This document shows positions 1 through 64,000 of a stretch of DNA of 64,000 bases, in pieces. The stretch spans positions 2,542,001 through 2,606,000 of the forward strand of contig NZ_CP113343.1 of NCBI RefSeq assembly GCF_026683955.1. Reading direction: 5' to 3'. This DNA comes from Arthrobacter sp. MMS18-M83. Lineage in GTDB: Bacteria > Actinomycetota > Actinomycetes > Actinomycetales > Micrococcaceae. Position 1 is the first letter of the stretch. Each line of letters begins with the position of its first letter. The notes below the pieces were generated by a model that ran no database searches, was not told where the DNA came from, and saw only the letters and a list, made by a program, of their open reading frames with translations. The translations under genes were made by a program, and so were the position numbers.

Positions 1-209
1 CCCGCCGTCGTCTGGCGGCTGACCGTGAGTACGTTGGTTCCCAGTTTGCCGATCTGGGCTTTGATGGCGTTGGAGGTTCCGGCGCCTACTGCCAGCAGGA
101 TGATGACGGACGCGATGCCGATCAGGATGCCGAGGGTGGTGAGTATGGAGCGCATCTTGTTGGCCATCACCCCCGTCAGGGCGAAGCGTACCGATTCGGC
201 GATCATCAT
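1..209 (-). CDS. MacB-type ABC transporter permease (partial, N-terminus only)
   Basis: Only the first 69 codons lie in the window; the gene runs off the left edge. The protein begins MMIAESVRFALTG and continues with MRSILTTLGILIGIASVII, the cytosolic helix and first membrane segment typical of FtsX/MacB-family permeases, followed by a GAGTSNAIKAQI stretch that opens the extracellular MacB core domain. The ATG overlaps the stop of the upstream ATPase gene in an ATGA arrangement, so the two are probably translationally coupled. With the ATPase and the HlyD-like protein it would form a macrolide/peptide-type efflux complex. Substrate is not predictable. Confidence 0.85.
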   Translation of the reverse strand, partial: MMIAESVRFALTGVMANKMRSILTTLGILIGIASVIILLAVGAGTSNAIKAQIGKLGTNVLTVSRQTTA

Positions 210-934
210 AGTGGCACCGCCGTCGCCAGAGGATGTCCGTGGACGCCGCGGACCCGGTGGTCCTCAATGATGTGGCCGTCCTGGAATCGCACTACCCGGT
301 TAGCCCGCGCCGCTACGTCGGCCTCGTGGGTAATCATCACGATGGTCCTTCCGTTGGCGTGCAAGGACTCGAAGAGGTCCAGGATCTCGTGGGAGGACTT
401 GGTGTCCAAGGCGCCAGTCGGTTCGTCGGCCAGCAGTAGCACCGGGTTGGTCACCAGGGCCCTCGCGATGGCGACGCGCTGTTGCTGGCCTCCCGAGAGC
501 TGCGAAGGCTTGTGGTCTGCACGTTCCGCCAAGCCCACTGAATCGAGCACCTCCAAGGCCCGCTCCCGCCGTTCTTTCCGGTGCACTTTTGCGTAGGCGA
601 GGGGCATGGAGACGTTGTCCACGGCCCGGGTTCGCGGTATGAGGTTGAAGTTCTGGAAGACGAAGCCGATTTTCCGGTTGCGGATCTGCGCTAGCTGGAA
701 TTCGTCTAGGGTCCCGGTGTCGATGCCGTCCAGGTGGTAGGTACCCTGGGTGGCTCCATCGAGGCAACCGATGATGTTCATCATGGTGGACTTTCCGGAG
801 CCTGAGGCGCCGATGATGGCCACGAAGTCGCCGCGGTCGATGGAAATGCTCACGGAGTCCAGTGCGCGGACCTCGGCCTCCCCCTTGCCATAGATCTTGC
901 TTACGGAGTCCAGTTGGATGACAGCGTCGTTCAC
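206..934 (-). CDS. MacB/LolD-type ABC transporter ATP-binding protein
   Basis: A 242-residue ATPase that powers the MacB-like permease encoded just downstream. Walker A GASGSGKST is at residues 42-50, the Q-loop Gln at about 94, the signature LSGGQQQR at 146-153, Walker B LLLADE at 167-171 and the switch His at 203. The order and spacing match the MacB/LolD/FtsE subgroup. It lies 6 bp after the HlyD-like gene and overlaps the permease start by 4 bp, so all three form one operon read leftwards. The last 20 residues after the NBD are poorly conserved-looking. Confidence 0.93.
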   Translation of the reverse strand: MNDAVIQLDSVSKIYGKGEAEVRALDSVSISIDRGDFVAIIGASGSGKSTMMNIIGCLDGATQGTYHLDGIDTGTLDEFQLAQIRNRKIGFVFQNFNLIPRTRAVDNVSMPLAYAKVHRKERRERALEVLDSVGLAERADHKPSQLSGGQQQRVAIARALVTNPVLLLADEPTGALDTKSSHEILDLFESLHANGRTIVMITHEADVAARANRVVRFQDGHIIEDHRVRGVHGHPLATAVPL

Positions 935-940
935 GGCTGT

Positions 941-2470
941 TTACCCACCATTTCCGCGGGTACCGCCGGTGCCTCCGGCGCCGCCGGTGCCTCCCGTTCC
1001 GCCAAATCCACCGGTACCGCCCAGGCCGCCCGTCCCGGTCCGTCCGGTGGTGGTGCTGGTGTCCAAGGTGGAGGAGACGGCCGGGAGTTCAATTTGATCG
1101 CCTGCGCTGAGCCCGGTCAGCACCTGGGTGCGTCCGTTGTCCGTGATCCCGGTGGTGATGGGTACCGCCGTCGAGGTTCCGTTCTTGAGGACGCTGACAG
1201 TTTGCCGGGTTCCGGTGGTGGTGATTGCCAGCGAAGGCACCGTCAGCGCGTTCTTGGCGGTCGCTGTCGTCACGGAGATGTTTGCGCTCTGGCCTAGCCG
1301 GAGTGCTGCCGGGGGATTCTTGATGGAGATGGTGACCGGGTAGCTGACCACGTTGTTGGTTGTGGTGGCGTTCTGCGCGATCGCCGTGATGGTGCCGGTG
1401 ACGGGTGCAGCGGAGGGGTCGGCCTTGAGGGCCGGGAAGGTGAAGGTCGCGGAGTCGCCAGTCTTCATGGCGGCGATGTCCGATTCGGCGAAGTTGGCGA
1501 TCACCTGAAGATGCGCGGTGTCGCTGATCGTGATGAGTCCGGACGAGGAGGTGCTCGCGGCGCTCGTGGAGGAGCTGCCCGAGGCGCCGGATGCACCGGA
1601 TGAGCTGGAACCGGAGGAGCCGGAGCTGCTACCGGCGTTGCCTCCCACCACGGCGTTGACGGCGGTGATTGTGCCTGAAACCGGAGCGGCGAGGGAGCAG
1701 GACGCCAGGTTCTTGGTTGCGGTGTCGACGGCGATCTGGGCAGACGTGGTGTTTGACGTGGCGCCGCCGCCGCTTTGAGCTGAATTGAGGGCTGTCTGGG
1801 CCGATGCGAGCTGCTCTTTGTCCTTGAGGGCTGAGCTGGCTTGCTGGTTGACTGCCTGGGTCAGGGCTTGATTGTCCTTCGCCAACTGGGCCTGGGCAGC
1901 GTTGAGCGCGGTCTGGGCCGGCTGGCTTGAGGGCGAGGCACTGGCAGCGGTTTGCGCAGACGCGACAGTTGCCGTGTCATTGTTCACGGCCGTCTGCGCC
2001 GCGGCCACGGCACTGGCCTGCTGGCTCGCGTCAAGATTGGCCGTCTGTTGGGCGTTGGCCAGGTTTTGGTTTGCCGAAGCTACCTGGTTGCTGGCAGAAG
2101 CTTGCTGTTGGTTTGCCTGTGCCGCGGCCGAATCCAATTGGGCCTGGGCAACGGCCAGGGCGTTCTGGGCGTTGGTCGGATCAATGGTGACCAACACTTG
2201 CCCCGCCGTGACTTGTTGGCCCGTCACCGCGGAGACCGTGGCAATTGGCCCGGTGCAGTTCTGCGCGTTGATGACGGTGGTGCTAGCGGGCGAGACGTTA
2301 CCGCTCGCGGTGGACACGGCCGCGAGGTCCGCCGCGCTGACCGCGACCGTGCGGGCTGTGGTGTCGGCGGCTGTTTGCGGTACGCCGTTCAGCACGAAGA
2401 AGGCACCGGCGGCAATGCCGACTACGGCCACCCCGATGCCGCTATTGATGAGTTGAGGCTTTGAGAGCAT
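941..2470 (-). CDS. HlyD/AcrA-family periplasmic-adaptor-like protein of ABC efflux operon
   Basis: A 509-residue protein with one N-terminal membrane segment (about residues 10-29), then a split lipoyl-like hairpin (TGPIATVSAVTGQQVTAG and a second half near TITAVNAVVGG). In between lies a long Ala/Gln-rich coiled coil (about 100-240). A beta-barrel region follows. Two low-complexity stretches stand out: a Ser/Gly/Ala linker around residues 275-310 inside the second lipoyl half, and a Gly/Thr-rich tail over the last 30 residues. First gene of the operon with the ATPase and MacB-like permease. In a monoderm it probably links the transporter to the cell wall or an extracellular partner; that role is inferred. 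Confidence 0.85.
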   Translation of the reverse strand: MLSKPQLINSGIGVAVVGIAAGAFFVLNGVPQTAADTTARTVAVSAADLAAVSTASGNVSPASTTVINAQNCTGPIATVSAVTGQQVTAGQVLVTIDPTNAQNALAVAQAQLDSAAAQANQQQASASNQVASANQNLANAQQTANLDASQQASAVAAAQTAVNNDTATVASAQTAASASPSSQPAQTALNAAQAQLAKDNQALTQAVNQQASSALKDKEQLASAQTALNSAQSGGGATSNTTSAQIAVDTATKNLASCSLAAPVSGTITAVNAVVGGNAGSSSGSSGSSSSGASGASGSSSTSAASTSSSGLITISDTAHLQVIANFAESDIAAMKTGDSATFTFPALKADPSAAPVTGTITAIAQNATTTNNVVSYPVTISIKNPPAALRLGQSANISVTTATAKNALTVPSLAITTTGTRQTVSVLKNGTSTAVPITTGITDNGRTQVLTGLSAGDQIELPAVSSTLDTSTTTGRTGTGGLGGTGGFGGTGGTGGAGGTGGTRGNGG

Positions 2471-2575
2471 GCCCGAACACTATGGTTGCTCGCTTGGAAC
2501 ATGCCGAGTGCTGCCTGAGGGTTTGCCTTATGTGACGTGCTGCTCCCCTAGCCGGCCCGCCGCTATTCTGGTGGG

Positions 2576-4081
2576 ATGCGTAGCATGGTGCGAAAGGGCC
2601 TTTGGGGCACCAGGAGCATTGCGCGACTCGATCGGGCTGTGGTCCGCGCCGTTTCGCGCTTGCCGGAAGGCCGGCACGACGCCATTCTGAAGAACCTATC
2701 GGAGGCCGCTACCAAGGGCAAGTTGTGGTTTGCCCTTGCCGGCGTTCTCGGGGCCGTTCCCGGCAAGCCTCGAAATGCGGCAATCCACGGCCTCCTGGCT
2801 CTTGGCGTCTCGTCGGCCGTGACCAATCTCGGCTTCAAGACCCTCGTGCCGCGGGCCCGGCCACTGCCCGAGCACCTTCCGGCTTTCCGCTTTGTGAACC
2901 CCCAGCCCACCAGCTCCTCCATGCCCTCGGGCCATTCGGCGTCGGCGGTCGCCTTCACCCTTGGCGTTGCACTCGTGCATCGCCGGCTGGGGGCGGCGCT
3001 GGCCCCGGTGGCTGCCGGAGTGGCGTACTCCCGCGTGCATACGGGAGCCCATTGGCCCTCCGACGTACTGCTCGGCTCGACGATTGGCGCCGGAGCTGCC
3101 CTCCTGACACGAAACTGGTGGCCCCTGCGCCCGCCCGTCCCGGACACCGAGCGTTCGCCGGCCGAGGCTCCAGCAATCGACGACGGCGAGGGGCTGAGTA
3201 TCGCGGTCAACGCCCTCGGAGGTTCCTACTCGCCGGACACCGAGACACAGCTTCAAGAAATATTCCCTAAGGCGTATATTCATTTGATTACTGAAGGCGA
3301 GGACATCGCGGAAGAAATCCAGGCCGCCGCGGAGAAGCCCGGGACGAAGGCCTTGGGCGTGTGGGGCGGGGACGGAACTGTCGGCACCGCCGCGGATGCC
3401 GCCGTCGAGCATTCCTTCCCGCTGCTGGTGCTGCCCGGCGGTACTCTTAACCATTTCGCGCGTGACGTCGACGCCCGGTCGCTGGAAGGTGCCCTTGAGG
3501 CTGCCATGACGGGAGCCGCGGCGTGGACGGATCTGGGCCACGTGACGGCGGGCCGCGGCGTCGACGGCAAGGATGAGGTCACCGAGCTCATCATGCTGAA
3601 TACAGCCAGCATTGGGGTGTACCCCAACTTGGTGCGGCGACGCGAGCGGCTGCAGCCTGCCTTGGGGAAGCCCCTTGCGGGGCTCGTTGCCGGGCTGCGC
3701 ACCTTTGGCGCGGCAACCCCCACCACCCTCCTTATCAACGGAGTGCACCACAAGTTGTGGATCCTTTACCTAGGCCGCGGCCGCTATTACCCCCGGGATT
3801 TGGCGCCACTGACGCGGCCCGTGCTGGACGACGGCGTGCTGGACATCCGCATGGTGACGGCAGACGAGCCCTTCGCGCGGCTGAGGCTGCTGTGGGCGGT
3901 CCTCACGGGAACCGTGGCCACGTCGAAAGTGACGCATCTGAGTGAGGCCTCGGAGATCAGCATCGAAGCGGTCGGAGAACCGCTCGTGATAGCGGTCGAC
4001 GGCGAGCCGTTGCCTGGTGTGCGGACGGCAAAGTTCACGGTCCGCCGCCGCGCACTGCGGGTCTATTCACCGCCCTCCTAG
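2576..4081 (+). CDS. Fused PAP2-family phosphatase / diacylglycerol kinase-like protein
   Basis: A 501-residue two-domain protein. The N-terminal PAP2 half carries the three phosphatase motifs: K88 with RARP at 93-96, PSGH at 117-120 and SRVHTGAHWPSD at 152-163, amid hydrophobic helices. The C-terminal half is a diacylglycerol/sphingosine-kinase-like catalytic domain with GGDGT at 264-268 and LPGGTLNHFARD at 286-297. Such fusions are common in actinobacteria and are thought to act in membrane lipid (phosphatidic acid or undecaprenyl pyrophosphate) turnover; the exact substrate is unknown. Single gene, with about 175 bp before the ABC-2 operon. Confidence 0.9.
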   Translation: MRSMVRKGLWGTRSIARLDRAVVRAVSRLPEGRHDAILKNLSEAATKGKLWFALAGVLGAVPGKPRNAAIHGLLALGVSSAVTNLGFKTLVPRARPLPEHLPAFRFVNPQPTSSSMPSGHSASAVAFTLGVALVHRRLGAALAPVAAGVAYSRVHTGAHWPSDVLLGSTIGAGAALLTRNWWPLRPPVPDTERSPAEAPAIDDGEGLSIAVNALGGSYSPDTETQLQEIFPKAYIHLITEGEDIAEEIQAAAEKPGTKALGVWGGDGTVGTAADAAVEHSFPLLVLPGGTLNHFARDVDARSLEGALEAAMTGAAAWTDLGHVTAGRGVDGKDEVTELIMLNTASIGVYPNLVRRRERLQPALGKPLAGLVAGLRTFGAATPTTLLINGVHHKLWILYLGRGRYYPRDLAPLTRPVLDDGVLDIRMVTADEPFARLRLLWAVLTGTVATSKVTHLSEASEISIEAVGEPLVIAVDGEPLPGVRTAKFTVRRRALRVYSPPS

Positions 4082-4258
4082 GGCTTTCCCGGGGCCCTCG
4101 CAGGGCCGGCGGCTCCCCCGACCCGGCCGGCATCATCCATAGGGACTACCCTGGCCGGACCCTGAATCATCCCTGAGACCGGCGATTTCCGCTGCGTAGG
4201 TGGCTAGCGTTGTACCTACAGTCAACACATAGCTGCAGCAAGCGGAGGGAACGCTTCC

Positions 4259-5308
4259 ATGATTGAGGCAACAGGCTTGAGGAAGGTCTACGGCGCAAAG
4301 ACAGCCGTCGACGGAATCAGCTTTACCGTACAGCCCGGGAAAGTCACGGGCTTCCTTGGCCCGAACGGCGCCGGCAAATCCACCACCATGCGCATGATCA
4401 TGGGTCTCGACCGTCCGACGTCGGGCGACGTCACCGTCAACGGTCGGCACTACTCCCAGCACAAAGCGCCCTTGCACCAAGTGGGGGCCTTGCTCGATGC
4501 CAAGGCGGTGCACACGAGCCGCAGCGCCTACAACCACTTGCGGGCCATGGCTGCGACGCACGGGATTCCGAACTCTCGCGTTGAAGAAGTCATCGAAATG
4601 ACGGGCCTCACCGCAGTCGCCAAGAAGAAAGCCGGCGGATTCTCCCTCGGCATGGGCCAACGCCTCGGCATCGCGAACGCGCTCCTGGGTGATCCCCAGA
4701 CGCTCATCCTCGACGAACCGGTGAACGGACTGGACCCCGAGGGCGTCCAGTGGGTCAGGAACCTTGCACGCTACCTGGCAAGCCAGGGCAAAACGATCTT
4801 CATTTCCAGCCACCTCATGTCCGAGATGGCCCAGACCGCCGATCACCTGATCGTGATTGGCCGCGGCAAGATCATCGCCGACACCTCGGTGGATGCGCTG
4901 ATCGAGAGCCAGTCCCGCAAGCGCACCTTGGTGCGTACCTCGGAGACCACGCGCTTGTCTGAGTTGCTGGCCCGCGACGGCGTCCGGGTTGAGCAGAACG
5001 AGCGCGAGACCTTGGAAGTGTACGGTGTGGAGCCGCTCCGCATCGCACAGCTCGCCTTGGACAATCGGGTGCTGGTTTACGAGCTCACACCGCTCACGTC
5101 CTCGCTGGAAGAGGCCTACTTCCAGCTGGCCAAGGACGAGGTGGAATACCACTCGCACATCACCGGTGGACCGGCAGCACCAGGCGGACCGGCAGCACCA
5201 GGCGGACCGGCAGCAGGCGGGCCGGAAGCATCGGGCGGGCCGCTGGGTGCCAGCCCCGCCGGCGTCGGCTCCACCTCCGCTGCCACCATGGAAGGGATCC
5301 AGTCATGA
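4259..5308 (+). CDS. ABC-2 type transporter ATP-binding protein
   Basis: A 349-residue DrrA/CcmA-class ATPase: Walker A GPNGAGKST at 34-42, a variant signature FSLGMGQR at 128-135, Walker B LILDEP at 149-154 and switch His 185. The C-terminal domain of this subclass follows, and then an unusual Gly/Pro/Ala tail (from about residue 300) made of near-identical GGPAAP units. Starts ATG after a GGAGGG ribosome-binding site. Its stop overlaps the start of the permease gene (ATGA). Together with the kinase/regulator pair downstream it looks like an antibiotic- or envelope-stress-response export module. Confidence 0.93.
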   Translation: MIEATGLRKVYGAKTAVDGISFTVQPGKVTGFLGPNGAGKSTTMRMIMGLDRPTSGDVTVNGRHYSQHKAPLHQVGALLDAKAVHTSRSAYNHLRAMAATHGIPNSRVEEVIEMTGLTAVAKKKAGGFSLGMGQRLGIANALLGDPQTLILDEPVNGLDPEGVQWVRNLARYLASQGKTIFISSHLMSEMAQTADHLIVIGRGKIIADTSVDALIESQSRKRTLVRTSETTRLSELLARDGVRVEQNERETLEVYGVEPLRIAQLALDNRVLVYELTPLTSSLEEAYFQLAKDEVEYHSHITGGPAAPGGPAAPGGPAAGGPEASGGPLGASPAGVGSTSAATMEGIQS

Positions 5309-6195
5309 GCACCATAACCATCAGCAAGAAGCATGCGATCCCGTCAGCCGGGACCGGCGGTGTCAATTTCCTCCGGGTGCTGAACTCAGAATCCATCAAG
5401 TTCCGGACCCTCATGAGCACCAAGCTTTTGTTGGTCTTGACCTTTGTGGCGATTGTCGGCATCGGCCTCCTGTCCGCCCTGGTCCGCTGGAACGTCGTCA
5501 ACCAGTTGGTCACGGTTGGCCGCCAGGGCCACACGATGACGGCGAAGCAGGCCATTCAGTCATTCCCTCCGGGCCAGGGTTTCGATCTCTACAACCTTCC
5601 GAACGCTGGCCTGAATATCGGCATCCTGATCATGGGATCCCTGGCCGTACTTTTCATTGCTTCCGAGTACGCCACGGGCATGATCCGCTCTACCATGAAC
5701 GCGGCACCGGGCCGGCTCTCCACTTTCGGCGCCAAGGCCGTCGTCTTGATTGTCGTCTCCTATGTCCTGTCGATCGTGGCCGGCATCGTGACTTTCCTGT
5801 TGGCGTCTCCTATGTTCGCTAACTTCGGGGTTGACCTTGGCTGGAGCACGGATGGAGTCCTGTACAGCGTCCTCACCGGAGGGCTGTACGTCTCCGGAGT
5901 TGCCTTGATCGGGCTCTCGCTCGGAACTCTGCTCAAGAACCCGGCCGGTGGCATTACCGTCCTGGTGGCCATCATGTTCGTGCTTCCGTTCGCCGGCCAG
6001 TTCCTCACGTTCGCGCCGGGCGACTTTTGGAAGTACGTTCCCCAGTACCTGCCCAGTGAAGCGGGCGGACGGTTCTTGTCGATCGGCCACGCGGACGGCA
6101 TCCTGGACCCGTGGGCGGGCGGACTCGTGTTCCTCGGCTACGTCGTCCTGTTCATGGTTCCGGCGCTCATAGTCCTCAAGAGGCGCGACGTCTGA
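5305..6195 (+). CDS. ABC-2 type transporter permease
   Basis: A 296-residue membrane protein with about six predicted helices (first near residues 39-58, last just before the C-terminal RRRDV-like basic end). The layout, with a short cytosolic N-terminus, a 45-residue extracellular loop and paired C-terminal helices, is that of ABC-2 (DrrB/YhgE-like) permeases. It is coupled to the ATPase gene by ATGA overlap and is followed after 66 bp by a histidine kinase gene, suggesting that the two-component system controls this exporter. Transported molecule unknown. Confidence 0.9.
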   Translation: MSTITISKKHAIPSAGTGGVNFLRVLNSESIKFRTLMSTKLLLVLTFVAIVGIGLLSALVRWNVVNQLVTVGRQGHTMTAKQAIQSFPPGQGFDLYNLPNAGLNIGILIMGSLAVLFIASEYATGMIRSTMNAAPGRLSTFGAKAVVLIVVSYVLSIVAGIVTFLLASPMFANFGVDLGWSTDGVLYSVLTGGLYVSGVALIGLSLGTLLKNPAGGITVLVAIMFVLPFAGQFLTFAPGDFWKYVPQYLPSEAGGRFLSIGHADGILDPWAGGLVFLGYVVLFMVPALIVLKRRDV

Positions 6196-6261
6196 TCCGC
6201 AACCGCTTGATCCGAAATCCAGGAAAAGCAACTCCAGGCGAGGCCGCACTAGGCTCAAGCC

Positions 6262-7548
6262 ATGAGTGAACAGTTGCCAGCACAGGACGCATCGGCCCAC
6301 GTTGCCGATGCGTCCTTTGCTGAAATCACCCTGCGACGCCGCGGCAGGATCCGCCGCTACCTTTTCGAACACCCGCGGGTCATGGACACGGTGGTGGTGC
6401 TCTGCTATTCGCTGTTGGCACTTCCCAGCTTCATTGGCTCCATCGTGGAGGGTAAGTGGTTGGCCGCCGCGCTGCTCGTTGCCATTGCGGCAATCTTGTT
6501 CCTGCGGCGCCGCTACCCGCTCAGTGTCACCGCGGCCGTAGCGGTCCTCGAAGTGGCCGCGACACTGCTGAATCCCTGGGGATCCAACGTCTCCGCAGGG
6601 CTGTGGTTTGCGCTCTACGCGGTGGCCGTGGCGAGGGCCCGGACCTTCACGTTGGCGGTGTCTGGCGCGGCGAGCCTGCCGTTGACCTTGGTGTACCTGT
6701 TCATGTGGATCAGCCCGGTCACGCCATCCAACGCCGAGGCGATTCCGGAGAACTTCCATCTCATCAGCAACATCACCGCCGCGGTCAGCATTGTGTTGTC
6801 GAATTTGATCGCCACTGGCATCGGCATTTCGGTGCGGCAGCGGCGTGAGCACGAGAGCGAAATCAGGGCTTGGGCGGCCCGCACTGCCCGTTTGGGGTCT
6901 GTCACGGAACGGAACCGGATCGCCCGCGAGATGCACGACGTCGTGGCCCACTCCCTGACGGTCATGATCAGTCTCTCGGACGGCGCCGCCGTCGTGGTCA
7001 AGAAGGATCCGGAGCGCGCAGGTGAGGTGCTCGGTGAGCTCTCGCGCACCGGCAGGACGGCGTTGGCCGATATGCGCCGTGTCCTTGGCGTGCTGCGGGA
7101 CGACTCCGGTGGCCCGGCGCCTTTGGCGCCCCTGGTCAGTGGCCACAACTTGAGCAAGCTGCTCGATGGATTCCGGACAGCGGGGCTGCCGTTGCATTAT
7201 TCGCACACGGGCCCTGCCCTTCCCGAAGACCCGGCCTTCCAGCTCACCGTTTACCGGATTGTGCAGGAATCCCTCACCAACGTACTGAGGTACGGGCGCT
7301 CGTTGAGCCAGGTGGATGTGCAGATCGTGCGGGACGGTGACTCAGTCACCATTGAAGTGCGCGACGACGGCCGGGGCTCCCGGGACCCAGGGGCCGAAGA
7401 GGTGGCCCTGGGAACCGGCCAGGGCATCGCGGGTATGCGTGAACGTGCGGGAATTTATGCTGGCACCGTAGATGCCGGTCCTGGCATGAACGGCGGGTGG
7501 AGGGTCCATGCGGAGCTGAATTGGAATGGAGAAAAGGGGAAATCATGA
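6262..7548 (+). CDS. DesK/NarL-class sensor histidine kinase
   Basis: A 428-residue kinase. Residues about 44-190 form four to five membrane helices without a large extracellular sensor, as in intramembrane-sensing kinases. The HisKA_3 dimerisation box has the phospho-acceptor His225 in REMHDVVAHSL, and the HATPase_c region has QESLTNVLRYG, VEVRDDGRGS and GQGIAGMRERAG. It overlaps the response-regulator gene by an ATGA. The location directly after an ABC-2 exporter matches actinobacterial modules in which the kinase senses flux or membrane damage through the transporter (inference). Confidence 0.93.
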   Translation: MSEQLPAQDASAHVADASFAEITLRRRGRIRRYLFEHPRVMDTVVVLCYSLLALPSFIGSIVEGKWLAAALLVAIAAILFLRRRYPLSVTAAVAVLEVAATLLNPWGSNVSAGLWFALYAVAVARARTFTLAVSGAASLPLTLVYLFMWISPVTPSNAEAIPENFHLISNITAAVSIVLSNLIATGIGISVRQRREHESEIRAWAARTARLGSVTERNRIAREMHDVVAHSLTVMISLSDGAAVVVKKDPERAGEVLGELSRTGRTALADMRRVLGVLRDDSGGPAPLAPLVSGHNLSKLLDGFRTAGLPLHYSHTGPALPEDPAFQLTVYRIVQESLTNVLRYGRSLSQVDVQIVRDGDSVTIEVRDDGRGSRDPGAEEVALGTGQGIAGMRERAGIYAGTVDAGPGMNGGWRVHAELNWNGEKGKS

Positions 7549-8240
7549 CTGACAACGCTCCCATCAAGGTTCTGCTGGTGGACGACCAGCCCCTGCTGCG
7601 CATGGGATTCCGGCTCATTCTGGAGGGCGAAGAGGACCTTGAGGTGGTCGGCGAAGCCTCGGACGGCGCCGATGCGGTCAGAAAAGTGGACGAACTGGAA
7701 CCGGACGTTGTCCTCATGGACGTCCGGATGCCTGCCATGGATGGAATCGAAGCCACGCGGCGGATCACGGCCTCGGCGTCCAACGCGAGGATCATCATCC
7801 TGACTACCTTCGACCTCGATGAATATGCCTTCTCCGGGCTGCAGGCCGGAGCATCCGCTTTCCTGCTCAAGGATGTTGCGCCCGCCGAGTTGGTCCAGGG
7901 GGTCCGGCTCGTAGCCAGCGGCGACGCCGTGGTGGCTCCGAGGGTCACCCAGCGGCTCCTGGAGACCTACGTCCGCGGGGGCCGGGTGCCCGGCCAGGCG
8001 CCAGTCCAGCCCCGCGATCCCCTGCTAGAAGAACTCACGCCACGCGAAACGGAAATGCTGGAGGCTATCGCGGGAGGGCTATCCAACGCGGAAATCGCCC
8101 ACAAGTTCTTCCTATCCGAGGCGACGGTCAAGACCCACGTTCGGCGGATCCTCACCAAGCTGCACCTGCGGGACCGGGTCCAAGTGGTGGTCTACGCCTA
8201 CGAAACAGGACTCGTGATCCCGAGCAACCCGGACTACTAG
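7545..8240 (+). CDS. LuxR/NarL-family response regulator
   Basis: A 231-residue regulator: receiver domain with acidic pocket D13-D14, phospho-acceptor D59 in VVLMDVRMPAMDG and a conserved Lys in FLLKDV, then a linker and a C-terminal LuxR HTH (LTPRETEMLEAIAGG ... ATVKTHVRRIL). The ATG at 7545 is chosen because it overlaps the kinase stop (ATGA) and follows a GAAAAGGGGA ribosome-binding site; an upstream in-frame ATG at 7497 lies inside the kinase gene. Probably regulates the preceding ABC-2 operon. Confidence 0.94.
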   Translation: MTDNAPIKVLLVDDQPLLRMGFRLILEGEEDLEVVGEASDGADAVRKVDELEPDVVLMDVRMPAMDGIEATRRITASASNARIIILTTFDLDEYAFSGLQAGASAFLLKDVAPAELVQGVRLVASGDAVVAPRVTQRLLETYVRGGRVPGQAPVQPRDPLLEELTPRETEMLEAIAGGLSNAEIAHKFFLSEATVKTHVRRILTKLHLRDRVQVVVYAYETGLVIPSNPDY

Positions 8241-8245
8241 GACTT

Positions 8246-8326
8246 GCGACGCGGTATTTCCCTGACGACACGGGTATCCCCTAATGACGCGGGGATACCC
8301 TCATCGTCGGGGAAATACGGCATCGC
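8246..8326. repeat. Long intergenic inverted repeat (candidate bidirectional terminator / extragenic palindrome)
   Basis: An 81-bp nested palindrome centred at 8286. The inner arms GGGTATCCCC and GGGGATACCC are perfect; the outer arms GTATTTCCCTGACGA and TCGTCGGGGAAATAC differ at one base; the ends GCGACGC / GCATCGC are nearly complementary. It fills the gap between the response-regulator stop and the aminopeptidase start, so it may end the upstream transcript. There is no U-run. It resembles other intergenic palindromes in this window in placement but not in sequence. Confidence 0.7.
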
Positions 8327-8370
8327 GGATCCGGAACAGCGTCGCCGGGGACACAGCTAGACTCGGAGCC

Positions 8371-9672
8371 ATGCCTTCGAACTCCCCTGCTGAGCACATC
8401 CAGGACCTTGGCGCGTATGTGAGCGCATCGCCGTCGAGCTTCCATGCCGTCCACGAGGCCGCGCGCCGCCTCGATGGCGCCGGTTTCACGGCCCTCGATG
8501 AACTTCTGCGATGGGAAGGCGGCGCTGGCCGTTTCTACGTCATCCGGGATGGTGCCCTCATCGCCTGGGTGACACCGGAAGGGGCAGCTCCCACCACGGC
8601 ATTCAACATCTTCGGGGCCCACACGGATTCCCCCTCGTTCAAGCTCAAGCCGAAGCCAACAACGGGCAAGTTCGGCTGGCTCCAGGCTGGCGTTGAGGTC
8701 TACGGTGGCCCTTTGTTGAACTCCTGGCTGGATCGCGAACTCCGGCTGGCCGGGCGGCTCGTCATGCTGGACGGTACCCAGCACCTCACGGCAACCGGAC
8801 CGCTCTTGCGCTTTCCGCAGTTGGCCATCCACCTGGACCGGACAGTCAATGACGGCCTCACGCTGGATAAGCAGCAACACATGAACCCGGTGTTCGGGCT
8901 CGGCGATCCCAACTCTGCGGACGTCCTGGCAATCCTGGCGGAATCCGTGGCCGGGGCTTCGGTCGATCCCGCCCAGATCGGCGGCTACGACATCGTTGTC
9001 GCGGACACGCAGGCGCCGGAGGTGTTCGGAGCCCAGGGTGAATTCTTCGCTTCGGGACGGCTCGATAATCTGTCTTCGACCCATGCCGGACTCGCGGCAC
9101 TCATCGCTCACGCAGCCACGGGTGCGGCTGCCGGCGGCCCCATCGCACTACTGGCGGCCTTCGACCACGAAGAAATCGGTTCCGCCTCGCGCTCCGGAGC
9201 CTGCGGACCCATCCTCGAAGACATCCTCACCCGGATCTCCGACGGCCTCGGCGCGACGGTGAGTGAACGGCGCCAGGCGTTGTCGGCGTCGTTCTGTGTT
9301 TCCGCGGATGCTGGCCACGCCGTCCACCCCAACTACTCCGAGCGGCACGATCCCGCCAACCGGCCCATCCTCAACGGCGGACCGCTCCTCAAGATCAACG
9401 CCAACCAGCGCTACGCAACGGACGCCACCGGCGCGGCCTTCTGGGCGCGGCTCTGCGGCGAGGCGGGCGTCCCGTACCAGGAGTTTGTCTCCAACAACGA
9501 CGTCCCGTGTGGCTCCACTATCGGCCCGTTGACGGCTACCCGACTGGGGATCCGGACGGTCGACGTCGGCGTGCCCCTTTTGTCGATGCACTCGGCACGC
9601 GAACTGTGTGGCGTTGATGACCCGCGTCACTTGGCTAGCGTGGCGGAGTTGTTCTTCCGCTTGGCGATCTAG
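8371..9672 (+). CDS. apeB: M18-family aspartyl/broad aminopeptidase
   Basis: A 433-residue cytosolic metallo-aminopeptidase. The two-zinc site motifs are visible in order: FGAHTDSPSF, SGRLDNLSSTHAGL, AFDHEEIGSASRSG, the conserved HPNYSERHDP block, and a C-terminal VGVPLLSMHSARE segment with the last ligand His. Length matches the family (about 430). The ATG at 8371 is preferred because upstream in-frame codons run through the palindrome. Monocistronic. The family releases N-terminal residues, often acidic ones, from peptides. Confidence 0.94.
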   Translation: MPSNSPAEHIQDLGAYVSASPSSFHAVHEAARRLDGAGFTALDELLRWEGGAGRFYVIRDGALIAWVTPEGAAPTTAFNIFGAHTDSPSFKLKPKPTTGKFGWLQAGVEVYGGPLLNSWLDRELRLAGRLVMLDGTQHLTATGPLLRFPQLAIHLDRTVNDGLTLDKQQHMNPVFGLGDPNSADVLAILAESVAGASVDPAQIGGYDIVVADTQAPEVFGAQGEFFASGRLDNLSSTHAGLAALIAHAATGAAAGGPIALLAAFDHEEIGSASRSGACGPILEDILTRISDGLGATVSERRQALSASFCVSADAGHAVHPNYSERHDPANRPILNGGPLLKINANQRYATDATGAAFWARLCGEAGVPYQEFVSNNDVPCGSTIGPLTATRLGIRTVDVGVPLLSMHSARELCGVDDPRHLASVAELFFRLAI

Positions 9673-9705
9673 CTTTACTGCGGCGCGGTTTCAGGCGGCT
9701 GGGGC

Positions 9706-10380
9706 TCAGGATGCGAGGCTCACCACGAGGTTGATGGTGGTGGCCAGGATCCCGACGCCGAAAACATAGGCGAGCAAGCTGTGTCGTAAGGCGGCGGATC
9801 GCATCTCCCTGGTGGTGATGGATGTGTCCGAGACCTGGTAGGTCATCCCGAGGCTGAAGGCCATGTAGGCGAAATCGGCGTACTGCGGCGGTTCCTTTTG
9901 GTTGAATTCGATTCCGCGGGGCGGCTCGGCCGTGTAGTACACCTCCGCGTAGCGCAGGGTGAAGAGGGTGTGTACCAGGAGCCACGATGCCACTGCCCCA
10001 ACGAGGGCCAGCAAGGCGAGCATGAATTTGTCGACGCCGTGCGCATCCTTGGCCCCGAACATCACTAGCACGAAGGCCGCGAGCGAACCGACGGCGGCAC
10101 AGAGGATGAGGAGGTCGGCAGTGGACCGCCGTGGGTCTTCTTCCGTGGCATGGCTTGCCGTTTGATCGGCTTTCATCGGGGTGATGACTGTCCACACGAA
10201 AACGTTGTAGACCACCGCGGCCACTGCCCAGCCAGCGGCGGGCGCGTAGATCCATTGACCCCATATTCCGGTCGCAACCGCGGCAGCGATGCCGGTGACA
10301 ATCATCAGCAGAAATCGCAATTGGGACCGCTTCGCCCGGATGGACTTTGGCCTTTGGTTCTTTGCTGCGGCAGCATTCAT
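9706..10380 (-). CDS. DUF1345 family membrane protein
   Basis: A 224-residue protein with a basic N-terminus (residues 1-21) and five to six hydrophobic segments. The family hallmark, a tyrosine-rich segment PQYADFAYMAFSLGMTYQVSD, is near residues 165-187. Function of the family is unknown. Convergent with the aminopeptidase gene (33 bp apart) and 36 bp downstream of the ynfA stop on the same strand, so it may be cotranscribed with it. Confidence 0.88.
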   Translation of the reverse strand: MNAAAAKNQRPKSIRAKRSQLRFLLMIVTGIAAAVATGIWGQWIYAPAAGWAVAAVVYNVFVWTVITPMKADQTASHATEEDPRRSTADLLILCAAVGSLAAFVLVMFGAKDAHGVDKFMLALLALVGAVASWLLVHTLFTLRYAEVYYTAEPPRGIEFNQKEPPQYADFAYMAFSLGMTYQVSDTSITTREMRSAALRHSLLAYVFGVGILATTINLVVSLAS

Positions 10381-10416
10381 AGTCAGATCATGCCACGCGT
10401 GCCAGCGGGCGGGCCG

Positions 10417-10755
10417 TCAAATTCCCGGACGTGGCGCGAACATAATAATTGCGACGCCCAAAAGGCAAATCACGGCTCCGATAATGTCCCAGCGGTCCGG
10501 CCGGAAGCCGTCCAGAAGCATCCCCCAAGCCAAGGATCCGGCGATGAACACCCCGCCGTAAGCGGCTAGGACTCTCCCGAAATGTGCGTCCGGTTGGAAC
10601 GCCGCGACGAAACCGTAGACGCCCAAGGCCACGATCCCAAGGCCTGCCCACCACCAGGGCTTGGCCTCCCTCACCGATTGCCACACGAGCCAGGCCCCTC
10701 CGATTTCGGCCAAGGCCGCGAGGACAAAGAGGGCGGTGGATTTCAAGATCGTCAT
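10417..10755 (-). CDS. ynfA: YnfA/UPF0060 family membrane protein
   Basis: A 112-residue four-helix membrane protein. Recognised by [13 protein letters not shown] near the N-terminus, [18 protein letters not shown] in the middle and [20 protein letters not shown] near the C-terminus, which define the UPF0060 family of SMR-like small membrane proteins. Proposed small-molecule efflux function is weakly supported. The long shared upstream region with the oppositely oriented rpsF operon (10756-11016) holds both promoters. Confidence 0.92.
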
Positions 10756-10815
10756 GGATTCAGTCTGCCCGAGCGTTGCCGCTCACTGCCCGACGGCTGA
10801 TCCGCGCCTCTTGAG

Positions 10816-10824
10816 TTATCCACA
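10816..10824 (+). promoter_or_regulatory. Perfect DnaA-box 9-mer upstream of rpsF operon
   Basis: The 9-mer TTATCCACA, identical to the strongest bacterial DnaA box, lies about 200 bp upstream of rpsF in the divergent ynfA/rpsF region. A single 9-mer can occur by chance, but in high-GC DNA it is infrequent, and a cluster of similar sites occurs before dnaB about 5 kb further on. Confidence 0.4.
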
Positions 10825-10960
10825 TACGCGAGGCTGACCGTTCCACTCCGCCGACACGCCGAATAGGCTTAGACACGGGAAATGGACTAAGATATTGAAG
10901 TCTGTGCTGCGCCCTGCTTCCGCTTCTGGAATCGGTCGTCAGCACTGTTCATCGCAAATG

Positions 10961-11006
10961 AACCTCCTGTTACGGAAATGCCGTAACCGCTTAGCCCAAA
11001 GGAGGT
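10961..11006 (+). promoter_or_regulatory. rpsF leader hairpin able to sequester the Shine-Dalgarno
   Basis: The 5' leader of rpsF contains ACCTCCT (10962-10968), the exact complement of the ribosome-binding site AGGAGGT (11000-11006). Between them is a perfect 7-bp stem, GTTACGG (10969-10975) with CCGTAAC (10981-10987), and a 5-nt loop. A 12-nt unpaired stretch remains on the 3' side. The stacked helices would hide the ribosome-binding site. Autoregulation of rpsF mRNA by the S6:S18 complex through a leader hairpin with an asymmetric bulge is known in bacteria; that this is the same motif is inference. Confidence 0.65.
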
Positions 11007-11016
11007 GGGTTCACAT

Positions 11017-11322
11017 ATGCGTCCTTACGAATTGATGGTAATCATCGACCCCGAGGTCGAAGAGCGTACGGTAGAGCCGACGCTTCAGAAGTTCCTCAGT
11101 GTCATCACCACCGATGGTGGAACCATCGAAAAGGTTGACATCTGGGGCCGCCGTCGCCTCGCTTACGAAATCAAGAAGAAGTCCGAAGGTATCTACGCCG
11201 TGGTGAACTTCACCGCCAAGCCGGAAACCGCAAAGGAACTTGACCGCCAGCTGAGTCTCAACGAGACCATCATGCGCACCAAGATCACCCGCCCCGAAGA
11301 GCAGAAGGTCGTTGCTGAGTAA
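11017..11322 (+). CDS. rpsF: 30S ribosomal protein S6
   Basis: A 101-residue S6 recognised by [16 protein letters not shown] at the start, [26 protein letters not shown] core strands and the RTKITRPEE end. The ATG at 11017 is 10 bp after a strong AAAGGAGGT site; an in-frame GTG at 11005 overlaps that site and is rejected. First gene of the rpsF-ssb-rpsR-rplI operon. S6 binds S18 on the platform of the small subunit, and both are encoded here. Translation may be controlled by the leader hairpin just upstream. Confidence 0.97.
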
Positions 11323-11377
11323 TTTCAGCTCCCGGCTTTCATTCTTTACCCCGCAGGAACGAACAAGGAGGCAGTAG

Positions 11378-11953
11378 ATGGCAGGCGAAACCACTATTAC
11401 GGTCATCGGTAATCTCACCAATGACCCCGAACTGCGGTTCACACCGTCAGGCTCGGCGGTAGCGAACTTCACCATCGCTTCTACTCCCCGGACCTTCGAC
11501 CGTCAGTCCAATGAGTGGAAGGACGGGGAAACCCTGTTCCTCCGCGCATCGGTGTGGCGCGAAGCAGCTGAAAACGTCGCCGAATCCCTGACCAAGGGCA
11601 TGCGCGTGATCGTTTCCGGCCGCCTGAAGAGCCGTTCCTACGAAACCAAGGAAGGCGAGAAGCGCACCGTTATCGAGCTCGAAGTCGATGAAATCGGCCC
11701 GAGCCTGCGTTACGCCAACGCCAAGGTCAACCGCACCCAGCGCTCCGGCGGTCAGGGTGGTCAGGGTGGCTTCGGCGGCGGCAACAACAGCGGCGGCTTC
11801 GGGGGTGGCGGCGCTGGTGCAAGCCAGGGCGGCAACTCCGGCGGAACTTGGGGCGGCGGCCAGTCCGCACCGCAGGAAGACCCCTGGGCTACCCCGGGCG
11901 TCAGCAACGCGGGCGGATGGGGCAACGGCCCGGATTCCGAACCTCCCTTCTAA
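11378..11953 (+). CDS. ssb: Single-stranded DNA-binding protein
   Basis: A 191-residue SSB: N-terminal OB-fold (about 1-115) beginning [20 protein letters not shown], with [31 protein letters not shown] and the [20 protein letters not shown] strand. A Gly-rich disordered linker follows (about 120-175) and then a C-terminal tip DSEPPF, the docking peptide for repair and replication partners. The position between rpsF and rpsR is the classic bacterial arrangement. Ribosome-binding site AAGGAGG precedes the ATG. Confidence 0.97.
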
Positions 11954-12034
11954 ACATTCATAAAAGTTCGACGCCGGAACCCGCCGGAAGTGCCGCGAGG
12001 CACCTTGGTGGCAACCGCCGTCGAGCACCACCAT

Positions 12035-12056
12035 CCCGTGGATCCATATCCACGGG
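12035..12056 (+). promoter_or_regulatory. Intercistronic hairpin before rpsR
   Basis: Arms CCCGTGGAT (12035-12043) and ATCCACGGG (12048-12056) form a perfect 9-bp stem with a 4-nt loop, eleven bases before the rpsR ribosome-binding site AAAAGGAG. There is no U-run, so it is more likely an mRNA-processing, stability or translation-control element than a terminator; this is inference. Confidence 0.5.
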
Positions 12057-12079
12057 CTCCATAGAAAAGGAGCTCCACG

Positions 12080-12319
12080 ATGGCTAAGGCTGAACTCCGT
12101 AAGCCCAAACCAAAGTCCAACCCCTTGAAGGCCGCTGACATCACTGTCATCGACTACAAGGACGTAGCATTGCTGCGCAAGTTCATCTCCGACCGCGGAA
12201 AGATCCGCGCCCGTCGCGTCACTGGCGTCACGGTGCAGGAACAGCGCAAAATCGCCCAGGCAATCAAGAACGCCCGCGAAGTTGCTCTGCTGCCTTACTC
12301 CGGCGCTGGCCGCGGCTAA
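12080..12319 (+). CDS. rpsR: 30S ribosomal protein S18
   Basis: A 79-residue S18, recognised by [19 protein letters not shown] and [20 protein letters not shown] followed by the VALLPYS end. It has no cysteine, so it is of the zinc-independent (C-minus) type; some actinobacteria carry a second, zinc-binding S18 elsewhere. Partner of S6 encoded three genes upstream. The rplI gene starts 17 bp downstream. Confidence 0.97.
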
Positions 12320-12336
12320 GGAAGGGATTAACTAAC

Positions 12337-12789
12337 ATGGCAAAGCTCATTCTCACCCACGAAGTAACCGGTGTCGGTGCTGCTGGCGATGTTGTCGAGG
12401 TCAAGGACGGTTACGCACGTAACTACCTGCTGCCCCGCGGCTTCGCTCTGACCTGGACCAAGGGTGGCGAGAAGCAGGTTGAGTCCATCAAGGCTGCCCG
12501 CGCTGCTCGTGCCCACGCTTCGGTTGAAGCCGCACAGGCCCAGGCTTCTGCGCTTTCTTCCAAGAAGGTCAAGCTCGTTGTGAAGGCCGGCGAAACCGGT
12601 CGTCTCTTCGGCACCGTCAAGCCGGCAGATGTCGCTGCTGCAGTTGAGGCCGCTGGCCTCGGCTCCATCGACAAGCGCAACGTTGAACTGCCGAACCACA
12701 TCAAGTCTGTTGGTTCGTACCAGGCCAACGTCCGCCTGCACGAGGACGTTTCCGCTGTGATCGACCTTGAGGTCGTTGCAGGGAAGTAA
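12337..12789 (+). CDS. rplI: 50S ribosomal protein L9
   Basis: A 150-residue L9: N-terminal RNA-binding domain with [20 protein letters not shown] and [14 protein letters not shown], a long connecting helix rich in Ala/Lys/Gln (about 45-80), and a C-terminal domain beginning [19 protein letters not shown]. Length and both domains are intact. Last gene of the rpsF operon, followed directly by an intrinsic-terminator-like hairpin. Confidence 0.97.
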
Positions 12790-12805
12790 TTCCTGACGTA
12801 GCTCG

Positions 12806-12843
12806 AAGGACCCCCGTTTCCGGTTTCCGGAGGCGGGGTCCTT
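12806..12843 (+). terminator. Intrinsic-terminator-like hairpin after rplI
   Basis: AAGGACCCC (12806-12814) pairs perfectly with GGGGTCCTT (12835-12843), with an inner CCGGTTTCCGG-type hairpin in the loop region. The U-run is short (CTTTG), as is usual in high-GC actinobacteria. It lies 17 bp after the rplI stop and would end the ribosomal operon. Confidence 0.75.
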
Positions 12844-12864
12844 TGCGTTGCGGGGTTTTGGGGC

Positions 12865-12927
12865 GCGCGAACTGGCAGCAGATGCCCTCTGGCGGCCTCA
12901 TTGAGGGCATTAGCTGCCAGTTCGCGC
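12865..12927. repeat. Intergenic palindrome, family B copy 1 (GCGCGAACTGGCAGC ends)
   Basis: Two 25-nt arms (12865-12889 and 12903-12927) complementary at 23 of 25 positions, with a 13-nt loop. The ends read GCGCGAACTGGCAGC and its complement. A second copy with the same ends lies at 55990-56052 between pcaJ and pcaR. The element sits between the rplI terminator and the next gene. Confidence 0.8.
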
Positions 12928-12950
12928 TAGCCCGGTGGTAGCCTGCACCG

Positions 12951-13802
12951 GTGAACCTTGAACCCATGCGCACCAGGCCCTTCTCCCAGATGGACGTCTT
13001 TACCGACGTGCCGTACGGCGGCAATCCGCTCGCCGTCGTCGTCGACGCCGAAGGGCTCACCGCAGATCAGATGCAGCACTTCGCCAACTGGACGAATCTG
13101 TCGGAGACCACCTTCCTGCTCCCGCCGCGCGATCCAGCGGCCGACTACCGCGTCCGGATCTTCACCGGCAGCGAGGAATTCCCCTTTGCGGGGCATCCGA
13201 CGCTCGGCTCGGCGCACGCATGGCTGGAGGCTGGCGGAGTGCCGAAACAGGCCGGAGTCCTGGTGCAGGAATGTGGCGCCGGTTTAGTGAGGGTAAAGCT
13301 CGACGGCGGACGCCTCGCCTTTGCGGCGCCCCCGCTGACCCGTTTCGGCCCCGTGGACGAGGCAACCTTGGAACAGTTGGCCGCTGGACTTCGTTTGCCG
13401 ATAACCGCAATCCTGGATGCGTCATGGCTGGTCAATGGCCCGCAGTGGATCGGTGTGCTGCTCGAATCGGCCGAACAGGTCCTGGGCATCGAGCCGGACC
13501 TTGTTGCGATGGGGGAGTTGAAGGTGGGGGTCATTGGTCCACATGTGTCGGGCGCCGGCGTCGACTTCGAAGTCCGCACTTTCATTCCCGGCGACGCCAT
13601 GGTGGAGGATCCGGTGACAGGCAGTTTCAATGCCGGTGCTGCCCAATGGCTGATGGGGAGCGGCCGGGCGCCAGAGGAGTACGTCGCCGCGCAGGGCACT
13701 GTGCTGGGCCGGGCGGGACGCATCCACGTCAAGGCGGAGGATGGCGACGTCTGGGTAGGCGGCAGCGTCGTGACCTGCATCGAGGGAACCGTGCGGCTGT
13801 AG
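12951..13802 (+). CDS. PhzF-family isomerase/epimerase-like protein
   Basis: A 283-residue PhzF-fold protein. Visible family marks are FSQMDVFTDVPYGGNPLAVV near the N-terminus, the conserved NLSETTFLLPP block with the likely catalytic Glu, RIFTGSEEFPFAGHPTLGSAHAW, and GDAMVEDPVTGSFNAGAAQWL near the C-terminus. Start GTG at 12951. Members isomerise varied small molecules; real phenazine synthesis is not implied, since no phenazine genes are nearby. Monocistronic. Confidence 0.9.
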   Translation: MNLEPMRTRPFSQMDVFTDVPYGGNPLAVVVDAEGLTADQMQHFANWTNLSETTFLLPPRDPAADYRVRIFTGSEEFPFAGHPTLGSAHAWLEAGGVPKQAGVLVQECGAGLVRVKLDGGRLAFAAPPLTRFGPVDEATLEQLAAGLRLPITAILDASWLVNGPQWIGVLLESAEQVLGIEPDLVAMGELKVGVIGPHVSGAGVDFEVRTFIPGDAMVEDPVTGSFNAGAAQWLMGSGRAPEEYVAAQGTVLGRAGRIHVKAEDGDVWVGGSVVTCIEGTVRL

Positions 13803-13835
13803 CGGGGAATAAAAGGGGCAGGGGCACGGTTTGGG

Positions 13836-13859
13836 AGTATAGATGCAAACGCATGTACT
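13836..13859. promoter_or_regulatory. Candidate operator upstream of FMN reductase
   Basis: The region 13836-13859 has a core inverted repeat ATGC-AAAC-GCAT (13843-13854) flanked by AGTA and TACT. It lies 43 bp before the FMN reductase start, where a repressor site would overlap the promoter. No regulator gene is adjacent, so any cognate protein is unknown. Confidence 0.4.
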
Positions 13860-13901
13860 CTGGTTTGAAGCCATCGAACCGCCGAGCAACAGGAGATCGC
13901 T

Positions 13902-14528
13902 ATGGAAACCCGCCGCATAACCGTCCTTTCCGCCGGACTTGGCGTACCGTCGTCGAGCCGGCTCCTTGCAGACCAGCTCGCCGCGTCGGCCAAGCGCCAG
14001 CTGGGCGACGCCGGGTACGAGGTGCGGGTGGACGTTATCGAACTCCGGGACCTGGCCGTGGATATCGCCAATAACTTCGTGACGGGCTATGCCGCGCCGC
14101 GACTGGCAGAGGTGATCGCCGGCGTCGAGGACTCCGATGGCATCATCGCCGTGACGCCCGTCTTTAGCGCCTCGTACAGTGGGCTGTTCAAGTCCTTCAT
14201 CGACGTCCTGGACCCGAAGTCCCTCGACGGTAAGGCAGTTCTTCTCGGCGCCACGGGCGGCACCGACCGGCACCAAATGGTGCTCGATTACGCCATGCGT
14301 CCGCTCTTCACCTACCTTCGCACCCGGATGACCCAGACATCCGTTTTCGCTGGCCCCCAGGATTGGGGAAACACCGACGACGGCGCGTCCCCTCTATCAG
14401 TCCGCGTAGACCGGGCGGCGGGCGAGCTCACCCAGCTCCTGAGTGGCGAACAGCCGCACCGCAAGGCGGAGGCGATGGAATCCTTGCCTTTTGAGCAGCT
14501 CCTCGCGGGGATCACCGCCGGACGCTAG
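13902..14528 (+). CDS. CE1759-type NADPH-dependent FMN reductase
   Basis: A 208-residue flavodoxin-fold reductase. The phosphate-binding loop is SAGLGVPSSSRLLADQL (about 10-26); the mid-protein motif VTPVFSASYSGLFKSFIDVLD and the GATGGTDRHQMVLDYAMRPLF segment are typical of the CE1759 group. This group usually pairs with a luciferase-like monooxygenase (LLM), supplying reduced FMN. No such monooxygenase gene lies in the window, so the partner must be encoded elsewhere. Start ATG after AGGAGATCGCT. Convergent with the next gene. Confidence 0.85.
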   Translation: METRRITVLSAGLGVPSSSRLLADQLAASAKRQLGDAGYEVRVDVIELRDLAVDIANNFVTGYAAPRLAEVIAGVEDSDGIIAVTPVFSASYSGLFKSFIDVLDPKSLDGKAVLLGATGGTDRHQMVLDYAMRPLFTYLRTRMTQTSVFAGPQDWGNTDDGASPLSVRVDRAAGELTQLLSGEQPHRKAEAMESLPFEQLLAGITAGR

Positions 14529-14554
14529 GCGGCCGGGCTGACCCGCAACAGGTA

Positions 14555-15130
14555 TCAGTCGTCCAGCAGCTCGATGAACTCGAGTGCCTGCTTCATGCTG
14601 ATGTCGGAATGTTTAGTCAGGGCCAGAGCCGCGGCTTCGACGTCGCCGCTCTTGGCAAGGGTGCGGATCCGTCCGTAGATTTCATCATTGAGCATGTTGC
14701 TGCTTACCTCGCGTGTGACGTCGCCCTTGCTGGCGATCGCCCGGTAGCGGTACGGGAAGCGCTCAGGCTCGTCGTCGTCGGGCAAGAGGTCCTGCGGGGC
14801 GGGCTCCGGCTTGCGGAAGGGCTGCGGATGCGCTGCAAGCGCGCCGACGGCGTCCCGGGAGGCGCGCAGGCCTTCTCCGGTGGCGCTGAGGTACAGCTTG
14901 ATGGCCGCCATGGCCTGGCCTTGGGCGATCAGGGAATACAGCAGCCGGTGTTGATCCTCGCTCAGCTTCGCCGCGGCCTCGCGGGCCAGCTCCGCCGGGT
15001 CCACCGCCGTCTTGCTTGCGGCAGCACTGCCGCGACGTTCTGTTGCGCGGCGGGAGAGAGCGCGGCTGATCAGGAGCACGCCCACGGCGACGGCCACCAG
15101 GATCACGACCGGAACGAGTAGGGATTCCAT
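14555..15130 (-). CDS. Membrane-anchored protein with L7/L12 C-terminal-like domain
   Basis: A 191-residue protein with one N-terminal membrane helix (about residues 4-22), a basic stretch RALSRRATERR, then soluble regions. QGQAMAAIKLYLSATGEG with RASRDAVGAL (about 91-118) resembles the ribosomal L7/L12 C-terminal fold (the pattern xxAIKxxRExTGxGLxxAKxxV). A second helical region at the C-terminus (KSGDVEAAALALTKHSDIS) looks related. Function unknown; not a ribosomal stalk protein because of the membrane anchor. Three bp downstream of a paralogous gene, likely one operon. Confidence 0.7.
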   Translation of the reverse strand: MESLLVPVVILVAVAVGVLLISRALSRRATERRGSAAASKTAVDPAELAREAAAKLSEDQHRLLYSLIAQGQAMAAIKLYLSATGEGLRASRDAVGALAAHPQPFRKPEPAPQDLLPDDDEPERFPYRYRAIASKGDVTREVSSNMLNDEIYGRIRTLAKSGDVEAAALALTKHSDISMKQALEFIELLDD

Positions 15131-15133
15131 GGG

Positions 15134-15613
15134 CTAAAGCCGATCTATGTAGTTCTTGGCGGTCAACAAGTCCGAGTGCGTTTCGTGGCGGAGAAGCTTG
15201 ATGGCCTGGATCTTCTGTCCACTGCGGACCATGCCCTGCAATTGCAGCGCAAACTGTGGATTCAACTGCCCGTTGGGCAGGATGGGACCGTTGTAGCCCG
15301 CTTGGCCGACCCCAGGGCTCGCCCCGACTTGCGCCTTCAGCGCCGCCCGCGACTGGCTGTCCTGCTGGGACTGTTGCTGTGCGTTCTGGCTTGGCCTTGT
15401 GGACGCATCGATGCGTGCCCTAGCCGCCGTTGCCGCCTGCACCTGGGCGGCCTGGTGGGCTGCCGAACGGGCGGCCAACTCCCGCTGATAGCGTTCGGCG
15501 TCCGACAACCCTGTGTCGCGTGGCTTGAACGCCGCCGTCAGGGCCCAGATAACCGCCACAAGGATGACAGCGGGCATTGCGACCAGCAGTACATCCCCAA
15601 CAGTGAAACCCAT
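15134..15613 (-). CDS. Small membrane protein with C-terminal L7/L12-like domain
   Basis: A 159-residue protein: membrane helix at about residues 7-28, a Gln/Ala-rich probable coiled coil (about 40-95), a Pro/Gly hinge, and a C-terminal SGQKIQAIKLLRHETHSDLL followed by TAKNYIDRL. This matches the L7/L12 C-terminal pattern in which an exposed helix binds partners. Domain order and the partner gene 3 bp downstream suggest the two act together at the membrane. The upstream region is the DnaA-box-rich non-coding stretch it shares divergently with dnaB. Confidence 0.7.
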   Translation of the reverse strand: MGFTVGDVLLVAMPAVILVAVIWALTAAFKPRDTGLSDAERYQRELAARSAAHQAAQVQAATAARARIDASTRPSQNAQQQSQQDSQSRAALKAQVGASPGVGQAGYNGPILPNGQLNPQFALQLQGMVRSGQKIQAIKLLRHETHSDLLTAKNYIDRL

Positions 15614-15638
15614 ACTTAGAGCTTATGTCAGAACGCAG

Positions 15639-16172
15639 TTATCCACAGCACATTCCGGTTTCGGCATAGCTTCTGAGAGTCTGCTGTCAAATTCCGGGAG
15701 TGATTGTGGGGAGCATCACATTTTCGGCATATTTATCCCGTTTCGGGCCATCGAGTGGGCCCGAGAGTGTGGATTGGGCGAATTGGTCTGTGGATGAGCG
15801 GCGGTACAAAATACTTTTGATCCACATGGCGTGGAGAACGTTTCCCCAGTTCAGAGGCCACTTTCCGGAAAAAGAATTTCTTTTTCCACAGGGTACTGCA
15901 CAGACTGTGCACAAGTAGGGGCATGTTTTCAACACTTTATCCACAAGCCCGGCTTGGTGCCTCGGAAAAGCAGGGCTAACGTGGCTGAGTACCTGCTTTA
16001 GGTACTTGGAAAACCCCTGTTTCTCGTGTGCGGCGCCATGGCGCCGTCGGTAAACCAGCGTGCCCGCGGCCGGTCTGTGGAAAAGCTGTGGAAATCAGGG
16101 AATCCAAAATTGTCGGTGCCGTAGGGAACAGTTTGGACCAGCCGGCACGCCGGGCGGCCGGGCCAATCCACA
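15639..16172. promoter_or_regulatory. Cluster of DnaA-box-like 9-mers upstream of dnaB
   Basis: A non-coding stretch of about 620 bp (15614-16237) holds two perfect TTATCCACA boxes (plus strand 15639-15647, 15937-15945). Near-boxes with one mismatch are at 15789-15797 (minus), 15818-15826 (plus), 15882-15890 (plus), 15906-15914 (minus) and 16076-16084 (minus). Two-mismatch copies are at 15768-15776, 16087-16095 and 16164-16172. The middle part is also locally AT-richer. This is far above chance in such GC-rich DNA. The dnaB promoter must lie here; control by DnaA or DnaA titration is inference. Confidence 0.6.
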
Positions 16173-16237
16173 CCAGGGTATTGGCCTACCGAACCGCCAG
16201 GAACAGTTATCTGCCGCGGTACACAATGGAGGACGGC

Positions 16238-17617
16238 TTGTCAGTTACGCACTTGGATTCGATCGAGGGCGGCCGGACATCGGACGCCAGCCGCAAACCT
16301 CCCCAGGACATCCCCGCTGAGCAGTCAGTTCTTGGCGGCATGATGCTCTCCAAAGACGCCATCGCCGACGTCGTGGAGCTTGTCCGCGGCCATGACTTCT
16401 ACCGCCCGGCCCACGAGACCATCTACGAGTCCATCATCGACCTCTACGGCCGCGGCGAACCCGCTGACGCCGTCACGGTGTCGGATGAGCTGACCAAACG
16501 CGGTGAGATCAACAGGATCGGCGGCCCCGCCTACCTGCATGAGCTCATCCAGACCGTGCCCACTGCGGCCAACGCCGGTTACTACGCCGAAATCGTGGCA
16601 GAGCGCGCCGTGCTGCGCCGCCTCGTCAACGCCGGCACCAAGATCGTCCAGATGGGCTACGGGCAGGACGGCGAGGTGGAAGATCTCGTCAACCAGGCCC
16701 AAGCCGAGATCTATGCCGTGGCCGAACGCCGCACCGCGGAAGACTACGTGGCGCTCAAGGACGTCATGGAATCCACCGTTGACGAGATCGAGGCATCCGG
16801 CCACCGCGGAGAGGGCATGACGGGCGTCCCCACCGGGTTCTACGAACTTGATGAGCTCACCCATGGTCTGCACCCAGGCCAGATGATCGTCATCGCCGCG
16901 CGTCCCGCCGTCGGTAAGTCCACGTTCGCGCTGGACTTCGCCCGTTCCGCTGCCATCAAGCACAACCTCGCCACCGTGATGTTCTCCCTGGAAATGGGAC
17001 GCAACGAAATCGCCATGCGGCTGCTGTCCGCGGAGGCAACTATTGGCCTTCAGGACCTCCGCAAGGGCACCATCAAGGACGAACAGTGGTCCAAGATCGC
17101 CACCACCATGGGCCGCATGAACGACGCGCCCCTTTTCATTGACGACAGCCCCAATATGTCCCTCATGGAAATCAGGGCAAAGTGCCGCCGCCTGAAGCAG
17201 CAGCATGACCTCAAACTGGTGATCCTCGACTACCTCCAGCTCATGAGCTCCGGCAAGAAGGTGGAGTCACGCCAGCAGGAAGTCTCCGAATTCTCCCGAG
17301 CCCTCAAGCTACTGGCCAAGGAACTCCAAGTTCCGGTCATCGCGCTCTCTCAGTTGAACCGTGGATCCGAACAGCGCCAGGACAAACGGCCCATGGTCTC
17401 GGACCTTCGTGAATCAGGCTCCATTGAGCAGGACGCCGACATGGTCATCCTGCTTCACCGCGAAGACGTCTACGACAAAGAATCCCCCCGCGCCGGAGAG
17501 GCCGACATCCTCATCGCCAAGCACCGTAACGGCCCTACCAAGGACATTGTGGTTGCCTTCCAGGGCCATTACTCGCGCTTCGCGAACATGGCGGGCGAGA
17601 CCGGCGGCGGGTTCTAG
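16238..17617 (+). CDS. dnaB: Replicative DNA helicase DnaB
   Basis: A 459-residue hexameric helicase that unwinds DNA ahead of the replisome. The N-terminal collar domain starts QDIPAEQSVLGGMMLSKDAI; the RecA-like domain has Walker A ARPAVGKST, the FSLEMGRNEIAMRLL motif, Walker B VILDYLQLM and the Arg-finger region SDLRESGSIEQDADMVI. No intein interrupts the Walker A or other usual intein sites. TTG at 16238 is preferred, 4 bp after GGAGGA and giving LSVTHLDS; an ATG at 16226 in the same frame is possible. Upstream lies a DnaA-box cluster. Confidence 0.95.
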   Translation: MSVTHLDSIEGGRTSDASRKPPQDIPAEQSVLGGMMLSKDAIADVVELVRGHDFYRPAHETIYESIIDLYGRGEPADAVTVSDELTKRGEINRIGGPAYLHELIQTVPTAANAGYYAEIVAERAVLRRLVNAGTKIVQMGYGQDGEVEDLVNQAQAEIYAVAERRTAEDYVALKDVMESTVDEIEASGHRGEGMTGVPTGFYELDELTHGLHPGQMIVIAARPAVGKSTFALDFARSAAIKHNLATVMFSLEMGRNEIAMRLLSAEATIGLQDLRKGTIKDEQWSKIATTMGRMNDAPLFIDDSPNMSLMEIRAKCRRLKQQHDLKLVILDYLQLMSSGKKVESRQQEVSEFSRALKLLAKELQVPVIALSQLNRGSEQRQDKRPMVSDLRESGSIEQDADMVILLHREDVYDKESPRAGEADILIAKHRNGPTKDIVVAFQGHYSRFANMAGETGGGF

Positions 17618-17665
17618 TTCCGGCCGACGGCCGTGGTCTCCGACCGGCAGTCCAGTCCTGCGGAC

Positions 17666-18634
17666 CTACCCGCCATTAAGCAGGTGGTCCGGCATCCGGT
17701 TTCCCGGCGCCCCACCGCGGATCTCAAGCAGCTCCCGGGCGTGGGCGTGAAGTCGCCGGTCCTCGTCCGTTTCCGGTACCCACTGTGGGATCGGAACGGA
17801 CGTGCCGGTCTCGTCCCGGGCCACCATGACGGTGAGGCAGTACGTGGTCAGGTTCATCTCGCGGCTCTTCGGGCTTCCTGAACGCACGTGCACCGCGATG
17901 TGCATGCCTTTGCGGCCTGTGTAGACGAGACGGGCTTCGACCTCCACGACGTCGCCGATCATGAGCGGGCGGTAGAAGCGCACGCCGCCGGAGAACACGG
18001 CTACCGTGTCCTTGCCGCAATAGCGGGAAGCGCAGACGTAGGCGGCCTCGTCGATCCACTTCATGACGATGCCGCCGTGGACCTTCCCACCCCAGTTCAC
18101 ATCGGTGGGGGCCGCCATGAAGCGCAGAACAACCCGCTCGGCCGTACCGGCGTCGGTATATTCCTGTGCGTTCATGGCTTCGACAATCTGTTCCCGCACG
18201 GCGATCCTGGCGAGGGCGCTGTCTCGCTGCTCAATCTCCTCCGGCGTCGACGGCTCGAACTGGGGGACCGGGACCGGCTTGCCGTCGGGGCCGACGGCAA
18301 CGAAGATCACCAAGCACTGGCTGCGCATCGTTGCGGGGCCGCCCTTGGGATCGCCGGAGGAAACGATGGTCCGGATGTGCATTGAAGAGCGTCCCGTGTA
18401 GACGATGGTGGCTTCCACCTCCACCATGTCTCCGCTGTTCACGGGATCGGCGAAATGGATGTTGCCCACGTACGCCGTGACGCAGTAGGTCTTCGCCCAG
18501 CCAACGGCTGCCGCGTATGCGGCCTTGTCCACCCACTCAAGAACCGTTCCGGCGTCGACGGACCCGCTGTGTCCGACGTCGGTGGGGGAAGCAAGGAATC
18601 GCAGCGTGACGGAGTGGGAGGGGAGCTCGCTCAT
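17666..18634 (-). CDS. Acyl-CoA thioesterase with two hotdog domains
   Basis: A 322-residue tandem hotdog protein of the BACH/YciA-type thioesterase family, hydrolysing acyl-CoA to free acid and CoA. Both halves share the layout RFxAxPTDVxxxGxVxxGxVxxWxDxAAY then a VEVEAxxVYTGRxxMHI strand. The C-terminal half keeps PTDVNWGGKVHGG with the usual Asn and Gly residues. The N-terminal half reads PTDVGHSGSVDAG, lacking the Asn, so it may be catalytically reduced. Convergent with dnaB (48 bp apart). Confidence 0.9.
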   Translation of the reverse strand: MSELPSHSVTLRFLASPTDVGHSGSVDAGTVLEWVDKAAYAAAVGWAKTYCVTAYVGNIHFADPVNSGDMVEVEATIVYTGRSSMHIRTIVSSGDPKGGPATMRSQCLVIFVAVGPDGKPVPVPQFEPSTPEEIEQRDSALARIAVREQIVEAMNAQEYTDAGTAERVVLRFMAAPTDVNWGGKVHGGIVMKWIDEAAYVCASRYCGKDTVAVFSGGVRFYRPLMIGDVVEVEARLVYTGRKGMHIAVHVRSGSPKSREMNLTTYCLTVMVARDETGTSVPIPQWVPETDEDRRLHAHARELLEIRGGAPGNRMPDHLLNGG

Positions 18635-18679
18635 GACGTGAGTGTATCGACGGCGCGGATCGCCGTGCGCTGTATGACG

Positions 18680-18770
18680 GGCTGGCGACGCCCGAACGGA
18701 TCCGCGACGCGCAAAAGGGCTGGCGACGCCGGAATTCCGGTGTCGCCAGCCAGTTTAGGTGTCGCCAGCA
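18680..18770. repeat. Intergenic palindrome, family A copy 1 (GGAATTCC core)
   Basis: A 34-bp near-perfect palindrome (18718-18751) with arms GGCTGGCGAC / GTCGCCAGCC around a CCGGAATTCCGG core, preceded by GACGCGCAAAAG. A second, outer pair of the same arm sequence (GCTGGCGAC at 18680, GTCGCCAGC ending about 18769) makes the element nested. It lies between the doxX stop and the thioesterase start, both on the minus strand. Related copies are at 33781-33840 and 41352-41409. Confidence 0.8.
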
Positions 18771-18787
18771 CGGAAGTGCACGCGATC

Positions 18788-19222
18788 TTAGGCGAGGATG
18801 CCCAGCTTGGAACGCTTCCTGCCGAACGCTGCGGCGTCGACGGAGATCCGGCCGGCGCCGGTCAGGGCCACGGCCGCCGCTCCGGCGGCGAGTGCCAGCA
18901 CCAATTCGTAGCCGCCCTTGTCGGCAAACAGGCCCGCCGGGGCGTGGACCAGGAACAGGGCGCCGAGCATGTCCAGCGCAAGGAGGGCGGCGAAGACGCG
19001 GGTCAGCAGGCCTGCGATAAGGGCGATGCCGCCGACCAGTTCGATGGTTGCAACGATCGGGGCTACAACGTCGGCGGCCGGAACGCCCATCTTGCCGAAG
19101 GCCGCTTGGGTCCCGGCGATGGTGAATTCATTGAATTTCTGCCAGCCATGCGCGGCGAAGATGAAGCCGACGATGACGCGCAGGACGGTAAGGGCTGTGT
19201 TGGTCAGGGTGGACTGGTTCAT
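18788..19222 (-). CDS. DoxX family membrane protein
   Basis: A 144-residue four-helix membrane protein. The family pattern is clear: LRVIVGFIFAAHGWQKF near residues 15-30, then PIVATIELVGGIALIAGLLTR and ALLALDMLGALFLVH. Actinobacterial DoxX proteins are linked to thiol/oxidative stress at the membrane, but specific function here is unknown. ATG at 19222 (MNQSTLTN) is chosen because longer in-frame starts lack similarity and cross a palindromic upstream region. Confidence 0.9.
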   Translation of the reverse strand: MNQSTLTNTALTVLRVIVGFIFAAHGWQKFNEFTIAGTQAAFGKMGVPAADVVAPIVATIELVGGIALIAGLLTRVFAALLALDMLGALFLVHAPAGLFADKGGYELVLALAAGAAAVALTGAGRISVDAAAFGRKRSKLGILA

Positions 19223-19284
19223 GTGATTGCACCGTTTTCGGGTAGCGGTTGACTGTCGCGAAGCTCTAGGGCAGAAGCCGATTT

Positions 19285-19330
19285 GTTGAAGCTTCAACTC
19301 GAGCCTTTCGAACTTTGCTTGAAGTGTCAA
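19285..19330. promoter_or_regulatory. Candidate operator upstream of doxX
   Basis: A 14-bp perfect palindrome GTTGAAGCTTCAAC (19285-19298) is followed 20 bp later by a related imperfect one, TTGAAGTGTCAA (19319-19330). Both lie in the divergent region between doxX (minus) and the MATE transporter gene (plus). The shared TTGAAG half-site suggests a MarR- or HxlR-type dimeric repressor binding two sites; the regulator is not adjacent. Confidence 0.5.
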
Positions 19331-19458
19331 ACAAATGTGACGTGGCGGAACCGTCTCCGGGACGATGAGGCTCAGCCCTCGGGTTGGGAAAACCATCCCT
19401 CGATCCCGGAACAACGCTCCGCCCTTGTGGCCGCCGGGCCCCCCGCTAGGCTGGGAAA

Positions 19459-20802
19459 GTGCCCCAAACAGTGACCCGTCCCACCGCGCCCTCCAACGCC
19501 CGCGAGATTCTGCGCCTGGCCGTCCCCGCCTTTGGTGCGCTTATTGCCGAACCCCTCTTCCTGCTGGCCGACTCTGCGATTGTCGGGCACCTCGGCGTCC
19601 CGCAGCTGGCGGGGGTGGGGCTGGCTTCCGCGCTGCTGCACACCGCCGTCGGACTTATGGTCTTTTTGGCATATTCGACAACTCCGGCCGTGGCGCGGGC
19701 CATCGGGGACGGAAAGCTCACTAAAGCGCTTGCCGCAGGGCGCGACGGCGTCTGGTTGGCCCTGCTGCTGGGCACGATCCTGGCGGTGGCGGGCTTCCTC
19801 GCGGCGGAACCGCTGGTCGGGCTACTCGGGGCCAACGGCGAGGTCCGGGCATACGCCGTGGACTATTTGCGCTGGTCCATGCCGGGACTCGTGGCCATGC
19901 TTCTGATCTTCGCCGGCACTGGTGTTTTGCGCGGACTGCAGGACACCCGCACCCCCTTGGTGGTCGCGACGGCGGGCTTCGCCGTCAACATCGCCCTCAA
20001 CGTGGTCCTGGTCTACGGGCTGCATTGGTCCGTCGCGGGGTCCGCCATCGGCACCAGTATTGCGCAATGGGCAATGGCTGCCGTCTATCTGGTGATGGTG
20101 GGCCGAAATGCGCGGCGCCACGGCGTTTCGCTGCGTCCGGACTGGCGTGGCATCCGCACGATGACCACCGTCGGTTCTTGGCTCATGCTCCGCACCCTCA
20201 GCCTGCGCTTGGCAATCCTGGCCACGATCCTGGTGGTCACGTCCCAAGGGTCGGTGAACCTCGCCGCGCACCAACTCGCGATGACCATCTTTTCCTTCCT
20301 TGCCTTCGCCTTGGACGCGTTGGCGATTGCCGCGCAGGCCCTCATCGGGAAGGAACTCGGAGCTTCCCGTCCGGCTCGGGCTCGCGAACTCACGCGCACC
20401 ATGATCCGCTGGGGCGTGGGCTTCGGTGTGGTGACCGGTGCGCTCCTCGCGGTGGCGGCTCCGTGGGCGGGCTTCCTCTTCACTCCCGACGCCGGCGTTC
20501 AGTCCGCGCTCACCGCGGCACTGTGGGTACTCGCCGTCGGGCAGCCTCTGGCCGGTTACGTCTTCGTCCTGGACGGGGTCCTGATCGGCGCAGGCGACGC
20601 CCGCTACTTGGCGATTGCCGGCGTCGTGAACCTTGCGGTTTATCTGCCCCTTCTGGCCGCAGTCCACCTGACAAGGCCCGACGGCGCGGCGGGGCTCGTG
20701 TGGCTGTGGGCAGCGTTTGCGCTGGGCTACATGCTGGCCCGTGGAGTCACGCTGGGGCTGCGGGCCCGCACGGACAAGTGGATGGTCCTCGGTTCGCACT
20801 AA
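19459..20802 (+). CDS. MATE family efflux transporter (DinF-like)
   Basis: A 447-residue exporter with twelve predicted membrane helices in two similar halves. Family marks are RLAVPAFGALIAEPLFLLAD, SAIVGHLGVPQLAGVGLAS and GVLRGLQDTRTPL at the end of the first half, and ALIGKELGASRPARARELTR in the second. Such proteins expel cationic drugs using proton or sodium gradients; the DinF subgroup lacks a known specific substrate. GTG start at 19459 after a weak GGGAAA site. A small membrane protein gene begins 9 bp downstream, so the two are likely cotranscribed. Confidence 0.92.
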   Translation: MPQTVTRPTAPSNAREILRLAVPAFGALIAEPLFLLADSAIVGHLGVPQLAGVGLASALLHTAVGLMVFLAYSTTPAVARAIGDGKLTKALAAGRDGVWLALLLGTILAVAGFLAAEPLVGLLGANGEVRAYAVDYLRWSMPGLVAMLLIFAGTGVLRGLQDTRTPLVVATAGFAVNIALNVVLVYGLHWSVAGSAIGTSIAQWAMAAVYLVMVGRNARRHGVSLRPDWRGIRTMTTVGSWLMLRTLSLRLAILATILVVTSQGSVNLAAHQLAMTIFSFLAFALDALAIAAQALIGKELGASRPARARELTRTMIRWGVGFGVVTGALLAVAAPWAGFLFTPDAGVQSALTAALWVLAVGQPLAGYVFVLDGVLIGAGDARYLAIAGVVNLAVYLPLLAAVHLTRPDGAAGLVWLWAAFALGYMLARGVTLGLRARTDKWMVLGSH

Positions 20803-20811
20803 ACTGGACGG

Positions 20812-21366
20812 GTGACTCTCCCCGCCTCTTCAGCGACTTCATCCACGCCCACAGCAGCCGGGCTCTGGAAGCCCGTCCTTCTCCGTGCCGGTGTTGCGCT
20901 GGTGTTCGGAGCCGTGACCGTCTTCTGGGGCTCGCCGTCCGTACAAGTTCTGGCCTGGGCGGCCGGACTCTATCTCGCGGCAACGGCGGGCGCCGCGTTC
21001 CTGGCCGCAAGCCTTCCTGCTGCCGTAGCGGTCGTTGTAGCACTGGGCGGCATTGGCGCCCTGATCACGCAATCCGATACCGGTGTGGCGGTTTCCGCGC
21101 TCGTGGGACTGCTGGTGCTGGGGTTGTCTGAACTGGTCCAAGGATTCCGTCAGCGCGGACGGCACGTGCTTGCCCGGGACTGGATGATCTCCGGGGTAGT
21201 AGGTATCGGGACCGCCGTGGCGTTGCCGTTCTTCATCAGCCTTGGCGCACACGCACTGCTCGGTGTTGCCGGCGGTGGCGCCATCATCTCGGGTGTCTTG
21301 TGGGTGCTTTCCGGTCTGAGCCTGCGGCACGATGGGCGAACCCCCTCCGCCGAGGCCGTAAACTAG
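20812..21366 (+). CDS. Hypothetical multi-spanning membrane protein
   Basis: A 184-residue protein with a Ser/Thr/Ala-rich N-terminus, then about six short hydrophobic helices (from residue 24 to 172) including LVGLLVLGLSELVQGFRQRG and an Arg-containing RGRHVLARDWMISG loop. No family recognised with certainty; it looks like the HdeD/DUF308-type small integral membrane proteins. GTG start 9 bp after the MATE gene, probable operon partner. Confidence 0.7.
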   Translation: MTLPASSATSSTPTAAGLWKPVLLRAGVALVFGAVTVFWGSPSVQVLAWAAGLYLAATAGAAFLAASLPAAVAVVVALGGIGALITQSDTGVAVSALVGLLVLGLSELVQGFRQRGRHVLARDWMISGVVGIGTAVALPFFISLGAHALLGVAGGGAIISGVLWVLSGLSLRHDGRTPSAEAVN

Positions 21367-21438
21367 TAATCGTACGTTCTACTCTGCGTAGAACTCTAAC
21401 GGCGCGCAAGGCGCCAGCACCCACGCCACATTGGAGGA

Positions 21439-21795
21439 ATGACCTTGGCTGACCAGAAACCAGGAGAGCCGCGCAAGGCGCGGACCTCGGTTAAGGGACC
21501 GCTGATGTTCTCCGCGTTCTGGGGCGTCGTGATCTTCTTCGCCGTGCTGATTTTCGCCTCCGGTGGCAGTGCCCGCTCTCCGCGCTTTGACCTGGCCTTT
21601 ACGGGCGCTGGCATCGCATTCATCGTGAGCCTCGTTATCGCTGCCATGCTTTCCATGAGCCACAAGGAAAATGCCGAGCATCTCGGCAAGGGCTCGGGCG
21701 TTAATCTGAGTTCCAGGAAGCCGGGCCACGGCCACGGTTCTGCGGCCCCCAAGTCGGGCAGCGAGACGGAAAACCCCGACGCCGACCAGCGCTAG
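21439..21795 (+). CDS. Hypothetical two-helix membrane protein
   Basis: A 118-residue protein with a cytosolic basic N-terminus, helices at about 24-41 (MFSAFWGVVIFFAVLIFASG) and 56-73, and a hydrophilic C-terminal tail rich in His, Lys and acidic residues. Good ribosome-binding site TTGGAGGA precedes ATG 21439. Not recognised. It ends at the family C palindrome that separates it from the convergent CGNR regulator. Confidence 0.7.
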   Translation: MTLADQKPGEPRKARTSVKGPLMFSAFWGVVIFFAVLIFASGGSARSPRFDLAFTGAGIAFIVSLVIAAMLSMSHKENAEHLGKGSGVNLSSRKPGHGHGSAAPKSGSETENPDADQR

Positions 21796-21810
21796 GTTAC
21801 TGTCAGGTTC

Positions 21811-21912
21811 GCGTCACGCCACGCAACTTTTAGCCGCCTGGCCACCACGGCAACCCCGGAAACACGCGGCAGACCGCCGTCGTCCGCTCCGAAAAGTTGC
21901 CGGACGTGACGC
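21811..21912. repeat. Long inverted repeat between convergent genes
   Basis: Arms of 21 nt at 21811-21831 and 21892-21912 begin and end with GCGTCACG / CGTGACGC and contain GCAACTTTT / AAAAGTTGC; 17 of 21 positions pair. The 60-nt interior is itself GC-rich. It lies exactly between two convergent genes, so it may end transcription from both sides. Confidence 0.65.
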
Positions 21913-21919
21913 CGTTGGC

Positions 21920-22468
21920 TCACTCTGTACCTGACGCTTTCCGGGCCCGATAGGCGGCAACGTGCGTGCGGTTCGCGCAATTTCCGGTGTCGCAATAGAG
22001 CTTGGAGCGGTTGCGGCTCAAATCCAATACGACGGCGTCGCAATCGTCCGCGGCGCACACCCGTAGGCGGTCCATTTCCTTGCTGCGGATCACGTCCACG
22101 AGTGCCATGGCAGCTTCCGTCCCCATGCGTTCAGCGAGGGGCGCTTCCGGAGTGGTGGCGTGTAGGTGCCAATCCCAATGGTCGTGTTTGACCAGCTGGG
22201 GGAGCGCTTGTGCGTCGGTGAGGAGCCGGTTGACGGTCTTTGCGGCCGCATCCTCATCGGAGGTCCACAGGGAAGCGAGCTGGCTCCGCAGGCGCTTCAC
22301 GCTGAATAGCTCGGCCTCGGTCCCCGCTCTTGTCCCGGTGAATTCTTCCGCGTCCAGGAAAGCGTTAAGGTCGGCGACGCTCGTGAGGGATTCGGTGCCG
22401 TTGGCGGACGTATTGATCAAATTGACCACGCTGCGCAGCGCCACTTCAGTGTCAGGTGCAAAAAGCAC
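21920..22468 (-). CDS. CGNR zinc-finger transcriptional regulator (ABATE domain)
   Basis: A 182-residue regulator. The N-terminal ABATE (stress-linked) domain runs to about 130; the C-terminal CGNR zinc finger has Cys pairs in VCAADDCDAVVLDLSRNR and LYCDTGNCANRTHVAAYRARK. The usual CGNR tetrad is read here as C-x-NR (NCANR). Such proteins bind DNA and often control adjacent efflux genes. It is transcribed divergently from an EamA transporter with only 70 bp between them, so that transporter is the probable target. Confidence 0.9.
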   Translation of the reverse strand: MLFAPDTEVALRSVVNLINTSANGTESLTSVADLNAFLDAEEFTGTRAGTEAELFSVKRLRSQLASLWTSDEDAAAKTVNRLLTDAQALPQLVKHDHWDWHLHATTPEAPLAERMGTEAAMALVDVIRSKEMDRLRVCAADDCDAVVLDLSRNRSKLYCDTGNCANRTHVAAYRARKASGTE

Positions 22469-22538
22469 TTTGACTCCTTACATCTCTCGGGAGTATTGTC
22501 AGCAGCGTAACCCATTTTACTCCTGACAGGAGGCTGCT
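22469..22538. promoter_or_regulatory. Divergent promoter/operator region for CGNR regulator and EamA transporter
   Basis: A 70-bp shared region. It contains ACTCC (22474-22478) and GGGAGT (22489-22494) as an inverted pair and a second TACTCCTGACAGGAGG motif (from 22515) whose right part is the ribosome-binding site of the transporter. The repeated ACTCC half-sites are plausible binding sites for the CGNR protein; inferred from position and symmetry only. Confidence 0.4.
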
Positions 22539-23570
22539 GTGTCAGCTGCAACAACCCGGGCTGGTGCTGGAGGTTTCATGGCATCGGGCCTGGGACTCGC
22601 GCTCTTCTCCTCAGCGGTCTTCGGCCTGTCCGGCTCATTTGCCAAGTCCCTGCTGGAAACCGGGTGGACCCCCGGTGCCGCAGTTGCCATTCGGCTGAGC
22701 GGTGCCGCGCTCATCTTGGTGATCCCCGCAGTCGTCGCCCTCCGGGGCCGTTGGCACCAACTCAAGGACAACTGGCTCACCATTCTCTTGTTCGGTGTGA
22801 TTGGCGTTGCGGGATGCCAGCTTTTCTATTTCAACGCAGTGTCCAAGCTGTCCGTCGGGGTCGCGCTACTGCTCGAATACCTCGCCCCCACCATGATCGT
22901 GCTGTGGCTGTGGGCAGCGAGCCGACGCCGTCCCCGGGCCCTCACCGCTGCCGGAACGCTGCTCTCCCTTGGCGGACTCGTCCTGGTGCTTGACCTGACC
23001 GGCTCCGTGAAGGTGGACTTCGCCGGCGTCCTGTGGGGCATGGCCGCGGCCGTCTGCCTGGTCATTTACTTCTTCATCACAGCCAAGCAGAACGACACGC
23101 TTCCGCCGATCGTCCTGGCCTCCGGCGGGCTCATGGCAGGTTCCATCCTGATCTGGATTGCCGGTGGGACCGGAATGCTGTCCATGACTTTCGCCACCGC
23201 GGACACCCAACTCGGGCCGTGGGCCACGCCCTGGTGGGTTTCCGTCGCCGGACTGGTCATCCTGTCCACCGTGCTGTCCTACGTCACGGGTATTATGGCG
23301 GCCCGCAGTCTCGGATCCAAGGTGGCGTCCTTCGTCTCGCTCACTGAAGTGCTGTTCGCCGTGGTGTGGGCGTGGCTGCTGCTTTCCGAGCTGCCCGGAA
23401 CCATCCAGCTCTTGGGTGGTGCCCTCATCGTGTGCGGCGTGGTTTTGGTACGCGTTGACGAGCTGCGGGCTGACCAACGTGATGCCGCGGAGCCCGGCAA
23501 GCATTGGGTGGCCCGGGAGCTTGACCACGCGAACGACGTCGAGCCGGTTCCTTCCGAGAGGGTCTTCTAG
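22539..23570 (+). CDS. EamA/DMT family transporter
   Basis: A 343-residue ten-helix transporter with two EamA halves: the first begins GLGLALFSSAVFGLSGSFAKSLL, the second VDFAGVLWGMAAAVCLVIYFF. The helix-9 region SKVASFVSLTEVLFAVVWAWLLL is typical of RhtA-like exporters of amino acids and metabolites. The last 35 residues are a hydrophilic tail. GTG start with ACAGGAGG 8 bp upstream. Likely controlled by the divergent CGNR regulator. A terminator-like hairpin follows at 23636. Confidence 0.92.
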   Translation: MSAATTRAGAGGFMASGLGLALFSSAVFGLSGSFAKSLLETGWTPGAAVAIRLSGAALILVIPAVVALRGRWHQLKDNWLTILLFGVIGVAGCQLFYFNAVSKLSVGVALLLEYLAPTMIVLWLWAASRRRPRALTAAGTLLSLGGLVLVLDLTGSVKVDFAGVLWGMAAAVCLVIYFFITAKQNDTLPPIVLASGGLMAGSILIWIAGGTGMLSMTFATADTQLGPWATPWWVSVAGLVILSTVLSYVTGIMAARSLGSKVASFVSLTEVLFAVVWAWLLLSELPGTIQLLGGALIVCGVVLVRVDELRADQRDAAEPGKHWVARELDHANDVEPVPSERVF

Positions 23571-23635
23571 ACCGATCCCCGCGCGGGCTAGCGATTGGTT
23601 GTTGACCGCGCTGGCAGTTAGTGTCCGTATTAAGG

Positions 23636-23673
23636 ACAGAAGGTCCGGGCGCCGCAGCGTCCGGACCTTCTGT
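23636..23673 (+). terminator. Terminator-like hairpin after EamA transporter
   Basis: ACAGAAGGTCCGG (23636-23648) pairs perfectly with CCGGACCTTCTGT (23661-23673) around a 12-nt loop. It lies 65 bp after the transporter stop. Only a short T-rich stretch (TGTGTT) follows. Confidence 0.7.
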
Positions 23674-23761
23674 GTTCACCGTGTTAGCGGGAAGCGCGCT
23701 CCTTGGGCACAATGTCATTTCAGGGATCCCGGAAGACCGGGCCGGGGCCTAGCATGTTGGT

Positions 23762-24034
23762 ATGTGCCGCAACATCCACACCCTTCATAATTTCGAGCCA
23801 CGAGCCACCTCGGCGGAGGTGGAAGCTGCAGCCCTTCAGTACGTGCGCAAAATCAGCGGCAGCACCAAGCCGTCCAAGGCGAACGAGGAGGCCTTCGCTG
23901 AGGCCGTCCACGAGATCGCGCACATTACCCAGCATCTGCTCGATTCCCTCGTGACCCACGCGCCGGCGCGGAGCCGCGACGAGGAGGCCGCCAAAGCCAG
24001 GGCCCGGGCTGCCGTTCGTTTCGGAACGGCCTAG
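23762..24034 (+). CDS. DUF2277 family protein
   Basis: A 90-residue soluble protein recognised by its start MCRNIHTLHNFEPRATSAEV and the ALQYVRKISGSTKPSKANEEAF segment. The rest is helical with an acidic/basic C-terminus. Function of the family is unknown. ATG follows a weak ribosome-binding site; monocistronic and convergent with copA. Confidence 0.88.
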   Translation: MCRNIHTLHNFEPRATSAEVEAAALQYVRKISGSTKPSKANEEAFAEAVHEIAHITQHLLDSLVTHAPARSRDEEAAKARARAAVRFGTA

Positions 24035-24107
24035 GCCCGGACTGACCGGCAGTTGTGTTGCTTACCGGCCGGTTGGCGCCAACCGTGAGTCAGTCGAGTG
24101 CGTCGGG

Positions 24108-26654
24108 CTATTTTGCGAACGACCGGAGCCGTAGCGAGTTCGTGACCACCAGGACCGAGCTTGCTGCCATGGCCGCGCCGGCGATCATTGGGTTGAGCAA
24201 ACCCAGGGCCGCCACGGGGATGCCGATAGCGTTGTAGAAGAACGCCCAGAACAGGTTCGTCTTGATGGTCCTGAGGGTCTTCCGCGATAGCTCGATGGCT
24301 TGAACGAGTTGGCCGAGATCGCTACCCATCACGGTCAGGTCCGAAGCTTCGATTGCAACATCCGTGCCCGAGCCCATGGCAATCCCGAGGTCGGCTTGCG
24401 CGAGGGCCGCTGCATCGTTGACTCCGTCCCCGGCCATGGCCACGGTGGAGCCCTGGGCTTGTAGTTTCCTTACCGCGTCCACTTTGCCTTCCGGCGGGAT
24501 GCCCGCGAATATATTTTCCGGGGCGATCCCGACGGCGGCAGCCACTTGGGCTGCGACCGCGGCGTTGTCTCCTGTTAGCAGCATCGGCCGGATTCCAAGT
24601 TCCTTGAGCCTCGCTATCGCTGCGGCCGAACCGGGTTTGACGGTGTCCCTGAGGGTGACGATTCCAGCAGGCTTCCCATCCACGGCAACCCAGATGGCGG
24701 TGGCTCCACTGGCTTCCTCGGCGGCCAGGGCCTGGCGCTGCGTGTCGTCGGGGAAGATCCCGTTTTGTTCCAGCCAACCGGTCCTGCCAGCGACAACAAT
24801 ACGCTCCGCTCCGCTTCCGGTTCCGTTCGCCGGAACGGTCCCGCGAACGCCCCCGCCCGGGGCGGAACTGAAGTCCTTCACGCTAGGGAGCCTGCCGGCG
24901 TCGGGCACGGCAGACTTGGCTGCAGCGGCGATGGCGTGGGCGATAGGGTGCTCCGAAGCTGCCTCGACAGCACCCGCGATGGACAGAACGTCGGCAGGAG
25001 AGTGGCCATTCAGGGCCACTGTGTGTCCGACGGCCAGTTTGCCGCTGGTAACAGTACCGGTTTTGTCCAGCAGAATGGCGTCCACGGTGCGCGTATCTTC
25101 AAGGACCTGCGGGCCTTTGATGAGGATGCCGAGTTGTGCACCGCGACCGGTTCCGGTCAGGAGGCCCACTGGTGTCGCGAGCCCGAGCGCACACGGGCAC
25201 GCAATCACGAGCACCGCAACTGCAGCCGTGAACGAGGCATTGAGGTCTCCGCTCAGGACGAGCCACAACACGAAAGTAACGACGGCGATGACGAGCACCA
25301 CCGGAACGAACACGGCGCTAATGCGATCGGCGAGCCGTGCAATCGGGGCCTTGCCCGTCTGCGCTTGGCTAACCAAACGCCCCATCTGCGCCAGCGTTGT
25401 CTCGGAACCGACTCTCGTGGCGCGGACCAACAGGCGTCCCGAAGTGTTGATGGTGGCACCAGTAACCTGGCTGCCCGGGCCGACTTCCACCGGCACGGAT
25501 TCGCCCGTGATCAGCGAAGCGTCGACGGCGGATGCGCCGCCCGTCACCACGCCGTCAGTGGCAATCTTCTCGCCGGGACGGACCACGAAGACGTCCCCAG
25601 CCACCAGTTGCTCGGCCGGGATCTTGTGCTCGACGCCGTCTCGCAGCACCGTTGCGACCTTGGCGCCCAGATTCAGGAGGGCCTTAAGTGCATCGCCGGC
25701 CTTAGCTTTCGCGTTGGCCTCAAGGTAGCGACCAAGGAGCAGGAATGTGGTGACGACGGCGGCAACTTCGAAGTACAGCCCACCGCCCATCCCCTGGGAT
25801 TCCATGCCGGGGTGTTCCGTCATCATCGGGTTGGCGAAAAGCTGCCAGGCCGAAAAGAGGTACGCGGCCAGGACGCCGATGGAGACAAGGGTGTCCATGG
25901 TGGAGGCGAAGTGGCGGGCGTTGATGGCCGCGGCGCGGTGGAAGGGCCAGGCAGCCCACGTGACGACCGGAAGTGCCAGTACGGCGGCGACCCATCCCCA
26001 TTGCGGGAACTGAAAAGCCGGAATCATCGAAATGGCGAAGACCGGGACCGTCAGTATGGCGGCGGCGATCAGCCTTGGCTTCAGCTGGCGGCCCGCAGGA
26101 CCGTGATGCATATGGTCGCCAGCCGCGCCGTGCTCAGTCCGCTCGCTCCGGGACACATGCTTTGCGTGCTCGGTCGTTCCTCCCTTAGACGCACGCTGCC
26201 GCATATCTCCCTGCGCGAGCTCGTGCGCCGAGTCACCGGCACCGTCGCTGTGGTCAGGACCCCGTTCGTTATGCTCACCATAAGCCTCGGCGGCGGCACC
26301 GTGCGCGTGTTCGCCAAAGTGCCAGGCGTCGGTCTCGAGCGGGCCGAGCATGGTGGGTTCGTGGTGTTCCGCGTGTTCAGGCTGGGAGTGGGCGTACGGA
26401 GGCGTTGGCCTCGATTCGCGGATCCACGCTTTGTAGCCCGTGGCGTTGACGGTGTCCACGATTTGTTGGTCCGTGACGTTTGCCGGAACTGTTACCTGGG
26501 CGGATTCGAGGGGGAGGTTCACGGAGGCTTCCACACCGTCGAGCTTGCCCAGTTTCCGCTCCACGCGGGCCACGCATGATGCGCACGTCATGCCCTCTAT
26601 GTCGAGTTCGATGATGCGTGTACCTGGCTGGTGCAAGATGTCCTGATTGCTCAC
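24108..26654 (-). CDS. copA: Copper-exporting P1B-type ATPase
   Basis: An 848-residue heavy-metal ATPase. An N-terminal HMA domain has the metal-binding CxxC in GMTCASCVAR (C24, C27). Then comes a His-rich insertion (about 84-190, 16 histidines), eight membrane helices with the metal-site CPC in VIACPCALGLATP, the TGES actuator loop, the phosphorylation site DKTGTVT, the SEHPIAHAI nucleotide-domain motif and GDGVNDAAALAQ. CPC plus the company of csoR and copZ indicates Cu(I) export. The gene is 8 bp downstream of copZ in one operon. The His-rich insert is longer than in most CopA proteins. Confidence 0.95.
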   Translation of the reverse strand: MSNQDILHQPGTRIIELDIEGMTCASCVARVERKLGKLDGVEASVNLPLESAQVTVPANVTDQQIVDTVNATGYKAWIRESRPTPPYAHSQPEHAEHHEPTMLGPLETDAWHFGEHAHGAAAEAYGEHNERGPDHSDGAGDSAHELAQGDMRQRASKGGTTEHAKHVSRSERTEHGAAGDHMHHGPAGRQLKPRLIAAAILTVPVFAISMIPAFQFPQWGWVAAVLALPVVTWAAWPFHRAAAINARHFASTMDTLVSIGVLAAYLFSAWQLFANPMMTEHPGMESQGMGGGLYFEVAAVVTTFLLLGRYLEANAKAKAGDALKALLNLGAKVATVLRDGVEHKIPAEQLVAGDVFVVRPGEKIATDGVVTGGASAVDASLITGESVPVEVGPGSQVTGATINTSGRLLVRATRVGSETTLAQMGRLVSQAQTGKAPIARLADRISAVFVPVVLVIAVVTFVLWLVLSGDLNASFTAAVAVLVIACPCALGLATPVGLLTGTGRGAQLGILIKGPQVLEDTRTVDAILLDKTGTVTSGKLAVGHTVALNGHSPADVLSIAGAVEAASEHPIAHAIAAAAKSAVPDAGRLPSVKDFSSAPGGGVRGTVPANGTGSGAERIVVAGRTGWLEQNGIFPDDTQRQALAAEEASGATAIWVAVDGKPAGIVTLRDTVKPGSAAAIARLKELGIRPMLLTGDNAAVAAQVAAAVGIAPENIFAGIPPEGKVDAVRKLQAQGSTVAMAGDGVNDAAALAQADLGIAMGSGTDVAIEASDLTVMGSDLGQLVQAIELSRKTLRTIKTNLFWAFFYNAIGIPVAALGLLNPMIAGAAMAASSVLVVTNSLRLRSFAK

Positions 26655-26662
26655 GCTGGCCC

Positions 26663-26902
26663 CTAGGCCTCGTTGGCGACTACCAAGTAGCCGGCTTCGG
26701 CGACGGCCTCGCCGATTTCGGACGGCGACAACTCCTGGGTGGAGGTGATGGTGACCGTGGAGATTCCGCCGGCATTCAGATCGATTTCGACGCTCTCCAC
26801 GCCGGCCAAGGACTCGATTTCCTCGCTAACGGCTGACACGCAGTGCCCGCAGGTCATGCCGGAAACGCTGACGTTCGTTTGGATGGTGGCTGTGTGGCCC
26901 AT
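26663..26902 (-). CDS. copZ: Copper chaperone CopZ-like (HMA domain protein)
   Basis: A 79-residue single HMA domain with ferredoxin-like fold; metal-binding motif GMTCGHCVSAV at about residues 14-24 (MTCxxC). It would pass Cu(I) to CopA, the next gene. ATG at 26902 is chosen over a longer in-frame start because it begins the HMA fold and follows AAGGAGC. Third protein of the copper module csoR-copZ-copA. Confidence 0.93.
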   Translation of the reverse strand: MGHTATIQTNVSVSGMTCGHCVSAVSEEIESLAGVESVEIDLNAGGISTVTITSTQELSPSEIGEAVAEAGYLVVANEA

Positions 26903-26951
26903 GGCGTGCTCCTTGGTGGTGAGTTGGATGGTGTGGTGAGTGCTTGCGGGA

Positions 26952-27386
26952 TTACCGCAGCAGGCGCCCGATGGCATCGGCGGCCTCCTTGACCTTGATG
27001 TCGATTTGCTCTGCGCGAACCACGGGATCTGATTCGGATGCGGCTCCGACTACGCAATGCCCAATATGTTCCTCCACGAGCCCGAGGCTCACGGCGTGGA
27101 GGGCTTTAGTGGCAGCCGAGACCTGCGTGAGGATATCGATGCAGTATTTGTCCTCTTCGACCATGCGCGCAATACCGCGTACTTGGCCCTCGATCCGTTT
27201 CAGGCGCCGAAGGTAGGCGTCCTTGTTGGGGGAGTAACCGTGTTGGGAATGCGCCCCGTCCTCGATCTCAATGCCGGGCTGCGCAATGCTCAAGTCAACT
27301 GGGTTGCTCAAGTCCACCGGGTTCATGTCAACCGGGTTCACCTCTGCGGACTTCAAATCTGTGGGGTTCACATCGACCGTGCTCAT
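26952..27386 (-). CDS. csoR: CsoR-type copper-sensing repressor
   Basis: A 144-residue repressor of the CsoR/RcnR family. The conserved four-helix part starts near residue 52 (PNKDAYLRRLKRIEGQVRGIARM). Copper ligands are in place: Cys in DKYCIDILTQ and the His/Cys pair in EEHIGHCVVGA. The first 45 residues are odd: four degenerate NPVDL-like repeats encoded by 15-bp DNA repeats, probably disordered; internal ATG starts within them are possible. Two CsoR-type palindromes lie just upstream of the start. Copper binding would release the operators and turn on copZ-copA. Confidence 0.92.
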   Translation of the reverse strand: MSTVDVNPTDLKSAEVNPVDMNPVDLSNPVDLSIAQPGIEIEDGAHSQHGYSPNKDAYLRRLKRIEGQVRGIARMVEEDKYCIDILTQVSAATKALHAVSLGLVEEHIGHCVVGAASESDPVVRAEQIDIKVKEAADAIGRLLR

Positions 27387-27396
27387 GTTGCAAAGA

Positions 27397-27438
27397 TATA
27401 CCCCAGGGGGGTATAAATCAAGTACCCCCGAGGGGTAT
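27397..27438. promoter_or_regulatory. Tandem CsoR-type operators
   Basis: Two GC-box palindromes, TATACCCCAGGGGGGTATA (27397-27415) and GTACCCCCGAGGGGTAT (27422-27438), match the TACCCC...GGGGTA pattern of known CsoR sites. They start 11 bp upstream of csoR, so CsoR probably represses its own operon through both. Confidence 0.85.
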
Positions 27439-27462
27439 GCGCCAAGTCGTGAAAGGAGGTCG

Positions 27463-27536
27463 CTTTACAAATTCTCGTTTTGCAATGCAAACCTTTTGCC
27501 GCTTGTGCTTCCGCTCACCTAAGTATGTTTGTAAAG
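27463..27536. promoter_or_regulatory. Candidate operator region of the sugar ABC / hexosaminidase operon
   Basis: Three symmetric elements lie between csoR and the solute-binding protein gene: CTTTACAAA (27463-27471) and its inverted copy TTTGTAAAG (27528-27536), 56 bp apart, and a perfect palindrome TTTGCAATGCAAA (27479-27491). The operon ends in an IclR-type regulator gene which could bind here; alternatively a LacI/ROK protein. Inferred from symmetry and position. Confidence 0.5.
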
Positions 27537-27600
27537 TTTCCTTCCATACCCGACGCGGGGGAACCGCCGGGCAACTAACCCTTTTCTCATGGAGGATCCA

Positions 27601-28893
27601 TTGAAAATCGCACGCTCTGCGGCTGCCTTTGCCCTCGCCGCCCTCGCCCTGACGGCCTGCGCCCCGCCCACGTCGAACAACGCCGCGTCATCCTCGGACG
27701 ACAAGTCTGGCACCATCCGCGTGTGGCTCTTCTCGGAAGTCAATCAGGATCCCAAGTCCGCTGTAGTCAAAGCAGCCGTATCCGATTTCGAAGCCAGCCA
27801 CAGTGGCGCCAAGGTTGATGTCCAGTACATCCCGGTCGACAGCCGGGCGGAGCGCTTCAAGGCCGCGTTCAACGATCCCTCCAGCGCTCCCGACGTTGCC
27901 GAATTCGGCAACACGGACCTCGCCAGCTATGTGGCATCGGGCGGATTGTCCGATATGACCGCTGACATCAAGGGCTGGGACGAGTCCAAGGATCTTGACA
28001 GCAAGATCCTTGCCACCACCGACATTGGCGGCAAGAACTACGGCGTGCCCTGGTTCGTGGGTGTCCGCGCCCTCTACTACCGCACCGACCTCCTGAAGGC
28101 GGCAGGCCTCGAGGTTCCCAAGACCCTCGCCGACGTCGAAACCGTGGCCCGCGCCGTCCGTGCGGCGAACCCGGACACGCTCGGCATTTCCGTCGGTGGA
28201 GCTGCCCAGTTCTCTGCCATGCCCTACCTCTGGGCCAACGGCGGCAGTATTGCCACGAAGAAGGGCGATACCTTTGTCTCCGGCTTGGACTCAACGGAAT
28301 CCAAGGACGGCATCTCTGCCTACGCCCGGCTCCTCAAGGACGACATCTGCCCGCCGCAGACTTGCGCCGAATTCGGCGGAAACGCCAGCGTCCAGCAGTT
28401 CATCGCTGGAAAATCAGCCATGACGATCGGTGGCGACTTCAACTACAAGGCAGTGGCTGCCAGTGCCGTCAAGGACAAATTCGCCGTAGTTCCGGTCCCC
28501 GGAAAGACCGCTGGATCGATCGCCCCGGCCTTCGCGGGCGGCAACAACCTTGGCGTCTTCAACAGCAGCAAGCACCACACCCTGGCTGCCGACTTCGTCA
28601 AGCTTTTGGCCAGCAAGAAGTACCAGCAAAAGATGTTCGATTCCATGGGCAACCTGCCCACCTTCAGCGATGTGCAAAAGACCGTGGCGGACTCCAACCC
28701 GCAGGTCGCGCCTTTCATCAAGACACTCGCCGCCGGCACCAACTTTGTACCTGTGACGGAGACCTGGTCCACGATCGACGCCCAGGGCATCTTCAGCGGC
28801 ATGTACCAGAAGATCGTCACCGGCAAGGCGGACGTCAATACGGCCAGCGCCGATGCTGCCAAGGCCATGAACAAGGTCTTCGGATCCAAATGA
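27601..28893 (+). CDS. Sugar ABC transporter solute-binding lipoprotein
   Basis: A 430-residue extracellular binding protein, family 1. The signal peptide MKIARSAAAFALAALALTAC ends in a lipobox (LTAC), so the mature protein is membrane-anchored by lipid. The body has the usual SBP pattern (IRVWLFSEVNQDP, NYGVPWFVGVRALYYRTDLL, QQFIAGKSAMTIGGDF). TTG at 27601 is preferred: GGAGG lies 6 bp before it, whereas the ATG at 27589 overlaps that site. Operon with two permeases and a GH20 glycosidase points to GlcNAc-containing oligosaccharides as substrate (inference). Confidence 0.9.
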   Translation: MKIARSAAAFALAALALTACAPPTSNNAASSSDDKSGTIRVWLFSEVNQDPKSAVVKAAVSDFEASHSGAKVDVQYIPVDSRAERFKAAFNDPSSAPDVAEFGNTDLASYVASGGLSDMTADIKGWDESKDLDSKILATTDIGGKNYGVPWFVGVRALYYRTDLLKAAGLEVPKTLADVETVARAVRAANPDTLGISVGGAAQFSAMPYLWANGGSIATKKGDTFVSGLDSTESKDGISAYARLLKDDICPPQTCAEFGGNASVQQFIAGKSAMTIGGDFNYKAVAASAVKDKFAVVPVPGKTAGSIAPAFAGGNNLGVFNSSKHHTLAADFVKLLASKKYQQKMFDSMGNLPTFSDVQKTVADSNPQVAPFIKTLAAGTNFVPVTETWSTIDAQGIFSGMYQKIVTGKADVNTASADAAKAMNKVFGSK

Positions 28894-28936
28894 TGCGTCT
28901 GCTGTCTCGAGCCGGATCCGCACCGGGAGGTAGGCC

Positions 28937-29920
28937 ATGACGGCACTCGCGTCGGAGAAAGCGGACACCACCGGAACGCACAACCGCAAGCCGACGACGG
29001 CGCGCGCGTCCCGCCGTCGTTCGCTAAGCAAGCGCGGCCTGGAACTGTGGCTCTACCTGGCTCCGGCTTTCATCGTCCTGATCGCGCTGCTGGGATACCC
29101 GATTTTCCAGCTGATAAACGTTTCGTTGTACGACTACCGCCAAGCCCAAGTCAGCGGCAAGGCACCTCTTCAGTTCACGGGCCTGGAGAACTATCAGAAG
29201 CTCGTCGCCGATCCTGAGTTCTGGTCTGTTTTAGGCAACACCGTGCTGTTCGCGGGCGCTTGCGTTGTCCTGACTCTGCTGGTGGGAACATCGCTGGCAG
29301 TACTGGCTACGCGGCTGCGGCCCTGGGTCCGGACTGCGCTATTCGTGGTCTCGCTCGGTGCTTGGGCCACCCCGGCCGTCACCGGCAGCGCCGTGTGGCT
29401 TTTCCTCTTCGACCCCACCCTGGGGCTCGTCAACAAGGTGCTCGTCTCCGTGGGCTTGACGCAGTTCAACGGCTACTCCTGGACCTACGACAAGTGGTCA
29501 GCCTTTGGGCTGGTGGCCAGCGAAGTGGTGTGGTGTTCGTTCCCGTTCGTGCTCGTGACGGTCTACGCCGGCATCCAGGCGATCTCCATCGAAGTGATCG
29601 AGGCGGCCCGGCTGGACGGTGCTTCCATGCCCCGGATCGCGCGCAGCATCATGCTTCCCATGCTGCGGCCGATTGTTATCGTGGTGACCATCCAGTCGAT
29701 TATCTGGAACTTCAAGATCTTTTCGCAGATCTACATCATGACCAACGGCGGCGGCATCGCTGGACAGAACCTCGTGCTGAACGTCTACGGCTACCAGCAG
29801 GCATTCGCGGCCAGCCTTTACGGGCTCGGTTCGGCCCTCGGTGTCATCATGACCGCCCTGCTGATGATCATCACCCTGGTGTACCTCCGCATCCTTAAGA
29901 GAACGGGAGAAGCCCTGTGA
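28937..29920 (+). CDS. Carbohydrate ABC transporter permease (MalF-like)
   Basis: A 327-residue permease with a basic, low-complexity N-terminus and six helices. The EAA loop for ATPase docking is EVIEAARLDGASMPRIARSI. Pairs with the MalG-like permease whose GTG start overlaps its stop (GTGA). No ATPase gene lies in the operon; in many actinobacteria a shared MsiK-type ATPase elsewhere energises such importers. Confidence 0.93.
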   Translation: MTALASEKADTTGTHNRKPTTARASRRRSLSKRGLELWLYLAPAFIVLIALLGYPIFQLINVSLYDYRQAQVSGKAPLQFTGLENYQKLVADPEFWSVLGNTVLFAGACVVLTLLVGTSLAVLATRLRPWVRTALFVVSLGAWATPAVTGSAVWLFLFDPTLGLVNKVLVSVGLTQFNGYSWTYDKWSAFGLVASEVVWCSFPFVLVTVYAGIQAISIEVIEAARLDGASMPRIARSIMLPMLRPIVIVVTIQSIIWNFKIFSQIYIMTNGGGIAGQNLVLNVYGYQQAFAASLYGLGSALGVIMTALLMIITLVYLRILKRTGEAL

Positions 29921-30825
29921 CCGCCGTCAACGTTTCACTCCGCAAGAACCGGCCTGCGCCGGAAGCTCCGCAAAAGTTCCGCAAAGGCGGACGACGCCGT
30001 TGGGGCGCCGACGCTGGGGCACTCGCCATCGCGCTTCTCGTCGCGTTCCCCCTGTTCTGGATGGTCCTTTCGGCCCTCAAGCCGAAGACAGCACTCGATG
30101 CCGGCGACGCGGCACCGTTCACCCTCGAACCGTCGTTCGATTCCTTCATGCGGGTCCTCTCGGTGAACAATTTTGGCCGGTATTTCCTCAACAGTGTGAT
30201 TGTGGCGGTTGTAGTCGTCATCATTTCGACGGTGCTGGCTTTCCTGGCGTCCGTGGCGCTGACCCGTTACGAATTCAAAATGCGCACCAAGCTCCTGATC
30301 GTGGTCCTGGTGTCCCAGATGGTGCCGGTGGAGGCGCTGACGATTCCGCTGTTCTTCCTGCTCCGCAACGCGGGCGAGGCGATACCGCTGGTGGGCCTGA
30401 ACCAGCTCGGCTCCCTGGTGTTGGTGCACGTCGGGTTCAGCATCCCGTTCGCGATCTGGATGCTTCGTGGCTTTGTGGCAGCCGTGCCGGTGGAGCTTGA
30501 GGAAGCAGCGCGTCTGGACGGGGCAAGTGGCTTCCGTTTTGTCCGCTCAGTGCTTTTCCCGCTTGTGGCACCCGGCGTGGTGGCGTGCTCGGTGTTCTCC
30601 TTCATCTCAACGTGGAATGACTTCCTGTTCGCGAAGACGTTCATCATTTCCGCCCAGGAGAACCAGACCCTGCCCATGGCATTGTTGACCTTCTTCAAGC
30701 CTGACCAGAACGATTGGGGTGCCATTATGGCCGGTTCCGTGATCATGACCATTCCGGTGCTGATCTTCTTCATCGCAGTGCAGCGAAAGCTCGTGTCCGG
30801 CCTGGCCGGGGCGGTGAAAGGATGA
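29917..30825 (+). CDS. Carbohydrate ABC transporter permease (MalG-like)
   Basis: A 302-residue permease with six helices and the EAA loop VELEEAARLDGASGFRFVRS. The mid-protein VALTRYEFKMRTKLLIVVL and FSFISTWNDFLFAKTFI segments are typical of the MalG/UgpE class. It overlaps both neighbours: GTGA with the first permease and ATGA with the hexosaminidase gene, showing tight coupling. Confidence 0.93.
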   Translation: MTAVNVSLRKNRPAPEAPQKFRKGGRRRWGADAGALAIALLVAFPLFWMVLSALKPKTALDAGDAAPFTLEPSFDSFMRVLSVNNFGRYFLNSVIVAVVVVIISTVLAFLASVALTRYEFKMRTKLLIVVLVSQMVPVEALTIPLFFLLRNAGEAIPLVGLNQLGSLVLVHVGFSIPFAIWMLRGFVAAVPVELEEAARLDGASGFRFVRSVLFPLVAPGVVACSVFSFISTWNDFLFAKTFIISAQENQTLPMALLTFFKPDQNDWGAIMAGSVIMTIPVLIFFIAVQRKLVSGLAGAVKG

Positions 30826-32435
30826 GCGCCGCAGATCTGCTGGTTCCCGTTCCGTGCTTAATTGAGTCCGGCGACGGCTTCCTGGAACTGGACTCGGCCA
30901 CCACCTTGGCCGCCGATCCGGAGCTCAGCAGCGCGCGCCGCTGGCTGGCCCACACCCTCGGCGCGTCCACCGGCTGGGACCTGTTTCCGGCCACCGCGGC
31001 TCATGCGCGCATCAGCCTTCGGCTTGATCCGGAGCTCGAGGCTGAGGCCTATCGCCTGGAGGTGGGCGCCGCCGTCGTGATTCACTCGGGTGGCCCGGCA
31101 GGAGCCTTCTATGCAGCGCAGACGCTCCTGCAGATGTTGGGACCCGCGGCCTTTCGGCAAGCGCCGGTTGCGGAAGTTGGAGGCGGATGGCAGGTTCCCA
31201 AGGTGTCCATCCAAGACCAGCCCCGCTTCGGCTACCGCGGCGTGATGCTGGACGTGGCCCGGCATTTCATGCCCAAGGACAATCTGCTGCGGTTCATCGA
31301 GGTGATGGCCATGCACAAACTCAATGTCCTGCACCTGCACCTCACGGACGACCAAGGCTGGCGGATCCAGATCAACCGCTACCCGAGGCTCACCGAGACC
31401 GGGGCGTGGCGACGGGAGTCCTCGCTGGGCTCGTGGCGGGCCGGGATTTTCGACGGGCTTCCGCACGGAGGTTTCTACAGCCAGGACGATCTCCGCGAAG
31501 TGGTCGCGTTCGCTGCGGAACGGCACATCACCGTCATTCCGGAGATCGATGTTCCGGGACACAGCCAGGCCGCCATCGCCGCCTACCCGGAACTTGGCAC
31601 GGGCGCGGATGTAGAGGTTTGGACCCGCTGGGGAATCAACGAGACCGTGCTGGAAGTCTCGGACACGTCGCTGGAGTTCTACCGCAATGTGCTCGACGAA
31701 GTAGTGGAGATTTTCCCCTCCCGCTGGATCAGCTTGGGCGGGGACGAAGTTCCGCCGGCCCAGTGGCAATCCAGTGCGGAGGCGCAGGCCAAAGCCGCCG
31801 AACTCGGCTTGCCGGACGTTTCGGGACTGCACAGCTGGTTTGTCGGGCAGCTGGCAAAGCACCTTGACGGGCATGGGCGCGCGACTTCTGTGTGGGACGA
31901 AATCGGCGATGGCGAACTCCCCGACGGCGCGCTGGTTGCCTCCTGGCGTGGCTATGAAGGGGGCCTCAAGGCGCTCGAGAGTGGCTACGACGTGGTCATG
32001 TGCCCCGAGCACAAGCTGTACCTCGACCACCGTCAGGCCGACGGCGACGGCGAGCCCGTGCCGGTAGGGTTCGTCATTACGCTGAAGGACGTCTACGAAT
32101 TCGAACCGCTGCCAGCCGGTGCGCATGACGCGTATCCCGGCCGGCTCCTCGGGGCGCAGGCCAACATCTGGACCGAACACCTGGATTCGCCGCGGCGGGT
32201 CCACTTCGCCGCATTTCCGCGGCTGAGTGCCGTCGCGGAGGTGCTCTGGTCCCGGCCCGAGGACCGGGACTACGATGGTTTCCTGACCAGGCTCGAAGGG
32301 GGCCATCTGGAACGGCTGGAAGCCATGGGAGTGGAATTTCGGCCGCTGTCAGGGCCTAAACCCTGGCAGTTGAGGCCCGGCGTGGTTGGCTGGAAACGCG
32401 ATTACGACGCTGAGCAGCGCAGCGCCGCTGAATAG
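30822..32435 (+). CDS. Beta-N-acetylhexosaminidase (GH20)
   Basis: A 537-residue glycoside hydrolase removing terminal GlcNAc (or GalNAc). An N-terminal GH20b domain (about 1-130) precedes the TIM barrel beginning PRFGYRGVMLDVARHF. LHLHLTDDQGWRIQI and WISLGGDEVP, holding the Asp-Glu pair that assists the substrate acetamido group, are intact, as is the late WTEHLDSP-type motif. No signal peptide, so it acts in the cytosol on imported oligosaccharides. ATG 30822 overlaps the permease stop. Substrate may be chito-oligosaccharide; inferred from the importer operon. Confidence 0.93.
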   Translation: MSAADLLVPVPCLIESGDGFLELDSATTLAADPELSSARRWLAHTLGASTGWDLFPATAAHARISLRLDPELEAEAYRLEVGAAVVIHSGGPAGAFYAAQTLLQMLGPAAFRQAPVAEVGGGWQVPKVSIQDQPRFGYRGVMLDVARHFMPKDNLLRFIEVMAMHKLNVLHLHLTDDQGWRIQINRYPRLTETGAWRRESSLGSWRAGIFDGLPHGGFYSQDDLREVVAFAAERHITVIPEIDVPGHSQAAIAAYPELGTGADVEVWTRWGINETVLEVSDTSLEFYRNVLDEVVEIFPSRWISLGGDEVPPAQWQSSAEAQAKAAELGLPDVSGLHSWFVGQLAKHLDGHGRATSVWDEIGDGELPDGALVASWRGYEGGLKALESGYDVVMCPEHKLYLDHRQADGDGEPVPVGFVITLKDVYEFEPLPAGAHDAYPGRLLGAQANIWTEHLDSPRRVHFAAFPRLSAVAEVLWSRPEDRDYDGFLTRLEGGHLERLEAMGVEFRPLSGPKPWQLRPGVVGWKRDYDAEQRSAAE

Positions 32436-32442
32436 GACACAC

Positions 32443-33258
32443 GTGGGTACAGAAGGCACGGAGGCCCGGAACTCCTCGGCCTCGTTGCGGAAGGCGCTGG
32501 CTTTGCTGGCGGTGGTGGCGGAGCATCCGGTGAGCGCGGACGGACTCGCCTTGGTGGAGCTGACCAAGCTCTCCGGGCTCAATAAGAGCACAGTGCTGCG
32601 CTTGGCAGCGCCTTTGTTGGAGGAAAACCTGCTGGAACGCGATGCGGAGAGCGGGCGCTTCCGGCTGGGTCACGGTTGCCTCCGACTGGGGCAGGCCTAT
32701 TTGGATCGGTTGGATTTGCGCAGCGTCGCCAACGCCGAACTCCGGGTGCTGATGCGGGCCACTGAAAGCACCTGCCACCTTGTGGTCCTGTCCGGTCACG
32801 ACGTGGTCTACCTCGACAAGGTGGAAGATGAGGCAACGGTTCGCATGGCATCGAGGGTCGGCGCGACCATGCCGGCCTACCGTACCGCGGTAGGCAAAGC
32901 CATGCTGGCGTTCAGTCCGGAGGAAGTGGTGGCGTCAATCCTGGCCAGCGAGCTGGTTCCGATCACCGACAGAACCATCACGGATCCCGAGCAGCTGCGG
33001 GCGGAATTCGCCGCAATCCGTCGCCGGGGCTATGCAATTGATGACCGCGAGAACGAGCCCGAGGTCCGGTGCGTCGCCGCCCCGATCTTCGGCCACGACG
33101 ACCACGTGGTTGCCGCCGTCAGCGTCTCCTCGTTGTCGTCCCGGATGACCGCCAAACGCGTCCGTGAAGTAGGTCCTATGGCCGCCGAAACCAGTCTCCG
33201 CATCTCGGCCAAGCTGGGATCGCGGCGGGCCAACGCCAAACTCGCGAAGCTGGCTTAG
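32443..33258 (+). CDS. IclR family transcriptional regulator of the sugar/hexosaminidase operon
   Basis: A 271-residue regulator: N-terminal winged HTH (about 13-80: SLRKALALLAVVAEHP, ELTKLSGLNKSTVLRLAAPL) and C-terminal ligand-binding domain (VVYLDKVEDEATVRMASRVG, RTAVGKAMLAF, AIDDRENEPEVRCVAAPIF). GTG at 32443, 7 bp after the GH20 stop, is preferred to an ATG inside the GH20 gene. It probably controls the operon through sites at 27463-27536. Confidence 0.9.
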   Translation: MGTEGTEARNSSASLRKALALLAVVAEHPVSADGLALVELTKLSGLNKSTVLRLAAPLLEENLLERDAESGRFRLGHGCLRLGQAYLDRLDLRSVANAELRVLMRATESTCHLVVLSGHDVVYLDKVEDEATVRMASRVGATMPAYRTAVGKAMLAFSPEEVVASILASELVPITDRTITDPEQLRAEFAAIRRRGYAIDDRENEPEVRCVAAPIFGHDDHVVAAVSVSSLSSRMTAKRVREVGPMAAETSLRISAKLGSRRANAKLAKLA

Positions 33259-33260
33259 GG

Positions 33261-33761
33261 GTGCGGATGGAAGAGCCAATGAACGACGCCGGGGCTGGGG
33301 TCGGGGCGGGCGGCGCGGCTGACGCGGGCAGCGCAGCGGCCGGGGCCGGGCAGGGCGGCGCAGCGTCCGCCTACTTCCGCAGCAAGCTGCGGTTCGAGAT
33401 CGACGTCATGGACGTCGCGGATGCGGCTCCCGGTAGCTTCGTGCTGGTTGATACGCGCCGTCAGTCTTCGTGGGACCACGGGCATATCCCCGGTGCCGTG
33501 CACCTGCCGACGGCCCAGATCCCTGCGCGCGCGGCCACCCTGATCCCGGCCGGGACATCAGTGGTGGTCTATTCCTGGGGACCGGGGTGCAACGGGAGTA
33601 CCTTCGCGGCCCTGGCCTTCGCCGAGCTCGGGTACCCGGTACGCGAAATGATCGGCGGCATTGAGTATTGGGCCCGGAACGGTCTTCCGGTGGAGACAGT
33701 TGGCGGGATTGTTGTTGCCGCGGCGGACGGATTGGTGACGGCGCACCAGCCGGAGGTGTAG
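33261..33761 (+). CDS. Rhodanese-like domain protein
   Basis: A 166-residue protein whose first 35 residues are Gly/Ala-rich low complexity. The rhodanese fold follows: FVLVDTRRQSSWDHGHIPGAVHLPT, and the active-site loop SWGPGCNGSTFAALAFAELGY with a Cys at the sulfurtransferase position. GTG start 2 bp after the IclR stop, so it is the last gene of that operon; its link to sugar uptake is unclear. Confidence 0.85.
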   Translation: MRMEEPMNDAGAGVGAGGAADAGSAAAGAGQGGAASAYFRSKLRFEIDVMDVADAAPGSFVLVDTRRQSSWDHGHIPGAVHLPTAQIPARAATLIPAGTSVVVYSWGPGCNGSTFAALAFAELGYPVREMIGGIEYWARNGLPVETVGGIVVAAADGLVTAHQPEV

Positions 33762-33780
33762 CGACGCTCCAACCGACTGG

Positions 33781-33840
33781 CGACGCGCAAATGGACCGGC
33801 GACGCCAGAATTCCGGTGTCGCCGGTCCATTTGCGCGTCG
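33781..33840. repeat. Intergenic palindrome, family A copy 2 (GGAATTCC-like core)
   Basis: A 60-bp palindrome centred on GAATTC (33808-33813); 28 of 30 base pairs are Watson-Crick. Outer ends are CGACGCGCAAA / TTTGCGCGTCG, arms TGGACC / GGTCCA, inner GGCGAC / GTCGCC. It fills the gap between the convergent rhodanese and RidA genes, so it is a likely two-way terminator. Same family as 18680-18770 and 41352-41409. Confidence 0.85.
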
Positions 33841-33850
33841 TAAACCAAAG

Positions 33851-34255
33851 TTAGGCCGTTACCGCCAGCGCGTCGATTTCCACGAGCATGACTTCGTGCG
33901 GGAGGTCGACGAACACGGTGGTGCGGCTCGGCAGTTGGCCGCTGGGGACGTTTTCGGTGATGAACTCGCCATAGACATCGTTCATGGCCGCGAAGTCGTC
34001 GCGCGTGGTGAGGTAGACGCGGAACATGATGACGTCCTCCACTGAGGAGCCGCCTGCCTCGAGGATCGCCTTGACGTTTTCCAAGGTGCGGCGGGTCTGG
34101 ACGCGGACGTCACCCTCGCCGATGTACTGGTTGGTGGCAGGGTCCATCGGGCCCTGCCCGGATACCTGGAACATGCCACCCTTCTGGATGCCCTGGGAAA
34201 ATACATGCGCCGGGGCAGGAGCATTTTCGGTCAGTACTACGGTCTTTTCACTCAT
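33851..34255 (-). CDS. RidA family (YjgF/YER057c/UK114) enamine/imine deaminase
   Basis: A 134-residue trimeric deaminase. Family marks: HVFSQGIQKGGMFQVSGQGP, the QTRRTLENVKAILEAGGSSVEDVI core, and a C-terminal Arg-containing LPSRTTVFVDLP strand (the Arg that binds the carboxylate). It hydrolyses reactive 2-aminoacrylate or similar enamines released by PLP dehydratases. The divergent operon encodes such a PLP enzyme, so RidA may clear its intermediate. Start overlaps the IclR stop (ATGA). Confidence 0.92.
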   Translation of the reverse strand: MSEKTVVLTENAPAPAHVFSQGIQKGGMFQVSGQGPMDPATNQYIGEGDVRVQTRRTLENVKAILEAGGSSVEDVIMFRVYLTTRDDFAAMNDVYGEFITENVPSGQLPSRTTVFVDLPHEVMLVEIDALAVTA

Positions 34256-35013
34256 GCTGAGTTCCTTTCATGGCTGATCCAGCCGAGGTCGCGGGAGATG
34301 GCCTCGGTGCTGGCTTTGAGGTCGGGCAGCAGCTCAAGCAATCCTTCATAGCTGAGCATCACCACCGGTACCGAACAAGAGGCTGCGGCCACGACGGCGC
34401 CAGTTGCGTCGCGAATGGGGGTCGCGATGCAGTGCACGAAGGCTTCGTGCTCGGCGTTGTCGTGGGCCCAGCCCTGGATCCTGACCTGCTCCAGTTCGGC
34501 CAGCAGGGCCTTCGGTGAGGTCAGGGTGGTGTCGGTAATTCTTGTGTAGTCCAAGCTCGCGGCGATCCGTTCCTGCCGGCTGCGTGGCATGTCGGCAAGA
34601 AGGACTTTTGCGACGGCGGCCGAATGCAAGGACGCGGTCAGGCCGATCCGGGAGTACATGCGCACGGGATGGTGGGACTCGAACTTGTCGATGTACACCA
34701 CGTCATTTCCCTCGAACGCGGCAAGGTGCACGGTGTGCCCGGTCTTGCCGTTCAGCTCGGCCAGGTACGGGTGCGCCACTTTGCGGATGTCCCGCTGCTC
34801 CAACGCGAGCGAGGACAGCTCAAACAACTTGGAGCCGAGCATGAATCGTTGGTCCTCATCGCGGACCACGAAGCGTTTTTCCTCCATGGCATGCAGGAGG
34901 CGCATCACCGTGGTCTTGTGGACGGATGCTTTGGACGCGAGCTCGTCGAGGGTGGCCGGTTTGGCCGCGAGTTCCGCAAGCAGGTCAAGGGCCCGCATCA
35001 AGCTTTGGCTCAT
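34252..35013 (-). CDS. IclR family regulator of the sugar-acid operons
   Basis: A 253-residue IclR protein: winged HTH MSQSLMRALDLLAELAA ... VHKTTVMRLLHAMEE, then effector domain with GNDVVYIDKFESHHPVRMYS and AFVHCIATPIRD. ATG 35013 chosen because it overlaps the kinase stop (ATGA) and begins directly at the HTH. It is the obvious regulator of the divergent operons 33851-36041 and 36273-41342 through the palindrome at 36192. Confidence 0.92.
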   Translation of the reverse strand: MSQSLMRALDLLAELAAKPATLDELASKASVHKTTVMRLLHAMEEKRFVVRDEDQRFMLGSKLFELSSLALEQRDIRKVAHPYLAELNGKTGHTVHLAAFEGNDVVYIDKFESHHPVRMYSRIGLTASLHSAAVAKVLLADMPRSRQERIAASLDYTRITDTTLTSPKALLAELEQVRIQGWAHDNAEHEAFVHCIATPIRDATGAVVAAASCSVPVVMLSYEGLLELLPDLKASTEAISRDLGWISHERNSA

Positions 35014-36041
35014 GGCGCTGTGCTCCGATCTTGAACGCTCCGGTTCTGGCTGCTGAAGTGCCCCCTGGAAACGCGGATCGCAGCCCATTCGGCGTCGGTG
35101 GAATCGAGGATGGCCGAAAGCAGGGCGGAGTCAGGAAGGGGGCCGCGATCGCCGTGCACAGTGAGGGTGCAGGCTGCAGCGACGTGACCGCGGCGGAGGC
35201 TCGCCTTCTGCTCGAGTCCGAACAGCATGCCACTCAGGTAGCCGGCAGCAAAAGAATCGCCCGCGCCCACCGGCTCGAGCACGTCCACGGACAAGGCGGG
35301 CACTTCCGAGCGAGAGCCGTCCCGTTCCAGGGCGATGGCGCTGATGGCTTCGTTCTTGATAACGACGACGGCGGGATCGGGCATGAGGTGCCGAAGCTCA
35401 GTTTCGTCTGTGGTGCCGAAGGCGTGCTCGGCCTCGTCCTTGCCCACCAGCACGATGTCGGCAAGATTGGCTAGCCGGCGCAGCACCGAGCGGTCCTGCC
35501 CGGCCCAGAGTGCGGCGCGCCAATTGACATCGAAGCTGATGAGTCGGCCGTGCCTCGGTGCGGCGAGGATGGCTTCCATCAGATCGAGGCATTCCGCCGA
35601 GAGCGCCGCAGTGATGCCGCTTAGGTGGATGAGCGGGGCTTCTTCCAACAAGCGCTCGACGGCGGGATTCGACAGGGTGCCCGGGCCCATGGCCGACGCC
35701 GCGGAACCTTGGCGGTAGTACAGAACTGAACTGCCGCCGTCGGGAGCTGATTCCTGGGCGGGGACCTTGACGTACAGGCCGGTGGGCCGCCCCGGGTCAA
35801 CTTCGACGCCGGCGATGCCTACGCCGTGGCTGCTGAGCTCGTCCAGGATCCGGGTGCCGAATCCGTCCCTGCCAACCCTGCCCACCCAGTGCGAGTCCAG
35901 GCCCATGGCAGCCAGGCCCATGGCAACGTTCGATTCGGCGCCGCCGATGCCGCAATGTAGCTCGGTGGCTTGGTGCAGCGGGACGGCGTTCACCGGGGTG
36001 AGCATGGCCATCGTTTCGCCCACACATACAGCTGAAAGCAT
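35010..36041 (-). CDS. PfkB-family sugar kinase, probable 2-keto-3-deoxygluconate kinase
   Basis: A 343-residue ribokinase-fold enzyme. The N-terminal substrate signature GIGGAESNVAMGLAAMG, the SFDVNWRAALW strand and the catalytic PfkB motif EPVGAGDSFAAGYLSG (Asp base in GAGDS) are intact. The GGAESNVA form and the neighbouring KDPG aldolase favour KDG kinase, making KDPG from KDG and ATP. The last 25 residues are a polar extension. First gene of the leftward operon kinase-IclR-RidA. Confidence 0.88.
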   Translation of the reverse strand: MLSAVCVGETMAMLTPVNAVPLHQATELHCGIGGAESNVAMGLAAMGLDSHWVGRVGRDGFGTRILDELSSHGVGIAGVEVDPGRPTGLYVKVPAQESAPDGGSSVLYYRQGSAASAMGPGTLSNPAVERLLEEAPLIHLSGITAALSAECLDLMEAILAAPRHGRLISFDVNWRAALWAGQDRSVLRRLANLADIVLVGKDEAEHAFGTTDETELRHLMPDPAVVVIKNEAISAIALERDGSRSEVPALSVDVLEPVGAGDSFAAGYLSGMLFGLEQKASLRRGHVAAACTLTVHGDRGPLPDSALLSAILDSTDAEWAAIRVSRGHFSSQNRSVQDRSTAP

Positions 36042-36191
36042 GAAACTCCCGCACTCCCTCTGCCGCTTCTAACGGCACTCGACACCCCCACGTAGAAAGG
36101 GATTTCTGTGGCCGGATCGGGCTGCCGGGACCTGCCACGGCCTTGACTCCCAATCCTGCACCATGTTAGACATATCACCAACAGCTTTGCA

Positions 36192-36220
36192 AACTGCGTT
36201 GCAAAATACGCAACGCAGTT
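36192..36220. promoter_or_regulatory. Large palindromic operator between the two sugar-acid operons
   Basis: Arms AACTGCGTTGC (36192-36202) and GCAACGCAGTT (36210-36220) are perfectly complementary with a 7-nt spacer; an extra half-site TTTGCAAA overlaps the left edge. It sits in the 231-bp divergent region between the kinase and the D-serine-dehydratase-like gene. The size and GTTGC/GCAAC half-sites suit the IclR protein encoded in the left operon, which could then control both directions. Confidence 0.7.
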
Positions 36221-36272
36221 GAGGCTTGCGGAAAAGCTTGCGAAAAATGCGCACCGTGAAGGGATCTAACTG

Positions 36273-37625
36273 GTGAACACTTCCACGTCCGGAGCAGGGA
36301 TAGAGGCCGGAGCCGGGACAGAGTCTGGGGCAATTGCAACCGACGCCGTGGCCCGTCTGGCAGATGTCCGGCTCGATTGGCGGCACAAAGCAGTGCCCGC
36401 CACGGCCAACGGCACCAGCCACCGCGAGTTCCTCGCGGCAGGCCCCACCCTTGCGGACCTCCAGACGCCGTTGCTCACCCTCGACGCCGGGGCACTCCGC
36501 GGCAATGCCGATCGCTTGGCCACATGGTGTGCTGAACGCGGCGTGCTGCTGGCTCCGCACGGCAAGACCACCATGGCACCGCAGTTGTGGGCCGAACAGC
36601 TCAACCGCGGCGCTTGGGGGATCACCGTGGCGAACTTCGCGCAGCTCCGCGTTGCCCACGAATTCGGCGTGCGGCGGCTACAGTTGGCCAATAGCCTCAC
36701 CGATCCGCATGCCATCGAATGGGTTGCCGCGACCGCCAGTCCGGATCAGCCGATCCTGTCCTGGGTGGATTCCACCGTCACCGTAGATGTCATCGGACGC
36801 ACACTGGAAGCGGCCGGAAGCGACGCCGTCCTGGATGTGCTGGTTGAGCTAGGCGGAATCGGCGGACGCACGGGTGCGCGGGGCGTGGAGGCGGCGCTCG
36901 ACGTCGCCCGGTCCGTGGCCGCTTCACCTCACTTGCGGCTGGTCGGCGTCAGCGGCTACGAAGGATCGCTCGCCCACACGGCCGCCGCCGACAGCCTCGC
37001 CGCCGTCCGCGGCTACTTGGGCCAGATGCGGGAGCTCCACAAGAGTCTGCTCAGCGAAAGTCTCTACGGGTCCGACGCCGTCATCCTCACCGCGGGTGGC
37101 AGCGCCTACTTCGACGACGTCGTCGACGTACTCTCGCCGTGCGTCAGCGGCGGCACGCAAGACGGTCCCCGCGTGGAACTCATGATCCGCAGCGGCGCGT
37201 ACATCATCCACGATGACGGCTTCTACCGCGGCATCTCGCCGTTTTCCCGCGACGGCGGCGAACCGTTCAAGGCAGGGATGCACGGCTGGGCGCGAGTCGT
37301 ATCCCAGCCCGAGCCCGGCCTGGCCATCCTCGACGCCGGCAAACGCGACTTACCCGTGGACGAGGGCCTGCCCCGTCCGCAGCTGATCGGACCCGCCCTC
37401 GGCGGTCCGATGCAGCCGCTCGCCGATGCCGAGATCACCGCGGTCAACGATCAGCACTGCTTCATGACGTTCGACGCCGGCACCACCACTGTGCGGCCCG
37501 GCGATGTCGTGCGCCTGGGACTTTCGCATCCGTGCACCGCCTTCGACAAGTGGACGCTCATCCCGGTGCTGGCGGACACGGACGGTGACCAAACCGTCGT
37601 CGACCTCATCCACACCTTCTTCTAG
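36273..37625 (+). CDS. PLP-dependent D-serine dehydratase / D-threonine aldolase-family enzyme (possible D-glucosaminate dehydratase)
   Basis: A 450-residue fold-type III PLP enzyme (alanine-racemase-like barrel). The PLP Lys is K98 in LLAPHGKTTMAPQL. A C-terminal metal-site segment SHPCTAFDKW holds His419-x-Cys421, the Zn-ligand pair known from eukaryotic D-serine dehydratase, so beta-elimination (dehydration) is more likely than aldol cleavage. The first 30 residues are low complexity; GTG start at 36273. Neighbours (D-aminoacylase, KDG kinase, KDPG aldolase) suggest that the true substrate is D-glucosaminate, giving KDG and ammonia. D-serine is the main alternative. Confidence 0.8.
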   Translation: MNTSTSGAGIEAGAGTESGAIATDAVARLADVRLDWRHKAVPATANGTSHREFLAAGPTLADLQTPLLTLDAGALRGNADRLATWCAERGVLLAPHGKTTMAPQLWAEQLNRGAWGITVANFAQLRVAHEFGVRRLQLANSLTDPHAIEWVAATASPDQPILSWVDSTVTVDVIGRTLEAAGSDAVLDVLVELGGIGGRTGARGVEAALDVARSVAASPHLRLVGVSGYEGSLAHTAAADSLAAVRGYLGQMRELHKSLLSESLYGSDAVILTAGGSAYFDDVVDVLSPCVSGGTQDGPRVELMIRSGAYIIHDDGFYRGISPFSRDGGEPFKAGMHGWARVVSQPEPGLAILDAGKRDLPVDEGLPRPQLIGPALGGPMQPLADAEITAVNDQHCFMTFDAGTTTVRPGDVVRLGLSHPCTAFDKWTLIPVLADTDGDQTVVDLIHTFF

Positions 37626-37635
37626 GACACGTGCC

Positions 37636-39303
37636 ATGAAGACACTCATCAGCAACGCCGTCCTGGTGGACGGAACCGGAGCGGACCGTCGCCTGGCGGA
37701 CGTCCTGCTGGACGGTGGGGTGATCGCGGTCGTCGCCGACGTCGGATCCCTCACCGCCAGCGGAACAGGCGCCGAGCGGATCATCGACGCCACAGGACTC
37801 GTCCTGAGCCCCGGATTCATCGATATGCACGCCCATTCGGACCTGCAGCTACTGGTCAACAAGGACCACTACGCCAAGCTCAGCCAAGGCGTCACCACCG
37901 AACTCCTGGGCCAGGACGGGCTGTCCTACGCTCCGGTAGACGACGCCACCCTCGCCGGAGTCCGCGAAAAGATCGCCGGTTGGAACGATAATCCGCAGGA
38001 TTTCGACTGGAGCTGGCGAACGGTGGGCGAGTACCTTGACCGCCTCGATCGCGCAGACCACAAAGGCCGGATCGCCACCAACACCGCCTACCTCGTGCCG
38101 CAAGGAACTGTCCGCGCCCTAGTGATGGGTTTCGCCGAAGGGGACCCGACGCCGGAGCAGCAGGAACGGATGCAGGAGGTTGTCCGCACCGCCATGGAGG
38201 AAGGCGCCGTGGGGATGTCCTCCGGGCTGACCTACACGCCCGGCATGTACGCCCGCACCGAGGAGTTGGCAGGACTTTGCCGCACCGTGGGGGAATTGGG
38301 CGGGTTCTACGCCCCGCACCACCGTTCCTACGGCAAGGGCGCGCTCGGAGCCTACGCCGAGATGATCGAGCTGAGCCGGACTACCGGCTGCGCACTGCAC
38401 CTGTCCCACGCCACCATGAACTTCGCCGAAAACAAGGGCCGTGCGGGCGAGCTGCTGGAGCTGATCGACTCAGCCCTCGACGCCGGCGCCGACATCACGC
38501 TCGACACCTACCCCTACCTCCCCGGAGCCACCACCCTTTCGGCCATCCTGCCCAGCTGGGCATCCTCCGGCGGCACCGAGGCCACGCTGGCCCGGCTGGC
38601 CGACCCCGAAACCAGGGCGAAAATCCGCGAGAGCGTGGAGATCTACGGCTCCGACGGCTGCCATGGAGTGGTTGCGGAGTGGCACACCCTCGAGATCAGC
38701 GGCGTCCAGAATCCCGCGCTCGCCGGCCATGTGGGCAAGACGATCGCTGCGATCGCCGAGGAAACGGAACAAGAGCCGTTCAACGTGTTCGTGGGGATCC
38801 TCCAGGAAGACCGCCTGGGCACCGGGATCCTGCAGCACGTCGGCCACGAAGAAAACGTGCAGGCCATCATGGTCCACCGGGCCCACACCGGCGGCAGCGA
38901 CGGTCTTTTGGTTGGGGCGAAGCCGCACCCCCGCGCTTGGGGAACCTTTCCCCGCTACCTGGGCCACTACAGCCGCGACTTGGGCTTGCTGACGCTGGAA
39001 GACATGGTCCACCACTTGAGCGGACGCCCCGCCGCGCGGCTCAAGCTCGACCGCCGCGGCCTGATCCGCGAAGGCTACGCGGCCGACGTCGTCCTCTTCG
39101 ATCCGCAGACCATCCGTGACGAAGCCACTTTTGAAAATCCCCGCCAAGCCGCCACCGGCATCCATTACGTGTTCGTCAACGGGACGGCAGCGATCGACGG
39201 CGGGAAGCCCACCGGCGCCCGCGCCGGCCGAGCCCTGCGTCGCAGCCCCGACGGACGCGCCCGAGTAGCTCCAGAAGAAGGTATCGAATCGCATGACTCC
39301 TGA
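37636..39303 (+). CDS. N-acyl-D-amino-acid deacylase (D-aminoacylase) family amidohydrolase
   Basis: A 555-residue amidohydrolase-superfamily enzyme. The first metal motif is FIDMHAHSDLQL; further family segments are VGMSSGLTYTPGMYA, GGFYAPHHRSYG, and the late MVHRAHTGGSDGLLVGAKPHP. Start ATG 37636, 10 bp after the preceding gene. The family removes N-acyl groups from D-amino acids; in this operon it may deacetylate N-acetyl-D-glucosaminate. It overlaps the KDPG aldolase gene by 11 bp. Confidence 0.88.
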   Translation: MKTLISNAVLVDGTGADRRLADVLLDGGVIAVVADVGSLTASGTGAERIIDATGLVLSPGFIDMHAHSDLQLLVNKDHYAKLSQGVTTELLGQDGLSYAPVDDATLAGVREKIAGWNDNPQDFDWSWRTVGEYLDRLDRADHKGRIATNTAYLVPQGTVRALVMGFAEGDPTPEQQERMQEVVRTAMEEGAVGMSSGLTYTPGMYARTEELAGLCRTVGELGGFYAPHHRSYGKGALGAYAEMIELSRTTGCALHLSHATMNFAENKGRAGELLELIDSALDAGADITLDTYPYLPGATTLSAILPSWASSGGTEATLARLADPETRAKIRESVEIYGSDGCHGVVAEWHTLEISGVQNPALAGHVGKTIAAIAEETEQEPFNVFVGILQEDRLGTGILQHVGHEENVQAIMVHRAHTGGSDGLLVGAKPHPRAWGTFPRYLGHYSRDLGLLTLEDMVHHLSGRPAARLKLDRRGLIREGYAADVVLFDPQTIRDEATFENPRQAATGIHYVFVNGTAAIDGGKPTGARAGRALRRSPDGRARVAPEEGIESHDS

Positions 39304-39928
39304 AGAATTCGTCCAGCAGCTTGAAGCCGACCGCGCCCTCGCCGTCGTACGGGCGCCGTTCATCCCCGACGCCGCCGAGCTCTGCCGCGCACTGGCCGAC
39401 GGCGGCATCCGCAGCGTCGAACTGACGTTCACGACGCCGGACGTGCTAAGCCATGTGCGACGGGCGGCGGAGACCGCCGCCCAGCACGGCGCCGCCGTCG
39501 GCATCGGCACTGTCATGACGGCCGAGCAGGCTAAGGCAGCCATCGACGCCGGCGCCCAGTTCCTGGTGACGCCCGGCCTTCGTCCGGAGGTGGCCGCAGT
39601 GGCCGTGGCGGCCGGTATTCCCTTCAGCTTGGGCGCCATGACGCCCACGGAAGTTGCGCAGGCCCTCGATCTCGGTTCCGCCGCGGTCAAGATCTTCCCG
39701 GCCAGGCAGCTCGGCCCGGCCTACTTGAAGGATCTCCAGGGACCGTACCCCGGCATTCGGCTGCTTCCCTCCGGCGGGATCGATGCGTCGAACGCCAAGA
39801 GCTATCTCGACGCCGGTGCAGCAGCGGTCTGCTGCGGAACCAGCGTTGTCCCTCCTGCCGCCGTGGCCTCGGGCGAGTGGGCAGACATCTCCGCCAGGGC
39901 CTCCGCCTTCACCGCCACCCTGACGTAG
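39293..39928 (+). CDS. KDPG/KHG aldolase (2-dehydro-3-deoxy-phosphogluconate aldolase)
   Basis: A 211-residue class I aldolase, splitting KDPG to pyruvate and glyceraldehyde-3-phosphate. The catalytic Glu43 is in SVELTFTTP, and the Schiff-base Lys133 in AAVKIFPARQLGP; LLPSGGIDASNA marks the phosphate site. Full family length. It completes the chain from the PfkB kinase encoded in the divergent operon. Confidence 0.93.
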   Translation: MTPEEFVQQLEADRALAVVRAPFIPDAAELCRALADGGIRSVELTFTTPDVLSHVRRAAETAAQHGAAVGIGTVMTAEQAKAAIDAGAQFLVTPGLRPEVAAVAVAAGIPFSLGAMTPTEVAQALDLGSAAVKIFPARQLGPAYLKDLQGPYPGIRLLPSGGIDASNAKSYLDAGAAAVCCGTSVVPPAAVASGEWADISARASAFTATLT

Positions 39929-39950
39929 GAATCCCCAGAAAGTAACCTCC

Positions 39951-41342
39951 ATGAATGAATTCCTGAACTGGCTGCGGCACGATACAGCCGGCCTGCTACT
40001 CCTGGCAGGTGTGGGCATTGCCCTCCTGCTGTTTCTGATTATCAAAGTCAAGGTCGAACCGTTCATCGCCCTGGTGGGTACCAGCGTGCTCGTGGCGCTG
40101 GTGGGCGGAGTGAGCATCGACGCCCTTGTCGGCTCGCCCATCAAGAGCGGGGATGCCCTCATTGAGAAAGGCTTCGCCGGGATCCTCGGACACATCACCC
40201 TGATCATCGGCCTGGGTACCGTGCTCGGCGCCATCCTGGAACGTTCCGGTGGCGCGGAGGTCCTCCTGGGGAAGCTCGTGAAGCTCTTCGGTGAAAAGGG
40301 CACCCCCGTGGCGATGGGTGTCACCGGCTTCGTCCTTGGTATCCCGGTCTTCTTCGACATCGGTATCTTCGTGCTCGCGCCCCTCGTGTACGTCGCGGCC
40401 GTGCGAGGCGGGAAGTCCCTCATCTTGTACGCCCTGCCGCTCCTTGCCGGCCTCTCCGTAACCCACGCCTTCCTGCCGCCGCACCCAGGCCCCGTGGCCG
40501 CGGCCGGACTCTTCCACGTTGAACTTGGCTGGATCATCATCATGGGCTTGGCCTGCGGCATCCCGGCGTGGTTCGCCTCCGGCATCCTCTGGGGCCGGTG
40601 GATCGGCAAGCGCGTGCAGATCGCCGTTCCGGAGGACCGCGTGATCCCGGAGGCCGAGGAGGCCGTGGGCCACGAGCCGCCAATGAGCCTTGTTGCGCTG
40701 GCCATTGGCCTGCCGATGGTCCTGATCCTCGGCGCCACCTTCGGCAACGTCTTCCTGCCCGCCGGTGGATTCCGCGACACGTTGGTGTTCTTTGGCAACC
40801 CGGCCATCGCGCTGACCGTTGCTGTGGGACTGTCCATGTGGCTGTTGGGAATTCGCCGGGGCATGAGTGCCAAGGAGCTCTCCGAACTCAGCTCTGCTTC
40901 ACTGAAGCCGGTCGGCATGATCTTGCTTGTTGTTGGAGCGGGTGCATTTTTCGGCGCGGTCCTCTCGGCAACCGGAGTAGGCAACGCGGTAGCTGACACC
41001 TTGTCCAAGGCGGGACTCCCGGTCATCGTGTCCGCCTACGTGATCGCCTGCGGCATGCGCATTGCGCAGGGCTCAGCCACAGTGGCGATCGTCACCACCG
41101 GCGGGATCCTAGCCCCCGCGCTCACCGCCGGACATTATTCGCAGCCCCAATTGGCGCTGATTGTCATGGCGATCTCTTCCGGCTCCATCATCGCCAGCCA
41201 CGTGAACGACGGCGGTTTCTGGATCATCTCCAAGTACTTCAACATGTCCGTGAAGGACACCTTGAAGACCTGGACCGTGCTGGAAACCGTGCTCTCCGTG
41301 GTGGGCTTCGGCATGGCGGCCTTGCTGTACCAGTTCGTCTAG
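39951..41342 (+). CDS. GntP family sugar-acid / D-serine permease
   Basis: A 463-residue permease with about twelve helices. The GntP signature is SVTHAFLPPHPGPVAAAGLF. The family imports gluconate, fructuronate and D-serine. Last gene of the rightward operon, 22 bp after the aldolase. In context it would import the compound broken down by the operon, possibly N-acetyl-D-glucosaminate or gluconate-like acids (inference). Followed by a palindrome likely to end transcription. Confidence 0.92.
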   Translation: MNEFLNWLRHDTAGLLLLAGVGIALLLFLIIKVKVEPFIALVGTSVLVALVGGVSIDALVGSPIKSGDALIEKGFAGILGHITLIIGLGTVLGAILERSGGAEVLLGKLVKLFGEKGTPVAMGVTGFVLGIPVFFDIGIFVLAPLVYVAAVRGGKSLILYALPLLAGLSVTHAFLPPHPGPVAAAGLFHVELGWIIIMGLACGIPAWFASGILWGRWIGKRVQIAVPEDRVIPEAEEAVGHEPPMSLVALAIGLPMVLILGATFGNVFLPAGGFRDTLVFFGNPAIALTVAVGLSMWLLGIRRGMSAKELSELSSASLKPVGMILLVVGAGAFFGAVLSATGVGNAVADTLSKAGLPVIVSAYVIACGMRIAQGSATVAIVTTGGILAPALTAGHYSQPQLALIVMAISSGSIIASHVNDGGFWIISKYFNMSVKDTLKTWTVLETVLSVVGFGMAALLYQFV

Positions 41343-41351
41343 GAGCTGAGC

Positions 41352-41409
41352 GACACGCAAAATCCCTGGCGCCCCCGGAATTCCGGGGGCGCCAGGGATT
41401 TTGCGCGTC
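41352..41409. repeat. Intergenic palindrome, family A copy 3 (GGAATTCC core)
   Basis: A 58-bp palindrome with one mismatch, centred on GAATTC (41378-41383): outer GACACGCAAAA / TTTTGCGCGTC, arms TCCCT / AGGGA, inner GGCGCC / GGCGCC. A further partial direct copy (CCCTGGGATTTTGCGCATCG, 41410-41429) follows. Ten bp after the GntP permease stop, so a probable terminator with TTTT on the plus strand. Confidence 0.85.
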
Positions 41410-41699
41410 CCCTGGGATTTTGCGCATCGCCGAGGTCGCTTAAACAAAGAGCTCCGGAGTGCGTTATTGGGGGATACGCACTCCGGAGCGGACTTTGGAG
41501 CAGGTTCTTTGGGTTCCTGCTGACAATTAGCTTACGTGCCCCAACGGCCCTCCGCTACCAATCTGAATAACTACTTTCACTTTACTTTTTCCAGGCCCGT
41601 TCCAGCCCGAAATTAGGGCCGGAAACCGGAGTCCGATCGGGCCCTCCGCCCCTTGTAGAGCACCCTCCGCAGGCCTAGCGTTAACTTGCACAGGAAGGG
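41410..41699. other. Non-coding stretch with stable hairpins
   Basis: No convincing gene. It holds a perfect 13-bp hairpin, GCTCCGGAGTGCG (41451-41463) with CGCACTCCGGAGC (41477-41489) and the loop TTATTGGGGGATA, then a smaller one, GCAGG...CCTGC (41500-41520). The sequence after them is AT-richer (41540-41600), as expected for a promoter of the small gene downstream. Function (terminator, attenuator or small RNA) not determined. Confidence 0.5.
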
Positions 41700-41909
41700 G
41701 TGGTCCACGTGGAGATCTTCATGTGGTGGCTGGACATTGACCTCAAGAGCAAGGAATGGCTGCGGGAGAACCTGCGGGCTGCCGAGCTTCCACTGGAGGT
41801 TCTGCAACGCATTGCCGAAGTCGGTGGGCCGCGTCTTGAAGAGCTGGCCGGCGGGCTGTCCGATGCCGACTGGGACTTTATTGAGACGCAGTCCGAGTTC
41901 GTGGACTGA
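41700..41909 (+). CDS. Small hypothetical protein
   Basis: A 69-residue acidic protein, MVHVEIFMWWLDIDLKSKEW at the start, helical with leucine-rich RAAELPLEVLQRIAEVGGPR and acidic SDADWDFIETQ. Codon use fits the host; GTG start with AGGAAGG 6-7 bp upstream (a GTG three codons later is also possible). Not recognised. Lies 66 bp before the BNR-repeat gene and may be cotranscribed. Confidence 0.6.
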   Translation: MVHVEIFMWWLDIDLKSKEWLRENLRAAELPLEVLQRIAEVGGPRLEELAGGLSDADWDFIETQSEFVD

Positions 41910-41975
41910 GAAGGTTTCCTAGACCGGTTCATAAAACCGTTGCGGCTCCCGCGTGGGGATGGTTGCATGGGGTGC

Positions 41976-43121
41976 ATGGCTACCGCAGAGAGTTATGTCT
42001 TGGCGATCGGGACCAAAAAAGGACTGTGGCTGGCACGCAGTTCAGACCGCAAGGAATGGTCCCTTTCCGGTCCGCACTTCCTCATGAGCGAGATCCCCAG
42101 CATCGGGATCGATACGCGCGGGGACAAGCCCCGGATCATGGTGGGCGTGCGCTCCGAACACTGGGGGCCCACCGTGGCCCACTCCGACGACCTGGGCGCC
42201 ACCTGGACCGAGCCCGAGCAGGGCGCCATCAAATTCCCAGAGGGCACCGATGCCGCACTGGAGCGGATTTGGCAGATCTACCCGGACTCTGCGTCCCGGC
42301 CAGGAGTCGTCTGGGCCGGTTGCGAACCGATCTCCGTCTGGAAATCCACCGACGGCGGCGAGCACTTCGAGCTGAACCGTGGCCTGTGGAATCATCCGCA
42401 CCGCAGCGAATGGGGAGCGGGTTACGGTGGCGCTGCCGCCCACTCGATCGTGGTCGACCCCTCCGGGGAGAACGTCCACGTTGCCATGAGCACCGGCGGG
42501 GTTTACAGATCGCTCGACGGCGGAACCTCCTGGGAAGCCCGCAACAAGGGAATCTCGGCCTACTTCATGCCGGATCCCAACCCGGAGTTCGGCCAGTGCG
42601 TGCACAAGATCGCCGCGGATGCCGCCGTCGAGGGTCGTCTGTATGCGCAGAACCACCATGGCGTGTACCGCACGGATGACAACGGAGAGAATTGGATTTC
42701 CATCGCGGATGGGCTGCCCGCCGATTTCGGCTTCGTGATGCTCACCCACCCGCGCCGCGAAGGTACCGCGTGGGTTGTCCCGATCAAGGCAGATAGCGAG
42801 CGGATTCCGCCGGATGGCCATCTCGCGGTGCACCGCACGGACGACGCAGGCGGGACCTGGAAGCGTTTGGATGTGGGACTCCCGGACCACGAATACAATG
42901 CTGTGCTCCGTGACGCGGCCGCGGTGGATTCAGCTGAACCTGCCGGGGTGTACTTCGGAACACGCGGCGGTTCGGTCTACGCCAGCGCTGACGAGGGCGA
43001 GTCCTTCATTGAAGTTGCCTCGCATCTGCCCGATGTGTTGTGCGTCCGGGCTGCCGTTGTCTCCGGTGATCTGTCCGCCGAATTGGCCGCTGCCTCTGCG
43101 GCATCCGGTCTGCCGGCGTAG
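41976..43121 (+). CDS. BNR/Asp-box beta-propeller (sialidase-like fold) protein
   Basis: A 381-residue cytosolic beta-propeller without signal peptide. Six Asp-box-like motifs are readable (HSDDLGATWTEP, KSTDGGEHFEL, RSLDGGTSWEA, RTDDNGENWIS, RTDDAGGTWKR, SADEGESFIE), each at the turn of a blade. Arg triad and Tyr of true sialidases are not evident, so enzymatic sialidase function is not supported. ATG 41976 chosen (MATAESYVLAIGTKKG). A ThiS/MoaD-like gene follows after 8 bp. Confidence 0.85.
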   Translation: MATAESYVLAIGTKKGLWLARSSDRKEWSLSGPHFLMSEIPSIGIDTRGDKPRIMVGVRSEHWGPTVAHSDDLGATWTEPEQGAIKFPEGTDAALERIWQIYPDSASRPGVVWAGCEPISVWKSTDGGEHFELNRGLWNHPHRSEWGAGYGGAAAHSIVVDPSGENVHVAMSTGGVYRSLDGGTSWEARNKGISAYFMPDPNPEFGQCVHKIAADAAVEGRLYAQNHHGVYRTDDNGENWISIADGLPADFGFVMLTHPRREGTAWVVPIKADSERIPPDGHLAVHRTDDAGGTWKRLDVGLPDHEYNAVLRDAAAVDSAEPAGVYFGTRGGSVYASADEGESFIEVASHLPDVLCVRAAVVSGDLSAELAAASAASGLPA

Positions 43122-43129
43122 GACGGGTC

Positions 43130-43417
43130 TTGTCCGACATCACCGTGGTTTTGCCCAGCGTCCTCCAGCCACTCGCCGGCGGGCAGTCCTACCTGACTAC
43201 GCCCGCCGACGGAGCTGTGACCGTGGAAAGCTTGCTTGACGCTGTGACCGGGGACTACCCGGTGCTTGCCCGGAGGCTCCGGGACGAGACCGGGTCCCTC
43301 CGCCGCTACGTGAATATTTACGTGAATGGCGAGGAGGTCCGGCGCCTGAAAGGTCTGGATACTGAGGTTGCGGCCGGCCAGGAGGTCTTGATCATCCAGT
43401 CCGTGGCTGGCGGCTGA
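43130..43417 (+). CDS. ThiS/MoaD-family ubiquitin-like protein
   Basis: A 95-residue beta-grasp protein ending VAGG, the di-glycine tail that ThiS/MoaD proteins use to carry sulfur as thiocarboxylate after activation by an E1-like enzyme. VNIYVNGEEVRRLKGLDTEV and GQEVLIIQSVAGG match the family C-terminal half. TTG start 8 bp after the BNR gene, so the two are likely one operon. No E1-like (ThiF/MoeB) gene is in the window; the target is unknown. Confidence 0.88.
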   Translation: MSDITVVLPSVLQPLAGGQSYLTTPADGAVTVESLLDAVTGDYPVLARRLRDETGSLRRYVNIYVNGEEVRRLKGLDTEVAAGQEVLIIQSVAGG

Positions 43418-43434
43418 GCGGTTCGGGGCCAGGA

Positions 43435-43671
43435 TCAGGCCACTCGCCAGACGGTGCATTCGTCGGTATTGATGGCCTTGCGCAGGCCAGTCAGCTGATC
43501 CATAATCCAGACGACGCCGATGCCCGGGGCCGTCTCTTGGACGCTGCCTCGGCGGATGACCACGTCATCGTAGGAGGGTCCGACGGAGAGCCGGGCTTCG
43601 ATCTGGTCGCCGCGGTGCAGCTGGTCAAGCGCGCGGATTCGTGTGGGGTGGGTTGATACTTCCTTCAACAT
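43435..43671 (-). CDS. Small hypothetical protein
   Basis: A 78-residue protein starting MLKEVSTHPTRIRALDQLHR and ending DECTVWRVA, with strands such as VGPSYDDVVIRRG. A strong ribosome-binding site (GGGAGG, 8 bp before ATG 43671) supports it. Not recognised; composition is soluble, beta-rich. Convergent with the ThiS-like gene and read in the same direction as the permease upstream, but a large structured element separates them. Confidence 0.65.
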   Translation of the reverse strand: MLKEVSTHPTRIRALDQLHRGDQIEARLSVGPSYDDVVIRRGSVQETAPGIGVVWIMDQLTGLRKAINTDECTVWRVA

Positions 43672-43781
43672 GGTGGCCTCCCTGGCTGGAGCTGCCAGCG
43701 TTTGCCGGCTATTCCAGTGTGGCGGGCCAATGTTGCAGGGTGGTTTCGCACGGGTTAGCCGTGGGTAAGACTTCCGTACAC

Positions 43782-43904
43782 AAAAAAATCCATTGCTCCC
43801 CACCGGCCCCCTAGCCTCACAAGTTCGGCCAGGGAACCCTGCCGGCGTGGGCCCACGCACCTGCCGTTCTGAGGGCTCAAAACGGCGGGTACGGAGCAAT
43901 GGAT
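43782..43904 (-). ncRNA. Candidate multi-branched structured RNA / elaborate terminator
   Basis: On the minus strand, beginning 19 nt after the permease stop: a perfect 12-bp closing stem ATCCATTGCTCC (43904-43893) with GGAGCAATGGAT (43799-43788), immediately followed by a run of seven T. Inside lie a 10-bp hairpin based on GCCGTT...AACGGC, a self-complementary GCGTGGGCCCACGC, and a CAGGGTTCCCTG hairpin. This makes a multi-stem structure with an intrinsic-terminator tail. It could be just a terminator, a 3'-UTR-derived sRNA, or an independent RNA; no known family was recognised. Confidence 0.6.
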
Positions 43905-43922
43905 GGGGGTAGAGCGGGGAAG

Positions 43923-45242
43923 TTACCTCAGGCCGAGTTCCGCCGTCGGGGTCTTGAAGGATTCCCGGGCCGTCATTGCGGAGACGGCTGCGATGACGCA
44001 GATGACTCCGGTGAAGATGCTGATCTGGATCCAGCCGCCGGCCTTGGTGCCGCCCATTGCGGTGACGATGGTCGGGGCGAAGCCTGCCATGAGGAAGCCG
44101 ATCTGGGTGCCGATGGCCAAGCCGGAGAAGCGGACCTTGGTGCTGAACATTTCGCCGTAAAAGGAAGGCCACACGGCGTTGGCGGCGGCGTAGCCGAGGG
44201 CGAAGTACACCACGGATACCAGGAACATGAGCGGCACGTTTCCGGATTCGAGCGTCAAAAGGAACACCGGCGTCATGATGGCGCTGGCAATGGCGCCGTA
44301 GATGAATACGGGCTTGCGGCCGATCCGGTCAGCCAGATTGCCGAAGACCGGCTGGGTGCCAAGGGCCACGATGTTGGCAGCGACGACGAGCCACAGCGTG
44401 ATGGTGCTGTTGACGTGGGCCACGTCCTTGGCGTAGGCAATGGCCAGGGTGCCGAAGACGGTGCTCACGGCGGAGATGAAGGCGCAGCAGATAACGCGCA
44501 GGACGTCGGCCCAGTGCAGCCTGAGGAGGTCGGCCACTGGGAGCTTGGCGATCTGGTTGTTCTTCTTGGCTTCGGCGAATGCCGGCGGCTCGTGGAGGGT
44601 GCGTCGGATGAAGAAGGCAACCAGGACCACCACAGCGCTGAGCCAGAACGGGATACGCCAGCCGATGCCGTACTTGACCTCATCCGGGAGGGCGACGACG
44701 GGGATGAAGACCAATGCTGCGAGGATCTGGCCGCCCTGGGTTCCCGTGAGGGTCCAGGACGTGAAGAAGGAGCGGCGGTTGTCCGGGGCGTGTTCCAGCG
44801 TCATGGACGAGGCGCCGGCCTGCTCGCCGGCAGCCGAAAGACCTTGGCAAAGGCGAGCGAACACCAGCAGGGCCGGAGCCCACCAGCCAATGGCCTTGAA
44901 ATCGGGGAGGCAGCCAATGATGAACGTCGCACCGCCCATGAGTACCAGCGTGAACATCAGTACGCGCTGGCGGCCGATGCGGTCTCCGAAGTGGCCCAGG
45001 ATGATGGCACCGACCGGCCTTGCTATGTAGGCGAAGCCGAATGTCGCGAAGGACATGATGGCTGCGTTGGCGTCCGCGCTGGGGAAGAAGACGTGCGGGA
45101 AGATCAAGGCCGCGGCCGAACCGAAGATGAAGAAGTCGTAGTACTCGACTGCGCTGCCGAGGAAGCTCGCGAGGGCGGCCTTCTTCGGCGTCCCCGCCGT
45201 GGCAGCGGTGCCCGGCGTCGTAGACGGGATGGTGTGACTCAT
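43923..45242 (-). CDS. MHS-family MFS permease, ShiA-like (probable shikimate/quinate importer)
   Basis: A 439-residue twelve-helix proton symporter of the metabolite:H+ symporter family. Marks: FLGSAVEYYDFFIFGSAAAL in helix 1, the loop GHFGDRIGRQRVL, GEQAGASSMTLEHAPDNRR and its second-half echo NLADRIGRKPVF. Escherichia coli ShiA, the shikimate permease, belongs to this family; the divergent operon breaks down shikimate, so the same substrate is likely. The divergent region 45243-45449 carries an IclR-type operator pair. Confidence 0.88.
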   Translation of the reverse strand: MSHTIPSTTPGTAATAGTPKKAALASFLGSAVEYYDFFIFGSAAALIFPHVFFPSADANAAIMSFATFGFAYIARPVGAIILGHFGDRIGRQRVLMFTLVLMGGATFIIGCLPDFKAIGWWAPALLVFARLCQGLSAAGEQAGASSMTLEHAPDNRRSFFTSWTLTGTQGGQILAALVFIPVVALPDEVKYGIGWRIPFWLSAVVVLVAFFIRRTLHEPPAFAEAKKNNQIAKLPVADLLRLHWADVLRVICCAFISAVSTVFGTLAIAYAKDVAHVNSTITLWLVVAANIVALGTQPVFGNLADRIGRKPVFIYGAIASAIMTPVFLLTLESGNVPLMFLVSVVYFALGYAAANAVWPSFYGEMFSTKVRFSGLAIGTQIGFLMAGFAPTIVTAMGGTKAGGWIQISIFTGVICVIAAVSAMTARESFKTPTAELGLR

Positions 45243-45341
45243 GATGTTCCTTTGTGTGACGGCGATGTCGCATCTGGCTGAAATTTGCTTACTTGGAACG
45301 CTGATGTGGGTCCGGCAGCGGCCTCACGCTGTAGCCACATT

Positions 45342-45430
45342 GTGAGAGCTACTTGTGCGATATAGCAATAATGACTGTGAGCGCAGTCACTTGTCAAGAT
45401 ATTTACTCACCATCTAGATATAGCTCTCAC
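45342..45430. promoter_or_regulatory. Paired inverted operator half-sites in the permease/IclR divergent region
   Basis: GTGAGAGCTA (45342-45351) recurs as its exact complement TAGCTCTCAC (45421-45430), 69 bp apart, in the region between the ShiA-like permease (minus) and the IclR gene (plus). An additional palindromic TGCGATATAGCA lies at 45356-45367. A loop or double-site arrangement for the adjacent IclR protein is plausible. Confidence 0.55.
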
Positions 45431-45449
45431 GATGTGGCAATCTTTAGTT

Positions 45450-46220
45450 ATGGATGTGAAGGAAGACACAAAGACCGACATGATCGGCAAGGCCCTGGGC
45501 CTCCTCGTATTGCTAGGCAACGAGCCGAAAGGGGCCAGCGCCTCCGAGCTCGCCCGCCAGGCGGAGCTGCCGTTCAGTACTACGTACCGGCTGCTCGGAT
45601 CCCTGACCCGCGACGGTTTTGTGGACTATGAGCCAGATGGGCGCCGCTATCACCTGGGCCTTCGTGTCTTCCAGCTTGGGCAGCGGGTGTCCAATCACCA
45701 CGGCTTTGCGGGTACCGCGCGGCCCATCTTGCAGCGCGTCACGGAGGGGACCGGCGAGGCCACCATCCTTTCCGTACGGGATGGCCACCACCACCTCACG
45801 GTCAACAAGGTGGACGGCCCCCAGATGTTCCGGGTGACGAGCGATCCGGGGCACCTTGGAATGCTGCACACCACGGCGGTAGGTAAGGCATTGGTCGCCT
45901 TCGCGGATGACCACGAGCGGCAGCAGCTCGTGGAAGAGCTCGAGTTGGAGCCGCTCACGGAGTTCTCCATTACAGACCGCGACGCATTCCGCCTGGAAAT
46001 CGAAAAAGTCCGGCGCCAGGGCTACGCGATCATGGACGAGGAGAATGAGGTGGGGATGCGCGCTGTTGCCGTCCCCGTGCTCAACTCCCAAGGTGTTGCC
46101 TTCGCATCCCTTGCCACCGCGGTCCCCGTCTTCCGGATGAGCGTGGAACAGCTCGTGGCCGTCGTTCCCCTGCTGAAGAGTGCGGCGTCCGAGCTTGCCG
46201 ACCGCCTGCCGCAGCGCTAA
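45450..46220 (+). CDS. IclR family regulator of shikimate/quinate catabolism
   Basis: A 256-residue regulator: winged HTH (KALGLLVLLGNEPKGA, PFSTTYRLLGSLTRDGFVDY) and effector domain (HLTVNKVDGPQMFRVTSDPG, AVGKALVAFADDHERQQ, AIMDEENEVGMRAVAVPV). ATG 45450 is preferred to 45432 because the operator half-site ends at 45430. Flanked by the permease (divergent) and the dehydrogenase/dehydratase genes (160 bp downstream), which are its likely targets. Confidence 0.9.
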   Translation: MDVKEDTKTDMIGKALGLLVLLGNEPKGASASELARQAELPFSTTYRLLGSLTRDGFVDYEPDGRRYHLGLRVFQLGQRVSNHHGFAGTARPILQRVTEGTGEATILSVRDGHHHLTVNKVDGPQMFRVTSDPGHLGMLHTTAVGKALVAFADDHERQQLVEELELEPLTEFSITDRDAFRLEIEKVRRQGYAIMDEENEVGMRAVAVPVLNSQGVAFASLATAVPVFRMSVEQLVAVVPLLKSAASELADRLPQR

Positions 46221-46240
46221 GAGTCTGGCGGCAGTCACTT

Positions 46241-46278
46241 TTGTTCGCGATAAGAACACTAGTGCAATATGTGAACAA
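46241..46278 (+). promoter_or_regulatory. Candidate operator/promoter of the shikimate-pca operon
   Basis: In the 160-bp gap before the dehydrogenase gene: TGTTC (46242-46246) and GAACA (46254-46258) form an inverted repeat, followed by a further GTGAACAATT (46271-46280) half-site. The sequence is locally AT-rich, suiting a promoter. The adjacent IclR protein or PcaR could bind here; not distinguishable from sequence. Confidence 0.4.
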
Positions 46279-46380
46279 TTTGTGTAGTCTGATTCATACC
46301 GCCCGGCGGAGCAGCTCACTTCGGACGTCCCAAAGGACTCCGGAGAAGGCCCATCCGCGGGTGCAGTTGTCAAAGGAGCA

Positions 46381-47310
46381 ATGAGCATGAGCAACCGAGC
46401 CGAATCCTTCTTGGTGGGCCTTATTGGCGAAGGCGTGACGCCTTCTCTGACGCCGCCCATGCACGAGAGGGAGGCCGACGTACAGGGGCTGCGCTACCTG
46501 TACCGGCCCATCGACCTGCTGGAGCTCTCCCTGCCCGGCTCCGCCGTCGGCGATCTCCTGACTGCAGCTTCCCGGCTCGGTTACAACGGCCTCAACATCA
46601 CGCATCCGTGCAAGCAGCTGGTCCTGCCGTTCCTGGACGAGATTTCCGAGGACGCCCAGCGGCTCGGCGCTGTGAACACCGTTCTGATCCAGGACGGCCG
46701 ATTCATTGGCCACAACACAGACTTCTCCGGCTTCGGTTCCGCTTTGGCCAGCGGCCTTCCCGACGCCGGCCTGGACCGCGTCGTTCAGTTGGGCGCCGGG
46801 GGTGCCGGCTCCGCCGTCGCATACGCCCTGCTTTCCGCGGGCGTCAGGACGCTGGACCTTGTAGACGTGGATCCCGCGCGCTGCGCCGAACGGGCGGCGG
46901 AACTCGCCGGGCTGTTCCCGGGCAGCACTGTTACGGCACGCACGACGGCGGAGCTACCGCAGCTGATGCCGCTTGCCGACGGTCTGGTGCACTGCACACC
47001 GGTGGGCATGGCCGCGCATCCAGGCCTCCCACTGGACATGTCCCTCGTCGAAGCCCGACATTGGGTGGCTGACATCGTCTACCGCCCCATCGAGACCCAG
47101 CTGGTGCTCGAGGCCCGGGCCAAGGGCTGCCGCGTGCTCGACGGCGGACGCATGGCCGTGGGCCAGGCAGCCGACGCTTTCCGCATCTTCACAGGCCGCG
47201 ACGCCGATCCGGAACGAATGCGGGCACACTTCCTTGAGCTGGTGGGCGCCGAGGAAGCCAAGGTTGAAGGGTCAGAGGCCGGCAAGGCTCTCGCCGGGGC
47301 GGGGCACTGA
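46381..47310 (+). CDS. Shikimate/quinate dehydrogenase (catabolic AroE-like)
   Basis: A 309-residue NAD(P)-dependent dehydrogenase. Substrate domain: GEGVTPSLTPPMHE, LGYNGLNITHPCKQ (catalytic Lys) and GHNTDFSGFG (catalytic Asp). Nucleotide fold: QLGAGGAGSAVAYALLSAG; Asp after the following strand (LVDVDPARC) suggests NAD+ preference, as in catabolic enzymes. It oxidises shikimate to 3-dehydroshikimate (or quinate to dehydroquinate). Its last base overlaps the next gene, and the cluster location shows a catabolic rather than biosynthetic role. Confidence 0.9.
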   Translation: MSMSNRAESFLVGLIGEGVTPSLTPPMHEREADVQGLRYLYRPIDLLELSLPGSAVGDLLTAASRLGYNGLNITHPCKQLVLPFLDEISEDAQRLGAVNTVLIQDGRFIGHNTDFSGFGSALASGLPDAGLDRVVQLGAGGAGSAVAYALLSAGVRTLDLVDVDPARCAERAAELAGLFPGSTVTARTTAELPQLMPLADGLVHCTPVGMAAHPGLPLDMSLVEARHWVADIVYRPIETQLVLEARAKGCRVLDGGRMAVGQAADAFRIFTGRDADPERMRAHFLELVGAEEAKVEGSEAGKALAGAGH

Positions 47311-49259
47311 TGCGCACGGGAATCGCCACAGTCTGCCTGTCCGGCACGCTCAAGGAAAAGATGCAGGCCTGCGCCATCGCGGGCTTCGACGGCATCGAGA
47401 TCTTCGAACAGGACCTCGTCACCTCGCCGCTCAGCCCGGAGGACGTGCGGAAGATGGCCGCGGACCTTGGACTCGGCCTGGATCTCTACCAGCCGTTCCG
47501 CGACTTCGACAGTGTCGCCGAGGACATCCTCCAGGAAAACCTGCGACGGGCAGACGCCAAGTTCAGGCTCATGTCCCGCCTTGGCATGGACACCATCCTG
47601 GTGTGCACCAACGTTGGAACTGCCACGATCGACGACGACGACCTCCGCGCCGAGCAGCTCTCCCGCCTGGCGGAGTTGGCCGGGGACCACGGCGTCAAGG
47701 TGGCGTACGAGGCACTCGCTTGGGGCAAATACGTCAACGACTACGAGCACGCTCACCGTTTGGTGGAAGCCGTGGACCACCCCAACCTAGGCACTTGCCT
47801 GGACTCCTTCCACATCCTTTCCCGCGACTGGGATACCGCACCCATCGAGGCCATCAAGCCCGGGAAGATCTTCTTCGTCCAAGTGGCCGACGCCCCGAAA
47901 CTCTCCATGGACGTGCTGTCCTGGAGCCGCCACTACCGCGTGTTCCCGGGCGAAGGACAATTCGAGCTTGCCAAGTTCATGGGCCACGTTGCCCGTGCAG
48001 GCTACTCCGGTCCGGTCTCGCTGGAAGTCTTCAACGACGTCTTCCGCCAATCGGATGTGGAGCGCACCGCCGTCGACGCGATGCGCTCGCTGATCTGGCT
48101 TGAGGAACAGAGTGCCAAATGGCTCGACGCGAACGCGTCCTCCTTTACACAGGGAGGAGCGCCGGGAGGCGCCAGCGGTGACTCGCCCGCCAACGCCGCC
48201 AGCCGCCGTCGTTATCCCATGGAACTGGCCACCCTGCCCAAGGTGGCGGAACCGGCCGGTTTCAACTTCGCCGAAGTCAAAACGGATGAGCCCGCACAGC
48301 TCGAGACGCTTCTTGGCCAGCTCGGCTTCGAATTCGACGGCCGGCACCGGACCAAGGACGTGCAGCTGTGGTCCATGGGCCAGGCACGCGTCATCATCAA
48401 CGAACAGGCGCCGTCACACAGTGAACCCGCCGTCGCGGCGTTGGGGTTCGACGTCGACTCTCCCGTGATTGCCTCGGCCCGCGCCCAGCAACTCAAGGCA
48501 CCCGTGGTACCGCGCAAGGTCCAGGCGGACGAGGAAGTGTTCCAAGGCATCGCAGCCCCGGACTCTACCGAGATCTTCCTGTGCCAAGGCAGCCCGGACG
48601 GCACCGCCGCCTGGACTCGCGAGTTTGGCGAAGGCCTTGAACATCCTTCAGCGGGAACGCAAGCGGTGATCGACCACGTGAACCTGGCCCAGCCCTGGCA
48701 GCACTTCGACGAAGCCGTCCTCTTCTATACGAGTGCCCTTGCCCTGGAACCGCAGCCGTTCGCCGAAGTGCCAAGCCCCAGCGGCCTGGTGCGCTCGCAG
48801 GTCATGGTGACTTCCGACCGTGGCGTGCGCCTGGTGCTGAACCTTGCTCCGTTGCTTCAGCAGGAACCCGGCCAGCAAGAACCCGGCCAGCAAGGCAACG
48901 GCGCCCGCAAGAGCTACCAGGAACACATCGCCTTCGCGGTGGATGACCTCGTGGCCACGGCCCGGGCGGCGCAGGCACGCGGACTGGAGTTCCTCCAGAT
49001 CCCGGCCAACTACTACGAGGACCTGGATGCTCGCTTCGCCCTGGAGCCTGCTTTCCTTGCCACCCTGAAGGAATTGAACCTTCTCTACGACAGGGACGCC
49101 AACGGTGAATTCCTGCACTTCTATACCGCCACGGTGGGCAGCGTGTTCTTCGAAATGGTGGAACGCCGCGGCAACTACGACGGCTACGGCGCCCCCAATG
49201 CCCCGGTGCGGCACGCCGTCCAGTACGACTCGCTTCACGCCCACCGCGTGCACCGCTAA
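47310..49259 (+). CDS. quiC: 3-Dehydroshikimate dehydratase (QuiC-type, TIM barrel fused to HPPD-like domain)
   Basis: A 649-residue two-domain protein. Residues 1-285 form an AP-endonuclease-2/xylose-isomerase-like barrel (IATVCLSGTLKEKMQACAIA, FDGIEIFEQDLV, PVSLEVFNDVFR), which dehydrates 3-dehydroshikimate to protocatechuate. Residues about 310-640 are a vicinal-oxygen-chelate/4-hydroxyphenylpyruvate dioxygenase-like half with VIDHVNLAQP, HIAFAVDDLVATAR, QIPANYYEDL and FFEMVERRG. A Gly/Ser linker (about 275-300) joins them. This fusion is known for QuiC1-type enzymes, where the second half is not needed for dioxygenation. Immediately precedes pcaHG. Confidence 0.92.
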   Translation: MRTGIATVCLSGTLKEKMQACAIAGFDGIEIFEQDLVTSPLSPEDVRKMAADLGLGLDLYQPFRDFDSVAEDILQENLRRADAKFRLMSRLGMDTILVCTNVGTATIDDDDLRAEQLSRLAELAGDHGVKVAYEALAWGKYVNDYEHAHRLVEAVDHPNLGTCLDSFHILSRDWDTAPIEAIKPGKIFFVQVADAPKLSMDVLSWSRHYRVFPGEGQFELAKFMGHVARAGYSGPVSLEVFNDVFRQSDVERTAVDAMRSLIWLEEQSAKWLDANASSFTQGGAPGGASGDSPANAASRRRYPMELATLPKVAEPAGFNFAEVKTDEPAQLETLLGQLGFEFDGRHRTKDVQLWSMGQARVIINEQAPSHSEPAVAALGFDVDSPVIASARAQQLKAPVVPRKVQADEEVFQGIAAPDSTEIFLCQGSPDGTAAWTREFGEGLEHPSAGTQAVIDHVNLAQPWQHFDEAVLFYTSALALEPQPFAEVPSPSGLVRSQVMVTSDRGVRLVLNLAPLLQQEPGQQEPGQQGNGARKSYQEHIAFAVDDLVATARAAQARGLEFLQIPANYYEDLDARFALEPAFLATLKELNLLYDRDANGEFLHFYTATVGSVFFEMVERRGNYDGYGAPNAPVRHAVQYDSLHAHRVHR

Positions 49260-49310
49260 ACAGAAACGCACGCAGAAACAAGGAAAGCAACCACCCGAAA
49301 GGAGCCGGCC

Positions 49311-50186
49311 GTGCTGCTAGACGCAAATGCCGGGCACTACCAAGACGACGAGCTCGTACCGGCGGCAGAACCGCACGCCGCCCACGCGCCGTCGGACGCC
49401 GCCGTCGAAACCCAATCGGATCTCAGCGCCGAGATCAAAGCCATCGGCGACGCGTACGCCCAAGCGCTCAAGAACGGTGCCGCACCGGAGACGCAGCCCC
49501 GCCTGGACTTCGCGCCATATCGCAGCAGCATCCTGCGCCACCCCACCAAGAACCTGCACCACGCGGACCCTGAGACCATCGAGCTGTACTCGCCGGCGTT
49601 CGGGCACCAGGACGTACACGCCCTGGAATCGGACCTGACCATCCAGCACAACGGCGAGCCCCAAGGCGAGCGGATCATCGTGCAGGGCAAAGTGCTCGAC
49701 GGCGACGGCCGCCCGGTTGCCGGTCAGCTCGTGGAGATCTGGCAGGCAAACGCCGCCGGCCGCTACATCCACAAGCGCGACCAGCACCCCGCCCCGCTCG
49801 ACCCGAACTTCACCGGCGTCGGACGCTGCATCACCGGACCGGACGGCTCCTACCGCTTCACCACCATCAAACCCGGCGCCTACCCGTGGAAGAACCACCT
49901 CAACGCCTGGCGTCCGGCACACATCCACTTTTCCATGTTCGGCACGGACTTCACGCAGCGCATCGTCACCCAGATGTACTTCCCGGGCGACCAGTTGTTC
50001 CCGCTGGACCCCATCTACCAGTCGATCGTGGACCAAGACGCCCGCGACCGCCTCGTGGCCAAGTACGACCACGAACTGACGAGCCCCGAATGGGCCCTCG
50101 GCTACAACTGGGACATCATTCTGAGCGGGTCGAAGCGGACCTGGACCGAAAACGAAGCCTTTGGCGACGCCGGGGACGAGGAGTAA
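49311..50186 (+). CDS. pcaH: Protocatechuate 3,4-dioxygenase beta subunit
   Basis: A 291-residue beta subunit that supplies the non-haem Fe(III) site for intradiol ring cleavage of protocatechuate. Ligand regions are visible: GRYIHKRDQHPAPLDPNF (Tyr), GAYPWKNHLNAWRPAHIHFS (Tyr and two His). The N-terminal 50 residues are an extra polar extension compared with the usual length of about 240. GTG start after AAAGGAG. First of the pca genes, 51 bp after quiC. Confidence 0.95.
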   Translation: MLLDANAGHYQDDELVPAAEPHAAHAPSDAAVETQSDLSAEIKAIGDAYAQALKNGAAPETQPRLDFAPYRSSILRHPTKNLHHADPETIELYSPAFGHQDVHALESDLTIQHNGEPQGERIIVQGKVLDGDGRPVAGQLVEIWQANAAGRYIHKRDQHPAPLDPNFTGVGRCITGPDGSYRFTTIKPGAYPWKNHLNAWRPAHIHFSMFGTDFTQRIVTQMYFPGDQLFPLDPIYQSIVDQDARDRLVAKYDHELTSPEWALGYNWDIILSGSKRTWTENEAFGDAGDEE

Positions 50187-50190
50187 GCAC

Positions 50191-50772
50191 ATGAGCAAGT
50201 TGACCCCCACACCCGGTCAGACCGTTGGCCCGTTCTACGGCTACGCCCTCCCCTTTAATAAGGACAACGAACTCCTCGCCCCGGGCAGTGCCGGAAGCAT
50301 CCGCCTTCAAGGCACCGTGTACGACGGCGCCGGCGAAGCCATCCCGGACGCCATCCTGGAGATCTGGCAGCCGGACGCCGAAGGCAACGTGGTCCAGCGC
50401 ACGGGCTCCCTGGTCCGTGACGGCTACACCTTCACCGGCTGGGGCCGCGCGGCGGTAGGCAACTCCGGCGTTTTCACGTTCACCACGGTCAACCCCGGCC
50501 CCACCTCCCCGGTCCCCGGAAAACCAGCGGCGGCTCCGTTTATTTCCGTCGCCGTCTTTGCCCGTGGCCTCATGAACCGCCTGTTCACCCGCATCTACTT
50601 GCCGGAAAACGAGGAAGCTCTCGCGGCCGACCCGCTGCTCAGCTCCCTCGATCCCGAGCGCCGCAAGACGCTCATCGCCCGACGCGACCCGGATGGCGGC
50701 CTCACCTGGGATCTGCGCCTGCAGGGCGGGGACGAGACTGTCTTTCTCGACTTCGAAGGCGCCTCCCGATGA
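50191..50772 (+). CDS. pcaG: Protocatechuate 3,4-dioxygenase alpha subunit
   Basis: A 193-residue structural partner of PcaH with the same fold but no iron ligands. TPGQTVGPFYGYALPF, GTVYDGAGEAIPDAILEIWQ and RGLMNRLFTRIYLPE are typical. ATG 50191 is 4 bp after the pcaH stop, with GAGGAG upstream. Its stop overlaps the pcaB start (ATGA). Confidence 0.95.
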   Translation: MSKLTPTPGQTVGPFYGYALPFNKDNELLAPGSAGSIRLQGTVYDGAGEAIPDAILEIWQPDAEGNVVQRTGSLVRDGYTFTGWGRAAVGNSGVFTFTTVNPGPTSPVPGKPAAAPFISVAVFARGLMNRLFTRIYLPENEEALAADPLLSSLDPERRKTLIARRDPDGGLTWDLRLQGGDETVFLDFEGASR

Positions 50773-52193
50773 GCCTCGACGGCGATTTCGGGCTGCTCAG
50801 CCCGGTTTCGGCGTCGTCCGCGGTGGCGGCGCTGACGGGTGACCGCGCGGTCATCGCGGCCATCCTCGACGTCGAGACCGCCTGGGCAGCCGTGCTGGAA
50901 GAGGCGGGCTTCGTGCCCGCCGGTTCCGCCGCCGTCGTGGCCGAGGCCGCGGAATCCTGGGCCTACGACGCCGCGTCCATCGCCGAACGGGCCCAAGGTG
51001 GCGCCAACCCGGTCATCCCGCTGCTTGCCGACCTCCGGGGCAGGGTCAAAGGGCTGGATGCCGGCGCACTTGCTGCGGTGCACACCTCGCTGACCAGCCA
51101 AGACGTGCTGGATTCGGCCCTGATGCTGCTTGCTCGGCGTGTAGTTTCCGCGCTTCTCGCCGAAGTAAAAGGCACGACGACGGCGCTCGCCGACCTTGCG
51201 GAGCAGCATGCGGACACGCTGTGCGTAGGCAGGAGCCTGACCCAGCACGCGCTTCCGTTCACCTTCGGGCTCAAGGCGGCGCAGTGGTTCCAGGGAGTGG
51301 CCGCCGCGGCCCGCCGCCTTGAGTCGTTGGAGCTGCCGGTGCAGTTCGGCGGGGCCGGTGGCACCCTGGCTTCGGCAACCGTGCTCACGGAAGGCTCGCT
51401 GTTGAGCCCCTTCGCCTTGGCAGACGCCCTGGCCGGGAAGCTGGGTCTGGCTCCCGTCCCTGCGCCTTGGCACACCAACCGGCTTGCCGTCACTGCACTC
51501 GGCGACTCCCTCGCGGCACTGACGGACTCCTTCGGCAAGATCGCCTCGGACCTGCTTTTCCTCAGCCGCCCCGAGGTTGCCGAGCTGGGCGAACCTCTTG
51601 CCGCAGGCCGCGGAGTCTCCTCGGCCATGCCGCAAAAGCAGAACCCGGTGTTGTCCGTGCTGATCCGCAGCGCGGCGCTCCAGGCTCCGGGGTTGGCAGC
51701 TCAGTTGCACCTCGCAGCAACGAACTTCAACGACGAACGCCCCGACGGTGCTTGGCACAGCGAATGGCAGGCCGTGAGGGGCCTGCTGCGCCTGAGCCTT
51801 GGCTCCGCCATCCAGCTCCGCGAGCTTGCCGAAGGACTCCGCATCTTCCCCGAGGCGATGCGTCGCAGCCTGGAAATCTCCGGGCCATTGCTGCTCAGCG
51901 AAGCCGTGGCGTCCTCCATTGCTCCGCTCCTCGGCGCAGACAGGGCCGAAGCGAAGGCTCGGCTGCAGGCCGTCGTCGACGAGACCCTCCAAGCACCCGC
52001 AGCAGAACAATCCCGGATCTACACCGAGCTTCTTCGCGAGGCCGTGCCAGCGAGCAAGCTGTCCGACGAGGAGCTGCGGGCGCTCCTGGACCCGGCGAAC
52101 TACGTGGGCGAGGCTGCGGAGATCAGTCGCCGCATCCTGGCCGCCTACCCGGAATTTTCCAACACCAATCCGAAGGGAGCCGATCGTGGCTAA
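50769..52193 (+). CDS. pcaB: 3-Carboxy-cis,cis-muconate cycloisomerase
   Basis: A 474-residue member of the fumarase/aspartase superfamily, converting 3-carboxymuconate to 4-carboxymuconolactone. Signature SSAMPQKQNPVLSVLI is near residues 281-296, and HTSLTSQDVLDSALML and GRSLTQHALPFTFGLKAAQW carry further conserved sites. Length and motifs complete. Translationally coupled to pcaG; overlaps pcaD by 8 bp. Confidence 0.95.
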   Translation: MSLDGDFGLLSPVSASSAVAALTGDRAVIAAILDVETAWAAVLEEAGFVPAGSAAVVAEAAESWAYDAASIAERAQGGANPVIPLLADLRGRVKGLDAGALAAVHTSLTSQDVLDSALMLLARRVVSALLAEVKGTTTALADLAEQHADTLCVGRSLTQHALPFTFGLKAAQWFQGVAAAARRLESLELPVQFGGAGGTLASATVLTEGSLLSPFALADALAGKLGLAPVPAPWHTNRLAVTALGDSLAALTDSFGKIASDLLFLSRPEVAELGEPLAAGRGVSSAMPQKQNPVLSVLIRSAALQAPGLAAQLHLAATNFNDERPDGAWHSEWQAVRGLLRLSLGSAIQLRELAEGLRIFPEAMRRSLEISGPLLLSEAVASSIAPLLGADRAEAKARLQAVVDETLQAPAAEQSRIYTELLREAVPASKLSDEELRALLDPANYVGEAAEISRRILAAYPEFSNTNPKGADRG

Positions 52194-53001
52194 GCCCAAC
52201 GTCAAGGCCGTGTTGCTGTCCCCGCAGCGCCCCCTGGGGGAGAAGCCACTCCTGGTGGTGGGGCCCTCGCTCGGAACGTCCACGGTGCTGTGGACCGAGA
52301 CGGCAGCCCTCCTCGGCGACGACTTCGACGTCATCGGCTGGGACCTGCCTGGTCACGGCGTCTCGCCCGCTGCCGCCGAAACGTTCAGCGTCGCCGAGCT
52401 GGCCGACGCAGTGGTGGACTTGGTGGACTCGATCGCTCCCGGCGCCGTGTTCCACTATGCCGGGGACTCCCTGGGCGGCGCCACGGGGCTGCAATTGGGC
52501 ATCAAGCACGCAGAAAGGCTCAAGAGCCTGTCCGTGCAATGCACCGGAGCGAAGCTCGGAACGCCGGAGGGATGGCTCGAACGGGCCGAAACCGTTCGCG
52601 TGCAGGGCACCGCGGTGATGATCCAGGGATCAGCCCAGCGCTGGTTCGCTCCCGGGTTCATGGACCGCCAGCCCGCGGTCAGCAGCCGCCTCCTGCACGC
52701 ACTGCGGGACGCCGACCGTTTCAGCTACGCCTTCTGCTGCGAGGCCCTCGCCGGTTTTGACGTCCGCTCCGAGCTCGGCAGCATCACCGTCCCCACGCAG
52801 GCGCTGGCCGGCGTCGAGGACACTGTTGCACCGCCGTCGTTCGCTCAGGAAGTGGCGGACGGCATCAACGCCGGATTCAACACAGCCGGCGGCACCGCTA
52901 TCGCTATTGCGCTCGACGGCGTCGGGCACCTTGCGCCCGCGGAGGCGCCCGCCGTCGTCGCGGACCTCATGCGGACGTTCATGACGGAGGCCGGAAAATG
53001 A
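52186..53001 (+). CDS. pcaD: 3-Oxoadipate enol-lactonase
   Basis: A 271-residue alpha/beta hydrolase. Nucleophile elbow GDSLGG (GxSxG), DLPGHGVSP oxyanion region, acid Asp in AGVEDTVAPPSF and His in DGVGHLAPAEAP complete the triad. It hydrolyses the enol-lactone to 3-oxoadipate. GTG 52186 follows AAGGGAG and overlaps the pcaB end. In several actinobacteria PcaD is fused to PcaC (PcaL); here they are separate genes joined only by an ATGA overlap. Confidence 0.92.
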   Translation: MAKPNVKAVLLSPQRPLGEKPLLVVGPSLGTSTVLWTETAALLGDDFDVIGWDLPGHGVSPAAAETFSVAELADAVVDLVDSIAPGAVFHYAGDSLGGATGLQLGIKHAERLKSLSVQCTGAKLGTPEGWLERAETVRVQGTAVMIQGSAQRWFAPGFMDRQPAVSSRLLHALRDADRFSYAFCCEALAGFDVRSELGSITVPTQALAGVEDTVAPPSFAQEVADGINAGFNTAGGTAIAIALDGVGHLAPAEAPAVVADLMRTFMTEAGK

Positions 53002-53420
53002 GTGCTGATTCTTCGCAAGGCGCCGTTCAGCGCGACGCCACCTCGGAGGAAATCTACGACGCCGGCATGGTGGTCCGCCGTGAAGTGCTCGGCGATGCGC
53101 ACGTGGACCGTGCCAACGCCAAGAAGGACGAATTCACCGAGGACTTCCAGGACATGATCACCCGCATCGCGTGGGGCGGCATTTGGACCCGCCCGGGCCT
53201 GACGCGGCAGATGCGCTCGGCGGTGACCGTCACGGCGATGGTGGCGCACGGGCACTGGGAAGAACTGGCCATGCACATCCATGCCGCCATCACCAACGGC
53301 CTGAGCAGGGACGAAATCAAGGAAATCCTGCTGCAGACCGCCATCTACTGCGGAGTTCCCTCCGCCAACACCGCATTCAAGACCGCGCAACAGGTCTTCA
53401 AAGAAATGGATAACGCATGA
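52998..53420 (+). CDS. pcaC: 4-Carboxymuconolactone decarboxylase
   Basis: A 140-residue AhpD-fold decarboxylase. EEIYDAGMVVRREVLGDAHV and the core WTRPGLTRQMRSAVTVTAMV, then HIHAAITNGLSRDEIKEIL and AIYCGVPSANTAFKTAQ are standard for PcaC. It converts 4-carboxymuconolactone to the enol-lactone for PcaD. ATGA overlaps on both sides (pcaD and pcaF) show tight coupling. Confidence 0.95.
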   Translation: MSADSSQGAVQRDATSEEIYDAGMVVRREVLGDAHVDRANAKKDEFTEDFQDMITRIAWGGIWTRPGLTRQMRSAVTVTAMVAHGHWEELAMHIHAAITNGLSRDEIKEILLQTAIYCGVPSANTAFKTAQQVFKEMDNA

Positions 53421-54646
53421 ACCAGGCCTACGTGTACGACGCCGTACGCACACCTTTTGGAAAGTTCGGCTCGGGCCTTGCCGGGGTGCGCCCGGATGAT
53501 CTCGCAGCCCACGTGGTGCGCGAAGCCGTAAAGCGCGCACCTGGTTTGGATGTTGAGCGCATCGACGAGGTAGTGTTCGGCAACGCCAACGGCGCCGGCG
53601 AGGAGAACCGCAACATCGCCCGCATGGCCACCTTGCTGGCCGGGCTTCCGACGTCGATCCCGGGCACCACGGTCAACCGCCTGTGCGGATCTTCCCTGGA
53701 CGCAGCGATCATCGCCTCCCGCCAGATCAACGCCGGCGACGCCGAGCTCATGCTGGTGGGCGGCGCTGAGTCCATGTCCCGAGCGCCCTGGGTGCTGCCC
53801 AAGACGTCCAAGCCGTACCCGGCCGGCGACATGACCCTGGCCTCCACCACCCTGGGCTGGCGCCTCGTGAACCCGGCCATGCCCAAGGACTGGACCATTT
53901 CCCTGGGGGAGGCCACCGAGCGCCTGCGCGAGAAGTACGGGATCACCCGGGAACGGCAGGACGAGTTCGCTGCGGCCTCGCACAACCTCGCGGCCGCCGC
54001 CTGGGACGAAGGCTTCTACGACCAGTTGGTGACCCCGGTTCCGGGCACCGAGTTGGTCCGTGACGAAGGCATCCGGGCAGGCTCGACGGCGGAAAAGCTC
54101 GCCGGGCTCAAGACCGTGTTCCGTCCCGAATCTTCGGACGCCGCCGCAGGTAAGACCACAGGCGGAACAGTGACGGCAGGCAACGCTTCGCCGCTGTCCG
54201 ACGGCGCCTCCGCGGCTTGGATCGGCAGCGAGAGTGCCGCCGGGCTGCTGGGTCTGGAGCCGTTGGCCCGCATCGCCGGCCGCGGTGCGCACGGGAACGA
54301 CCCCCAGTTCTTCGGCTACGCGCCGGTGGAAGCGGCTAACAAGGCCCTCGCGAAGGCGGGCATTGGCTGGGACCAGGTGGGCGCCGTCGAACTTAACGAA
54401 GCTTTCGCCGCGCAGTCCCTGGCCTGCATTGATGCATGGGGGATCGATCCTTCGATCGTGAACCGACACGGCGGCGCGATTGCGATGGGACACCCGCTGG
54501 GCGCCTCCGGCACACGCATCCTGGGCACCCTGGCCCGCAGCTTGGAGGCTTCCGGTGAGCGTTGGGGTGTCGCGGCGATTTGCATCGGCGTCGGGCAGGG
54601 CCTGGCCGTGGTGCTTGAAAACGTTACTCATGGGGTTAAGGGCTAA
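53417..54646 (+). CDS. pcaF: 3-Oxoadipyl-CoA thiolase
   Basis: A 409-residue thiolase giving succinyl-CoA and acetyl-CoA. Nucleophilic Cys in TTVNRLCGSSLDA, His in AVELNEAFAAQSLACIDAW-type N-E-A-F region, and the C-terminal HGGAIAMGHPLGASGTRI motif. The final catalytic Cys is in AAICIGVGQGLAVVLE; many thiolases have CxGGG or CxGVGQG here, the latter matching PcaF. Coupled to pcaC. Confidence 0.95.
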   Translation: MNQAYVYDAVRTPFGKFGSGLAGVRPDDLAAHVVREAVKRAPGLDVERIDEVVFGNANGAGEENRNIARMATLLAGLPTSIPGTTVNRLCGSSLDAAIIASRQINAGDAELMLVGGAESMSRAPWVLPKTSKPYPAGDMTLASTTLGWRLVNPAMPKDWTISLGEATERLREKYGITRERQDEFAAASHNLAAAAWDEGFYDQLVTPVPGTELVRDEGIRAGSTAEKLAGLKTVFRPESSDAAAGKTTGGTVTAGNASPLSDGASAAWIGSESAAGLLGLEPLARIAGRGAHGNDPQFFGYAPVEAANKALAKAGIGWDQVGAVELNEAFAAQSLACIDAWGIDPSIVNRHGGAIAMGHPLGASGTRILGTLARSLEASGERWGVAAICIGVGQGLAVVLENVTHGVKG

Positions 54647-54650
54647 GGCA

Positions 54651-55310
54651 ATGCTGAAATTCATTGACACAGTCGGCGAAGCAGTCGCTGGCATCAAGGA
54701 CGGCTCCACCGTCATGATCGGCGGCTTCGGCAATGCCGGCCAGCCGTTCGAACTTATCGACGCGCTGCTCGATTCCGGCGCCACGGACCTCACCGTGGTG
54801 AACAACAACGCCGGCCAGGGCGATCAGGGCCTGGCGCTGCTCATCAAGGAAGGGCGGGTCCGGAAGATGATCTGCTCGTTCCCGCGGCAGTCCGATTCCT
54901 GGCACTTCGACGCCAAGTACAGGGCCGGGGAAATCGAGCTCGAGCTCGTCCCGCAAGGCAACCTGGCTGAACGCATCCGGGCTGCCGGGGCCGGTATCGG
55001 CGGGTTCTTCACTCCCACCGGTTACGGCACCATGCTCGCCGAGGGGAAACATACGCGCTTCCTGGACGGCAAATGGCAGGTGTTCGAGACGCCCATCCAC
55101 GCCGACGTCGCGCTCATCAAGGCGCTCAAGGCCGACGGCAAGGGCAACCTCGTCTACCGCAAAACGGCCCGGAACTTCGGCCCCATCATGGCCGCCGCGG
55201 CCAAGCACACCATCGCCCAGGTGTCGGAGATCGTCCCGACCGGCGCCCTGGATCCGGAGAACGTGGTGACCCCCGGAATCTACGTCAACAGCATCGTGAA
55301 GGTGGCCTGA
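54651..55310 (+). CDS. pcaI: 3-Oxoadipate CoA-transferase subunit A
   Basis: A 219-residue alpha subunit. VMIGGFGNAGQPFELIDALL and the VNNNAGQGDQGLALLI strand, then GIGGFFTPTGYGTMLAEGK are family hallmarks. With PcaJ it moves CoA from succinyl-CoA to 3-oxoadipate. ATG 54651 is 4 bp after pcaF; only 1 bp separates it from pcaJ. Confidence 0.94.
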   Translation: MLKFIDTVGEAVAGIKDGSTVMIGGFGNAGQPFELIDALLDSGATDLTVVNNNAGQGDQGLALLIKEGRVRKMICSFPRQSDSWHFDAKYRAGEIELELVPQGNLAERIRAAGAGIGGFFTPTGYGTMLAEGKHTRFLDGKWQVFETPIHADVALIKALKADGKGNLVYRKTARNFGPIMAAAAKHTIAQVSEIVPTGALDPENVVTPGIYVNSIVKVA

Positions 55311-55311
55311 C

Positions 55312-55983
55312 ATGAGCAACCAAACCTCAACAACACCCCTCGGCCGTGACGATCTCGCGCGGCTCGTGGCGCGGGACATCGCTCCCGGCTCGTTCGTGAA
55401 CCTCGGCATCGGGCAGCCCACGCTCGTCTCCAACTACCTCACGGAAGAGCAGAACATCACGCTCCACACCGAGAACGGGATGCTGGGCATGGGCCCGGAA
55501 GCCAAGGGCGAGGAGATCGACGGCGACCTCATCAACGCCGGCAAGATCCCCGTCACCGAACTCCCCGGCGCCTCGTATTTCCACCACGCCGATTCCTTCG
55601 CGATCATGCGTGGCGGCCACCTGGACATCTGCGTGCTCGGCGCTTTCCAGGTCTCCGCGACGGGCGACCTCGCCAATTGGCACACCGGGGCACCGGACGC
55701 CATTCCGGCGGTCGGCGGCGCGATGGACCTGGCCACCGGCGCCAAGGATGTGTTCGTCATGATGACGCTCCTGACCCGCGACGGCGTGTCCAAGCTCGTC
55801 GATACCTGCAGCTACCCGCTCACCGGCGTCGGTTGCGTGACCCGCGTGTACACGGACAAAGCCGTCTTCCTGATAGGGACCGACGGCGTGACCGTGCGTG
55901 AGACGTTCGGCTGCACCTTCGAAGAACTCCAAGCGCTGGTGCCGGTCCCGCTGAAGGCGGCCGGCGCCGTCGTCGGCGTCTAA
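55312..55983 (+). CDS. pcaJ: 3-Oxoadipate CoA-transferase subunit B
   Basis: A 223-residue beta subunit with the active-site Glu in HTENGMLGMGP. FVNLGIGQPTLVSNYL near the N-terminus and the RGGHLDICVLGAFQVSATGDLANW segment confirm the assignment. Last structural pca gene; a family B palindrome lies directly after its stop. Confidence 0.94.
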   Translation: MSNQTSTTPLGRDDLARLVARDIAPGSFVNLGIGQPTLVSNYLTEEQNITLHTENGMLGMGPEAKGEEIDGDLINAGKIPVTELPGASYFHHADSFAIMRGGHLDICVLGAFQVSATGDLANWHTGAPDAIPAVGGAMDLATGAKDVFVMMTLLTRDGVSKLVDTCSYPLTGVGCVTRVYTDKAVFLIGTDGVTVRETFGCTFEELQALVPVPLKAAGAVVGV

Positions 55984-55989
55984 ACGGGA

Positions 55990-56052
55990 GCGCGAACTGG
56001 CAGCAAATTCCCTCTGGAAGCAGTTCAAGGGGCATTTGTTGCCAGTTCGCGC
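55990..56052. repeat. Intergenic palindrome, family B copy 2 (GCGCGAACTGGCAGC ends)
   Basis: Left arm GCGCGAACTGGCAGCAAAT (55990-56008) and right arm ending TTGCCAGTTCGCGC (56052) pair with one mismatch over the outer 19 positions. Six bp after the pcaJ stop and 17 bp before the pcaR start. Same ends as 12865-12927 after rplI, with a different interior. Confidence 0.8.
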
Positions 56053-56069
56053 CAATAAGATTGGTAACC

Positions 56070-56890
56070 ATGACCGACGCAGCAGTGGCAGGAGCACCCC
56101 AGGCAGGTGCTCCCCAGGCGAGTGACCAGTACGTACAATCGCTGGCCCGCGGCTTGTCCGTGATCCGTGCTTTCGACGCGGCCAACCCCGTCATGACGCT
56201 CAGCGAGGTGGCGGCGCGCACCAATCTGACGCGCGCCACGGCGCGTCGATTCCTGCACACCCTGGTTGAGCTGGGCTATGTCCGCACGGACGGCAAGACC
56301 TTCGCACTCACGGCGATGGTGCTGCAGCTGGGCTACTCCTACCTGTCGGCGTTGTCCCTGCCCCAACTCGCGCAGCCGCACCTTGAGGACCTTTCGCTGA
56401 AACTGGGGAATCGACGTCGGCCGCGGTACTGGACGGGCCGGACATCTTCTACGTGGCCCGCGTGACCACGCGCCGGATCATGACGGTCGGCATCTCGGTG
56501 GGGACACGCTTCCCGGCCTACGCCACGTCCATGGGTAGGGTCCTTTTGGCCGGCCTGACGCAGCAGAAGCTGGACGAATACCTGTCCTCGGTGGAGTTCA
56601 AGGCCCTGACGCCACGGACCATCACATCCCGCAGGGAACTTCTGGCCGAACTGAACCGCGTGCGCGCACAAGGATGGTGCCTGCTGGACCAAGAGCTGGA
56701 ACTGGGGCTCATGTCCGTTGCAGCCCCCGTGCGCAACGCCGCGGGGAAAGTTGTGGCCGCAGTCAACGTCTCTCTCCAGGCCCAAAACGTCGCCGCGCAG
56801 CCCGAGCCCGCGGCTTACATCGAGTCAGTCCGGGGCGAAATCGTGCATACCGCTGGGCTGATTTCGGCGGATATTGCCGCCAAGCATTGA
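56070..56890 (+). pseudogene. pcaR: PcaR-type IclR regulator with a one-base frameshift
   Basis: The first 116 codons encode a normal IclR start: HTH at about 17-75 (LARGLSVIRAFDAANP, LTRATARRFLHTLVELGY) up to LEDLSLKLG. The frame then fails after GGGG at 56405-56408. Adding one G restores ESTSAAVLDGPDIFYVARV and joins the second frame, which carries the rest of the effector domain (FPAYATSMGRVLLAGL, CLLDQELELGLMSVAAPV) to the stop at 56890. A deletion in a G run is either a true mutation or a homopolymer sequencing error. If intact it would be the activator of the pca operon. Confidence 0.85.
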
Positions 56891-56922
56891 GCCCCCAGGC
56901 AGGTCCAGAGACCAAACAAAAA

Positions 56923-59319
56923 CTACAGCCAGAGCCGCGTCACTCCGGCGAGGCCCTGGACCTGAACGGGCGTGGTGCTGCTGCCTGTGCTGCCGTTGCC
57001 GAGTTGACCCTGCGCGTTGTAACCCCACGCGCGGACCGTTCCATCGCTGAGCAAGGCGAATGCGTCGTAGATGCTGCTCGCCATCGAGCTGACTCCGGTG
57101 AGGCCCTGGACCTGGACGGGGGTGCTGCTGTTTGTGATTGTGCCGTTGCCGAGTTGGCCGTACCAGTTGGCACCCCAGGCCCGGACTGTCCCATCGTTGA
57201 GCATGGCATACCCCGTGATTTCACTGGCGGCTACGGCCGTCACTCCGGTGATGCCCTGGACCTGGACCGGGGTGCTGCTGTTGGTGGTGGAGCCGTTGCC
57301 GATCTCGCCGTAGCCTCCGAAACCCCAAGCCCAAACGGTGCCGTTGCCCAGCACTGCGTAGGCCGTGCCACCGTTGGCCGTGACGGACACGGTTCCGCTG
57401 AGGCCGGGGACTTGGACCGGGGTGTTGCTGTTGGCCTTGGTGCCGTTGCCCAGCTGGCCATAACCGTTGTAGCCCCAGGCTCGGAGGGTCCCGTCAGCCA
57501 GGACGGCGTAGGCCGTGCCGTAACTGGCAGCGATGGACGAGACTCCTGTGAGGCCGGTGACCTGGACCGGCGTGCTGCTGGCGGTGTTGGTGCCGTTGCC
57601 CAGCTGCCCCGACTGATTGCTGCCCCAGGCGCGAACCGACCCGTCATTCAGCACAGCGTAGGCGGTGCCTCCGTTGGCCGAGATCGAGGCGGCCGTGCTA
57701 ACCCCTTGGACTTGGACCGGCGTGGTGCTGTTGCTGGTGGTGCCGTTTCCGAGCTGGCCGGACGAGTTGTCTCCCCAAGCCCACACCGTTCCGTCGGCCA
57801 GCAGGGCGTATGCGGTGCTTCCGCTGGCGGTGATGGATAAGACCCCTGAGAGCCCACTGACTTGGACGGGAACGCTGCTGTCGGTGGTGGTGCCGTCTCC
57901 GAGCTGGCCGAAGCCATTTCCGCCCCAAGCCCACACTGTTCCGTTGATCAGCGCCGCGTACTTGGTACTCGCGCCTTGGGCTCCAGCGAACACCCCGGTG
58001 AGGCCCGGGATGCCGACCGGCGCGCTGCTAAAGGAGGTTGTGCCAGTGACGCCGAGTTGGTGGTTATAGTCGTCGCCCCAGGCGCGGATGGTTCCGTCCG
58101 CCAGCAAGGCGAACGCGGTCCCTCTGCCGGCCGTAACCGCACCGACTCCGCTAAGACCGGCGACTTGGCCCGGGCTGCTGCTGTTAGTGATGGTGCCATT
58201 GCCTAGTTGGCCGGATTGGTTGAGTCCCCAGCTCCGAACAGTCCCGTCGCGCAGCACGGCGTAGGCCACCGTGTTGTTGGAATCCCCTTTGTCAGCCGTG
58301 ATGGAGGCGGCTCCGGTGAGGCCTTGAATCTGGACGGGGATGCTGCTGTTGGCGGCAGTGCCGTTGCCGAGCTGGCCGCTCGCGTTGGAGCCCCAAGCGC
58401 GGGCGGTGCCGTCGCCCAAGACCGCGTATGCGGTGCCTGCGCTGGCCGTCATGGACGTTACGTTGTTGAGGCCCTGGACGCGGACCGGGGTGTAGCTCGC
58501 TGATGTAGTCCCGTTGCCGAGCTGGCCGCTCGCGTTGGAGCCCCAAGAACGCACGGTTCTGTCGGACAGCAGGGCGTACGCGCTGGAGTTGCTGGCGGCG
58601 ATCGAAGTGACGCCGGTGAGCCCTTGGACCTGGGCAGGGGTGTTGCTGACGTTGGCGGAATTTCCGGTCCCAAGCTGCCCGTTCGAATTGTCGCCCCAGG
58701 CACGGACGGTTCCGTCAGCCAGCAACGCATAGGCGCTGAAGTCGCTGGCTGTGATGGAGGTGACGCCGGTGAGGCCCGTAACTTGGACCGGGGATCCACT
58801 GCCGCTGCCGGTAGTGCCATTGCCGAGCTGACCCACAAAGTTGGCGCCCCAGGAACGGACAGTTCCGTCACTTAGCAAGGCGAAGGCTCCGTAGTAGGTG
58901 GCAGTGATGGAGGTGACGCCCGTGAGGCCCTGGACCTGGAGCGGCGTGCTGCTGGAGGTGATGCCGCTGCCGAGCTGGCCGGACGCACTATCGCCCCACG
59001 CGCGGACGGTTCCGTCGTTCAGAAGAGCGTACGCAGTGCCCCCATTGCTGGTTATCGACGTGACTCCGGTGAGGCCTGGGACTTGGGCAGGAGTGCTGCT
59101 GTCCAAAGTGGTCCCGTTGCCGAGCTGCCCCCGGCTGTTGAGGCCCCAGGCCCGGACCGTTCCATCACCCAGCAGCGCGTAGCTCGTGGACCCGTCCCCG
59201 GCGAAGGACTTAACTCCGGAGAGGCCTGCGATGGCCGCCGCAGTCGCGAGGTAGGGCGTGGTGCCGTTGCCGAGCTGGCTGGACTGGTTGTCGCCCCACG
59301 TGAGGGCAGAACTGGTTGA
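56923..59319 (-). repeat. Tandem RCC1-encoding DNA repeats (about 150 bp units)
   Basis: The RCC1 part consists of 16 tandem units of about 150 bp that are clearly similar at DNA level, e.g. repeated CGCCCAGG-type AWG codons and GTGCCGTTGCC stretches on the plus strand. Such arrays can change length by recombination and are error-prone in short-read assembly. Confidence 0.8.
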
Positions 59320-60606
59320 CGTTCCGGCGAGGAAGTAGCCCGCGACGTCGGCGATCAGCTGGGTGGCGCCTGCGGAGCGGTTGAAGAGGGTGATTTTGCC
59401 GTCGGAACCAACCGGGACGGTGACGGAGCCCGGGATAGTCTGGCCGCCGGCGAAGTTCACGTTGGAGGCGTTCGGCCGTGTGGTTCCCGAGGCGTACGCG
59501 GTGATGAAACCGTACGACTGCGGGCCAGTGACGGTGAGGTTGAACACGGCCGCCGCGGCATTGGCGGGAATTCCGTTCACGCCACCGACCCGGAAGGACA
59601 CTGTCCCGTCCGGGCCCGCAGGCGCGATGCTTCGCGTATCCAGGAGCCGGGCCGGGGTCACCGGGACGAACACGCCGGGAGTGTTCGGGGCACCGGTGAG
59701 GTAGTAGCCCGCGACGTCGGCGATCAGCTGGGTGGCGCCTGCGGAGCGGTTGAAAAGGGTGACTTTGCCGTCGACGCCGACGGGAACGGTGACGGAGTTT
59801 GGAACCGTCTGGTCTGCTGCGAAGTTGATGTTGGAGGAATTTGGGCGTTCGGTTCCGGAAGCGTAGGCCGCGATGAAACCGAACGACGTGGGGTTCGCGA
59901 CGGTGAGGTTGAAGGTCACTGCGGAGACTGTTGCCGGGATCTCGCCCACCCCGCCCACCTGAAATGACACCGTGCCGTCCGGGCCCGCAGGTGCGTTGGG
60001 TCGAGTGTCCAAGAGCCTGGCCGGGACCACCGGGACGAACGCGCCGGGTACCGTCGGCGTGCCGGGGAGGTAGTAGCCGGAGACGTCCGCGATGAGGTGG
60101 GTGTTGCCGGGGGACCGGTTGAACAGGGCGACTTTGCCGTCGGAGCCAACCCGGACGGTTACCGAGTTCGGCACGGTCTGGCCGCTCGCGAAGTTCACGT
60201 TGGAGGAGTTCGGCCGGTCGGTTCCTGAGGCATAGGCGGTGATGAAACCAAACGACTGCGGGCCGGTGACCGTGAGGTTGAAGGTGACCGCTGAAACCGA
60301 GTCGGGGATTCCGTTGACGCCGCCCACCTGGAAGGAAACGGCAGAGTCAGGGCCCGCGGGTGTGCTGTTGCGCGTGTCCAGGAGCCGGGCAGGTGAGATT
60401 GGAATGAAGGCGCCCGCCGCCGTCGGCCTCGCGGAGGTTCCGACGACGGCGACTGGCGTTATCGCGGAGCCGCCCGTAACGGCAGCCCCTGCGCCGGGCG
60501 CCGCCAGCCCGGACATCACAACCAGGACGCCCAATGCCGCAGCCACGCCAGTGGCTCCCCGCCTTAGCCGCGCACGCAAAGAAACCATGGAATCCTCGAA
60601 AGACAT
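56923..60606 (-). CDS. Large secreted RCC1-repeat protein
   Basis: A 1227-residue secreted protein. Residues 1-42 are a signal peptide (basic RARLRRG, hydrophobic core, AGAAV cleavage region). Residues about 67-427 are three copies of a beta-rich domain of about 120 residues, each starting PARLLDTR and ending LIADVxGYY. From about 430 to the C-terminus are 16 RCC1-type repeats of about 50 residues (pattern YALLxDGTVRAWGxNxxGQLGNGT), enough for about two beta-propellers. No LPXTG or C-terminal anchor helix. RCC1 repeats mediate binding; partner unknown. Possibly adhesion or polymer binding at the cell surface. Convergent with pcaR, single gene. Confidence 0.85.
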   Translation of the reverse strand: MSFEDSMVSLRARLRRGATGVAAALGVLVVMSGLAAPGAGAAVTGGSAITPVAVVGTSARPTAAGAFIPISPARLLDTRNSTPAGPDSAVSFQVGGVNGIPDSVSAVTFNLTVTGPQSFGFITAYASGTDRPNSSNVNFASGQTVPNSVTVRVGSDGKVALFNRSPGNTHLIADVSGYYLPGTPTVPGAFVPVVPARLLDTRPNAPAGPDGTVSFQVGGVGEIPATVSAVTFNLTVANPTSFGFIAAYASGTERPNSSNINFAADQTVPNSVTVPVGVDGKVTLFNRSAGATQLIADVAGYYLTGAPNTPGVFVPVTPARLLDTRSIAPAGPDGTVSFRVGGVNGIPANAAAAVFNLTVTGPQSYGFITAYASGTTRPNASNVNFAGGQTIPGSVTVPVGSDGKITLFNRSAGATQLIADVAGYFLAGTSTSSALTWGDNQSSQLGNGTTPYLATAAAIAGLSGVKSFAGDGSTSYALLGDGTVRAWGLNSRGQLGNGTTLDSSTPAQVPGLTGVTSITSNGGTAYALLNDGTVRAWGDSASGQLGSGITSSSTPLQVQGLTGVTSITATYYGAFALLSDGTVRSWGANFVGQLGNGTTGSGSGSPVQVTGLTGVTSITASDFSAYALLADGTVRAWGDNSNGQLGTGNSANVSNTPAQVQGLTGVTSIAASNSSAYALLSDRTVRSWGSNASGQLGNGTTSASYTPVRVQGLNNVTSMTASAGTAYAVLGDGTARAWGSNASGQLGNGTAANSSIPVQIQGLTGAASITADKGDSNNTVAYAVLRDGTVRSWGLNQSGQLGNGTITNSSSPGQVAGLSGVGAVTAGRGTAFALLADGTIRAWGDDYNHQLGVTGTTSFSSAPVGIPGLTGVFAGAQGASTKYAALINGTVWAWGGNGFGQLGDGTTTDSSVPVQVSGLSGVLSITASGSTAYALLADGTVWAWGDNSSGQLGNGTTSNSTTPVQVQGVSTAASISANGGTAYAVLNDGSVRAWGSNQSGQLGNGTNTASSTPVQVTGLTGVSSIAASYGTAYAVLADGTLRAWGYNGYGQLGNGTKANSNTPVQVPGLSGTVSVTANGGTAYAVLGNGTVWAWGFGGYGEIGNGSTTNSSTPVQVQGITGVTAVAASEITGYAMLNDGTVRAWGANWYGQLGNGTITNSSTPVQVQGLTGVSSMASSIYDAFALLSDGTVRAWGYNAQGQLGNGSTGSSTTPVQVQGLAGVTRLWL
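59326..60408 (-). repeat. Three tandem beta-domain repeats of the RCC1 protein
   Basis: Three units of about 365 bp encode near-identical domains (residues about 67-182, 189-304, 311-427). Each has PARLLDTR, PAGPD, VGGV, GFITAYASGT or GFIAAYASGT, and a closing LIADV segment. The same domain type is common on actinobacterial surface proteins. Parts of the DNA are identical between units. Confidence 0.8.
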
Positions 60607-60709
60607 GGCTCCCGATGATGGGCAAGCCGCTACTGATCCTCGCGAAAATTACCACACAGGTAGGTCCAGGCTCGGCTGCGGCGCGGAGTACGCGGTGGCA
60701 AAGCCAACA

Positions 60710-61317
60710 TCATCGCGTCAGCTTGGCGCCGTCCGGGTGCTCGTCGCCAATGTGCCCGGGAGCGTTGGCGGCCAAGACGCGTTGGACGAACGCGCTGTAC
60801 TCCTCCATGTAGTGGCGCAGGAGGGACGCGGTCCCATCGTCCCGGACGGATCCATCCTCGTTGAAGGACGCCGGATTGAATTTGATGTAGGCCTCCGGAG
60901 CGCTCAGTTGCGGCGCGTCGAGGAAGCTCAGCTGCGCATGGAGGACTGCATCACGGCCGTGCCGATGCTGCCGGGAGATGTGCCGATGATGCCAGTGGGC
61001 TTGCGGGCGAAGGAGTTGGTTCCCCAGGGCCGGGATCCCCAGTCGATGGCATTCTTCAAGGCGCCGGGGATGGAACGGTTGTACTCGGGGGAGACGAACA
61101 GAATGCCGTCCGACTCGGCGATCGCGTCCTTCAACGCCCGGCCTGCAGGCGGGAAATCGGCGTCGTAGTCAGAGCTGTACAGGGGCAGGTCCTTGATGGG
61201 AATCTCGGTGAATTCGAGCTCCTCCGGCGCAACGCTGATGAGCGCGTTGGACAGGACCCGGTTGATGGATCGGCTTGACAGGCTGCCGACGAAGTATCCG
61301 ATCTTGTACGTTGCCAT
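60710..61317 (-). pseudogene. NADPH-dependent FMN/quinone reductase, frameshifted
   Basis: The first 129 codons are a normal NAD(P)H-dependent FMN reductase: FVGSLSSRSINRVLSNAL, SDGILFVSPEYNRSIPGALKNAIDW and GIIGTSPGSIGTAVMQSSMR. The frame then meets a stop at 60928. In another frame the expected C-terminus continues (LSFLDAPQLSAPEAYIKFNP to GAKLTR, stop at 60710). The break is explained by loss of four bases (a CAGC unit in AGCCAGC) near 60931-60936, giving AGCTGA. So the gene is probably a recent pseudogene, or it encodes a truncated protein lacking the last third. Confidence 0.8.
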
Positions 61318-61799
61318 AGCTGTGTTCCTTCCCGACGGCGCGGCCGGAACCGGCTCATCGACGGTGCGGTAACTGGAGGCTCCCAGCCCACAGCGAGCTT
61401 ATTAGAGCAGCCCGAAGATGGGAATGGGAGGGCACGATGTATGTGCCAACGCCCCCTGCTCCGCTGCGTTTGAAGGGCTCGAGGGCATCCACCTGCGGTC
61501 CACTTGGCTGTGGTGACCGCGACGTGGAACCCGACAACGACGACGTAGACGAAGGAGCCGGTACGGCCACCGCGCAGCCACGACCACGCAAGAGGCGCAG
61601 AGCGCAACCAACCCGCTCCACCGCCGCACCCTACAAGGCCGCCTCATGGAGCCGGAGCACTCTCGGCTTTCTCGTTCTCGAGAATGACAAACTGGGTGCA
61701 GTTGTCCCGGTGAGGGATCCCGGACCGGACGGTGTAGTCATGCTGCGTCCAGTTTGACCGGCGCGGGCGCGCAGGTTTGGCGGCGCGTACTGTTGCTTC
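61318..61799. other. Non-coding stretch
   Basis: About 480 bp without a convincing gene on either strand; the open frames here have unlikely composition (Arg/Pro/Ser-rich) and no ribosome-binding sites. It contains the promoters of the reductase (minus) and perhaps of the nucleotidyltransferase (plus). No strong repeat seen. Confidence 0.5.
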
Positions 61800-62597
61800 T
61801 TGATGCACCCCCTTTGGATGACAGGTACTGCTGTGGACGATACATTTTTCGTTGATCATGTGGCTGATCGTCTCGCCACTCTTCCTGGGGTGCTTGCGGT
61901 ATCCCTCGGCGGATCATGTGCAACTGGCACCCACGCCCCGTCCAGCGACTGGGACTTCGCACTGTACTACCGGGAACGTTTCGACCCAGATGACCTGAGA
62001 GCACTTGGCTGGCCAGGAACGGTCTCCGAGATCGGCGGTTGGGGTGGCGGGATCTTCAACGGCGGGGCATGGCTGGACATCGATGGCCGTCGGGTCGACG
62101 TCCACGACCGAAACCTCGACGTTGTCGAGCACGAGCTGGCCGAGGCCCGCCAGGGCCGCTTCCATATTGAGCCGCTCATGTTCCATCTAGCAGGGATCCC
62201 GAGCTACCTGATCGTCGCCGAACTCGCCATCAACCGCGTCCTCCACGGCACTCTGCCGCACACGGACTACCCGCAACTCCTCCTAGAGACCGCCCCTCCG
62301 GTTTGGACTGATCGGGCACACATGACGCTCGGCTACGCGCGCAACGCATACGTTGACAGCGGAAAGCTCACCGAGCTCGCCGGCTCCCTTGCCATATCCG
62401 GCGCGATGGCCGCACACGCCGTGCTTGCAGCTCGCGGCGAGTGGGTCACCAATGAGAAACGGCTCCTGGAGCGAGCGGGGCTGCGCGAGATGGACGAGCT
62501 CATCCTCGGACTACATACCGAACCGTCCATTCTTGAGGGAACGATCGATCAGGCCACCCAGCGTTTCAAGGATGCTTTGGCCAAAGCGATGCACTAG
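61800..62597 (+). CDS. Nucleotidyltransferase-domain protein
   Basis: A 265-residue protein of the DNA-polymerase-beta-like nucleotidyltransferase superfamily. The catalytic motif LGGSCATGTHAPSSDWDFAL (GS followed by DxD) is at about 36-56. A helical C-terminal half follows (KLTELAGSLAISGAMAAHAV). Resembles aminoglycoside-type or minimal nucleotidyltransferases; substrate unknown. Start uncertain: ATG 61800, 61818 or GTG 61833 all lack a clear ribosome-binding site. An APH-like gene lies 1 kb downstream, but no resistance role is shown. Confidence 0.8.
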   Translation: MMHPLWMTGTAVDDTFFVDHVADRLATLPGVLAVSLGGSCATGTHAPSSDWDFALYYRERFDPDDLRALGWPGTVSEIGGWGGGIFNGGAWLDIDGRRVDVHDRNLDVVEHELAEARQGRFHIEPLMFHLAGIPSYLIVAELAINRVLHGTLPHTDYPQLLLETAPPVWTDRAHMTLGYARNAYVDSGKLTELAGSLAISGAMAAHAVLAARGEWVTNEKRLLERAGLREMDELILGLHTEPSILEGTIDQATQRFKDALAKAMH

Positions 62598-62682
62598 CCC
62601 CGCTCGGCAGGTAGTGTCCGGTCAAAGCCGGGAAATGGCGGGTTGGGGTCCCCGTTAGGGATCCTTCATTGGGATGCTGAGG

Positions 62683-63357
62683 TCACAATGCCTTCGCCAT
62701 GGGGAGAAGTTCGTGCAGGCTTCGAATCATAAGGTCCGGGGCGGCTTTCGGTGTCGCGGCGCCTTCCCTGTTGAGCCAGACTCCGGTCCACCCTGCTGCT
62801 TGGGCTCCGGCGACGTCGTTGGCCAGCGAGTCGCCAACCATGATTCGAGGTTCCCCGGGCAACAGGTCTGAGGCGATGTCGAAGATCCGGCGATCTGGCT
62901 TTTCGACGCCGTGGTCCTGGGACAGGACGGCGGCCTGGAAGCAATCCTCCAGGCCGAGGCGCTTCGGGTACGAGTTGCCGTTGGACAGGAGGCCGACATG
63001 GTGGTTTCGTCGCAGCTCTGCTAGGACCGGCAGGACGTCGTCGTAGAGCATCACATCCGCGAAGCGGCGCTGCAGGTAAAACTCGTTGAGATGGGCCGCG
63101 AGATCGTCGTCACCCAATCGCAGGCGGGCGAGGCTCTGCCTGAAGGCCTCGAACCGCACCTGCTCAAGGTTGGTCACGTGGCCGCGCAACCGTTCCGCGA
63201 CGGCTTCCCGGTCGGTGACGAATGGCTCGACGCTCATGTCTCCTCCGGTCCCGGGCCGAAGCCTGCTGAGCTCGCCGATCGTGGCTGCCAGGGCCCGCCT
63301 CATCATCGCCTGGAAATCCCACAACGTCTGGTCACCGTCAAAGAAGAAGACTGCCAT
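62683..63357 (-). CDS. HAD-superfamily hydrolase
   Basis: A 224-residue HAD phosphatase-like enzyme. Motif I FFFDGDQTLWDF has Asp-Gly-Asp (nucleophile first Asp), motif II LLSNGNSYPKRLG (Ser/Asn), a Lys in DHGVEKPDRRIFD (motif III) and motif IV IMVGDSLANDVAGAQAAGW. Cap domain in between (about 20-95). Start ATG 63357 (MAVFFFDGDQ); in-frame upstream Met codons are less likely. Substrate unknown. Confidence 0.9.
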   Translation of the reverse strand: MAVFFFDGDQTLWDFQAMMRRALAATIGELSRLRPGTGGDMSVEPFVTDREAVAERLRGHVTNLEQVRFEAFRQSLARLRLGDDDLAAHLNEFYLQRRFADVMLYDDVLPVLAELRRNHHVGLLSNGNSYPKRLGLEDCFQAAVLSQDHGVEKPDRRIFDIASDLLPGEPRIMVGDSLANDVAGAQAAGWTGVWLNREGAATPKAAPDLMIRSLHELLPMAKAL

Positions 63358-63613
63358 GCGGCCCATCAAAACAGACGCGTGCCTCCGGCAGGAACTATGT
63401 CGCAGAGAGTCCCGGTGAAAGTTTGTCCTGTGGGACAGCCGGCCCCGGCGGTCAGGGCTCACGCTTGCGCCGTCAGACGGCCTACCTATTCTTCCACCGC
63501 CCGAAGCCCCATACAGGCGCCTCAATGACCGATCCGTTGCTGCGACCCGTCTCTGATTAGCCCAACCGCAAGGCTCAGGCAGGACTGGGGCTGCCGGAAA
63601 GTAAGGTTGCTCC
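63358..63613. other. Divergent non-coding stretch
   Basis: About 255 bp between the HAD gene (minus) and the APH-like gene (plus). No gene, repeat or strong palindrome was seen; it presumably carries both promoters. Confidence 0.4.
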
Positions 63614-64000
63614 GTGGAGGAAGTGCTTTCCGGTGGAAACATGAACGAAGTGGTCCGCGCCGGAGATACGGTGCGACGTCCCAGTGGTCCCTGGACGAGC
63701 ACTGTCCATGAGGTCCTCCGTCGTCTGCACCTCAAGGGAATCGAAGGGGTTCCGCAGGCGTATGACATCGATGATGCAGGACGGGAGAGCCTGGACTTCG
63801 TGCCGGGCTCGGTTCCCTCGTACCCGATGCCCGTGTGGATCTGGGAGGACTCCTTCCTGGTGACCGCAGCCGGCAGGCTACGCGAGTTCCACGACGCCAC
63901 AGCAGGGCTGAACATCGTGGATGCGGTCTGGAAGACGCCGGTTCACGAGCCGGCCGAGGTGGTCTGCCACAATGACTTTGCCCCGTACAACTTCGTCTGC
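63614..64000 (+). CDS. Aminoglycoside phosphotransferase-family protein (partial)
   Basis: An open frame of 129 codons reaches the right edge. From GTG 63614 (VEEVLSGGNMNEVVRAGD) it reads through VRRPSGPWTSTVHEVLRRL to the Brenner-type catalytic motif CHNDFAPYNFVC, typical of the APH/choline-kinase-like phosphotransferase family (Asp base, Asn metal ligand). The C-terminus lies outside the window. Family members act on many small hydroxyl compounds besides antibiotics. Confidence 0.8.
   Translation, partial: MEEVLSGGNMNEVVRAGDTVRRPSGPWTSTVHEVLRRLHLKGIEGVPQAYDIDDAGRESLDFVPGSVPSYPMPVWIWEDSFLVTAAGRLREFHDATAGLNIVDAVWKTPVHEPAEVVCHNDFAPYNFVC

Follow-up and report, generated by a model that had tools for sequence, protein, structure and literature searches.

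A predicted N-acetyl-D-glucosaminate cassette in Arthrobacter, read as an actinobacterial variant of the marine ong pathway

Streptomyces and other actinobacteria are major degraders of chitin in soil. In Arthrobacter sp. MMS18-M83, two divergent operons join a D-aminoacylase-family deacylase and a PLP enzyme to a kinase, an aldolase and a permease of sugar-acid type, which raises the question of what substrate they serve. We analysed a window of 64,000 nucleotides (contig NZ_CP113343.1, positions 2,542,001 to 2,606,000), for which an earlier note had proposed a route through N-acetyl-D-glucosaminate (GlcNAc1A). On the basis of sequence comparisons, we consider it likely that these genes serve the catabolism of GlcNAc1A, as an actinobacterial ong variant with a deacetylase from outside the OngB/D-aminoacylase clade.

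Gene content and the proposed route

The genes named in the earlier note (IclR, RidA, PfkB, PLP enzyme, D-aminoacylase, KDPG aldolase and GntP) are all in place and belong to the families it gave, and the neighbouring ABC and GH20 operon is present at 27589-32435. The features are as follows.

27589..28893, + strand: ABC importer sugar-binding protein (PF01547/PF13416)
28937..29920, + strand: ABC importer permease 1 (PF00528)
29917..30825, + strand: ABC importer permease 2 (from the ORF list)
30822..32435, + strand: GH20 beta-N-acetylhexosaminidase (PF00728, 362 bits for a longer ORF); its start overlaps the permease stop
32386..33258, + strand: second IclR regulator, adjoining the GH20 gene; the ORF overlaps the GH20 end and its true start is uncertain
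33261..33761, + strand: rhodanese-like protein (PF00581), recurring near the cassette
33851..34255, - strand: RidA/Rid-family protein, putative OngD counterpart (PF01042 and TIGR00004 over cut-off)
34252..35013, - strand: IclR-family regulator (PF01614/PF09339; best NCBIfam model KdgR, 178 bits, under its cut-off of 275)
35010..36041, - strand: PfkB kinase, predicted 2-keto-3-deoxygluconate (KDG) kinase (PF00294; best NCBIfam model NF040938, KDG/KDGal kinase)
36189..36214, + strand: three-half-site operator GCAAA-N4-GTTGC-N7-GCAAC in the divergent promoter, overlapping a palindrome at 36192-36220
36273..37625, + strand: fold-type III PLP enzyme, predicted OngC-like deaminase/dehydratase (PF14031, D-ser_dehydrat; PDB 3gwq, 190 bits)
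37636..39303, + strand: D-aminoacylase-family deacylase, predicted GlcNAc1A deacetylase (Amidohydro_3)
39293..39928, + strand: Eda, KDPG/KHG aldolase (TIGR01182)
39951..41342, + strand: GntP-family permease, predicted aldonate importer (TIGR00791)

The start of IclR at 35013 is taken from its overlap with the PfkB stop; the longest ORF reaches 35088.

We infer the substrate and every catalytic step of the following route. GlcNAc1A would be the sugar acid left at the oxidised chitin end by LPMOs, or would come from other oxidases. The free acid would be imported by GntP, and oligosaccharides would enter through the ABC importer, from which an intracellular GH20 enzyme would release GlcNAc1A together with GlcNAc; by-eye inspection gave no signal peptide for the GH20 protein of the window, which is thus probably cytoplasmic. 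The deacylase would strip acetate to give D-glucosaminate, and the PLP enzyme would eliminate the 3-hydroxyl as water, with RidA helping to hydrolyse the enamine or imine to KDG and ammonia. The PfkB kinase would then convert KDG to KDPG, which Eda would split into pyruvate and glyceraldehyde-3-phosphate. The steps from N-acetyl-D-glucosaminate through glucosaminate and KDG to KDPG are well supported because the enzyme set equals that of the ong pathway, the marine oxidative chitin pathway of the same logic that the earlier note had mentioned and that we trace to Jiang 2022 (PMC9537276).

The aldolase passes the Eda model TIGR01182 (184.4 bits, cut-off 156.05) and fails the DgoA-type model PRK09140 (110 bits, cut-off 207), and the permease passes TIGR00791 (359.8 bits, cut-off 292.75) and fails the DsdX model (192 bits, cut-off 618). 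Together, a PfkB of KDG-kinase type, Eda and GntP suit a 2-keto-3-deoxy acid of six carbons; the keto acids of D-Ser or D-Thr would not call for them. The kinase counts against the GlcNAc1A reading, as it scores under the KDG-kinase cut-offs (151 bits against 400 for NF040938), and so does the sugar-binding protein: acarbose/maltose-type binders and those for other sugars lead its PDB matches, ahead of the chito-oligosaccharide binder 7ehp.

The best kinase family is a bifunctional KDG/KDGal kinase and GH20 enzymes can also accept beta-GalNAc, both of which would suit the galacto acid N-acetyl-D-galactosaminate, degraded via 2-keto-3-deoxygalactonate with its own kinase and aldolase. We consider this substrate unlikely, and the aldolase result, Eda-type and not DgoA-type, argues against it.

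Conserved linkage and a shared operator

The PLP gene lies beside the deacylase gene in all 80 named actinobacterial loci that we compared, the best 80 of 573 confirmed relatives, an adjacency that is more than chance. The same 80 loci contain RidA (79), IclR (76), PfkB (75), GntP (73) and Eda (61), and 12 contain an ABC permease homologue together with GH20. No PLP gene was seen near the deacylases of 49-52% identity in some genomes (L097, L098 and L100). In Microbacterium the deacylase is fused to a GH20 hexosaminidase in one ORF, and both domains are present in all 120 listed of 257 fusion-length homologues. The neighbours of the Microbacterium fusion are PLP, ROK regulator, ROK kinase and glucosamine-6-phosphate isomerase-family genes, of which the last two speak against the galacto acid. 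In Amycolatopsis a lactonase (PF10282-type, with a Tat-type signal) directly follows GntP in 10 of 11 loci, nine of which also have ABC and GH20 genes. The window genome encodes a single full-length PF10282 protein; inspection by eye gave no Tat-type signal for it, and the stretch examined has no operator.

The palindrome reported earlier between the operons (AACTGCGTTG/CAACGCAGTT, 36192-36220) is real but forms only part of the conserved three-half-site operator, which supersedes the palindrome patterns GCGTTGCRNNNYGCAACGC (0 matches in the window) and TTGCAA-N6-TTGCAA. The operator was derived from 99 regions, including repeats of the same genomes and leaving out L186 for its length, with shuffles that preserve single-base content only. 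Exact copies lie close to the PLP gene in 76 of the 80 loci compared, the best of 573 relatives (all but L133, L144, L183 and L191), whereas the reversed-pattern control gave 0 matches in 1.36 Mb; this count was made without the intergenic extraction, which lacked the sites of six Amycolatopsis loci (L161-163, L168, L170 and L188). The window operator has A in place of Y in its first half-site. The exact Y-pattern matches the window genome once elsewhere, inside possible ORFs, and genome G144 has an exact operator inside an open frame elsewhere and one mismatch at its cassette. In several of the 14 genomes searched with one mismatch allowed, the operator did no better than the reversed control, so only exact operators were counted.

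Among 32 Streptomyces-like genomes, 30 have an exact operator at the cassette, with a reversed-pattern count of 0 in each. These genomes hold 25 further exact operators, in front of 15 eda genes, 5 lactonase genes and 3 aldehyde dehydrogenase-type genes, with 2 unassigned. The 15 eda genes are unlinked to the cassette and have the operator an estimated 18-98 bp upstream; the 5 lactonases are of PF10282 type (by a Pfam run for three and by similarity for two) and have a Tat-type signal by eye. IclR, the predicted binder, would control both divergent operons from this site in a direction that we likewise infer. In an IclR motif paper, one motif group, GTT-11-AAC, agrees with the right half of the operator, and the part of that paper available to us does not contain the cassette regulon (PMC8222616). 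Control of the GH20 operon of the window by the same operator was considered and found no support, as that operon has no clear copy of the site.

Deacylase and PLP enzyme

The AlphaFold2 model of the deacylase (mean pLDDT 80.1) has a D-aminoacylase-like fold; D-aminoacylases and OngB make up its first nine Foldseek hits, and the fold resembles PpOngB, the GlcNAc1A deacetylase (PDB 9kb1/9kb3; Wang et al. 2025, PMC12017989), at a TMt of 0.83. By E-value, the D-aminoacylase AfDam (PDB 1m7j) ranks first in both the sequence and the fold comparison; in sequence it outscores PpOngB (280 against 194 bits), and it is inactive on GlcNAc1A according to a published report. The window protein is 555 residues long against 489 in PpOngB and has 29% identity to a close OngB relative. 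The HxH motif, both metal His, the catalytic Asp, Tyr194, Tyr285 and Arg379 of PpOngB are kept, whereas Asp replaces metal Cys97, Tyr replaces Glu226, Thr replaces Lys254, which anchors the substrate carboxylate in OngB, and Gly-Ala-Thr replaces Ser290-292; the Cys and Lys differences apply equally to AfDam. Of the metal and substrate set of the OngB clade (Cys97/His222/His252, Lys254, Ser290-292 and Gln298) only both His are kept, and none of the OngB choices Ser290/291/292, Gln298, Glu226, Ala193, Ala256 and Gly348 is present. Likewise, the Cys/His/His site of subtype V D-aminoacylases has Asp94 for Cys, with both His and the catalytic Asp422 kept. The hydrophobic acetyl-methyl pocket (Leu116, Leu370) is retained as Ile/Leu/Val.

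The subfamily has its own signature, Asp94/Tyr232/Thr260, with Asp94 at the metal Cys position, in a residue count that excludes L023-L027, L002, L022 (partial) and L099 (a row representing its GH20 half). Rows L023-L027 have lost most metal residues. In a tree of 47 rows, which leaves out L002, L022, L023-L027 and many close relatives, the window deacylase falls outside the clade of OngB and AfDam. Orthology with OngB was rejected on the 29% identity, the residue differences and a p-AU of 2.3e-5 for one clade with OngB, from a quick tree without bootstrap in which the tested group was named after the tree had been seen. The family and fold expected of a D-aminoacylase hold, and membership of the OngB clade does not. 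The absence of the OngB residues that would specify a gluco configuration is a point in favour of the galacto acid.

The PLP enzyme contains Lys98 (in PHGKTTMAP) and His419-x-Cys421 (in SHPCTAFDKW). It has 33% identity (186 bits) to the OngC of a Pseudoalteromonas ong cluster, and both share PHGKT[T/S]MxP and SHPCxxFDKW, which are absent from the two D-threonine aldolases compared. Its best PDB match, the D-serine deaminase-like protein 3gwq, has the same motifs and scores higher against OngC (398 bits) than against the window enzyme (190 bits). In the tree OngC groups with 3gwq beside the cassette PLP group and not inside it.

The database names D-aminoacylase and D-serine deaminase, the AfDam score and the ability of OngC itself to deaminate D-Ser and D-Thr (PMC9537276) would fit the breakdown of N-acyl-D-amino acids, in which D-serine or D-threonine released by the deacylase is deaminated by the PLP enzyme and RidA clears the enamine. 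Such a pathway has no need of a KDG-type kinase, Eda or a gluconate-type permease, and it leaves the GH20 fusion and the operator common to eda and lactonases unexplained. Moreover, no PLP gene was found beside the Cys-type (GNCG) actinobacterial deacylases (L028-L031 and L104). We rate this pathway as improbable. The route via GlcNAc1A that the earlier note proposed, with its enzyme-for-enzyme match to the ong pathway, agrees with the fusions, the shared operator and the Amycolatopsis neighbours.

Oxidised chitin as source, and the marine ong pathway

Searches of the window genome at E 0.001 found neither an AA10 LPMO nor a GH18 match, with an LPMO control positive in 1 of 14 genomes; no GH19 match was found either, nor did the GH19 control give one. 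The host is therefore probably a scavenger, for which oxidised chitin would probably be the source. AA10 LPMOs occur in 102 of 345 genomes of the class, in 45 of the 53 genomes whose deacylase has at least 49% identity against 57 of 292 others; the threshold is our own and leaves out G344 (48%) and the weaker G455, G425, G261, G383, G301 and G382. By genus, LPMOs are present in 8 of 14 deacylase genera against 28 of 112 others (p = 0.017), an enrichment that speaks for the GlcNAc1A reading and argues against the galacto acid. Within the window's family the ratio is 4/16 cassette genomes against 2/133 others (p = 0.0012), and by genus 2/9 against 1/23 (p = 0.18), so there the link is inseparable from kinship.

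The host without an LPMO or GH18 match, the 12 of 16 cassette genomes in its family without an LPMO match, and the replaced Lys254, by which the substrate may bind differently, could instead point to another 2-acylamino-2-deoxy sugar acid or lactone (with another acyl group, or a dehydrogenase product of free GlcNAc) and no link to chitin oxidation. The retained acetyl-methyl pocket and the lactonase and LPMO associations in Streptomyces-like genomes make this very improbable.

For the GlcNAc1A reading we can, with somewhat less confidence than for the cassette itself, favour a broader scheme. A Tat-exported lactonase would open the LPMO-made lactone, ABC/GH20 and GntP would import the acid, and a second, independently derived GlcNAc1A deacetylase family (with Asp for the metal Cys) would burn it together with an OngC-like deaminase, RidA, KDG kinase and Eda, in one dedicated IclR-governed Actinomycetota regulon for C1-oxidised chitin. 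Such a regulon would probably have escaped notice so far, since its sequences do not reach the cut-offs by which the marine pathway was defined. If true, the cassette is the missing soil route for oxidised chitin, with its regulon and operator named. It would then also contribute a subfamily of deacetylases whose metal site is altered, link a lactonase to chitin oxidation and require the database names D-aminoacylase and D-serine deaminase to be corrected.

Among the open-licence papers listed, titles and abstract beginnings yielded no report of the pathway in Actinobacteria, and the main text of PMC12017989 and PMC9537276 mentions neither Actinobacteria, Streptomyces nor Arthrobacter. In the portions available, an Aeromonas paper could not confirm a GlcNAc1A route in its strains (PMC11653859), and an Antarctic Arthrobacter paper cites the marine paper without the terms OngB, deaminase or glucosaminate (PMC13106269). 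Haloarchaeal relatives (L001) and a soda-lake archaea paper (PMC12343721) indicate another route, itself a predicted one.

The ong pathway was shown by genetics and biochemistry in Pseudoalteromonas and consists of a deacetylase, PLP deaminase, RidA and KDG kinase, with KDPG aldolase in some clusters; in the part of the paper available, its occurrence is limited to Gammaproteobacteria and one Achromobacter (PMC9537276). Its published rule asks for at least 4 co-occurring genes of >30% identity to strain ACAM 620. Against a Pseudoalteromonas stand-in for that strain the window locus falls short, with 33% for PLP, 32% for RidA (over 104 aligned positions), 31% for GH20, 29% for the deacylase and 24% for the kinase. 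The locus has an OngC-type fold III PLP enzyme and, at family level only, RidA (OngD) and a PfkB KDG kinase; the RpiR regulator OngR and the SSS transporter OngIT are absent, and their places are taken by IclR with its three-half-site operator and by GntP. Unlike the ong clusters, it lacks TonB receptors, its host has no LPMO match, and in its relatives a lactonase gene adjoins the cassette or follows the same operator. It resembles the cluster of Pseudoalteromonas prydzensis and other Gammaproteobacteria (PMC9537276) in its deacetylase, OngC-type deaminase, RidA, KDG kinase, nearby GH20 and order of chemistry, and is most plausibly a new, actinobacterial form of a pathway already known.

Gene layout and conservation of the cassette

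All seven genes that the earlier note had assigned to the locus were recovered in place by ORF and family scans. The PfkB, IclR and RidA genes lie head to tail on the minus strand with overlapping stop and start codons (the IclR start is inferred). The plus-strand group runs in the order PLP enzyme, D-aminoacylase-family deacylase, Eda and GntP, successive genes being separated by 10 or 22 bases or, in one case, overlapping, and a promoter region carrying the palindrome sits between the two divergent groups. The residues described for the fold-type III PLP enzyme are present (Lys98 within PHGKTTMAP and His419-x-Cys421 within SHPCTAFDKW), as is the adjoining plus-strand GH20/ABC operon, which encodes a sugar-binding protein, a pair of ABC permeases and GH20; another IclR gene lies next to it on this strand.

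33261-33761, rhodanese-like gene
33851-41342, cassette: RidA, IclR and PfkB (minus strand), then PLP enzyme, deacylase, Eda and GntP (plus strand)
41940-43417, BNR-repeat protein, then ThiS-like protein

The deacylase was found at 69% identity or more in 16 of 149 Micrococcaceae genomes (in two pieces in G144), with the PLP and Eda genes adjoining it in 16/16. The seven other genomes of the host's genus in this set all gave no deacylase match at the E-value used. The whole cassette was present in all nine wider regions taken from deacylase-bearing genomes of the family, the GntP match of one (L041) being only 33%, and RidA-IclR-PfkB stands opposite PLP-deacylase in 5/5 wider Streptomyces-like regions (L089-L093). 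A scan of named genomes confirmed 573 relatives; the loci of the best 80 span Arthrobacter, Paenarthrobacter, Glutamicibacter, Rhodococcus, Nocardia, Gordonia, Tsukamurella, Pseudonocardia, Amycolatopsis, Kribbella, Streptomyces and others, and their neighbours include PLP (80), RidA (79), IclR (76), PfkB (75), GntP (73), Eda (61) and GH20 (13). Another deacylase lineage, far diverged at about 36% identity, likewise occurs with PLP, and several of its loci add PfkB, Eda and RidA.

In Microbacterium sp. M28 (L099, identified by a 100% match in a search with the fusion protein), the deacylase and GH20 are fused in a single 1103-residue ORF. Its neighbours are a PLP gene, a ROK regulator, a ROK kinase and a glucosamine-6-phosphate isomerase-family gene. 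The fusion protein has 257 relatives; PF07969 and PF00728 are both found in 120/120 of those listed, and the named ones among the matches listed are nearly all from Microbacterium. Fusion with a hexosaminidase points to an amino-sugar product as the substrate of the deacylase.

The rhodanese-like gene recurs close to the cassette in both deacylase lineages: in 6 of the best 80 named loci (L112-L116 and L126) and at L042, L053 and L055. The BNR gene is near the cassette in 5 of the same 80. Arthrobacter sp. StoSoilB13 carries the whole locus (NZ_AP024648.1:155634-163014; 96% covered, 80.5% identity) on a 1.35-Mb record listed as a plasmid, the sole near match in the plasmid collection searched. 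The host genome also encodes a second PLP enzyme of the same kind far from the cassette (L107, G000:C1:55871-56923; 35% identity, SHPC motif).

A shared promoter element

The palindrome reported in the earlier note exists, but it is only part of a three-half-site element, GCAAY-N4-RTTGC-N7-GCAAY, whose first half-site here is GCAAA. All 12 core bases were found in 85 of 99 promoter regions, some genomes being represented twice, and in 0 of 4950 shuffles. The exact element lies near the PLP start in 76 of the best 80 named loci, and the reversed pattern occurs 0 times in 1.36 Mb. In the host genome, the single perfect copy of TTGCAA-N6-TTGCAA is the cassette site and one-mismatch copies are not above control; an exact match to the Y form occurs at one other place, within possible ORFs. 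The element is a putative operator.

We also analysed 32 genomes picked for having the deacylase (31 of one genus code and one other), for which 'Streptomyces-like' is an inferred label, their arrangement matching that of Streptomyces L187. The exact element is at the cassette in 30 of the 32 (one site was confirmed on its own contig), and 18 genomes hold 25 additional exact copies, with no reversed pattern in any. An eda gene lies downstream of 15 of the 25, at an estimated 18-98 bases, and for the 12 genomes among these whose cassette region was examined, no eda was found beside it. An eda gene behind the shared element is what a KDPG route requires. Five copies precede a PF10282-type lactonase with a twin-arginine signal recognized by eye (three identified by Pfam, two by 95% and 70% identity). 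One copy lies at a contig end beside a GntR gene of a kind seen at a lactonase locus, and a last one has no assigned target. Independently of these copies, a PF10282-type lactonase directly follows GntP in 10 of 11 Amycolatopsis loci, nine of these ten also having an ABC importer and GH20. The lactonase would provide the step converting LPMO-made lactone to acid.

The remaining three copies (L258, L269 and L272; Streptomyces-like) are near an aldehyde dehydrogenase-type gene, called by Pfam for one and by ORF length or neighbour for two, with its own IclR gene.

Association with chitin oxidation

Among 345 genomes of the class Actinomycetes, LPMO was found in 45 of the 53 that carry a deacylase at 49% identity or above, versus 57 of 292 others; counted by genus, the figures are 8/14 versus 28/112 (p = 0.017). 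Within the family they are 4/16 versus 2/133 by genome (p = 0.0012) and 2/9 versus 1/23 by genus (p = 0.18). The host genome gave no match to AA10 LPMO or to GH18. The organism therefore most likely scavenges sugar acids that others have produced.

G097, G114 and G144, three genomes with the same genus code, each have an AA10 LPMO at a distance of about 18-40 kb from the cassette.

Comparison with the marine ong pathway

The earlier note was right about a marine oxidative chitin pathway. Using RNA-seq, gene deletion and enzyme assays, Jiang et al. (2022; PMC9537276) demonstrated breakdown of N-acetyl-D-glucosaminate (GlcNAc1A) in Pseudoalteromonas through OngB (deacetylase), OngC (PLP deaminase) and KdgK, with OngD (RidA) required for growth and a putative KdgA added in some genera; the range they give is Gammaproteobacteria and one Achromobacter. 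Wang et al. (2025; PMC12017989) report the PpOngB structure with GlcNAc1A and tabulate residues that distinguish it from D-aminoacylases.

The possibility that the cassette deacylase is itself OngB was ruled out by its identity, changed residues and a tree topology test. It is 29% identical to OngB of the Pseudoalteromonas cluster L006, which aligns to PpOngB over its full length, and scores 280 bits against the D-aminoacylase AfDam (PDB 1m7j) versus 194 against PpOngB. In PpOngB numbering it keeps His68, His70, Tyr194, His222, His252, Tyr285, Asp368 and Arg379, whereas the metal ligand Cys97 is Asp, Glu226 is Tyr, Lys254 is Thr and Ser290-292 are Gly-Ala-Thr (D94, Y232, T260 and G297-T299 in its own numbering). 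Asp97, Tyr226 and Thr or His254 recur in 55/55 PLP-linked actinobacterial deacylases, many of them close relatives; L099, for which the wrong half of the protein had been aligned, is left out of this count. Among deacylases with no PLP gene found adjacent, the three positions are Cys/Glu/Lys in L028-L031 and L004, Asp/Glu/Lys in L001 and L003, Cys/Tyr/Thr in L104 and Asp/Tyr/His in L097, L098, L100, L102 and L103; L023-L027 have lost most of the site. The comparison with marine proteins by phylogeny that the earlier note proposed, run for the deacylase, placed it outside the OngB clade: a quick tree resolves the Asp/Tyr group as a single clade (SH-aLRT 96) separate from OngB plus AfDam (100), and forcing this group, named after the tree was seen, together with OngB was rejected (p-AU 2.3e-5). 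A structure model (mean pLDDT 80.1) is about equally similar to D-aminoacylases and to OngB.

Several other relatives were seen. D-aminoacylase-like proteins that lack most metal ligands (L024-L027, L047, L048) occur together with an Eda-like aldolase (about 62% against the cassette Eda), which suggests non-hydrolytic relatives. A Klebsiella 'N-acyl-D-amino-acid deacylase' (PDB 9g5m/9gv8) agrees with OngB at every one of the 21 compared positions except 348, and may therefore be a GlcNAc1A deacetylase. The haloarchaeal deacylase of a Natrinema plasmid (L001), with Asp at the metal position and Glu226/Lys254 kept, neighbours a PIG-L deacetylase, an aminotransferase and GH20.

The PLP enzyme is 33% identical to OngC, has motifs in common with it and is clearly separated from the two D-threonine aldolases compared; PDB 3gwq scores 398 bits with OngC versus 190 with the cassette enzyme. 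The resemblance of the cassette enzyme to OngC is a broad one. The most serious rival for the cassette as a whole is that its substrate is a galacto acid. We consider GlcNAc1A catabolism the probable function. The cassette would then be an actinobacterial form of the ong pathway, having its own regulator and transporter and a deacetylase of probably separate descent.
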